Assembly (NCBI GenBank): GCA_030696285.1
Contig: JAUYSQ010000084.1
Location: forward strand, 1-33,557
Length of the DNA stretch: 33,557 nt
Direction of reading: 5' to 3'
From: Sulfuricurvum sp.
GTDB lineage: Bacteria > Campylobacterota > Campylobacteria > Campylobacterales > Sulfurimonadaceae
Within the stretch, counting starts at the first letter, position 1; each line of letters opens with the position of its first letter. Under the pieces are notes generated by a model. The model saw nothing but the letters and a program-made list of their open reading frames with translations, ran no database searches and was not told where the DNA came from. A program made the position numbers and the translations under genes. Positions 1-33,557 of the stretch are shown in pieces.

Positions 1-584
1 ATCACTTTTTCGGCATCATCATGATAGGAGATACCGACGCTCGACTCCACGATGCGATAGTTAAAGGAGTTGACGATCACCTCACCGATCATATTTTTAT
101 TGGGAACGGTAATGATCTCCTCATCTTCGGTTCGCAGGGTCGTGTAGGCGAGTTTGATCTCTTCTACAACACCAAAGATTTTATTGACTGAAATCGTATC
201 GCCGATTTTGAACGGTCGGGTAATAATGAGTGAAATTCCGGCAGCAAAATTGGCTACGCTCCCCTGCAATGCCAAACCGGCGGTCAGAAAAACAGCCCCG
301 ATTGCCGCGATGAACGGAGCGATCGATATTCCCAATTTTCCGATGGCTATGACAAACATTGCTCCAAATATTAGTATTCTCACAATATTGGCGGCAAACT
401 TCCCAAGGGTCACATCAAAATCATGCTTAGTAAAAAGTTTCATTAAGAGATTGAAAACATATTTTGAAACAAACCATCCGATAATGACAACAATCAAAGC
501 ACCAATAATTTGGAAACTGTAATTGGTCAAAAATGCGATCGTCTGATCATAAAATTCTTGAACATAATGCAATTCTTGATTCAT
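1..584 (-). CDS. MscS-family mechanosensitive ion channel (3' end outside window)
   Basis: Small-conductance mechanosensitive channel of the inner membrane, which releases solutes on hypo-osmotic shock. The ATG at 584 follows an AAGGAGAT ribosome binding site. About 194 residues are present before the window ends. Seen: a short N-terminal helix, hydrophobic segments at about residues 22-42 and 66-85, and the Gly/Ala-rich pore helix at about 88-115 (AIGAVFLTAGLALQGSVANF), the family hallmark. The beta-domain start (RPFKIGDTI...VPNKNMIGEVI) follows. The C-terminal alpha/beta domain is cut off. It lies 48 nt after nifE on the same strand and may be read through from it. Family assignment is secure; which MscS paralogue it is cannot be said. 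Confidence 0.9.
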   Translation of the reverse strand, partial: MNQELHYVQEFYDQTIAFLTNYSFQIIGALIVVIIGWFVSKYVFNLLMKLFTKHDFDVTLGKFAANIVRILIFGAMFVIAIGKLGISIAPFIAAIGAVFLTAGLALQGSVANFAAGISLIITRPFKIGDTISVNKIFGVVEEIKLAYTTLRTEDEEIITVPNKNMIGEVIVNSFNYRIVESSVGISYHDDAEKV

Positions 585-632
585 CGTATCTCCTTAGTAA
601 TCAAAAACGATATTATGCCCTATTCTTTCTCT

Positions 633-1991
633 CTACATCTCCCACGGAGCAGGTTTACCGACATTAGCAAACACCGGATTTTTAAACGCGTATTTCAAAT
701 CTTCCGCAAGATTGAGCAATCCGCCGTACCCGCCGTAACTCGTCTTTTTCTCCTGATTGACATCGATAAACGAGATTTTCTTCTTGATCGCCGTATAGAG
801 GCTGCGTCCTCCGGCGAGGAGAATATGCGCCCCAGTAGAATCAATAATTTTCCCTTGTTCGGATGCTGGTTTAGTCATAAGAACCCCGTTTTCACCGAGA
901 TACTCACGCGCTTTGTCGATGTCATCCTGCGTTGATTTTGCAACACTCGTTGCCACCACTTCGATGCCCAAATCCTGCAAGCCCGATGCAATCGACCACG
1001 CTTTGTTTCCACCCGTGTTAAGAACCGCTTTTTTCCCCGCAAACATCTCACGATAGGGGATGAGATTAGCTTCGAGCTCTGCCTCAGCTTCGGCAATCAC
1101 CGCTTCGGCACGCGCGATAAGATCAGGACATCCCAGAGCATTCACAATCTCTCGGATGGCAAAAGAGGTATCGCGTTTACCATAAAATGAGACGGATATC
1201 CATGGAATAGCGTACTGCTCTTGCATTTTACGGGTGAGGGTAATGAGGGATTTGGCGCACACTATGACATTGAGTTTGGCGCGGTGTGCCGTGCGGATAT
1301 CCCCTACTCGACCATCCCCGCTCATGGAACTGAGAACGCGAATACCAATTTTTTCAAAGAGAGGAAGATACTGCCACATATCTCCCGTGACATTGTAATC
1401 GCCGATCAGATTGATGTCATAAGGGGTGATAAACTCCGGTTCTTTTGTACCAATCAGATGTTCTAATACCGCTTCGCCTGCCAAACGGGAGCCTAGATTT
1501 TTACTCCCGACAAATCCGGCGGCATGGACGGGGACAATTGGGATACCGTGCTTTTCACTTCCCAGACGACACGTTGTATCAATATCATCTCCCACAAGCG
1601 CCGTTACACACGTCGAATACACAAAAATCGCTTCAGGCTTGTAATGTTCCATCACATAATCGAGCGAACTGGCAAGCCGTTTGTCCCCTCCGAAGATGAC
1701 ATCGTTCGTCGTGATCCCCGTGGTAAATCCCATTTGGGTATGATCACGCCCTTCGTACGACGTTTTTGTCTCACGGGTCTCCCATGATGCACCCAAACAC
1801 GTCTGAGGACCATGAACGAGATGAACCGCATCGGCATACGGAAAAAGAGAGATTTGTGCCCCATCAAACGCACACCCTCCTGCCGCAAGTCCCGGTTTAG
1901 GCTTATCGCACCCTTCTCCCGGCTTTTTATCTTTGCTGTGAGAACAGGCGCTCTCGTTCATTAGTTCTTTGATTTTGGCACGGCTGACCAT
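633..1991 (-). CDS. nifE: Nitrogenase FeMo-cofactor scaffold protein NifE
   Basis: With NifN, NifE forms the cytoplasmic NifEN scaffold on which the NifB-derived cluster matures into FeMo-co. The protein has 452 residues, normal for NifE. Conserved blocks seen: GGCAFDGAQ (Cys40), HGPQTCLGASW (Cys65), STCVTALVGDDID (Cys128), GFVGSKNLGSRLAGEA, NVTGDMWQ, SFYGKRDTSFAIREI, and a late TGGNKAWSIASGLQDLG domain. The order and wording match NifE rather than NifD or NifK. The ATG at 1991 has an AAGGAG site six bases upstream. Oddities: nifN does not follow (mscS does), and the site is embedded in a hairpin. The HGPQTCLGASWETRET block differs from the commoner NifE form (HGPIACAGNSWDNRG, from memory). 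Confidence 0.93.
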   Translation of the reverse strand: MVSRAKIKELMNESACSHSKDKKPGEGCDKPKPGLAAGGCAFDGAQISLFPYADAVHLVHGPQTCLGASWETRETKTSYEGRDHTQMGFTTGITTNDVIFGGDKRLASSLDYVMEHYKPEAIFVYSTCVTALVGDDIDTTCRLGSEKHGIPIVPVHAAGFVGSKNLGSRLAGEAVLEHLIGTKEPEFITPYDINLIGDYNVTGDMWQYLPLFEKIGIRVLSSMSGDGRVGDIRTAHRAKLNVIVCAKSLITLTRKMQEQYAIPWISVSFYGKRDTSFAIREIVNALGCPDLIARAEAVIAEAEAELEANLIPYREMFAGKKAVLNTGGNKAWSIASGLQDLGIEVVATSVAKSTQDDIDKAREYLGENGVLMTKPASEQGKIIDSTGAHILLAGGRSLYTAIKKKISFIDVNQEKKTSYGGYGGLLNLAEDLKYAFKNPVFANVGKPAPWEM

Positions 1992-2017
1992 CGGATACTC
2001 CTTGGAGTGTAGTATCC
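1992..2017 (-). promoter_or_regulatory. nifE leader hairpin covering the ribosome binding site
   Basis: In the nifE mRNA direction, GGATACT pairs exactly with AGTATCC. The right arm begins inside the AAGGAG ribosome binding site and ends just before the ATG. An alternative inner stem (ACTC/GAGT) would also hide the site. The structure is read by eye and no energy was computed. Confidence 0.5.
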
Positions 2018-2125
2018 TAATCTATGCAAGTTTTATACGAGAAGAAAAAAATAACACACTTATCTTAATCCTATTTTTTACCTAGATGCTTAAATGGTTT
2101 TACCAAGAACACTACCGAAGATGGC

Positions 2126-2131
2126 TATAAT
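2126..2131 (+). promoter_or_regulatory. Putative -10 box of ychF
   Basis: TATAAT within GGCTATAATAAAG lies about 40 nt upstream of the ychF start, a typical Campylobacterota sigma-70 -10 box. No clear -35 is needed or seen. Confidence 0.55.
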
Positions 2132-2170
2132 AAAGAATTAAAATTATTAAAATCCAAGGGATCAATAAGC

Positions 2171-3271
2171 ATGGGACTCAGTATCGGACTCGTAGGACTA
2201 CCAAACGTCGGAAAATCAACCACTTTTAATGCACTCACCAAAGCACAAAACGCCGAAGCGGCAAACTACCCATTTTGTACCATCGAACCTAATAAAGCAA
2301 CCGTTCCTGTACCTGATGTACGTCTTGAAGCACTCGCTAAAATCGTCAATCCCGAGCGGATTCAGTACTCTACTCTCGATTTTGTTGATATCGCAGGGCT
2401 TGTTAAGGGTGCGAGCAAAGGGGAAGGATTAGGAAACAAATTTCTATCCAATATCCGTGAAACCGAAGTTATTTTACAAATTGTCCGTTGTTTTGAGGAT
2501 GAAAATATTGTCCATACCGAAGGGCGTATTAATCCCCTGGATGATGTGGAAATTATCGAAAACGAACTTATCTTTGCTGATATTGAAGTGCTAACCAATC
2601 GCATTGATAGACTGAATAAACAGGCCAAAAATGACAAAGATTCAGCAGTAATGGCAGAATTTGCACAAGAACTGGCTGAATTTTTGGCCGAGGGTAATCT
2701 TGCCCGCAATTTCCCAAAAGCCAATACCGAATTATTTGAACAGCTCAACCGCGAAGTACGCCTTTTAAGTGCCAAAGAGATTATGTATGGTGCCAATGTC
2801 GATGAAGAGGGTTTGACCACCGACAATCAACACGTGTTGGCTCTCGTGGCTCATGCTCAAAAAACAGGGTGTGAAGTAATTAAACTCTGTGCAAAAATCG
2901 AAGAAGAGCTTATCGGATTAGACGATGAAGAAAGAAATGAATTTTTGCGTGATTTGGGTATTGAAGAATCAGGGTTGGAGCAAATTATCCGCAAAGGATT
3001 TGATAAACTGGGACTTATGAGTTATTTTACTGCCGGAGTCAAAGAAGTTCGTGCATGGACCATTCACAAAAATACCACTGCCCCAAAAGCAGCAGCTGTT
3101 ATCCACAATGATTTTGAAAAAGGGTTTATCCGCGCAGAAGTGATCGGCTATGAAGATTACGTAACATGCGGCGGAGAAAATAAATCCAAAGAGGCTGGAA
3201 AAATGCGTCTTGAGGGGAAAGAGTACATTGTCATGGATGGTGATATAATGCATTTTAGATTTAATATTTAA
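2171..3271 (+). CDS. ychF: Redox-regulated ATPase YchF (OLA1 family)
   Basis: Universally conserved TRAFAC-class P-loop protein that prefers ATP over GTP and binds ribosomes. It has 366 residues, the usual length. Seen: G1 loop GLPNVGKST at 9-17, switch/G3 block DIAGLVKGASKGEGLGNKF at about 73-91, the ANVDE block that stands for NKxD in YchF, a coiled-coil insertion in the middle, and a C-terminal TGS domain with RAEVIGYEDYV and MDGDIMHFRFNI. The ATG at 2171 follows AAGGGA. It is divergent from nifE and 23 nt upstream of an unknown gene on the same strand. Confidence 0.97.
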   Translation: MGLSIGLVGLPNVGKSTTFNALTKAQNAEAANYPFCTIEPNKATVPVPDVRLEALAKIVNPERIQYSTLDFVDIAGLVKGASKGEGLGNKFLSNIRETEVILQIVRCFEDENIVHTEGRINPLDDVEIIENELIFADIEVLTNRIDRLNKQAKNDKDSAVMAEFAQELAEFLAEGNLARNFPKANTELFEQLNREVRLLSAKEIMYGANVDEEGLTTDNQHVLALVAHAQKTGCEVIKLCAKIEEELIGLDDEERNEFLRDLGIEESGLEQIIRKGFDKLGLMSYFTAGVKEVRAWTIHKNTTAPKAAAVIHNDFEKGFIRAEVIGYEDYVTCGGENKSKEAGKMRLEGKEYIVMDGDIMHFRFNI

Positions 3272-3294
3272 TACATTGATCCAAGAGGTGTAGT

Positions 3295-3894
3295 ATGCGA
3301 TTAAAATATACGGGTCCTAAATCGTTAATTTCTCCTACCGGTATCAATTTTTATTCTGCAAAAGAGGATAAATTTGTTTTCATTGGTGCTATGATAGAGC
3401 TTATCCGTGTCCTCGATCATGATTACGAAGACAGCAAAGCCTATAGCGTCCAAACGGAACAAAAATCCTTTGATGAAAAAAGTGTCCTTGACTTAATTCG
3501 TACCTATGTCCCCAATCTTGATGAGCAAATCAATCAGTGGATTAATAAAACAACTCAAACAATCGATGAAGAGATTCTTCGAGCCAAAAACAATCTCTCA
3601 TTAAACTATGAAGCCAAAGAAGTAATAATCAATAATATTGAACTTATGCGTTCGTATCGGCTTCAACGTACTATCAACAAAAGTGTTTATTATGCAGGAA
3701 TTGAAGCACTGGCTGCATTAATCAAACAACGTCGTATTTACCACGTCACAACGTCGATGAACCCGAAATTTTTTCATGTTCTTCATTCGGTACAAGGTTC
3801 ATTGCGTCATCAACATCCGATACTCGATTCTGAAATTGATCTTTTTGAGGAAAAAGGGCATCTAATGGCTAAACTGAGAATTTTGGGTGTATAA
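3295..3894 (+). CDS. Conserved-looking protein of unknown function, downstream of ychF
   Basis: A 199-residue soluble protein with no signal peptide or membrane helix. I do not recognise a domain. It is rich in charged and helical stretches (DEQINQWINKTTQTIDEEILRAKNN at about 75-100) and ends with a hydrophobic AKLRILGV. An AGAGGT site precedes the ATG. The 23-nt gap after ychF on the same strand suggests co-transcription. Codon use and composition resemble its core neighbours, so it is probably a resident chromosomal gene. Confidence 0.8.
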   Translation: MRLKYTGPKSLISPTGINFYSAKEDKFVFIGAMIELIRVLDHDYEDSKAYSVQTEQKSFDEKSVLDLIRTYVPNLDEQINQWINKTTQTIDEEILRAKNNLSLNYEAKEVIINNIELMRSYRLQRTINKSVYYAGIEALAALIKQRRIYHVTTSMNPKFFHVLHSVQGSLRHQHPILDSEIDLFEEKGHLMAKLRILGV

Positions 3895-3912
3895 AAATTC
3901 TAATATTCTTCA

Positions 3913-3933
3913 ACCCGCTCGAGAAGAGCGTTT
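3913..3933. terminator. Weak hairpin between convergent genes
   Basis: CGCTC and GAGCG (3916-3920 and 3926-3930) form a five-base stem with a five-base loop between the convergent unknown gene and thrC. Only a three-T run follows on the plus strand, so a terminator role is possible but weak. Confidence 0.35.
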
Positions 3934-5404
3934 AGGAAAGAAATTTTAGAATTTCAGCTTCAATGTTCTCTTTGTCAATGACGGTATCTTGAATAATCGC
4001 TTTCGTGAACAGTCCTTGAATCATTGCAGGAATTGGAGTTGAAGCGCTCTCCGAAATCGATTTAAGCGCATCAATATCACGAGAATCCACTTCACCGCTC
4101 AAAGCATTTGCAATCGTCGGTGAAAACTTTGTCCACTCAGCTGTCGAATAAACAATGGATTTAAGAGGCTTTGTTGCACAGCAATCGTACGCTTTAAAAC
4201 ACGTCGCCGTATGAGGATCCATCAGATATCCACTATCAAATGCCTCTTTGATGTACCCTTTACCTTCCTCACCGCTACAGTAATCCGCAGCGAAATGGGC
4301 TTGAAGCTTCATCGTTTCATCATCATTGAGGGCATAAAAACGGTCCGATTCCAATCCCTCCATCAACTCTTTGGTACGCTGTGGTCCAAAAAGATCAAAC
4401 AAAATACGTTCAACATTGCTGGAAATTAAAATGTCCATTGCAGGGGATGTGGTCGGAATCACTTTTTCACCGCGTAAATCATAACGTCCAGTATTGATCA
4501 AACGGGTAAGAACATTATTTTCATTCGAGGCAATAATAATCTTTTCGACAGGAAGCCCCATTTTGGTCGCATAATAACCGCCCAAAGCATTCCCAAAATT
4601 TCCACTCGGAACATTCAAATAAACTTTTTCACCCATAACAATAACGTTTTGACGTATCAGCTCAAGGTAACTGTGAATATGATAGATGATCTGAAAAATA
4701 ATCCGTCCAAAATTAACGGAGTTTGCAGCTGAGAGAGAAATATTTTTAGCTTTTAACGTTGCTTTGAAGGTTGCAGAACCTAGAAGCTTTTTAAGTGCGC
4801 TTTGAGCATCATCAAAATCTCCATGAATTCCAATTACTTTGAGATTTGGTGCATCTTCTGTCACCATTTGAAGGCGCTGAACATCGGATGTTCCCCCATC
4901 CGGATAGAGGCATACGACACGAACGTTTGCTCTATTTTTAAAGGTTTCCAATGCAGCAGGACCCGTATCACCACTCGTTGCAGCAAGGATAAGATACTCT
5001 TCTCCCCGTTTTTGAGCGCTTGAGGATAGGACTACCCCAAAAGGTTGCAAAGCCATATCTTTGAACGCACGGGTTGGGCCGTGATACAGTTCACTTACAT
5101 AGAGATCATCGCGAACTTTGACAACGGGAACAGGATTAGAGGGATCATCAAACGCATCATATAAGGATAACGCCTCATCGATGACCGAGGGCTCTATATC
5201 AATAGCAAGGGTAGTCAATAAATCTTTTGCAAGTGTTTTATACGATGAGTTTAGATGCTTCGTTAAAAACGCTTCGCCCAAATTTGGCAATTCTTTGGGA
5301 ACATACAATCCACCACGTGACGCGATGGGGCTTAATATCGCTTCAGAAAAAGTGACCTCAACAGGATGGGTTCCATCATTTCCGCGTGTTTCAATAAATT
5401 TCAT
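3932..5404 (-). CDS. thrC: Threonine synthase
   Basis: PLP enzyme converting O-phospho-L-homoserine to L-threonine, the last step of threonine biosynthesis. The 490 residues fit the longer E. coli/fungal-type class. Seen: PLP lysine in TRAFKDMALQPFG (Lys115), the phosphate/PLP-binding AATSGDTGPAALE at about 142-155, VPSGNFGNALGGY around 265, and TTSPAMDILISSN. The ATG at 5404 follows a weak AAGA. It has its own putative promoter and lies 60 nt downstream of argB. Confidence 0.97.
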   Translation of the reverse strand: MKFIETRGNDGTHPVEVTFSEAILSPIASRGGLYVPKELPNLGEAFLTKHLNSSYKTLAKDLLTTLAIDIEPSVIDEALSLYDAFDDPSNPVPVVKVRDDLYVSELYHGPTRAFKDMALQPFGVVLSSSAQKRGEEYLILAATSGDTGPAALETFKNRANVRVVCLYPDGGTSDVQRLQMVTEDAPNLKVIGIHGDFDDAQSALKKLLGSATFKATLKAKNISLSAANSVNFGRIIFQIIYHIHSYLELIRQNVIVMGEKVYLNVPSGNFGNALGGYYATKMGLPVEKIIIASNENNVLTRLINTGRYDLRGEKVIPTTSPAMDILISSNVERILFDLFGPQRTKELMEGLESDRFYALNDDETMKLQAHFAADYCSGEEGKGYIKEAFDSGYLMDPHTATCFKAYDCCATKPLKSIVYSTAEWTKFSPTIANALSGEVDSRDIDALKSISESASTPIPAMIQGLFTKAIIQDTVIDKENIEAEILKFLS

Positions 5405-5435
5405 ATCTTATAGCCCCGATTTAAAAAATTTTCGA

Positions 5436-5441
5436 ATTATA
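5436..5441 (-). promoter_or_regulatory. Putative -10 box of thrC
   Basis: On the minus strand GTTATAATTCG contains TATAAT about 30 nt before the thrC ATG, in the short argB-thrC gap. Confidence 0.5.
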
Positions 5442-5465
5442 ACAAAGCCCCTCTCAGGGTTGGCT
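5441..5465 (-). terminator. Possible argB terminator
   Basis: Just after the argB stop, AGCCAACCCT and AGGGGCT can pair imperfectly around GAG, followed by TTTGTT. It is a short imperfect stem and overlaps the thrC promoter region. Confidence 0.4.
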
Positions 5466-6316
5466 TAGAGGGTAATTTGCGTCCCAACACCCTCTGAGGT
5501 AAAGAGTTCAAGCAAAATAGCATGTTCGATCCGTCCATCAATAATATGAGCTTTTTTTACCCCTCCATCAACCGCTTCAAGACACGCATCCACTTTTGGA
5601 ACCATACCGCCATGAATGGTTCCATCCTTTTTAAGCGCTTCTACCTCTGCTTCGGTGAGGGTCGAAAAAAGTTCTTTGTCATTATTCAACACACCCGATG
5701 TATCCGTCATAAAAATCACTTTACACGCGCCAATAGCACTCGCGATTGCCGAAGCAGCCAAATCCGCATTGATGTTGTATCCCGGATGACCAACGGCTTC
5801 ATCCGCACCGATAGGGGCGATAACGGGAATAAAACCTTCACGAAGCAGATTGTGAATCACATCGGCTTTCACACTCTCAACCCGTCCCGTAAGACCAAAT
5901 TTAGCCTCGTCCTTGGGCTTTGCCATCAAGAAATGGGCATCTTTTCCGCTAATGCCGATTGCTTTAGCTCCATAAGAGTTGAGCAGTGACGTAATCTCTT
6001 TATTAATCTCACCACTCAGTACCATCTCGACGATTCTCATCACCTCAGGGGTACTAACCCGTTCACCGTCAATAAACTCTGTCGGAATATTCAGATCATT
6101 CAGCAGTTGAGAGATACGGCTTCCACCGCCATGAACGATCACGACCTTTACCCCAACGAGATGAAGCAATATAATATCTTGGGCAAATTTAGCCTTGAGT
6201 TCATCCGAACTTTGCGCTGAACCGCCATATTTGATCACAACAATTTCATCACGGAACTCTTTGATGAACGGCATTGCATCCATGAGGGTTTTAACGGTTT
6301 CAATTTTGCGAAGCAT
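5465..6316 (-). CDS. argB: Acetylglutamate kinase
   Basis: Phosphorylates N-acetyl-L-glutamate in the second step of arginine biosynthesis. Seen: VVIKYGGSA at about 27-35, VIVHGGGSRIS at 60-69 (glycine-rich substrate loop), GLTGRVESV, the NINADLAASAIA block, and IHGGMVPKVDACLEAV near the C-terminus. All are standard amino-acid-kinase motifs. Two in-frame ATGs exist at 6322 and 6316. The AGGA motif is two bases from the first and eight from the second, so 6316 (283 residues) is preferred. The start lies inside the end of lpxK, implying translational coupling. It is the last gene of the nadE - degT-like - lpxK - argB run. Confidence 0.96.
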   Translation of the reverse strand: MLRKIETVKTLMDAMPFIKEFRDEIVVIKYGGSAQSSDELKAKFAQDIILLHLVGVKVVIVHGGGSRISQLLNDLNIPTEFIDGERVSTPEVMRIVEMVLSGEINKEITSLLNSYGAKAIGISGKDAHFLMAKPKDEAKFGLTGRVESVKADVIHNLLREGFIPVIAPIGADEAVGHPGYNINADLAASAIASAIGACKVIFMTDTSGVLNNDKELFSTLTEAEVEALKKDGTIHGGMVPKVDACLEAVDGGVKKAHIIDGRIEHAILLELFTSEGVGTQITL

Positions 6317-7211
6317 AGACATAATCCTTTACGGTGGTGATCAACCTCTCATCAAGCTCCAATGAAAGCTCTAAAATGGAGAGGTTGAAATTAAAGTGCG
6401 CTATTTTAACAAAGTCTTTCTGAGTAACGAGCAAACTTGTTGCACCCGTACGGGAAATAATGGCGTTAAGTTCTTCAGAGGTGAAAAAATGGTGATCTTC
6501 GAAGTAGATTTTTTCACTCACTTCGGGTAAATAAGGATCCAGCCGTTCAGGACGGGCAATAGCCGTGACCAATACCATTCTAGATGTTGAATTTTGCACG
6601 GTTACATGACGCGTGAAAGATTCACCTTCACGCACCATTGTCACTTTTTTTCCATTCCATAATCTTTCACGATAGGCACCGCTGGGGAGACAAAAAGTAT
6701 TGGGGGTTTGGACATCGATCACCACATCAAGTTTCTTAATCTGATGTTTACCGTATCCATCATCAAGAAAAACCATTTCACATCCCATGCTCTTTGCTTC
6801 GGCAATCCCTCGTTCACGGTTTTCACTGACAATCACAACAGCATGAGGAAGACTCATTGCATAGAGCATCGCCTCATCACCGCTGATCAAAGTATCGCAT
6901 AAAATAGTGCGATCTTTGACCACTACCATTCCTCGACTTTGACGTCCATATCCGCGTAAAACAATCGCAGGTCTGTGAAAATGTTTGGCAAGTTCTATCG
7001 TCAAAGGTGTTTTACCACTGCCGCCGACCGTAAGATTTCCGATACTTACAACCGGTATCCCAAAGAGTCTAGGTGTACTAACTCGGTAACGGATATAAGC
7101 GATAAAACAATAAAGCCAGCTGAGCGGTAAAAGAAAAAGGGAGAGGCGCTTTTGCGCGAGCGTGGGGTGATAGAGATAGCTCTCACCCCATTGTACTAAT
7201 AAACGTTTCAA
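6300..7211 (-). CDS. lpxK: Tetraacyldisaccharide 4'-kinase (lipid A biosynthesis)
   Basis: Inner-membrane kinase that phosphorylates the 4' position of the lipid A disaccharide precursor. It has 303 residues. Seen: an N-terminal hydrophobic segment at about 24-40, the Walker A loop IGNLTVGGSGKTPL at 57-70, RGYGRQSRG, and LDDGYGKHQIKKLDVVI, matching the family's DDGxQH block, although H is displaced. The start overlaps the upstream degT-like gene by four bases (ATGA) and the 3' end overlaps argB, so the genes are tightly coupled. Its presence implies a Gram-negative lipopolysaccharide producer. Confidence 0.95.
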   Translation of the reverse strand: MKRLLVQWGESYLYHPTLAQKRLSLFLLPLSWLYCFIAYIRYRVSTPRLFGIPVVSIGNLTVGGSGKTPLTIELAKHFHRPAIVLRGYGRQSRGMVVVKDRTILCDTLISGDEAMLYAMSLPHAVVIVSENRERGIAEAKSMGCEMVFLDDGYGKHQIKKLDVVIDVQTPNTFCLPSGAYRERLWNGKKVTMVREGESFTRHVTVQNSTSRMVLVTAIARPERLDPYLPEVSEKIYFEDHHFFTSEELNAIISRTGATSLLVTQKDFVKIAHFNFNLSILELSLELDERLITTVKDYVYASQN

Positions 7212-8326
7212 ACGCGAGTAGAAGCTACATCCAAAACTGCATCACAAATTGCTTCAACCTCATTATCGCTCAAAGCAGCGTAATTAGGGATAGAGAGAAC
7301 TTGACTGTAATTACGAAGCGCCACAGGAAAATCGTTGATACGGAGTGAATACTTTGCCTTATAATAGCTCAGTAAATGTATCGGAATATAATGCAATCCT
7401 GTTTCAATTCCACGTATGCTCAGTTCACGGGCAAACGAATCGCGATTTTTATCCACTTTGATAATGTAGAGTGAAAAGGCATGATCCTGTTCTACAATAG
7501 GGAGAGAAATATGGGGAGTGTCCGCAAATCTTTCATTAAAAAGTGCGGCAATCTCTTGCTGACGCTCAATGATCTCATCTTGTTTTTCAAGTTGAATCAA
7601 TATCGTCGCTGCATCGAGCGGACTCATCGTATATTCACTTCCGATATCGGTAACATCATACACATACCCCAGTGCATCGTCATCGGTTGCGAGTGCGTGA
7701 TGACGTAACGACTTAGCACGTTCGATAATCTCTTCATTATCACTGACGAGCATACCGCCATTACATACATTTCGTCGTAAATGGGGACTAAAGTCAAAAC
7801 AGGTAATATCTGCTCCCGTTGAGCCGATCTTTTTCCCTTGATACGTCGCTCCCAACGCATCCGAAGCATCTTCAACAATTTTTACGTCGTACATTTTAGC
7901 AATAGAATACAAACGATCCAAATCAACACTTTGCCCTGCGATGTGAGACACGATCACTGCCTTAAGTTTTTTGGATTTATTCTCGGCCAAATACGCCTCC
8001 AGCTTATCCAAATCTATACTGAAAAGATCCGGATGTATGTCGATAAAGATTGGCTCTGCATCAAAATGGCGCACGACTTCAGGAACAGAAGGATACGCAT
8101 TGATCGAACACAATACTTTATCGCCGCGCTTCAAATCGATTGCCAACATCGCCAAATGCAAGGCAGAGGTACCATGAGACGTTGCCAACGCATACGAAGC
8201 ACCAATATACGATTCAAATGCAGACTCTAACTCTTCAATAATATTCGGGGCTTCGCCATCAAATACTTCATCGATCTTCTCACGTTCGTCTCCGCCAACT
8301 TCTACGCGGTAAAATGGGATTTTCAT
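7208..8326 (-). CDS. DegT/DnrJ/EryC1/StrS-family protein lacking the PLP lysine
   Basis: Fold-type I PLP enzyme of the sugar aminotransferase family, 372 residues. Seen: SHGTSALHLAM at 50-60, conserved Asp in VEDASDALGA (153), and a C-terminal GLHYIPIHLLSYY that resembles the family's substrate-binding motif. At the position where active members carry the Schiff-base lysine (typically FHPVKNITTGEGG), this protein reads FSPHLRRNVCNGG (179-191), with no lysine; I checked this in the nucleotide sequence. It may be a non-aminotransferase relative such as the histidine-bearing dehydratase ColD, or a structural paralogue. It lies 10 nt after nadE and overlaps lpxK, so a cell-surface sugar or lipid A context is plausible but unproven. 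Confidence 0.85.
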   Translation of the reverse strand: MKIPFYRVEVGGDEREKIDEVFDGEAPNIIEELESAFESYIGASYALATSHGTSALHLAMLAIDLKRGDKVLCSINAYPSVPEVVRHFDAEPIFIDIHPDLFSIDLDKLEAYLAENKSKKLKAVIVSHIAGQSVDLDRLYSIAKMYDVKIVEDASDALGATYQGKKIGSTGADITCFDFSPHLRRNVCNGGMLVSDNEEIIERAKSLRHHALATDDDALGYVYDVTDIGSEYTMSPLDAATILIQLEKQDEIIERQQEIAALFNERFADTPHISLPIVEQDHAFSLYIIKVDKNRDSFARELSIRGIETGLHYIPIHLLSYYKAKYSLRINDFPVALRNYSQVLSIPNYAALSDNEVEAICDAVLDVASTRV

Positions 8327-8336
8327 AAAAACTCCT

Positions 8337-9137
8337 CTATAAAGTTATATCTCTTGGATAATTAAAATCATGGTTAATCGTTCGTGATGTCAATTTTGCA
8401 ATAATAGGCATTTTTCGCTTAAATTGGTTTTTATAGATCCGTTCTATCACCATATTAACCAACGCGGCATGCTCACCTGAGTCTATCAGCTCTTCTTTGG
8501 TGTGACGTGCTTCCACATACCCTCGTAGCACTCGATCCAGATCGCTGTAAGGGTAGCCGATTTCTGTTTCATCACTTTGACCTTCCCATAAATCAGCTGT
8601 TGGTGCTTTGGTGAGTATCGACTCATTCACACCCAACACTCTTGCCAGCTCAAACACTTCCGTTTTGTACAAATCACCGATCGGATTGAGAGCACTGGCC
8701 AAATCGCCGTACAACGTCCCATACCCTAACATCAGCTCGCTCTTGTTGCTTGTACCCAATACCAAAGCATTTTCACGCGCTGAAATATCGAACAGTGTCA
8801 CCATTCGTAATCGTGCTGAAAGGTTACCGACTCGAAGCGGTGACATATCCGAGGTACAATATGCCCGTAACATCGGCTCTATACTCTGTACTTCGCTGCG
8901 AAGGGAAAATTTCTCGCACAATGCATCGGCATCATCCAAACTGTTTTGAGACGAAAAATGCGACGGCATTTTTACACATAGCAAATCATCCCCGAACACA
9001 CGATGCGCCAACACAGCGACAACTGCCGAATCAAGTCCGCCGCTAAGTCCCACTACTACTTTTTTGAGACCTGTTTTGCGTACTTCATGACTCAAAAAAT
9101 TCTCTAAATAATGGCTGATCAGCTGATATTTGCCCAC
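8337..9137 (-). CDS. nadE: NAD(+) synthase, ammonia-dependent type
   Basis: Catalyses the final amidation of deamido-NAD to NAD. It has 266 residues, the short form without a glutaminase domain. Seen: the PP-loop VVVGLSGGLDSAVVAVLA with SGGLDS at 32-37, LGTSNKSELMLGYGTLYGDLASALNPIGDLYKTEVFELA at about 126-165, and KAPTADLWEGQSDETEIGYPY, all classic NadE blocks. The start is GTG at 9137 after AAGG. It is the first gene of the minus-strand nadE - degT-like - lpxK - argB run. Confidence 0.96.
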   Translation of the reverse strand: MGKYQLISHYLENFLSHEVRKTGLKKVVVGLSGGLDSAVVAVLAHRVFGDDLLCVKMPSHFSSQNSLDDADALCEKFSLRSEVQSIEPMLRAYCTSDMSPLRVGNLSARLRMVTLFDISARENALVLGTSNKSELMLGYGTLYGDLASALNPIGDLYKTEVFELARVLGVNESILTKAPTADLWEGQSDETEIGYPYSDLDRVLRGYVEARHTKEELIDSGEHAALVNMVIERIYKNQFKRKMPIIAKLTSRTINHDFNYPRDITL

Positions 9138-9169
9138 AATCTTACCTTATTATATTCTAAACGATTTGC

Positions 9170-9175
9170 ATTATA
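9170..9175 (-). promoter_or_regulatory. Putative -10 box of the nadE operon
   Basis: The minus strand reads AGTTATAATGC, with TATAAT about 33 nt before the nadE GTG. It overlaps the palindrome at 9173-9190. Confidence 0.5.
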
Positions 9176-9190
9176 ACTAACTTTAGTTAT
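9173..9190. promoter_or_regulatory. 18-bp palindrome in a divergent promoter region
   Basis: ATAACTAA-CT-TTAGTTAT is a perfect palindrome with eight-base arms, between nadE and the glycosylase gene and touching the nadE -10 box. It is a plausible operator; the regulator is unknown. Confidence 0.4.
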
Positions 9191-9231
9191 TAAGTTGTTA
9201 ATATTTTATCTCTTTTTAACGCCCTTTTTCT

Positions 9232-9237
9232 TATACT
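9232..9237 (+). promoter_or_regulatory. Putative -10 box just upstream of the glycosylase gene
   Basis: TATACT ends seven bases before the ATG at 9245, and no ribosome binding site is visible. If this is the -10 box, the transcript would start at or very near the ATG (leaderless). Confidence 0.35.
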
Positions 9238-9244
9238 TTCTCTT

Positions 9245-9910
9245 ATGAACTCTTACCAAAATCTTGCTTTACTTGAAAATCTTTACCGACTTAAATCATT
9301 AGGATTTAACTATGTTGATCCAATCAGCCCCAATAAAATCCAAACTCAATCCCTATCACTTCCCAACTCCTATGAAGCGCTCCTAGAAGCGATCAAAGGG
9401 TGCCATCTGTGCGACCTCAGCAAATCACGTCGTCAGAGTATGCCCGGAGCTGGAAGCTTGCGCCCAAAAATTGTCTTTGTGGATGCTTTTGTATCGAGTG
9501 CAGAGGATGAAGCTAACGGCTATTACGTAGGCCGTTCAGGGGCAATGCTGCGCGATATGATCGAAAAAGTGCTTCATCTTACTCTTGAAGATGTTACTCT
9601 AACCCACGCGGTCAAATGCAAACCTTTTGGGTTTCAGCAACCCTCCCCCAGCGAATGTAACAGCTGCTCCCCTTTTTTACATAAACAGCTCGACATGCTT
9701 ACTCCCTCTCTCATCGTCACTCTAGGAAGCGAAGCATACCGCCTCTTGACTCATGACGAAAGTGATTTTGAACGTGTTCGAGGACACATTATTCCGTTTG
9801 GAAACAGCTCTATTATCCCCACCTTTCATCCGACATATTTAGTGCGTAACCCCTCTTTTAAAAAAGAGGCGATGCGTGATCTTCAAACCATTAAAGAGGC
9901 GTTAAAATGA
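9245..9910 (+). CDS. Family 4-like uracil-DNA glycosylase (Fe-S type)
   Basis: Likely base-excision repair enzyme. It has 221 residues. Seen: CHLCDLSKSR with Cys53/Cys56, Cys125 (AVKCKPF) and Cys138/Cys141, giving enough cysteines for the [4Fe-4S] cluster of family 4/5 enzymes. YVGRSGAMLRDMIEKVL, VTLGSEAYRLL and the C-terminal motif TFHPTYLVRNP (His195) are standard. The catalytic loop usually written GEaPGxxED reads DAFVSSAED here, so the GE..PG residues are not conserved; activity or specificity may differ. The stop overlaps the next ATG (ATGA). No ribosome binding site precedes the start. Confidence 0.85.
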   Translation: MNSYQNLALLENLYRLKSLGFNYVDPISPNKIQTQSLSLPNSYEALLEAIKGCHLCDLSKSRRQSMPGAGSLRPKIVFVDAFVSSAEDEANGYYVGRSGAMLRDMIEKVLHLTLEDVTLTHAVKCKPFGFQQPSPSECNSCSPFLHKQLDMLTPSLIVTLGSEAYRLLTHDESDFERVRGHIIPFGNSSIIPTFHPTYLVRNPSFKKEAMRDLQTIKEALK

Positions 9911-10923
9911 AAGTCATTGGGATACTTCTCATTATTTTTCTCTCTTTATGGGCTCAACCCAATCAAAATATCGAAACATCAAAAATAAAAATTGCCCTCA
10001 TAGCAGCCCCCTCTGTCGTAGGTCGGTATTCCCAATCAAGCTATAATGTAGCCCTTGCAACCCTTATGGCTTCCAATCAACCTTTTGAACTCGTAGCGTA
10101 TGATCTGCCCAATGAATCCCAAACCGCACTCTCTCAAACCCTTGAACAAATAAGCCGTGACAAGGTACAGGCCATTTTAGCTCCGCTCACTCTAGGCGGT
10201 GTGAAAAATTTACTAACTATCTATAAATCTGATACCCCTATTTTTATCCCCACCGTACACAAACGTGATATTGGGACAGCACCCGCAACGATCATTTTTG
10301 GAGCCATTGATTATCAGGCTCAAATCGAAGCGCTTCTCCCCTATATGGCAAATTCATTGGCCATTTTTTATGATAATTCCAATGTCGGTTTAAATCTAAG
10401 CCGTGCAACACAAACAATCGCCTCCGAAGCCAAAAAAGGTTCAAAAAGCTCTACCCTCTACTCTATCGATACTGAAGGCTCCAATATTGTTAAATATCTA
10501 GCTAAACCCTCGGCATTTACAAAAAAAAGCATCGTTATCCATCTTCCCGTCGTAAAAACCTCTATGTTGGCAGCCCATCTCACTTTTACCGGAGCACGTG
10601 AGCACAATATCCTCTCCACACAAATCAATTTTGACCCAACTTTAATCACCCTGACGCAGGTCAAAGATCGAAAAAATATGATTGTCGCCAACTCAATCAT
10701 TGAACAAGTTCCTTCTATTTATGAAACCAATGCCCTTATGAACAATGATCTTACCTTTGACTGGATTAACTACACCACGAGCGTCGGAACGGATTATTTA
10801 ATCGCTTATCTCAGCGGGGTGGAGAGAGCATACACACTGCGAACCATTGATTCTCAAATCATTTATCCCGTAGAGCTTATGCGGCCAAAAGAGTTTGGTT
10901 TTGAACCTCTTGGAACTAAATAG
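9907..10923 (+). CDS. Periplasmic-binding-like secreted protein, unknown ligand
   Basis: A 338-residue exported protein. The N-terminus MKVIGILLIIFLSLWAQPN is a signal peptide with likely cleavage after AQ; there is no lipobox cysteine. The mature part alternates beta strands and helices (IKIALIAAPSVVGRYSQSSYNVALATLMA, KVQAILAPLTLGGVKNLL, SLAIFYDNSNVGLNL), resembling a type I periplasmic-binding (ABC/LivJ or LpoA-like) fold. This is a fold-level inference only. Its start overlaps the glycosylase stop by four bases, so it is translationally coupled, although no shared function is apparent. It probably resides in the periplasm. Confidence 0.75.
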   Translation: MKVIGILLIIFLSLWAQPNQNIETSKIKIALIAAPSVVGRYSQSSYNVALATLMASNQPFELVAYDLPNESQTALSQTLEQISRDKVQAILAPLTLGGVKNLLTIYKSDTPIFIPTVHKRDIGTAPATIIFGAIDYQAQIEALLPYMANSLAIFYDNSNVGLNLSRATQTIASEAKKGSKSSTLYSIDTEGSNIVKYLAKPSAFTKKSIVIHLPVVKTSMLAAHLTFTGAREHNILSTQINFDPTLITLTQVKDRKNMIVANSIIEQVPSIYETNALMNNDLTFDWINYTTSVGTDYLIAYLSGVERAYTLRTIDSQIIYPVELMRPKEFGFEPLGTK

Positions 10924-10959
10924 TTAAGGATAATTATTCTTATTTAAGAGTTCAACTGC

Positions 10960-10965
10960 TATAGT
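10960..10965 (+). promoter_or_regulatory. Putative -10 box of the ferritin-like gene
   Basis: TATAGT in GCTATAGTCTTTT lies about 28 nt before the ATG at 10994. Confidence 0.45.
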
Positions 10966-10993
10966 CTTTTACCTTACAATTAAAGGATAAACA

Positions 10994-11500
10994 ATGGCAA
11001 AGCGTGGAATATCAATCCTCAAAGGTATTGAGGCACAAACCGTTATCAATCTCCTTAACAAAGCATATTGTGATGAGTGGCTGGCCTATTATCAGTATTT
11101 TGTTGAGTCCAAAGTAGTAAAAGGGCTGATGAAAGATGCAGTCGTTGCTGAATTAACACTGCATGCTGCTGATGAGCTTCGGCACGCAACGATGATTACC
11201 GGTCGGATCATTCAGCTGGGAGGAACTCCTATTTTACATCCGGGAGAATGGCTAACCCATTCAAATTGCGGCTATGATGCTCCCACAAATCCTGATGTCC
11301 GTGCTATTTTAGACCAGGCAATTATTGGTGAACAATGTGCGATCAGTACCTATTCAAATCTACTAGACATTGTCAGAGAAAAAGATATTGTTACCTATGA
11401 TTTAGTATCTCAGATTTTGGCAGATGAAGTCGAACATGAAGAAGATTTACAGTCGTTGTTTGATGATATTGAAGAGTTTATTTCACAGTTCAAACAATGA
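10994..11500 (+). CDS. Ferritin-like diiron protein (bacterioferritin/Dps-like)
   Basis: Probably stores iron or detoxifies peroxide in the cytoplasm. It has 168 residues and a four-helix pattern. A full diiron ligand set is visible: Glu28 (DEWLAYYQYF), ExxH at Glu61/His64 (ADELRHATM), Glu113 (IIGEQCAIS) and a second ExxH at Glu145/His148 (ADEVEHEED). This is the bacterioferritin-type arrangement. Extra cysteines sit at 26, 92 and 115, recalling Dps-like (DPSL) proteins, but I cannot settle which subfamily. AAAGGA lies upstream of the ATG. The stop overlaps the ankyrin gene start (ATGA), so the two are probably made together. Confidence 0.88.
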   Translation: MAKRGISILKGIEAQTVINLLNKAYCDEWLAYYQYFVESKVVKGLMKDAVVAELTLHAADELRHATMITGRIIQLGGTPILHPGEWLTHSNCGYDAPTNPDVRAILDQAIIGEQCAISTYSNLLDIVREKDIVTYDLVSQILADEVEHEEDLQSLFDDIEEFISQFKQ

Positions 11501-11946
11501 AAAAAATTCTCTTTTTCTTAGCCCTCTTTGGAACTCTTTTGAGTGGTGCCGATATTTTAAAATTGGTCCAGACACTTGATCGTAATGACTCAAAAGCCTT
11601 TAATACAATGATCGTGACGATAGAAGATGCCAACAGCGCCCGCTCCGACAATAACAAAACTATCCTGATGTACGCGTCATGGATAGGAAATACGGAGGCC
11701 GTATACACTTTAGTAGAAAAAGGGGCTGACGTCGATGCAGCCGATAGCTCAAACGCGACGGCTTTGCATTTGGCTATCTGGAGAGATCACACCGATATTG
11801 CTCTCTACTTGCTGGAACACGGAGCATCGACAAAAGTAATGAGTTTAGACGGCATGACTCCGAGCGATATTGCAATCTTACGCTCCAATACCACAGTTAT
11901 GGAAGCTATTGAGAAAACAAAACCTAAGCTAAAAAGCTTATTTTAA
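11497..11946 (+). CDS. Exported ankyrin-repeat protein
   Basis: A 149-residue protein with an N-terminal signal peptide (MKKILFFLALFGTLLSGA), followed by about three ankyrin repeats: NKTILMYASWIGNTEAVYTLVEKGADVDAAD, SNATALHLAIWRDHTDIALYLLEHGAS and LDGMTPSDIAIL. It probably acts in the periplasm as a protein-binding module. The start overlaps the ferritin-like gene. Ankyrin proteins encoded beside catalase genes are known to protect or service haem/peroxide enzymes (Pseudomonas AnkB, Campylobacter Cj1386), so a similar partnership is an inference here. The 3' end overlaps ybgC by nine bases on the other strand. Confidence 0.88.
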   Translation: MKKILFFLALFGTLLSGADILKLVQTLDRNDSKAFNTMIVTIEDANSARSDNNKTILMYASWIGNTEAVYTLVEKGADVDAADSSNATALHLAIWRDHTDIALYLLEHGASTKVMSLDGMTPSDIAILRSNTTVMEAIEKTKPKLKSLF

Positions 11947-12321
11947 CGGTGCTATTCCGAGAAGAAAAGTTCTCTCTTCCTCGGGAATGATCGCAATATT
12001 GCCATCGAAGCCAAGATGGACAAGCTGTATTTCCATTTTAAAGAGGATCTCTTCATCACGATAAATACGTTGAATCAACGTAAAGGAAGCCTTTTTGATA
12101 CCCTTTAATAGCGTTTCAACAGTGAGTAAATTCCCAAATTTAGCACTTTTGATATAATCCGCTTCGATATGCTTCGCCACGAAATGACCCTCCGCCAAAA
12201 TAGGAGAACGCCCCGCATCAAAAAAAAGCTGGCTCCGCGCCCGCTCGCAAAAGTTTAAATAATTGGAGTGATACACTACTCCGCCAACGTCTGTATCTTC
12301 GTAATAGACTCGTATTTGCAT
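11938..12321 (-). CDS. ybgC: YbgC-type acyl-CoA thioesterase (hotdog fold)
   Basis: Hotdog thioesterase acting on acyl-CoA, often linked to the Tol-Pal envelope system. About 127 residues. The N-terminal signature VYYEDTDVGGVVYHSNYLNFCERAR, with the catalytic Asp at residue 11, is diagnostic. Several starts are possible: TTG 12327, ATG 12324, ATG 12321. The AAGGGG site is seven bases from the last, which is chosen. No tol-pal genes are in the window. The gene's 5' side directly abuts the integrase gene of the mobile element, so its original promoter region may have been replaced. Confidence 0.93.
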   Translation of the reverse strand: MQIRVYYEDTDVGGVVYHSNYLNFCERARSQLFFDAGRSPILAEGHFVAKHIEADYIKSAKFGNLLTVETLLKGIKKASFTLIQRIYRDEEILFKMEIQLVHLGFDGNIAIIPEEERTFLLGIAPLK

Positions 12322-12360
12322 CATCAAACCCCTTATTTGCGGTATTTTTATACTACTTTT

Positions 12361-13548
12361 TTAAAACGTGCCCATAATCGTGCCCAATACTGCGATATTT
12401 TTAAATCGTATATCATCATCTTCATTGAATGGTTTTGTATAAATTTTCAAAGTCATAGAAATATCTTTATGCCCTAATGTTTTTGATACCCAAGTGATAT
12501 CTGCACCTTTTGAAATCAACAATGATGCAAATGTATGGCGCAGATTATAGAGTACCCTAACTTTGACTCCACTTGCTTCCAGTATACGCTTGAAATTCAC
12601 TGCGATAACATCATGACTGTAAAAAATTTTATTTTCTGAATTATAAAAAAGATATTCTCGATCCCCGGACAACAATAGCTGATTGCGCAATGCTTCTTCG
12701 GTTATTGGTAACATGTCTATCGTTCGATTAGATTTTTCGGTTTTTACTGGTCCATCCTTACCAGCAATTCTTGTACGTTGAATCCGAATTGTTTTTTTCT
12801 CAAAATTAATATCTTTCCATTTTAATGCAACTGCTTCTCCAGGTCGCAAACCATTTCCACACATTATCTTTATGAAATTTATCATGTAGCCACGAGCATG
12901 TCCAATTATACATTCTAATTCTCGTTGTGTAAAAGGATCAAGTGGCACGGTTTCATCATCTTCATTAAATTGTTGGACAGGCTTTGGACGATCTGTAAAT
13001 CTAAGAGGATTTTCACTAATTTTTTTATTTTTATATGCACGTTCAAGTATTGTGAAGAATACGGACCTATATTTTAAGACTGAACTTGGTGAATAGTTTT
13101 CATATAAATTCAGTTTTTTGTTTTTTAGATATTGGGTTTTTAGCAATTGGTTTTGCCATATCTGTATTTCGTCAGGCAAAATTGATGTAATGATACGATT
13201 GCCAAAATATGGCTTTATATGGTTTATATAATGTCTTTCATTGCGATAGAATACATGATCCCTAACAGTCCCATCATATGCCAAAAAAAACATTTGAGCA
13301 TATTCATCTAATGTTAAGTCTTTCGAAGATTTGTCTGTGACTTCAATGATATGTTGTCCTTCAAGTCCATAAACAATGTCTGGTATAGTTTCCTTCTTTA
13401 CAATTTTCAAATTTTTTTCATCCGCGATGTAGTCGGTTGAACATCGTATTCTTTTTTTATCATAATAAAAATCAAGATGCCAGTGACCATCCCTCTCATT
13501 TATATTAAAATTGATATCTGCGTATTTATATTTAATTTTCTTAGGCAT
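12361..13548 (-). CDS. Phage-type tyrosine integrase
   Basis: Site-specific recombinase likely responsible for integration of the neighbouring element. It has 395 residues: an N-terminal arm-binding region, a SAM-like core-binding region at about 80-180, and the catalytic domain. Catalytic residues seen: Arg235 (GNGLRPGEA), Arg347 (NLRHTFASLL), His370 (KTLGHKDIS) and nucleophile Tyr380 (LKIYTK). The histidine normally two residues before the LR is replaced (YNLR, Tyr344), which occurs in some active family members. The start overlaps the upstream HTH gene by eight bases. The 3' end stops 39 bases from the ybgC start. Composition is AT-rich compared with ybgC and genes to its left. Confidence 0.95.
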   Translation of the reverse strand: MPKKIKYKYADINFNINERDGHWHLDFYYDKKRIRCSTDYIADEKNLKIVKKETIPDIVYGLEGQHIIEVTDKSSKDLTLDEYAQMFFLAYDGTVRDHVFYRNERHYINHIKPYFGNRIITSILPDEIQIWQNQLLKTQYLKNKKLNLYENYSPSSVLKYRSVFFTILERAYKNKKISENPLRFTDRPKPVQQFNEDDETVPLDPFTQRELECIIGHARGYMINFIKIMCGNGLRPGEAVALKWKDINFEKKTIRIQRTRIAGKDGPVKTEKSNRTIDMLPITEEALRNQLLLSGDREYLFYNSENKIFYSHDVIAVNFKRILEASGVKVRVLYNLRHTFASLLISKGADITWVSKTLGHKDISMTLKIYTKPFNEDDDIRFKNIAVLGTIMGTF

Positions 13549-13891
13549 GAGTACCCTTTGAAATTTTAGATAATATTTTTGATGCGCTCGGATGAATTGT
13601 TTTCTCAGTAAAATTATTCGCTATTTTTTCTTTTTTTGAACCCATTTTTTTGAACTCTATGATAGCAGTAGGAACAAAATGAAGTTCTCCACAATCATCG
13701 AAGAAATATTCAACATCTCGACGAAATCGTCCATCTTTGACATAATTTTCGATGGTTTTAGTAGAAACCGATAGAAATTTTGCAACCTGTTTTTTAGTTG
13801 AAAGCGAATCCATAGCCATTTGAAAAATTTCTCGATGAATTCGAAGCTCTTCTCTGATCTCAATTAATATATTTTCCAGTTCATTAAACAT
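13541..13891 (-). CDS. Excisionase-like helix-turn-helix protein
   Basis: About 116 residues. The central block STKKQVAKFLSVSTKTIENYVKDGRF is a MerR/excisionase-type winged helix-turn-helix, followed by VEYFFDDCGELHFVPTAIIEFKKMG, a beta-wing and helix as in small Xis/AlpA-like proteins. The ATG at 13891 (GAGG six bases upstream) is preferred over 13906, which lacks a ribosome binding site. It sits between the RepA-like gene and the integrase with overlaps at both ends. A directionality factor or regulator of the integrase is the natural inference. Confidence 0.75.
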   Translation of the reverse strand: MFNELENILIEIREELRIHREIFQMAMDSLSTKKQVAKFLSVSTKTIENYVKDGRFRRDVEYFFDDCGELHFVPTAIIEFKKMGSKKEKIANNFTEKTIHPSASKILSKISKGTHA

Positions 13892-15131
13892 ATTGAACCT
13901 CTCCATTAGTATCAGTTATGTTGTTATTTAACTTATCTGAAAAATCACATAGCTCTTGGCTTGCTGTATTATTGGGGTGTTCTGAGTTATCTGACTTATC
14001 TAATGTTGTATTCAGTACCATTAATTCATAAACATCCTTATTGTTTTGTTCACGAATTTTTTTGGAAGTCCAATATCTTCCTTTGCCTACTTGAATAACC
14101 CTATTTGTAGAATCTTTAGAAAATCCCATATCTCCAACATATTTCATGATCTGTGAATATATCGGAGACTCATCTGCATTTTTAATGAAATTCTCGATTT
14201 CAATTCGTATGGCATCATCTTCCTCAGACTCCTTAGCCCAGAATAAATCCACGCATTCCAATGAGTGGCTGGAAGATTGATAGAAAAATGCTGACTCTTC
14301 AATTTTTCCAACCCGATTTTTTAACGGTTTGAGGATAAATGTTTTTCTAAACTCATTATATTTTAGAATAAACGCATTACTTGTATCCTCTTCAAATGCG
14401 CTGGAACCGGCATATTGCAATTCTTGAAAATCACGTTGGGGCTTATTTGTGTGATGCAGAAAAATGACAGTAGCTCCCTGCCGACGGAGTTCTTTTAAAA
14501 CTGACATAAGCTCCGAAACATCTTTATTTTTGTCTCTGTCGCCCTTCCCCATAAAATTTTTAACTGAATCAAATACAATCATGAAATCCTTTAAATCTGA
14601 TGATTTTAATAATTTTATGAGTTGCCACATTTCAGCTTTTGTGGCATTGGAATCATGAATATATCGAAATCTATTGCCATGCATTTGCTTTAGCTTAGGG
14701 ATACCACGCTCATTCAACGTTGACCCCCCATTATCAGCGTCAATGTAAATGACATGCTTAATTGTTCCAGCTGTAAGTGCCATGTTGCAAGCTGCCAAAG
14801 TTATTAAACTTTTACCCTGCCCTGGTTTAGCAGCAATCATCAAAATTTCTGCCTTGACAATAACACCATTAAGGACATATTTAACCTCCATGTTTTCAAT
14901 TTTTTCCAGATCGATATCTAACTTATCAAGTATATTTTCGAATTTTTTATCGTATGACCTATTATCAACTAATCGTAGCTGATCTTGAAGATTCAATATC
15001 TCTTTTTGAATCAGTTCAATTTCTTCAAAAGTTGTAAACTCATTTCTTGAAAGTTCTTCAAGATAGGTTATACGTGCTTTTATACTTTGGAGATATTTAA
15101 CATTTTTCTCTATTTGCGTTATACTTCCCAT
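13884..15131 (-). CDS. RepA-like RecA-fold ATPase (AAA_25 type)
   Basis: A 415-residue protein resembling plasmid RepA replicative helicases and DnaB/RadA-like ATPases. Residues 5-65 form a coiled coil. The core has Walker A AAKPGQGKSLI (100-110), Walker B FMIVFDSV (183-190) and the sensor-like VIFLHHTNKP at about 222-231, followed by AGSSAFEEDTSNAF. The C-terminal 130 residues are variable, possibly a winged-helix region (YSQIMKYVGDMGFSKDSTNRVIQVGKGRY). In mobile elements such proteins drive autonomous replication. No primase or Rep initiator is recognised beside it. The 3' end overlaps the excisionase-like gene by eight bases. Confidence 0.85.
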   Translation of the reverse strand: MGSITQIEKNVKYLQSIKARITYLEELSRNEFTTFEEIELIQKEILNLQDQLRLVDNRSYDKKFENILDKLDIDLEKIENMEVKYVLNGVIVKAEILMIAAKPGQGKSLITLAACNMALTAGTIKHVIYIDADNGGSTLNERGIPKLKQMHGNRFRYIHDSNATKAEMWQLIKLLKSSDLKDFMIVFDSVKNFMGKGDRDKNKDVSELMSVLKELRRQGATVIFLHHTNKPQRDFQELQYAGSSAFEEDTSNAFILKYNEFRKTFILKPLKNRVGKIEESAFFYQSSSHSLECVDLFWAKESEEDDAIRIEIENFIKNADESPIYSQIMKYVGDMGFSKDSTNRVIQVGKGRYWTSKKIREQNNKDVYELMVLNTTLDKSDNSEHPNNTASQELCDFSDKLNNNITDTNGEVQYV

Positions 15132-15161
15132 TTGAACTTCTTACTTTCCCTAGTGAGTAGA

Positions 15162-15830
15162 TTAAAAAACTAAAACGAGCTGTGAGTTGCCACTTGCTGC
15201 TCGTTCAACATTAATAGCTTTATTTGTATAGCCATTTAATATGTCTGATATATCAAACCCTAATTCAGTACACTTGCTCTTAAACCATTCTTCATCGAAA
15301 TCCTCCTCTCGAAAATTATCTAGCCAAAATTGAAAAAGCCTTTTTGTTGTGTTTGATGGATCAATTTTTGCAATTTTATTCGCATCTTCACGCATAAGTT
15401 CGAGTTCCAGAAAAGAATCATCTGAATGAACAGAATCATCGAATATTATTTTTACAATAGCTGCATGTCGTGAATTTCTCGAATAATATTGATCCGACTT
15501 TTCAGAATGAAATCCACTTAAAAGTGTTTGAAGAAATTCTTTCGCATCGTTTGTATCAGCGGCAATTTGCATTTTACGAAGAGTTGTAAACCGAATCAAG
15601 CGTATATCACCGAGTCGATTTCCGGTGAGAAAAGCAGATAGTCGATCTCGAATGATTCCAATTGGTCGTTCTACGTCTTTTCCGAAAAATAATGCTTCTT
15701 CAATTTCGCCAGAAAATATCATGTGTAACCGGTTTTCGCTTTCCAACAATTCAATAACCCATCGATTGATTCCTACGATTAATATTTCTTCTATGATTTT
15801 ATTTCGCATAAACTGTTTGACAGACACCAT
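15162..15830 (-). CDS. Unknown protein upstream of the RepA-like gene
   Basis: A 222-residue soluble protein that I do not recognise. The N-terminal half has hydrophobic/basic helices (FMRNKIIEEILIVGINRWVIELLESENRL) and a basic stretch, DIRLIRFTTLRKM. The C-terminal half is acidic (NFREEDFDEEWFKSKCTELGFDISDIL). AAGGG lies upstream of the ATG. It is the first gene of the minus-strand integrase operon and is divergent from the CI-like repressor, which probably controls it through the palindromes between them. A replication or regulatory role in the element is a guess from position only. Confidence 0.75.
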   Translation of the reverse strand: MVSVKQFMRNKIIEEILIVGINRWVIELLESENRLHMIFSGEIEEALFFGKDVERPIGIIRDRLSAFLTGNRLGDIRLIRFTTLRKMQIAADTNDAKEFLQTLLSGFHSEKSDQYYSRNSRHAAIVKIIFDDSVHSDDSFLELELMREDANKIAKIDPSNTTKRLFQFWLDNFREEDFDEEWFKSKCTELGFDISDILNGYTNKAINVERAASGNSQLVLVF

Positions 15831-15886
15831 TAGCTACCCTTGATTTTAAGATGCTTGAAATGTATAATCAGTTAACATAAACAACA

Positions 15887-15909
15887 TATATAAACTAAAT
15901 AGTTATATA
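15887..15909. promoter_or_regulatory. Operator-like inverted repeat 1 (CI-like control region)
   Basis: TATATAA and TTATATA (15887-15893 and 15903-15909) are perfect seven-base arms spaced nine bases apart. They lie in the divergent region between the unknown gene and the CI-like repressor. Confidence 0.45.
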
Positions 15910-15919
15910 TTAACGATTT

Positions 15920-15936
15920 AGTGTATTATCTACACT
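15920..15936. promoter_or_regulatory. Operator-like inverted repeat 2 (CI-like control region)
   Basis: AGTGTA-N5-TACACT has perfect six-base arms (15920-15925 and 15931-15936), 27 bases before the repressor ATG. Size and place fit a dimeric repressor operator. Confidence 0.5.
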
Positions 15937-15963
15937 TTAAACTTAAATGGAGATTATTTTTAC

Positions 15964-16653
15964 ATGATTGATACCAATATTGTGGTAAAAAATTTGTTGG
16001 TTAATTTGAATTTAAAATCTGAAGCTGAGTTAGCGAATAAACTTGGCATGACAAAAAATGCATTTTCCATGTTAAAACAGAGGAACTCGATTGGAACTTT
16101 AATAGAGCGCTTATTGAAATTGGAAGAAATTGAAAAAATTTCATTTGACTATATTTTGACAGAAAACACAAACTCTAAAAACATTTTTTTATTGAGTAAA
16201 AAAATTTGCAATGTATTTAGTGAGGCTGAGATTAAAAGAGTTGAGATAGATTTACGAAACAATCTTGATGATCAAGAAAATTTGCAACAAATTTTGGAAA
16301 AATTCAAGACGTTAAAAGGTGTTGGTTTTGCTACGAAGCTTTCAGAAATGCTTCATGGACGAGGAGAACGAATGTCTGTTATTTTATATCAGTTTTTACA
16401 GCACATTACTGATAAAGTCTTGATACCTGTTGAGAAAGAATATGCAAAAAGAAACTTCATTAATGCTTTAAAGAGTTTTGAACAGCGTGGGCTTTATGGA
16501 CTACTATTCACTGACCAAGACAAAAAAAATTTACTGAATTGGCTAGAACATGAATTAGATGATGATGACTATTATATGATATTATCCGATATAACTGGCA
16601 TGGCAGAAAAACTCAAGCCACTCTTAAATATTTTTAACAGACCTATGGTCTGA
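15964..16653 (+). CDS. CI-like phage/element repressor
   Basis: A 229-residue protein. The N-terminal 60 residues look like a CI-type helix-turn-helix (LKSEAELANKLGMTKNAFSMLKQRNSI...LLKLEEIEKISFDYILT). The C-terminal part shows no LexA/CI-type Ser-Lys peptidase motif, so SOS autocleavage is not predicted; it has a different helical domain (FATKLSEMLHGRGERMSVILYQFLQHI). It is transcribed away from the integrase operon across a region with two palindromes, the usual layout of a lysogeny-type switch. GGAG lies upstream of the ATG. Its 3' end overlaps the convergent TraK-like gene by 30 bases. Confidence 0.8.
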   Translation: MIDTNIVVKNLLVNLNLKSEAELANKLGMTKNAFSMLKQRNSIGTLIERLLKLEEIEKISFDYILTENTNSKNIFLLSKKICNVFSEAEIKRVEIDLRNNLDDQENLQQILEKFKTLKGVGFATKLSEMLHGRGERMSVILYQFLQHITDKVLIPVEKEYAKRNFINALKSFEQRGLYGLLFTDQDKKNLLNWLEHELDDDDYYMILSDITGMAEKLKPLLNIFNRPMV

Positions 16654-16818
16654 TTTAATATTTTTTTTGACATATTGCAAAAAAGCTGTATAACTAAATT
16701 TTGCATATTCAGGCAGATCTGCATTTACGATATTCCACGTACTTCTAATCGAAGCCCCCTTGCCTATTAAATCCTCGATTTGAATTTTAAAATAATCAAT
16801 TTTACTTTTTTTTGCCAT
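16624..16818 (-). CDS. Small TraK-like protein (putative relaxosome accessory)
   Basis: A 64-residue basic protein. Its pattern (IEDLIGKGASIRSTWNIVN, about 10 residues, then FSYTAFLQYVKKN) resembles the conserved block of IncP-type TraK-family proteins, which bind oriT DNA beside the relaxase. The match is from memory of the family pattern, so the assignment is tentative. AGGAG lies seven bases before the ATG. It is divergent from the 16944-17459 gene across a strongly palindromic region, as expected for an autoregulated DNA-binding protein. No relaxase is seen in the window. Confidence 0.6.
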   Translation of the reverse strand: MAKKSKIDYFKIQIEDLIGKGASIRSTWNIVNADLPEYAKFSYTAFLQYVKKNIKSDHRSVKNI

Positions 16819-16845
16819 TTTTTCTCTCCTAAAGTTTGTACATTC

Positions 16846-16929
16846 CTATACGAAATTTTCAACTTTATTTCGATTTCTTCAAAATATAAATAAAAAAACT
16901 CCAAAAATTTCGTATAGCAATATACGAAA
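16846..16929. promoter_or_regulatory. Palindromic control region or oriT-like site
   Basis: Three copies of TATACGAAA lie here. CTATACGAAATTTT (16846-16859) and its exact complement (16904-16917) form 14-base arms 44 bases apart. The second arm also pairs with TATACGAAA at 16921-16929, giving a perfect nine-base-arm palindrome around GCAA (16908-16929). It lies between divergent genes and could be an operator, an origin of transfer, or both. Confidence 0.6.
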
Positions 16930-16943
16930 CCAAGGAGAATAGA

Positions 16944-17459
16944 ATGCAAACTATCATAAATCGTATCTTGAAACAGTCTGAAGAGATGCAAAAGGCATCT
17001 CTTCGATACTACACACGCTGTTCGCATGATGTAAAGGTTTTAATTATGACCAATAAAACCCCCATATTTCATCAGTTGAGGCAAAAAAATAGTGATGTTG
17101 ATAAAGCTACTATTGAATATTGCGCCATGGTGATAGCGATACAAGATCAGCAAAATCAAGAAAAAATGCTTTCACATAAATCATTTGGGGACATGACACT
17201 CGAAGAAATTGAAAAACTTTCTGATTTGCAAGCTTCGAAATTTAAGTCAAAACAGAAAAAACGGGGAGAAAAAGGAAATTTTTTATTAGCTCACTGGGCA
17301 GAAGTCCGTAGATTACGCCTTGTAAAAGGATTTAGTTTCAGAGATATCGCTGACTACCTGACTCAGAGATATCGTGATTTTGAAGTGTCGAAATCAAAAG
17401 TCCAAAGCATGTGGACACAGCTAGAAAAAGAACAAAATAAGGAAGCAAATCATGGATGA
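16944..17459 (+). CDS. Unknown DNA-binding-like protein of the mobile element
   Basis: A 171-residue basic protein. The C-terminal block HWAEVRRLRLVKGFSFRDIADYL...FEVSKSKVQSMWTQLE looks like a helix-turn-helix with the same theme (G-x-S-x-R-x-I, then a serine-rich turn and a terminal W) as the TraK-like protein opposite. The middle is charged (KSKQKKRGEKG). AAGGAG lies six bases before the ATG. It is first in a three-gene plus-strand operon, overlapping the next gene by eight bases. A DNA-binding role at the adjacent palindromes is inferred; no family name is claimed. Confidence 0.75.
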   Translation: MQTIINRILKQSEEMQKASLRYYTRCSHDVKVLIMTNKTPIFHQLRQKNSDVDKATIEYCAMVIAIQDQQNQEKMLSHKSFGDMTLEEIEKLSDLQASKFKSKQKKRGEKGNFLLAHWAEVRRLRLVKGFSFRDIADYLTQRYRDFEVSKSKVQSMWTQLEKEQNKEANHG

Positions 17460-17985
17460 AATAATATACCCAGTAGATAAAAAAGCAAAGCTTAATGTTA
17501 CCCATGTGACTTTGAACACAAGGACTAAAATGAAACTATTGAGAGTTTTTGAAGTTGACCCACTCAATACTAAAAAACGCTATATTCGCAATTTCATCAT
17601 CATGTTCGACAATGAAATCGTCAGTGATGTCTTAGCTGATATCAATCAGCTAAGAGAAGAGATTATGAGCTTTGACCAAGGCGATAAATTGAATCATTTT
17701 TTTCAAGTCGGACAGATAAATGAAAACAACAAAAAGCTCAAGAAATCATCTGCCAATATCGATACAGAAAACATTTCAGAGAATGATAAAAAAGTCATTA
17801 AAACGCTTACGTATCAACTTCAATCCGGTGAAATCATTCGCCTAAGCAAGTCAGAATGTCGCGGGATTATTCGCAGTTGGAATATGGCACTAGAAGGTTT
17901 CACCTTTTCAAGATTATCGGAGCATCCTCTTGAGCTATCTCTTTATTCTTTGAGTGATCTTCTTCATGAAAATGGATACATCTAA
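17452..17985 (+). CDS. Unknown protein, middle gene of the element operon
   Basis: A 177-residue soluble protein not recognised. The N-terminal part is basic (KKAKLNVTHVTLNTRTKMKLLRVFEVDPLNTKKRYIRNF). The C-terminal part is helical and mixed. There is no signal peptide or membrane helix. AAGGA lies upstream of the ATG. It overlaps both neighbours (eight bases with the gene before, one base with the gene after: TAATG), so the three genes are translationally coupled and probably work together. Confidence 0.75.
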   Translation: MDEIIYPVDKKAKLNVTHVTLNTRTKMKLLRVFEVDPLNTKKRYIRNFIIMFDNEIVSDVLADINQLREEIMSFDQGDKLNHFFQVGQINENNKKLKKSSANIDTENISENDKKVIKTLTYQLQSGEIIRLSKSECRGIIRSWNMALEGFTFSRLSEHPLELSLYSLSDLLHENGYI

Positions 17986-18842
17986 TGGATACCGACACAC
18001 TTGTTTTGATCATATTTATTTCAGTTATTATTGTAATGGCTGTGATCATTGGTTATTCAATTAGCATCTTCTTAGAAGTGCCAATTAAAAAGGATGAAGT
18101 ATCTAAAAAATTAGACATAATTCGAGAGGAAGAAGTGATATCGATTCTTCCTCTATCACCCATATTTGCCATCTACAAGCCATCAATTTTTTCTAAAAAG
18201 TTGACACAAGATTTATATCGCAGTGTTGTGATTTATAACCGTTATTTTTTTAATGAAAAGTGGATGGAAACCTTTTGTGAAATATTATCTCTGCTTGAGC
18301 TGGCGGATGACGTTACAGTGATAAAAGAGAACGGAAAAGTCATACACGTAGTGAATGGAACACGAGGAATGCAAGGCGCTCAAACAGCTGAGCTTTATGA
18401 AGCCTATAACTTCTATGAACTATGCATAAAGTCTTTGAGTTTATACATAGATCACAATTCAGATAATGTGGAAAAAATTAATGAAAATGTCATTGCAATT
18501 TTGCTGTTGCATATCGATGATATTGTTCCGATTCACCATTGGAGTTCTGCTCAAGATAGTCATGCGAATCGACGCAATGAACTTGTAAAATATTTGACTC
18601 GAAAGTTGTCATCAGATCAACAAAACTACATCTTAGAACTCATCGAAGCACTTGATAATAAGTTAAAGACTGTTGCACATGTAAATGAAATATTGTCGTG
18701 TTACTTTGTAGCTAAATCACAACTTAAAACCGTTACCAAGCTTGTCATAGATAACGAACAGTTTGATGAATGGCCAATATATTTACCAACACAACGATTG
18801 ATAAAAGAATATCTTACACTTGAACAAATTGAGAGATTATAA
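17985..18842 (+). CDS. Unknown membrane-anchored protein of the element operon
   Basis: A 285-residue protein with one N-terminal transmembrane helix (about residues 5-29, LVLIIFISVIIVMAVIIGYSISIFL), followed by about 250 mainly helical residues that probably stay in the cytoplasm. No catalytic motif is recognised. A central NVIAILLLHIDDIVPIHHWSSAQDSHANRRNEL block contains several histidines. It is the last gene of the operon; the non-coding region after it has repeats and palindromes. A role in element transfer, maintenance or exclusion is possible but unsupported. Confidence 0.75.
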   Translation: MDTDTLVLIIFISVIIVMAVIIGYSISIFLEVPIKKDEVSKKLDIIREEEVISILPLSPIFAIYKPSIFSKKLTQDLYRSVVIYNRYFFNEKWMETFCEILSLLELADDVTVIKENGKVIHVVNGTRGMQGAQTAELYEAYNFYELCIKSLSLYIDHNSDNVEKINENVIAILLLHIDDIVPIHHWSSAQDSHANRRNELVKYLTRKLSSDQQNYILELIEALDNKLKTVAHVNEILSCYFVAKSQLKTVTKLVIDNEQFDEWPIYLPTQRLIKEYLTLEQIERL

Positions 18843-19279
18843 AAAAATGACAGTAAAATAAATTGTTTTGCTGTCCAGTATGTTGTCCAGTAAGTGGTTT
18901 TTTTGTTGATTTTTCAGATTTAACCTTGGCACTTACCAAACTCCGTATTTATAGGCTTCTAAGTATGAAAAACTACAAAAATAGAAACCGAGAAAAATCG
19001 CTAATAGCTCATAAAAAACTTCTATGTCAATAATGGACATTATTCATTTTATACTTTCTGTATTAAAACAATCAACATAACATGATATTTAATCGGTGGA
19101 GCTCAAAATCTACCTATAGGTGATTTTTGACCATCGTAACCAAAAGAGCCGAGATTGCGCTTTACTCGACACAATAAAGAAGATTGACTTAACAAAATTG
19201 CCGGCCTGCGGCTTAATCAGTGCAACATTTTTTTTAGGAGAATACCATCCGAGGCCCAGTACACCACCAATCGACTGAA
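18843..19279. other. 437-base non-coding region rich in repeats and palindromes
   Basis: No convincing gene. Seen in order: a direct repeat TGTCCAGTA (18872-18880 and 18884-18892); a perfect palindrome AATAATG-GA-CATTATT (19029-19044); an imperfect hairpin, TCAAAATCTACC with GGTGATTTTTGA (19103-19130); and the arms of a larger imperfect inverted repeat (19178-19299) that runs into the start of the recombinase gene. It could contain a recombination site or an element end. Confidence 0.6.
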
Positions 19280-19299
19280 TTGTTAAAATCAATCTTTGT
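19178..19299. repeat. Imperfect inverted repeat of about 120 bases at the recombinase gene start
   Basis: The left arm contains AAGATTGA, then TTAACAA, then GGCCTGCGG. The complement of the right arm contains AAGATTGA, TTAACAA and GGCCTCGG in the same order. The arms differ by small indels, and about 17 extra bases lie in the right arm before the GGCC block. The right arm covers the TTG start of the recombinase gene. Confidence 0.45.
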
Positions 19300-20167
19300 T
19301 GCAGGTGCAAAAAAGACAGAGCGCATTGATCCAAATCATCCGCATCATATGAAGATTTCTTCATACGGAACCGCTTCAACTTTTCGTGCCGTGTGGGAGA
19401 ATTTTTTTCACTATTTGCGTGAGCATTGGAACATCAAAGATGCAGAAAAAATCACAGGAGAAATGATCGCGGCTTACATGGACTATAAGAGCGAATATCA
19501 TGTCAGCAAACAGTATTTAGAGAAGATCAGTTCGGCACTTGGCAAATTAGAAATAGCACTCCAATGTTATACAAAAAACAAGTATGGCGAATCAAAATAT
19601 TACGATTTTTCGATTCGACAATTCATACTTAATGAAGCTAGAAATTTGGATTTGGTAGCCAATAATTATCACAATCGCGCCTATGAAAATCCCGAATTTT
19701 TAATTGCATCATTGTCCGATCCTTTACATCGTATGGCCGCACAAATTCAGTACGAAGGTGGAGCTCGTTTGGAGGGTATTTCGCTTATAAAATTGGAACA
19801 ACTTCATGGTATCAAATATGATACTATTACTAATTCAGATAAAGCCATTATTTTTACAAAAGAGAAAGGTGGTAAGGAAGATGATGTATTAATATCAATT
19901 GATATTTACGACCAACTCTTAGGCTACATTACTGCAAACAAACGCTTTAAAATTGATCGTCAAAAATATTCAACTGACATTCGTGAAACATGTATAAAAT
20001 TAGGAATTCCAGCAGAAGGTTCGCATGGATTTCGATGGAACTTTGCAAAGCGTCGCATGATGGAATACGCTCGTGCCGGTTACACCTATGAGCAAAGTTT
20101 ACAAGCTGTAAGCTGGGAGATGAAACATAGACGTGCGTCGATCAGTGAACATTACCTAGGGGGTTAA
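19280..20167 (+). CDS. Second tyrosine recombinase, divergent integrase-like
   Basis: A 295-residue recombinase unlike the integrase at 12361. All catalytic residues are visible: Arg163 (GGARLEGIS), Lys196 (KEKGGK), His249 and Arg252 (GSHGFRWNFAKRR), His283 (EMKHRRAS) and nucleophile Tyr292 (HYLGG at the C-terminus). The N-terminal half is a helical core-binding domain. The start is uncertain: TTG at 19280 has no good ribosome binding site, while ATG at 19349 would remove the conserved-looking N-terminal FVAGAKK block. An AGGAG upstream points to a non-start ATC (19247). The 5' end may have been altered by rearrangement. It could serve another element or act on the adjacent inverted repeats. 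Confidence 0.85.
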   Translation: MLKSIFVAGAKKTERIDPNHPHHMKISSYGTASTFRAVWENFFHYLREHWNIKDAEKITGEMIAAYMDYKSEYHVSKQYLEKISSALGKLEIALQCYTKNKYGESKYYDFSIRQFILNEARNLDLVANNYHNRAYENPEFLIASLSDPLHRMAAQIQYEGGARLEGISLIKLEQLHGIKYDTITNSDKAIIFTKEKGGKEDDVLISIDIYDQLLGYITANKRFKIDRQKYSTDIRETCIKLGIPAEGSHGFRWNFAKRRMMEYARAGYTYEQSLQAVSWEMKHRRASISEHYLGG

Positions 20168-20562
20168 TTTTTTTTATTGATTAGTTCACACGCTTGATCA
20201 AATTGTAGCAAACAAGAACGCTCTATTAATTGCTTGACTCTCTCAAAATTCTTTTCGACACCTTCACCTCGATAATACATTCCTGCTGCATAATAGCAAC
20301 TCGGTCCATAGTTCTTATCACAAGCACGTTCAAATAATTGAACGGCTTTAGTGAGGTTTCTATCTACACCGTCTCCATCATAATAGCATCCCGCAAGCGC
20401 ATCGCATGAAAGTGGTGAATTACCTCTTTCGCATGTTTTTGAAAGATAAGAAAAAGCATTTTTCATGTCTCCTTTCAAAAAGGCGGCAAATGACTCTGAA
20501 TCACTAAGATCAGTAGCAGAAATATTGCAAATCAAAGTTCCTATTAGTAAAAAAAATTTCAT
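20164..20562 (-). CDS. Exported Sel1-repeat (Hcp-like) cysteine-rich protein
   Basis: A 132-residue protein with a signal peptide (MKFFLLIGTLICNISA) and two to three Sel1-like repeats (ALAGCYYDGDGVDRNLTKAVQLFERACDKNYGPSC, then AAGMYYRGEGVEKNFERVKQLIERSC). Cysteines are spaced C-x7-C as in Helicobacter cysteine-rich proteins, where they form disulfides in the periplasm or outside the cell. It lies three bases after the related 209-residue protein and is probably co-expressed. Hcp proteins have been linked to weak beta-lactam binding and host signalling; the role here is unknown. Confidence 0.85.
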   Translation of the reverse strand: MKFFLLIGTLICNISATDLSDSESFAAFLKGDMKNAFSYLSKTCERGNSPLSCDALAGCYYDGDGVDRNLTKAVQLFERACDKNYGPSCYYAAGMYYRGEGVEKNFERVKQLIERSCLLQFDQACELINKKN

Positions 20563-20565
20563 CCT

Positions 20566-21195
20566 TTACATACTTTCATTCATCATTATTTGATAATTAT
20601 TACATCCGTTTTTATTACCATATTCGCACCCTTTTTTTGAGTATTCTTTTGCTTTTTGAAGATCTTTTGAAACGCTTGTTCCATTGTAATATTCAAAGCC
20701 CAAATCAACACAAGCATCTGCTTTACGTTCTTTGCAAGCGCGTTCATAAAGTTCGACTGCTTTGAATTTGTTCTGAGGAACACCGTGTCCAAACATATAG
20801 GCTTGCCCCAATGGAAAACACCCTATTGAACGTTTCGTATCACAAGCTTTTGTAAAGTATTCGGCAGCTTTTTTCAAATCTTTAGGTACTCCAGTACCTT
20901 CAGAATAGAGTATTCCCAATGAATTGCACCCTGTTTCCTCTCCAGCTTTACAAGCTTTCGTATATAGCTGAATGCTTTTGCTGACATCTGCTTCAACTCC
21001 TTGTCCGATCAAATATAGATTCCCAAGAAATGAACATGATATGGATACACCTAATTTACATTCTTTATTGAGTGCATCTTTGGCATTGAAATAATCTCCT
21101 TGCATGTAAGCAGCCAAACCATTAACCTCTGCAAATACTGGTGAGCTTACGATAATTGATACTACTAAATATTTCAAATTCTTTACTAAAAACAT
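20566..21195 (-). CDS. Exported Sel1-repeat (Hcp-like) protein, longer paralogue
   Basis: A 209-residue protein. It has an N-terminal hydrophobic signal (LKYLVVSIIVSSPVFA) and about five Sel1-like repeats, e.g. NSLGILYSEGTGVPKDLKKAAEYFTKACDTKRSIGC and VDLGFEYYNGTSVSKDLQKAKEYSKKGC. Regular C-x7-C pairs are seen. It probably forms a superhelical periplasmic or secreted scaffold. It is first of a two-gene unit with the 132-residue paralogue and divergent from the XRE regulator, whose operator region they share. Confidence 0.88.
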   Translation of the reverse strand: MFLVKNLKYLVVSIIVSSPVFAEVNGLAAYMQGDYFNAKDALNKECKLGVSISCSFLGNLYLIGQGVEADVSKSIQLYTKACKAGEETGCNSLGILYSEGTGVPKDLKKAAEYFTKACDTKRSIGCFPLGQAYMFGHGVPQNKFKAVELYERACKERKADACVDLGFEYYNGTSVSKDLQKAKEYSKKGCEYGNKNGCNNYQIMMNESM

Positions 21196-21230
21196 CGCTT
21201 TAAGCCTCTCTTTTTTCTTTTTACATAGCT

Positions 21231-21296
21231 ATTACTATTTGTGCGAAGGAGTATAACATAAGTACACTCCAAATAGTAATAACTAATTATTTGGAG
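21231..21296. promoter_or_regulatory. Overlapping inverted repeats in the Sel1/XRE divergent region
   Basis: CTCCAAATA (21267-21275) and TATTTGGAG (21288-21296) are perfect nine-base arms. ATTACTATTT...GGAGT (21231-21252, split by seven bases) complements ACTCCAAATAGTAAT (21266-21280). The two structures share the middle copy, so they exclude each other. The right arm contains the GGAG ribosome binding site of the XRE gene. Confidence 0.55.
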
Positions 21297-21301
21297 CCGC
21301 A

Positions 21302-21556
21302 TTGAGAACATTGGATGATTTGAGTCAGGACGATATTGACGAGCTCTACCGACGCATCGGACGAAACGTCAAAGCGCTTCGTGAGCTCAATGGACTCACT
21401 CAGCTTGATCTTGCGTTCGCGATGAATCTCAAATCCCCCGGTCTAATCTCTCAGAGTGAGCTGTATTTGAATACGCAGCACTTCAACATAAAGCACCTCT
21501 ATCAAATAGCCCACATTCTCGAATGCGACATCACCGATTTTTTTAAGGTCGATTGA
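21302..21556 (+). CDS. XRE-family helix-turn-helix regulator
   Basis: An 84-residue protein made almost only of an XRE/Cro-type HTH: IGRNVKALRELNGLTQLDLAFAMNLKSPGLISQSEL...FNIKHLYQIAHILECDITDFF. The TTG start at 21302 is supported by GGAG five bases upstream, and that site lies inside an operator-like repeat, so autorepression is likely. It is divergent from the Sel1 pair and convergent with the small-protein cluster. It probably regulates one of these; which one cannot be told. Confidence 0.85.
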   Translation: MRTLDDLSQDDIDELYRRIGRNVKALRELNGLTQLDLAFAMNLKSPGLISQSELYLNTQHFNIKHLYQIAHILECDITDFFKVD

Positions 21557-21564
21557 TTCTAAAC

Positions 21565-21888
21565 TCAAGCGATAGTACGCTGAAAGTGAGACCTCTTTGG
21601 GGTGGAGTGTTTTTTTCGCTCCCCCTGATAATAATCCGACCATTCACTGCTTTTATGATCATTGCACGCTGTGAGCATCAGCAATACTTGCTCATCATCA
21701 GTGTTGGTCGTGTTGGTAAAGATATAGCTATGTCCTAGATAGAGATAGCGTACACATCCGTTCTCCAGTTCAAAAGACTTACCTCCGCGAACTATTGATT
21801 CGGCGTAGCGCACCGCCGTGGGTTTGGATTTAATGCCGAACCGTTTTTTGAGACGCTTGAGGGCATGATGGGTGAGGACAATAGTCAT
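21565..21888 (-). CDS. Small basic protein of unknown function
   Basis: A 107-residue protein beginning MTIVLTHHALKRLKKRFGIKSK, with a mixed alpha/beta pattern (GGKSFELENGCVRYLYLGHSYIFTNT...EQVLLMLTACN) and a basic tail. The short size and basic helix-plus-sheet pattern recall toxin-like or DUF4258-like folds, but I do not assign one. GGAGG lies before the ATG, two bases after the end of the preceding 35-residue gene. It is the last gene of a minus-strand cluster of small proteins. Confidence 0.7.
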   Translation of the reverse strand: MTIVLTHHALKRLKKRFGIKSKPTAVRYAESIVRGGKSFELENGCVRYLYLGHSYIFTNTTNTDDEQVLLMLTACNDHKSSEWSDYYQGERKKHSTPKRSHFQRTIA

Positions 21889-21889
21889 C

Positions 21890-21997
21890 TTATCCTCCGT
21901 AGGTGTTCATTACCAATGCATAAAGGGCACCGGAACCAAATACAATCACATCGATCAAGAGCAACACTCCAGCAATACGTTTGGCTTTAGTCATCAT
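21890..21997 (-). CDS. 35-residue single-helix membrane protein
   Basis: Starts MMTKAKRIAG, followed by a hydrophobic helix (VLLLIDVIVFGSGALYALVM) and the tail NTYGG. The ATG at 21997 has GGAGG eight bases upstream; an earlier in-frame ATG at 22003 is only two bases from it. It overlaps the 3' end of the 109-residue gene. The size and layout (basic N-terminus, one helix) resemble small phage or holin-type membrane proteins, but no family is claimed. Confidence 0.6.
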   Translation of the reverse strand: MMTKAKRIAGVLLLIDVIVFGSGALYALVMNTYGG

Positions 21998-22316
21998 GAC
22001 CATACCCTCCGAAACTACTTCCATGGCCGCTAAAACCATGACTGCTGCCACAGTAGTGCAGATCAACACCATAAGGGTTACCGCAGACATCGACACACCC
22101 CATCATCGGTAAGCTGGTTGCAGGATTAATCTCCGTTTCTTGGTAATCCTGGTGAGATCCAAACGAATTCTCGTTGGGGGTGAAGAGATCGAAATCGTTG
22201 ATAAAGTTCCCGCTGCCCTGCTTCCACGTCTTTGTAGTAGATAATGACGCTTTGTAGCTTAGGAACATGCGAATAAACAGATAGACTAGTACGATCAATA
22301 CTAATACTTTTAACAT
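21987..22316 (-). CDS. Membrane-anchored Gly/His/Ser-rich protein
   Basis: A 109-residue protein with an N-terminal transmembrane helix (MLKVLVLIVLVYLFIRMFL), a polar middle, a VDVCGNPYGVDLHYCG block with two cysteines, and a low-complexity tail (SSHGFSGHGSSFGGYGHDD). The tail could bind metal; this is inference. AAAGGA lies before the ATG. It overlaps the next gene by 11 bases. Function unknown. Confidence 0.7.
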   Translation of the reverse strand: MLKVLVLIVLVYLFIRMFLSYKASLSTTKTWKQGSGNFINDFDLFTPNENSFGSHQDYQETEINPATSLPMMGCVDVCGNPYGVDLHYCGSSHGFSGHGSSFGGYGHDD

Positions 22317-22373
22317 CGTCTTTCCTTTGTCGTTTCATTGTTGTGTAAATCTTTCGTTATAGTGCCAGAGCGA

Positions 22374-22553
22374 TTAAAACCGCTCCAGTAGACTTCTCAC
22401 CCAAGGAGTATCTCTATGCGTGAGGATATGAGATAGCAGTGCTCCCAGCACTACACCGACTATACTTTGCAGATAGTCGGTGAGTGTTTGGGCGTGCCAT
22501 GCTAATAAAAATACGGGGAGGTAGAATCCTCCCCAGATAATGAACCGTTTTAT
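22374..22553 (-). other. Open frame for a small membrane protein without a standard start
   Basis: A 58-codon frame right after the 157-residue gene reads KRFIIWGGFYLPVFLLAWHA and so on, then a second hydrophobic stretch (LQSIVGVVLGALLSHIL) and a basic tail ending LLERF. The composition looks like a real two-helix membrane protein, but no ATG, GTG or TTG opens it; an ATA overlaps the preceding stop. A sequencing error, a frameshift or a chance frame are all possible. Confidence 0.35.
22507..22536 (-). terminator. Strong hairpin after the 157-residue gene
   Basis: On the minus strand GGGGAGG and CCTCCCC form a perfect seven-base GC-rich stem with a six-base loop, followed by GTATTTTTATT. It is a good rho-independent-like terminator for the genes upstream, although it lies inside the frame at 22374-22553. 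Confidence 0.5.
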
Positions 22554-23023
22554 AGGTTCTCTTTGGGGGTTGCTTGATATCCTCTCAAGAGGATACGGAT
22601 GATTCTGCTCACAAGCGCCACAGCGATAAGTACTATGGCTACAACTAATTCAATATACGATTGCATCGCCGAAGGGGGTGACGTCACTAACGCTCCTACA
22701 ACACCGCTCAGTACCACCGCGATAAAGAGGATCAGTTTATATGGAGGTTTCGTAGCTTTAACGCCTGTTTTTAACAGCGCATCGATGTGCTTATCCATTT
22801 GAACCATCGAATACTCCACCGCTACGATCGTATAGATCATGATAAGCGGAATACTTTTATGGGCGGTATCGTTCATACTCCACACCATGATGGCGGTTCC
22901 GACACTGAGCAGGATAAAGAGAACAAGAAGCCATCGGTTTTTCGTATGGGTATAGAGCATAATACCTCCCAGTACCACCATACACAGCTCAACTACTAAG
23001 ACAATTCCATTTTCCAAACTCAT
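22550..23023 (-). CDS. Polytopic membrane protein of unknown function
   Basis: A 157-residue protein with about five hydrophobic segments (about 6-26, 30-50, 57-74, 95-114, 122-146). A short cytoplasmic loop carries MVQMDKHIDALLKTGVKATKPPYK. No known transporter or enzyme motif is seen. AGGGG lies before the ATG, which overlaps the stop of the 103-residue gene (ATGA), so the two are translationally coupled. A strong terminator-like hairpin follows. Confidence 0.75.
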   Translation of the reverse strand: MSLENGIVLVVELCMVVLGGIMLYTHTKNRWLLVLFILLSVGTAIMVWSMNDTAHKSIPLIMIYTIVAVEYSMVQMDKHIDALLKTGVKATKPPYKLILFIAVVLSGVVGALVTSPPSAMQSYIELVVAIVLIAVALVSRIIRILLRGYQATPKENL

Positions 23024-23331
23024 GATCGTTCCCCTTTCTCAAGGAGTTCAAGTTTGAGCTTTAACTCTTCAATCTGAAGAGTTTTTAGGCGCTGATGCTC
23101 TATAAGGATAATAACGCTGTCCAGTTCCGCTTCACGCAGGTGTTCACTCACTTCCCCTTTGAGCTTGGCGTAGTGCGGAGCATTCCAAACGCTATCTTGA
23201 CCTCCGAAAATAATCTGTTCCATTTCATCGCCTCGGGTGTGAAATGCAATACGATCATCGATAAGATCACATATCTCTTGGTGTGATAGACATGCTTTGT
23301 TTGATTTAAAAAGACATTTTAGAAATTCCAT
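23020..23331 (-). CDS. Small soluble protein with C-terminal coiled coil
   Basis: A 103-residue protein. The first half contains CLSHQEICDLIDDRIAFHTRGDEMEQIIFGGQDSVWNAPHYAKL. The last 45 residues are a leucine-rich helix (LDSVIILIEHQRLKTLQIEELKLKLELLEKG), likely a coiled coil. GGAG lies seven bases before the ATG. It is the first gene of the small-protein cluster, downstream of a perfect palindrome. Function unknown. Confidence 0.7.
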   Translation of the reverse strand: MEFLKCLFKSNKACLSHQEICDLIDDRIAFHTRGDEMEQIIFGGQDSVWNAPHYAKLKGEVSEHLREAELDSVIILIEHQRLKTLQIEELKLKLELLEKGERS

Positions 23332-23357
23332 TATTATTCTCCAAAAATTATAGATAG

Positions 23358-23376
23358 TGGTGCAGTAAATGCACCA
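23358..23376. promoter_or_regulatory. 19-bp palindrome upstream of the small-protein cluster
   Basis: TGGTGCA-GTAAA-TGCACCA has perfect seven-base arms, 27 bases before the ATG at 23331. It is probably an operator, or a leader hairpin if transcribed. Confidence 0.5.
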
Positions 23377-23701
23377 TTACCAATCAAGTGATTTTTCATG
23401 CCATATGAAAGATTGGGCCATTTTTTTCAGGATACGACAGTAACAAACATCTGATCAAGATCTTTGACTGTAAGGTGAAAAGAGTGCGTTTGTCTTACAC
23501 GGCTCTTTTCCAATAGTGAGAATAATCTCGGTCGCGACTGGGAAAATTTTAGCAGTGAATCGGGGGAAATTCAAGAGGGTTTTATTTGCGTTGAAATTTG
23601 AAACTTATTCTAAAAGTCATTATTACTGTTATCTAAATTTAGAAATAATACCTATACTGAGGTATATTTTCCAAGAGACAAAGATCCTTCAACAGTATGA
23701 A
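23377..23701. other. Non-coding stretch between the small-protein cluster and the defence genes
   Basis: About 325 bases without a supported gene. GAAAAGAG (23477-23484) and CTCTTTTC (23503-23510) form an eight-base stem, and TGTAAG/CTTACA can pair as an alternative. No run of T follows. A short palindrome, GTCGCGAC, lies further on. No known RNA family is recognised. Confidence 0.5.
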
Positions 23702-25270
23702 TTATTCATTAATAATTTCCAAATAATACTCACAAGCTTCTGAGGGAATAAATTCTACTTTAATTTGATCTCCCACTTTCAAATCACTGATATTTTTTTC
23801 GATTTTAGGATAAACACTTGTTAAATTGTATTTCAATGCAGGTAATTGAACATTTTTACCAAAAATTCTTATAGAGCTTACTAATTTTTGTTCCATAGAA
23901 ATAGGTACGGGATCCAAACAATTACACCATTGTTTGATATTATGAATATTTTCTTCACAAATAATTCCCATTACAGCAGAAGCTTTGTCCCGATTTGTTA
24001 AAGTAACTCTTATATTAGACAGAGCCATATAAAATTGCTCCAATATTTCAAATTCATAATGAGTATATTGTATTTCTTCAAAGATAAAATTTATTCCCAA
24101 TGATTCAGATAGTTTTCTAATTATCAATATATATCTGAGAGGAATAAACAATTCATGCAATTCATTATTATCTATCAATTGATCCTGACAAATCTCTAAT
24201 ATTTTATTTCCATTGACTTCAAAAACTCCATTCATAGCCCAATGATTTTTAATGCACTCTATAAAATCATAAATTTTAGTGAAATACGGCAGAGATAAGA
24301 TATCTAATCCTAGCCATTTAGTAAAATTGATCCTTAATGTAAAAGAGGATACTTCACGTTTTTCTAATTTATCTTTTGTAAAGGAAAAATTCACCAATTC
24401 TCCACAGGATGTCCCTTCGAATAAAAAAGCTTTATCTCCTTGAAAAAGTTCTCCATGAAAATCATCAAGAATAAAAATAGGTTCACTACTTTTAGATAGC
24501 CAAATTTTCATAATAGACTTAATACTTTCAGACACAAATGAGAGCGTAGCTGGTTTAAATGTATGTTGATCTTGTAAAAACTCAAAAATTGGTGATCCAC
24601 TAAGATGAAAATTTTCAACTGGAATACTGATCGGCTTACCATAATTTGTCATATCAGAAAAAAAATCGCTAGAATTATTATTTTTATCAAGAGTAAAATT
24701 TAAATGAATATCTATCGGATCATCAGAATTAGCAAGAAAAGTATATTTTGTAGATTGATTAACATATTCGACGTTAACGTGAAATCTAGGATCTACCTTT
24801 TGTAGGATATTTGCAGTTGCAATAGATGTATTTTTCAACATATCCGGTACAAATATATGTGACATTCCAGACATGGCAGCAGTCAATGTATTAATTGCAT
24901 CGAATTTGCCAGGCAACTTATTGCCCATCTCTTCAGAAGCTAACTGTTCAGCTTTTTGCTTCCATTCAAGCAGTACATCAACTGGGAATGCACAAGGATC
25001 TTTGTCAATTTTAACCGAACAGCTCGAACAAAGCCAAATAGCGTTTTCAATTGATTTCCTTTGTTCAGTAGTCATGGATGGATCAAATCGTGGTCCACCG
25101 GCAGAAGCTGCGCAAATATGTGCAGCCACTCCAATACTATACGCTTTAAATTTTTCTTGAGTTGGACCAACCGTAACAACCCTACAATCTGGATTGGAAC
25201 ATCTATAAGCTACTCTTTTTCTAAGAATATCAATAGTTGGCTTTTTAAAATCATCACGATTATTCTTCAT
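23702..25270 (-). CDS. HNH-nuclease-domain protein with a large unknown C-terminal region
   Basis: A 522-residue protein. The first 110 residues are an HNH-type zinc-finger nuclease of the kind found in defence effectors. Seen: YRCSNPDC (Cys24, Cys29), GVAAHICAASAGGPRFDPSMT (His51), RKSIENAIWLCSSC (Asn76, Cys81, Cys84), KIDKD and FPVDVLLEWKQKAE. The third His of the name is replaced, as is usual in this subfamily. The remaining 400 residues match nothing I know; they alternate sheet and helix and could be a sensor. The gene is strongly AT-rich. It is last in the five-gene defence run, 22 bases after the DUF4209 gene. AGGG lies before the ATG. DNA cleavage is inferred. Confidence 0.85.
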   Translation of the reverse strand: MKNNRDDFKKPTIDILRKRVAYRCSNPDCRVVTVGPTQEKFKAYSIGVAAHICAASAGGPRFDPSMTTEQRKSIENAIWLCSSCSVKIDKDPCAFPVDVLLEWKQKAEQLASEEMGNKLPGKFDAINTLTAAMSGMSHIFVPDMLKNTSIATANILQKVDPRFHVNVEYVNQSTKYTFLANSDDPIDIHLNFTLDKNNNSSDFFSDMTNYGKPISIPVENFHLSGSPIFEFLQDQHTFKPATLSFVSESIKSIMKIWLSKSSEPIFILDDFHGELFQGDKAFLFEGTSCGELVNFSFTKDKLEKREVSSFTLRINFTKWLGLDILSLPYFTKIYDFIECIKNHWAMNGVFEVNGNKILEICQDQLIDNNELHELFIPLRYILIIRKLSESLGINFIFEEIQYTHYEFEILEQFYMALSNIRVTLTNRDKASAVMGIICEENIHNIKQWCNCLDPVPISMEQKLVSSIRIFGKNVQLPALKYNLTSVYPKIEKNISDLKVGDQIKVEFIPSEACEYYLEIINE

Positions 25271-25292
25271 TTATACCCTATCTATATTTAAG

Positions 25293-27059
25293 TCAATTAT
25301 CTTGATTAACATTGTGAATAATCATCGGCCAACAAATTAATCTCAAATAAAGCCACCAAAAATAAATTACGTCATTAGAAAAAAATTCATTCGTATGCAT
25401 TAATCCATGCGCAACTTTATTACGTAGATTAGGTCCAAAACGGTTTATCAATAATGCTCGTAATTCAAATGCAAGATCATCCCCGAATATTTCGTCGATT
25501 AGTGGATTATCCAATGTTGTATTTAGACTGCGATTATCTTGTAAATTGTTTTCCAAGCCAGAAACAATTTCACCATTTTGCTTAAGAACATATCGAATGG
25601 CTTCTTCAAACTGAGGTACTAAAATATTGGTAGCTTCAATCCATTCTCCATAAAATCCGGCTAAAAGACCTTTTGCAACAATATGTTCTCTTCCAGACGG
25701 TACCAGTAAGTTGTTTTGAACAATAGACGATAAGAAATGTAAAGTAATATTGTGCTCAAGTAATATTTGAGATCTAGCAGGTTCAATTTCCCCATTCACT
25801 GCAATTAATCGTTCAAATTGTGAATGATCAACCATATTTGCATACAATGCATCATTACGTTCCTTCTCAGAAGCAGTTAGCATACTTGGAAAAACAGCAA
25901 CAACCTTTCCTTCATAATCAACTATATGCTTTGAAACTATAAATTGAAACGGTACTGTTTTAACAAGATCTTCAACTTTGTTTTTTAATTCTTCAACAGA
26001 TTGTGGTGCGGTCAAGAGGCAAAATTCTTGCAATACTTCTTGCAAAGTTTTACCTTTTACACGATTAATTGAATACTCAATCAATGGTGTTAATTCAATA
26101 TCCGTTGAGATACGCCCCATTTCATCAGAAATTCTGGTTTGTACTTCAAGCATTAGAGTATGTAACTCTTTGGTTCTTGATTGTAATCCACCTATTCGTC
26201 TAAATGCTTCGATTCCTTGTTGAAGAAAGTTTGCCTTTACCATTGCACTATTAGTAGCATTAGCCATAAGAACATAGCACTCAGCCGCTAAAATTTTTGC
26301 TTCTTTTGCCTGTTCTTCCAATTTAGCAATTTCATACCACTTCGCACTACATTCCCAATAGTCATTTGCCCCAATATATTCACAAGTATCTTGTATTAAA
26401 ATAGCCATTTTTTTTGCAACTTCTGCATACTTTTCAGGGAAATCCACTCTAATGATCTGTAACAGTTCAAGTACTCGAATGGATAAATATTGTCTTTGTT
26501 GATATTCTTCAGAAATTAATAATTCATCCATGTATTGATATATCATTTTCAATTCATCATACGCGCTTTTACCTAAACTTTTTGCTAACCTAAGCGCACG
26601 TTCAAGCCGTTCATACCCATACACCCAATCATCTGGTGAAATTTGGTTTTTCGCAGATTCAAATAACCAATGGATAGCTTTTTTAGCCATTGAATGATCT
26701 TTATTTCTGATCCATAATACATCGGCTATACGAGCCTTTAAATCTATATCAAAACAATCAATTTTTTCTTTTAAAACATTGAGTTGTTCGTCACTCAAAT
26801 CATCTGGTATAGCAGTTCGTGATCCATCCATAATCATCATCGCTCCGTAAGGTTCATATGTATTCTCAGCACGTAAATGAAAGGAAGAAATTTGCATTAA
26901 TGTTGAAAATGCACGAACGATTGATAGATTATCTTCATGCGATTTAATGGCATTAGAAAGAGGGGTGAGATATTTTTCACAATTTTTATTGGAGAAAGGT
27001 AAAATAATTTCTTTCCACTCATTGGAATCAAAATCGCTAATATACAGTTCACTAACCAT
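25293..27059 (-). CDS. DUF4209-type protein with HEPN-like RNxxxH motif
   Basis: A 588-residue, largely helical protein. The N-terminal two thirds look like helical repeats. The C-terminal block LIDEIFGDDLAFELRALLINRFGPNLRNKVAHGLM is typical of DUF4209 proteins. RNKVAH (Arg546, Asn547, His551) fits the Rx4-6H catalytic motif of HEPN RNases. A toxic RNase activity is therefore plausible, not shown. AAAGGA lies before the ATG. The gene is AT-rich, 17 bases after the sacsin-like gene and 22 before the HNH gene on the same strand. Confidence 0.8.
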   Translation of the reverse strand: MVSELYISDFDSNEWKEIILPFSNKNCEKYLTPLSNAIKSHEDNLSIVRAFSTLMQISSFHLRAENTYEPYGAMMIMDGSRTAIPDDLSDEQLNVLKEKIDCFDIDLKARIADVLWIRNKDHSMAKKAIHWLFESAKNQISPDDWVYGYERLERALRLAKSLGKSAYDELKMIYQYMDELLISEEYQQRQYLSIRVLELLQIIRVDFPEKYAEVAKKMAILIQDTCEYIGANDYWECSAKWYEIAKLEEQAKEAKILAAECYVLMANATNSAMVKANFLQQGIEAFRRIGGLQSRTKELHTLMLEVQTRISDEMGRISTDIELTPLIEYSINRVKGKTLQEVLQEFCLLTAPQSVEELKNKVEDLVKTVPFQFIVSKHIVDYEGKVVAVFPSMLTASEKERNDALYANMVDHSQFERLIAVNGEIEPARSQILLEHNITLHFLSSIVQNNLLVPSGREHIVAKGLLAGFYGEWIEATNILVPQFEEAIRYVLKQNGEIVSGLENNLQDNRSLNTTLDNPLIDEIFGDDLAFELRALLINRFGPNLRNKVAHGLMHTNEFFSNDVIYFWWLYLRLICWPMIIHNVNQDN

Positions 27060-27076
27060 TTTATATCCTTTAAAAA

Positions 27077-30000
27077 TTAATAACTCAGTTCAATCTTCAA
27101 CATGCTCAAATTCCCATCTAGCCACATCTTCACCGGATTGTTTATAGGAATCAATTTAGCATACGATTTACCGGCATTTTGAACGATGAAGATCGAATAC
27201 TTATCACCCTCCCCTTTGTCGAAGAGGAATTTAGCGAATTCCCATTGGGTTTTGGAAATTTCGATTTCACTGGTATTGGAAGCGCGTCCTTTAACTTCGA
27301 TGTAGCGAAGTTCCTTCTCCTCTTTCATCAGCACGAAATCGTATCCCCAACCAATGTTCTTTTCATCATTCAGCCAGCGGACATGATACCCTTTATCTGC
27401 ATTCTGCTCACAAAAATCTTGCAAATAGCGATAAACATACCGTTCACTCCACTCTCCTATATGTTTTCGAATTGCTTTAGGGACGAAAGGTCTATATTGC
27501 TCTTCTTCCTCTTCCTCAAAAAAATTCTGTGGCGTTTGGTTGCGTAGGTCTCTTGCTTTTTTTGGTTTAAATTCGGGGTGCTCGATTTGTGTTTCCATAT
27601 CCGGGTCGGCTTCGCTCACCCATTTGCCAATATTTGGTGACGCAGGATTCCAAAGAATGAGTTCTTCCTCTTCGATCGCTTGCTGGTTTAGTTTTTGAAA
27701 AGCCTCAAATGCTTCTGCTTCATCGGGGGTTATAATTTTATATCCCTGTTTTTCGAGTTCTTCAATCGCATCAGTTTTAAATGACAGAAGTGCCAATGAT
27801 TCTTTTATATCAACACTGAGAGAATCGTATCCATACCCTTCCATCAATGCATCCGGTTTGAGTTCGGTAGGTTTATATGCATCTCCATTATGATCATACA
27901 ACCATGTAGTCTGCTTCAACAGAATACATATTTTTGAGTCAAAATCTTTTTCATGATTATTGGCCGGACTTTGCCATCGGTAGTATCCTCGTAGGACATT
28001 TCTCTTTTCATCCAAATAAGTAATTAAAAAATTCCAAATGATTAGGCTGAGTTCTTTATCAATCGGTGTCGATAATAGATGTTCAAGCCCTTCCCAACTA
28101 AAGTCATCCCCTCCCCTATCAACTACCAAAGCTGTATGACGTAGACGCTCTTTATGGGCCGAATCTATGTGAAGTGGAATAGTCCGAACTTCTGGGCGCG
28201 TTCTAAATGGTAACGACAAACCTAATTTAGTTGTATTTAAATATTTCCAGAGCATCTTATCCATCACTGGTACTTTTGTATTATTTGTAAACCACTGCGT
28301 TAACTGCTCCGTAGGTATATATACATCACAAGGAATACTCATTTTTTTGTCTATATTGCTCACAAGAATACATTCCGTGTCTTTAATTAAATTAATCAGT
28401 CGATTTTGATCGACCAAATTTGCCTGATCATACATCTGTGACAAAGTTAAAATACCTTGAAGATAGCTCTCCATAGAATAAGTATCTTCTGGAATAATAA
28501 TGAATTCTGGAAGGATATACTCTTTGATCTCGTCAATAATATCGGGAGTCTTAACCCCGATGGAGCTCAAAAAGCTTTTAGCGCCCGTCGATACAGTGGT
28601 ATCAGGGTGCAAGCACTGAAAACGAGTAGACATTCCCGGATGGGTATAGACCTGAATATCCCCTCTTTCAGATTTAAAAGGGATTTGGCTTCCATCTTCG
28701 AGACGTGCCAACGGTCGATTTAATAGATAAAGATTGACGTAGTGTTTGGCTTTATCAAATTCACCGTATAACATTCCCATCCATTCATTGCTCTGAGCAA
28801 CCAAAAATTCTTCAGTAATACTATGAAGGATATCGTTTAATTTGTACTCCATGACATTCAAATAGCTGTTCAAAAAACGTTTGAGTACGAGATGTATCGG
28901 CTTATAGAAGCCTTCATCTATCCATGCTGTTTTATCAAATAGGGTATGGATTTGTGCATCATAGAAAAAGGTATGATCGAGTTCACCGTTCAAGGAAAAA
29001 AGCGTTGAGGGCAATGCGTATCTGCCCTCTCGTGTTGGAATCAACGGATGTGTTTTAAAGAGAAAAACAGATGCTTCAAACAATTTTTGAGAAAGTTCGC
29101 CGGTTTGAGAAGAGAGAGGGAAAAGCCCCATGGTCTCGACATCCAATACTTTCCGTTCCGCCATGTCCTTCAAAACGCTCTTATAAAGTTCAACAATGTT
29201 GTCGGTGATGATCTGGTTCTGAGAATCGGAGAAGTTTATTGTTTCACGGTTTGGAGTCGTCTTATATGGGGCATGAACGAGAAACTGCAAGTTGGTAGGC
29301 ACCACGGTCGGGAAAAAGACATAGAGCGGATTGGTTCCAATAGAGACATATCGATCATCTGCATTTAAAGCAAATGCGATTTTACACTCCAGCAGTTTGT
29401 TTTCAATCGTGAAGCCTCTGCGGTAGAGTTCGAAACGCTCTATTTTGTTATGAGTCTCTAGTCTGATTAGGGAGCGCGTTTCAGATTTTCCCTCGGTTAC
29501 TTTTTCAACGTACCCCGTTTCATCCCCTATTGTCCATTCGATACGACACAGGTTACTGAGAAACAAGAGTTCGTCTTTGCCGATGGAGCGAAGACGTTTA
29601 GCAATGGAATCATAAAGTGTTTTCACATCGATCTCTGCTCTATCAAACGGCAGAACAACGCTTGTGCGTTCATCGCTTTGGTTTTCCAGCGGATCGATCG
29701 TTTCGGGGATGATATAGTCACTGATCTTGAAATTGTAAGTACCGCTGTAAATATGGGGCGTATCGGTTATAGAGAATACCGATTTAAAACCGGCTCCGAA
29801 TTTTCCTATCTTGTTAGGCTCATTCGATTTGGTTGAGCTTCCAATCGTGGTAATCGACTCAACATCCGAAAAACTGAAAGCTCTGCCGTTATGCGACGTC
29901 TCCAGTCTATTTGGGTGAAGTTCGAATGATACCGATGTCGCTTCGGCATCCTGAGCGTTTTGCAGAAGTTCGTAGAGGAAGTGTGTGCTGTCTGAATAGA

Positions 30001-30112
30001 GGTTTGCGATGATTCGATGAGAGTTATCGCTATTTAACTTACATGATTCTACGTGGCTGAGCCGTTTTCGCGTTAATGGTTCTATATCCGTTTCGGTAAA
30101 ATCAAAAAGCAT
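27077..30112 (-). CDS. Sacsin-like GHKL ATPase with DUF3883 nuclease-like tail
   Basis: A 1011-residue protein. The N-terminal 250 residues are a histidine-kinase/Hsp90-type ATPase fold as in sacsin: N-box FLYELLQNAQDAEA (Glu48, Asn52, Asp55), HNGRAFS at 74-80 in place of DxGxG, and lid motif GKFGAGFKSVFS at 103-114. The middle 600 residues are unknown. The C-terminus (about 890-985) is a DUF3883 domain: GYDFVLM (Asp925) and YIEVKGRA (Glu939, Lys941), a PD-(D/E)xK nuclease-like site. Such proteins are frequent in phage-defence islands. GGAGG lies five bases before the ATG. It is 28 bases downstream of res. Confidence 0.88.
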   Translation of the reverse strand: MLFDFTETDIEPLTRKRLSHVESCKLNSDNSHRIIANLYSDSTHFLYELLQNAQDAEATSVSFELHPNRLETSHNGRAFSFSDVESITTIGSSTKSNEPNKIGKFGAGFKSVFSITDTPHIYSGTYNFKISDYIIPETIDPLENQSDERTSVVLPFDRAEIDVKTLYDSIAKRLRSIGKDELLFLSNLCRIEWTIGDETGYVEKVTEGKSETRSLIRLETHNKIERFELYRRGFTIENKLLECKIAFALNADDRYVSIGTNPLYVFFPTVVPTNLQFLVHAPYKTTPNRETINFSDSQNQIITDNIVELYKSVLKDMAERKVLDVETMGLFPLSSQTGELSQKLFEASVFLFKTHPLIPTREGRYALPSTLFSLNGELDHTFFYDAQIHTLFDKTAWIDEGFYKPIHLVLKRFLNSYLNVMEYKLNDILHSITEEFLVAQSNEWMGMLYGEFDKAKHYVNLYLLNRPLARLEDGSQIPFKSERGDIQVYTHPGMSTRFQCLHPDTTVSTGAKSFLSSIGVKTPDIIDEIKEYILPEFIIIPEDTYSMESYLQGILTLSQMYDQANLVDQNRLINLIKDTECILVSNIDKKMSIPCDVYIPTEQLTQWFTNNTKVPVMDKMLWKYLNTTKLGLSLPFRTRPEVRTIPLHIDSAHKERLRHTALVVDRGGDDFSWEGLEHLLSTPIDKELSLIIWNFLITYLDEKRNVLRGYYRWQSPANNHEKDFDSKICILLKQTTWLYDHNGDAYKPTELKPDALMEGYGYDSLSVDIKESLALLSFKTDAIEELEKQGYKIITPDEAEAFEAFQKLNQQAIEEEELILWNPASPNIGKWVSEADPDMETQIEHPEFKPKKARDLRNQTPQNFFEEEEEEQYRPFVPKAIRKHIGEWSERYVYRYLQDFCEQNADKGYHVRWLNDEKNIGWGYDFVLMKEEKELRYIEVKGRASNTSEIEISKTQWEFAKFLFDKGEGDKYSIFIVQNAGKSYAKLIPINNPVKMWLDGNLSMLKIELSY

Positions 30113-30140
30113 TCAAACCTCCATTACCCTCTAAAACTTA

Positions 30141-32660
30141 TTAAATATCATTCACTATCTTATTCTTGTAATCACTTCGTCCAACCATAGCAAATAAATT
30201 ATCCGTTACCTTGGCCCACACATCCCCCACACGTCTTTTTTCGATCGAATCGGAGCTTTCCATGATATGTTCCCCTTTGTACTCGATGGCAAATATCCGC
30301 CCGTCTTTGAGCTTAACGACAAAATCCGGATAGAATCGGTCAGTGGATGTTTGTAGCCAAAAAGCAAGTTGCGGCTGCATCTCTATATTTCGAACCCACA
30401 TATCCACTTCATCTAGAGAATCAATGAATAAAGCACATTCAAGCTCTTCATTATTCATTTCATGCACTTTTTTATAAAAATGCTTTTTAAAATTCAAGCT
30501 GTTTTTATCAGGTTTGCAAGGGTAACGTTCACTGTCAAACCTAAACGCATGTCCAATCGCAAGCTCATCACCTTCTAGTAAATCTTGAAATGCGTGTTGT
30601 CGTGCATGTCCTAATCCGCTTTCAAGCATGTGTTTGACGGTATCCGCAAAATCGTACAGATTTGCACGTATAGCGATGGGATCGATATGTCGGGCATGAA
30701 TACAGTGATGAACGGCATGAGCAACAAAAAAGACAAGTTTGGCTTGATCGATCATCGTTAGATTACGACGGTCCAATTTAGTTAAAACAGCATTGACTAC
30801 GGCTCTCTCATCAGGAGTTGCAGCCTGTCCGCTAAGGCTCAGTAAATCATCTCTGATACTCCCTAGAGTTTGTGTAACCAATTTCTTCCCATCGATATCG
30901 ACTTCCAGCTTCATACCGTGCGCATGGACGCTAAAGACTTTCTCATCAAACTCAGCCAATCGAATCATTTCCGCTTCATTTAGCATCGATCTCTCAACCA
31001 AAATTTCACTATCAAAATCCCACAGTTCCCCTTGCTCTTTTACTGCAAGTGTAGGCACTTCAAAATATTGAGCAAAACGTGCTTCACTCTCTTGCATTAC
31101 TCGCTGTTCAACGGCTTTCGCTAATGATTCACCACCCTCTTTGCGAGCGGAAGCAATGACTTCAATTTTCTTTTCTACTGTAATTTCATTAGGATTAAAA
31201 TGACTTTGGATCGGAGCAAAACAACGCTCTAAATAATCATCTGCTTCTTTTGTTTCAACTGAAGGCACTGTATCCGATACATACTCTTCGGCTAGTGTAG
31301 GGCGAAGAATGACAACTTTTTCCGCTTCTTGTTCCTCGAACCCGCATTCAATCAAATTGTCTTTGAGAGCTTTGATAACTTCAGAAGTTCGTAATGAAGT
31401 AACAATCGCATAAGATTTTGCCAATGCCGGTTGAGATTTTGGTTTAGCATACGGCATCCGCAATACGCGACCCAAAAATTGTTCTACTGCTGTACCGCCT
31501 GCGATATTAGCAACAGAACAAAATACGGATGCATAAGGGGCATTCCACCCCTCTTTCAATGCAGCAACGGTAATGACATAACGAATCGGGCATCGTTGAC
31601 TCATAATATCGATACCGTCGAGATCTTTTCTCTTTCCAGTATGTACGGCTATCTGTTCAGCCGGTATTGCAAAATTCTCTCTTAAAAACGCTTCCAAGAC
31701 ATCGACGGTAACAGAATCATTCTTCCCTTCTGGTTCAGCCTTGAAAAGGATTAATGGACGAATGTATTGCCCGGTTGTTGATAATTCAACGACGGAGAGA
31801 TCTTCAAGCTCCTGACGTTTCTCAATAGCTGCTTTGACGACGATTTCCCACTTATCGATCACTTGAACTTCCAGAGGAAGCTTGATCATGTTTTCTGCTT
31901 TGAGTTCAGAAGCGGAGACACTAATGAGGATATTGCTGGCAACTTTCTCACCACGTGTTTGCATTTGCGGAGTTGCGGTAAATTCAAGTATGCACGAAGG
32001 TTCTATTTCCAATAACCGAGAAATAGCCAAATCATTACGAGCGCTGTGTGCTTCATCGGCTATGATGATAGGATGCGCTTTAGCTAAAACATCACGTAAA
32101 CTCAATTTATCGCCCAACGCATGTTTGAGATGCACATACTGACCGTTTAATCCGAAGAAGCGACGCCCCTCTTCTTTATCGACACGAAACGTTGCAAAAG
32201 TCGCAACGATGACAACAAAATCACTGATTAAATCAAACGCGTTCGAATAGGCATCATCAATCGAAAGTATCTTGACGGTTTTGGATGTTGCAGCATTAAT
32301 CGCTTGTCGCTCTGCACTACTGTGGTTACGGAGTTCTCGTAATGTCTGATCCACAATTGCTTTGGTCGGAGCCAGCCAAAAGACTACGGCACTATCACTT
32401 CGCAATAACTCACGCATTGCCAATGAAACACTGTGTGCCGCGATAAGTGTTTTTCCACCACCAGTAGGAACACGAACACAAAGATAAGGGCGAAGATAAT
32501 CCCCTGCTTCAGAGCTGACAAGGGTATAGGCGGTTCTACTGAGGCCCAATGCTTCTTGAGTACGTTCCAATGACGCTTTGGGATTTTCATCGCTTCGAAA
32601 CTCGACAAAATAACGTTGTAATGCATTAAGAGCGTTTTCTTGATAGGTTTTAAGCGTCAT
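30141..32660 (-). CDS. res: Type III restriction enzyme Res subunit (helicase-nuclease)
   Basis: An 839-residue ATP-dependent restriction subunit that cuts unmodified DNA together with Mod. Seen: Walker A VPTGGGKTLIAAH (66-71 TGGGKT), LAPTKAIVDQT, DEAH box ADEAHSARND (202-205), motif III FTATPQ (227-232), helicase C-terminal VAALKEGWNAP...TAVEQFLGRVLRMPYA at about 365-405, and a C-terminal PD-(D/E)xK site, YPDFVVKLKDGRIFAIEYKG (Asp779, Glu793, Lys795). This is the standard type III order. The ATG directly follows the mod stop (TAAATG), with AAGGA seven bases upstream inside mod. Confidence 0.95.
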   Translation of the reverse strand: MTLKTYQENALNALQRYFVEFRSDENPKASLERTQEALGLSRTAYTLVSSEAGDYLRPYLCVRVPTGGGKTLIAAHSVSLAMRELLRSDSAVVFWLAPTKAIVDQTLRELRNHSSAERQAINAATSKTVKILSIDDAYSNAFDLISDFVVIVATFATFRVDKEEGRRFFGLNGQYVHLKHALGDKLSLRDVLAKAHPIIIADEAHSARNDLAISRLLEIEPSCILEFTATPQMQTRGEKVASNILISVSASELKAENMIKLPLEVQVIDKWEIVVKAAIEKRQELEDLSVVELSTTGQYIRPLILFKAEPEGKNDSVTVDVLEAFLRENFAIPAEQIAVHTGKRKDLDGIDIMSQRCPIRYVITVAALKEGWNAPYASVFCSVANIAGGTAVEQFLGRVLRMPYAKPKSQPALAKSYAIVTSLRTSEVIKALKDNLIECGFEEQEAEKVVILRPTLAEEYVSDTVPSVETKEADDYLERCFAPIQSHFNPNEITVEKKIEVIASARKEGGESLAKAVEQRVMQESEARFAQYFEVPTLAVKEQGELWDFDSEILVERSMLNEAEMIRLAEFDEKVFSVHAHGMKLEVDIDGKKLVTQTLGSIRDDLLSLSGQAATPDERAVVNAVLTKLDRRNLTMIDQAKLVFFVAHAVHHCIHARHIDPIAIRANLYDFADTVKHMLESGLGHARQHAFQDLLEGDELAIGHAFRFDSERYPCKPDKNSLNFKKHFYKKVHEMNNEELECALFIDSLDEVDMWVRNIEMQPQLAFWLQTSTDRFYPDFVVKLKDGRIFAIEYKGEHIMESSDSIEKRRVGDVWAKVTDNLFAMVGRSDYKNKIVNDI

Positions 32661-33557
32661 TTATCGATCCTTGATTTCAAAAGGGAGTTGGCGAAATGTA
32701 ATTCCTGCATCTTTAAGTTTTTGAGGGTCAATGGTACATGATGCAGCATATACGATTCGAGATTTGTTAGTATCTTTGAGGATTTGAGCAAGCTTTTTAC
32801 GCTCAAACGTATCGAAGAAAAGATAGAGCCCACTTTCATTAAATGAACCGATATAAGGCAATGTTGCTTTGGTTTCGAGAGGTACGCCGTATTCACTAAA
32901 AAAGAGATGTTTGGCGAGTGCTTCAGCGGAAACTTCAGGGTTTAATGCTCCATTTTCATCTTTGATAGGTTCTCCAAGTTCACAGTAACGAAATCCGCCA
33001 CCTGTTGCTTTTACCGTTCCGTACCCTTCAATTACTCTTTTAACTCGTTCAGCAGTTATCTCCCGCGCATAGTCTTCCATTTCAACTAAAACAAACTTTC
33101 TACTTCCACCATCTTCTGCATTTTGCATTAATACAGCGTGTGCAGTTGTACCAGAGCCTGCAAAACTATCAAGAACAATATCGCCAGGATTAGTGGCAAT
33201 TTCAAGAATTCGACGAATTAAGCGAGTCGGTTTAGGTGTATCAAAAGGTGTTTCGTGTTGCAAAATAGCATTAATTTCTTTTTTTGCCTCTTGATTATGA
33301 CTTGCATCTGTATTTGTCCACCATGTCCATGAACTAATACCTTTAGTTTCAGAAAGATAAGTTTTTACACGGGGTCTACTTTTCCCATCTTTTCCAAACC
33401 ACATTCGATTATCAGCCAATAAGTTTTGAAAAACAGATTCAATGTTTGCCCAACAACGTCCTAGTGGAGGTTCATATTCTGCCCCACCTGGAGTTCTCAA
33501 TTTATACATTTGATTTGGTCGAAATCCTTGTGCAGTAAAATCTGTTGACGTCCACAG
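32661..33557 (-). CDS. mod: Type III DNA methyltransferase Mod subunit (5' part outside window)
   Basis: Adenine-N6 methyltransferase and specificity subunit of the type III system; only the C-terminal 298 residues are present. The frame stays open to the window edge, so the ATG at 33509 is internal. Seen: WTWWTNTDASHNQEAKKEI, TPKPTRLIRRILEIATNPGDIVLDSFAGSGTTAHAV (SAM-binding motif I, FxGxG) and KFVLVEMEDYAREITAERVKRVIEGYG. Motif I following the target region is the beta-class order of Mod enzymes; the DPPY motif and most of the recognition region lie beyond the window. Recognition sequence unknown. Confidence 0.93.
   Translation of the reverse strand: MWTSTDFTAQGFRPNQMYKLRTPGGAEYEPPLGRCWANIESVFQNLLADNRMWFGKDGKSRPRVKTYLSETKGISSWTWWTNTDASHNQEAKKEINAILQHETPFDTPKPTRLIRRILEIATNPGDIVLDSFAGSGTTAHAVLMQNAEDGGSRKFVLVEMEDYAREITAERVKRVIEGYGTVKATGGGFRYCELGEPIKDENGALNPEVSAEALAKHLFFSEYGVPLETKATLPYIGSFNESGLYLFFDTFERKKLAQILKDTNKSRIVYAASCTIDPQKLKDAGITFRQLPFEIKDR

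Follow-up and report, generated by a model that had tools for sequence, protein, structure and literature searches.

We consider it likely that the locus in the window (the whole stretch of 33,557 nucleotides analysed here) forms the backbone of larger site-specific islands, a family that carries anti-phage genes. The original prediction had bounded a small mobile element by the genes of the integrase Int1 and of U285 (12361-18842). Mobility stood, the integrase lying at a fixed ybgC site of which att copies are present in two relatives; the small size of 6.5 kb did not, as the bounded islands of these relatives measure 22.1 and 26.5 kb. The right end at 18842 is wrong: it omits Int2 (19247-20167), a second tyrosine recombinase that is part of the element, with the structured region before it, and most likely also leaves out the defence cargo to the right. 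Int2 and the preceding structured region are better conserved in the family than any other part. In E. coli, defence genes are carried by mobile islands (PMC10121019); such carriers have been little described in Campylobacterota. The island family described here, bounded in two relatives, has a target site, a backbone and cargo, and can be used for finding more defence systems.

Target site, backbone and cargo of the islands

The left chromosomal flank contains a gene (11938-12327, reverse strand) that we take from its sequence to be a ybgC-type acyl-CoA thioesterase; it is the target gene, and homologs of it occur in 36/41 genomes of the genus. The left copy of the attachment-site core is at its 5' end (12298-12315, forward strand), and distal copies of the corresponding sequence are present in G363 and G391, two genomes of another genus of the same family. 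Int1 of the window faces and abuts ybgC, and the GC content of the window drops at Int1 from 0.40-0.43 to 0.30-0.35. An Int1-type integrase abuts ybgC in three genomes of the genus (its own, G035 and G005), and one with 42-45% identity occupies the same site in G391 and G363. At the other ybgC loci of the genus that were examined (n=29), an Int1 homolog is directly upstream in two (G035 and G005; 36% identity), while one, that of G024, has a degenerate Int1 remnant (E 1e-8). Comparison with related genomes and the search for syntenic copies showed that G391, G363 and G005 have the whole Int1-Xis-Rep-U222 block next to the same gene, ybgC. The element at ybgC in G035 (L126:4511-17429) is of the Int1-Xis type and has very different contents, by eye a 1002-aa protein, a ParA-like protein and a TraD/VirD4-looking ATPase, which indicates that other elements use the ybgC site too.

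In G363 and G391 the backbone has the order Int1-Xis-Rep-U222 ... TrK171 ... Int2, and a copy of the ybgC site delimits it. The att-bounded island of G363 (22,124 bp) is closed by a distal 39-nt copy of the ybgC start with 35/39 identical positions, against 25 for the best among 60 shuffled versions of that 20-kb stretch. This genome has a second Int1 in tandem, and the 39-nt copy lies between it and the cargo. The island of G391 (26,532 bp) also has a ybgC-start copy, matching the consensus start at 18/18 positions. Two other ways of placing the right boundary were rejected. Int2 was dropped as the right end of the element, the att copies of G363 and G391 being found 14-19 kb beyond it, and genomes sharing the TmtA-like gene of the window gave no boundary. 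No distal att copy was found in 12421-33557 of the window, nor within 3 mismatches elsewhere in the 295-contig assembly, in which four weaker matches lie in ordinary genes. We therefore take the island to extend beyond the end of the contig and to measure probably at least 21 kb. Both its right end and the assignment of 20.2-33.5 kb to it are putative. Two observations count against this extent: the GC content beyond 28.5 kb is close to the chromosomal value, and the TmtA-like gene has a patchy distribution (5/41 genomes) and stands elsewhere without the window neighbours.

Family searches agreed with the original prediction for the genes of the left arm, including those of no known family. 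Int1 (12361-13548, reverse strand) is a tyrosine recombinase (Pfam 5.7e-24) that resembles integrases of Helicobacter and Nitratiruptor phages (26-37% identity). It is followed on the same strand by an excisionase (Xis)-like small HTH protein (13541-13906) with a weak match to phrog_66 (1.9e-5), a RepA-like AAA_25 ATPase (13884-15131; 3.8e-15) and U222 (15162-15830), which is without family and has homologs in the same place in G391, G363 and G005. The CI-like repressor (15964-16653, forward strand) matches Phage_CI_repr at 2.1e-5. With Rep as the query, genome contigs gave one poor archaeal match and the viral contigs of IMG/VR no relatives. As a mechanism, we propose that Int1, aided by the Xis-like protein, would insert the island at the 5' end of ybgC and excise it again. 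With every insertion would come a copy of the ybgC start that preserves the gene, in line with the att copies observed in the relatives. Once excised, the circle may be replicated by the Rep-like ATPase; the CI-like protein, together with a small HTH protein and its palindrome, may keep the island silent.

The cargo, mainly anti-phage systems, would lie around and beyond Int2. In the window, small accessory genes (20164-23331; two Sel1-repeat genes, an HTH gene and others) are putative members of the element. The probable cargo is a set of defence genes on the reverse strand (23702-33509) coding for an HNH-type effector-like protein, PDC-S39, a TmtA-like protein and a type III R-M system, the Mod gene of which is cut by the contig end; its membership is likewise presumed. 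The first three, of which the TmtA-like ATPase has a NOV_C end, form a cluster at 23702-30112 directly before the type III R-M genes, possibly a single composite defence system. The G363 island carries type I R-M genes (HsdR, HsdM, HsdS) and CBASS-type cargo (SMODS synthetase and SLATT_4), in addition to HipA, a Bro-N protein, a class D beta-lactamase and a YgjP-like protein. Among the six proteins scanned in the G391 island are ThsA-like, type IIG R-M, PDC-S02 and PD-Lambda-4-like proteins. BrxL and PglZ are beside the module in G005 and G001, AbiEii occurs at three Int2 loci, and HipA is beside Int2 in L141, L144 and, weakly, L049. Some further gene arrangements were observed. The two Sel1-repeat proteins of the window (20164-21195) look secreted and are directly behind Int2, the first gene and Int2 overlapping tail to tail by their last four bases. 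The beta-lactamase gene of G363 (L056:8232-9038; bla_class_D_main 2.3e-85) lies between the structured RNA and the TrK171 module. Recurring small genes in islands and Int2 plasmids (L045:9362-12482, L043:17461-19209) code, by eye, for short HTH proteins, WGR-like proteins and a 133-aa protein of one family.

Int2 and the TrK171 module

Int2 (19247-20167, forward strand) is the best-conserved gene of the element family across Campylobacterota, with matches in 42 of 397 genomes of the phylum and 49-63% identity at 34 places. The family start MRGS.YYQ, read from homologous sequences, puts its likely start at the ATC codon at 19247 (19280 in the ORF list). At least 10 of 35 Int2 genes appear by eye to start with TTG, ATT or ATC, which suggests tight control of Int2. 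In the 20 of the 34 places that were aligned, the catalytic residues R163, K196, H249, R252, H283 and Y292 are invariant (20/20) and form the full R..K..HxxR..H..Y set of tyrosine recombinases; Int2 also matches phrog_1 (2.5e-6). An Int2 profile found no PDB sequence at E<=1e-3, and we therefore regard Int2 as a very divergent tyrosine recombinase. It matched no NCBIfam family, and hence no integron integrase, nor any of 50,697 phage records, and neither the single sequence nor the alignment found relatives in IMG/VR. The AlphaFold2 model from the single sequence is of low confidence (pLDDT 45). In G165 (L173:359-1799), Int2 and a serine resolvase adjoin genes that look by eye like phage tail genes.

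Full-length Int2 and TrK171 are each present in 27 of 397 genomes and co-occur in 23 (hypergeometric 2.5e-29). They are on the same contig within 10.5 kb at 20/34 Int2 places and within 40 kb at 25/34, and profile searches found TrK171 members near two of the other nine (L142 and L145). The pair is also held by the Aliarcobacter faecis plasmid pAFAEC (Int2 60%, TrK171 2.5e-42) and by plasmid pGLOV01 of Trichlorobacter lovleyi, a member of another phylum (Int2 profile 5.4e-66, TrK171 profile 3e-14), where genes for a membrane protein and HipA adjoin it.

TrK171 (16944-17459, forward strand), present in 27/397 genomes, is a conserved core protein with an HTH-like C-terminal part; among 24 relatives, one has a weak DUF5338 match. 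It is followed on the same strand by U177 (17452-17985), a conserved core protein without assigned function and without a match in the 50,697 phage records, and by U285 (17985-18842), which consists of an N-terminal membrane helix and a soluble part and gave a low-confidence AlphaFold2 model (single sequence, pLDDT 40). PDB profile searches with these three proteins found nothing credible. Divergent from them is TrK64 (16624-16818, reverse strand), a small HTH protein of 64 aa. The designation TraK-like originally given to it is not borne out, since TrK64 has no Pfam or NCBIfam family at E<=1, and its PHROG matches, all to families of unknown function, have E>=0.11. It resembles the C-terminal part of the serine resolvase in L173 (E 3e-5). 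The palindromic divergent region between the two genes (16825-16938), as originally described, is real and recurs in 4/4 elements holding the TrK64/TrK171 pair, the sequence in the window differing from the others; as judged from sequence, it fits an operator. We propose that TrK171-U177-U285, the structured RNA and Int2 would form a second conserved module, which also accompanies other integrases and occurs on plasmids as well as in another phylum. Most likely, Int2 would serve recombination of the cargo or of a replicon.

The structured region upstream of Int2

The structured noncoding region (18982-19246, forward strand; matched by our model R1 at 18982-19232) contains, on the same strand, helices P1 and P2 (19094-19149) and the GACTTAAC motif with an H-type pseudoknot (19182-19229). 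Among 35 Int2 homologs of 49% identity or more, 32 have the motif GA[CT]T.AAC at a distance of 71-124 bases ahead of the family-aligned position; of the three without it by pattern, L079 has a variant, and L075 and L078 have another gene there. In 20 sequences picked as showing the pseudoknot type, the pseudoknot pairs in 97.4% of cells, and this falls to 23-42% when the partners are slid, a control that is free of inflation by relatedness, with a structure still written from the same sequences. The pseudoknot is not universal among Int2 loci, since in the remaining 12 to 15 there are simple hairpins or no clear structure at this place. Compensatory changes affect 6/8 pseudoknot pairs in 19 cells (shuffled mean 4.1, reached by 0/500), and P1/P2, which pair in 89.6% of cells in 14 sequences, have a covariation score of 0.447 versus 0.190 (0/500), both shuffle tests being inflated by sequence relatedness; the count of doubly changed P1/P2 pairs alone is not unusual (93/500). 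From six sequences, RNAalifold recovered P1, P2 and the second pseudoknot stem unaided. G.U pairs far outnumber A.C pairs on the coding strand (17 to 1), which indicates that the coding strand is the folding strand. The window sequence alone folds no better than shuffles (z -0.75, 40/200), and its pseudoknot stem forms only 3/5 pairs in the alignment.

Strong matches of model R1 adjoin Int2 in all but two cases. In G413 (L048), a DUF6088-AbiEii operon separates the RNA from Int2 by 1.6 kb, an arrangement which suggests that the RNA is kept even away from the Int2 start, and G165 has an RNA copy on a contig without Int2. A genome search with stricter filters, which loses weak matches, found model R1, which reaches the close RNA type only, in 8/298 genomes. 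Three candidate features were rejected: a GCTC/GAGC helix as pseudoknot partner of P1, which breaks in 3/14 sequences; upstream-box repeats flanking Int2, which occur in L051 and are absent in the others examined; and 50 stretches in viral contigs fitting the DNA pattern of helix P1, which are due to chance, none reaching E<0.1 with R1 (best 0.79). The region before the Int2 relative of pGLOV01 (L237:5427-5872) also looks structured, with long inverted ends and a possible pseudoknot.

The role that we rank first, and give about an even chance, is that of a predicted cis-acting leader of Int2 or its operon; such a leader would most likely control the expression of Int2. A predicted trans-acting or Int2-bound RNA is a clearly less probable role. 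It is also rather unlikely that the region is a folded single-strand DNA site of Int2, similar to attC, at which Int2 gathers cargo. The cargo differs from the base after Int2 onward, and the toxin-antitoxin operon of G413 between structure and Int2 would suit such a site; however, no second copy flanks the cargo, and Int2 has no integron-integrase match. The wobble pairs on the sense strand (17 G.U versus 1 A.C) are as expected for RNA, and single-strand DNA would look alike. Returning to an RNA, a dedicated partner that positions or licenses recombination by Int2 and lets the islands take up and exchange defence cargo is a speculative and very doubtful proposal; if true, Int2 would represent a second class of RNA-assisted DNA recombinases, unrelated to the first. 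The IS110 bridge-RNA systems (PMC11208158) are alike in having a noncoding RNA gene beside the recombinase. Their recombinase belongs to another family, and the region described here is likened to them by position, not by guide loops or RNA binding. There was no Rfam match at E<=0.05 for 12 loci and no credible one for the window, and in the open-licence literature searched we found no description of an RNA beside a tyrosine recombinase; this combination of a very divergent recombinase with a conserved structured RNA thus had no match in either source.

Mode of spread and comparison with known systems

Relaxase, coupling protein, capsid, terminase and packaging genes were not found among the window ORFs scanned, in agreement with the original statement that capsid, relaxase and coupling genes are missing. 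The G363 island proteins scanned (10 + 4 + 1 plus backbone), some of which are without family, include no relaxase, no coupling protein and no capsid protein; packaging, capsid-remodelling and terminase genes are absent among the proteins scanned in both the window and this island, genes without family remaining. The relaxase and type IV secretion genes by which an ICE is recognised were not found among the ORFs scanned in the att-bounded 22.1-kb G363 island. Likewise, the window family searches and the G363 proteins scanned yielded neither a known oriT protein nor a relaxase, which would mark a mobilizable element. The lack of a relaxase would disfavour self-mobilization, not help in trans. 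The original proposal of a hybrid satellite or mobilizable island is supported in neither part by anything tested.

A mobilizable element that uses the conjugation machine of a helper, with TrK171/TrK64 binding the origin of transfer, appears fairly improbable. The small DNA-binding proteins next to a palindrome, the membrane-anchored partner and the plasmids that carry the module would fit it, but a relaxase and a coupling protein were not found, nothing matched TraK, the palindrome is inside the divergent promoter and reads as an operator, and 9/10 plasmid records with an Int2 relative are typed as non-mobilizable. Still less probable is a new kind of phage satellite with PICI-like integrase, Xis, Rep and CI-type control that spreads in helper-phage capsids. 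The int-xis-rep-repressor order, the likeness of Int1 to the Helicobacter and Nitratiruptor phage integrases, the island size of 22-27 kb and the defence cargo would suit a satellite. Against this, the ORFs scanned include no capsid, terminase or packaging gene, and the absence of Int2 and U177 from 50,697 phage records and of Rep and Int2 relatives from IMG/VR would weakly disfavour it. That the locus is a decayed, immobile chromosomal defence island keeping recombinase relics is very unlikely: remnants exist, such as that in G024, but the window backbone genes are all open, and Int2 keeps its R, K, H, R, H and Y in 20/20. As to whether these genes are the decayed remains of a known, larger prophage or ICE, relatives confirmed the larger island, but the backbone in them is intact and the island is no known prophage or ICE.

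We found no published description of these islands in the open-licence literature searched. The dusA-associated genomic islands (PMC4482086) are similar in that they are tyrosine recombinase islands that carry diverse cargo and are inserted in a conserved protein gene, at its 5' end. The islands described here differ in using ybgC as target, in having a second recombinase module, conserved and with a structured RNA, and in their host phylum. GInts (PMC5385486) and strand-biased circularizing elements (SE; PMC10214605) share more than one tyrosine recombinase, defence or resistance cargo and the lack of a relaxase. In both, a single operon at one end codes for three recombinase-like proteins; it is ginABCD, which also codes for a small HLH protein, in GInt and intA-tfp-intB-srap in SE. 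The islands described here lack such an operon, and their two recombinase genes are oppositely oriented and separated by 6 kb; the absence of a ginABCD-type operon at one end is judged by gene order, so that they are set apart from GInt by arrangement and not by gin sequences. The E. coli defence islands on mobile elements (PMC10121019) also combine a site-specific mobile backbone with exchangeable defence cargo, but the backbone genes here are unrelated to the families tested. CampyICE1 (PMC8743540) is likewise an integrative element, from Campylobacter, with an integrase and a XerC-type recombinase, and differs in its size of 70-129 kb, its conjugation genes and its tRNA-Met site.
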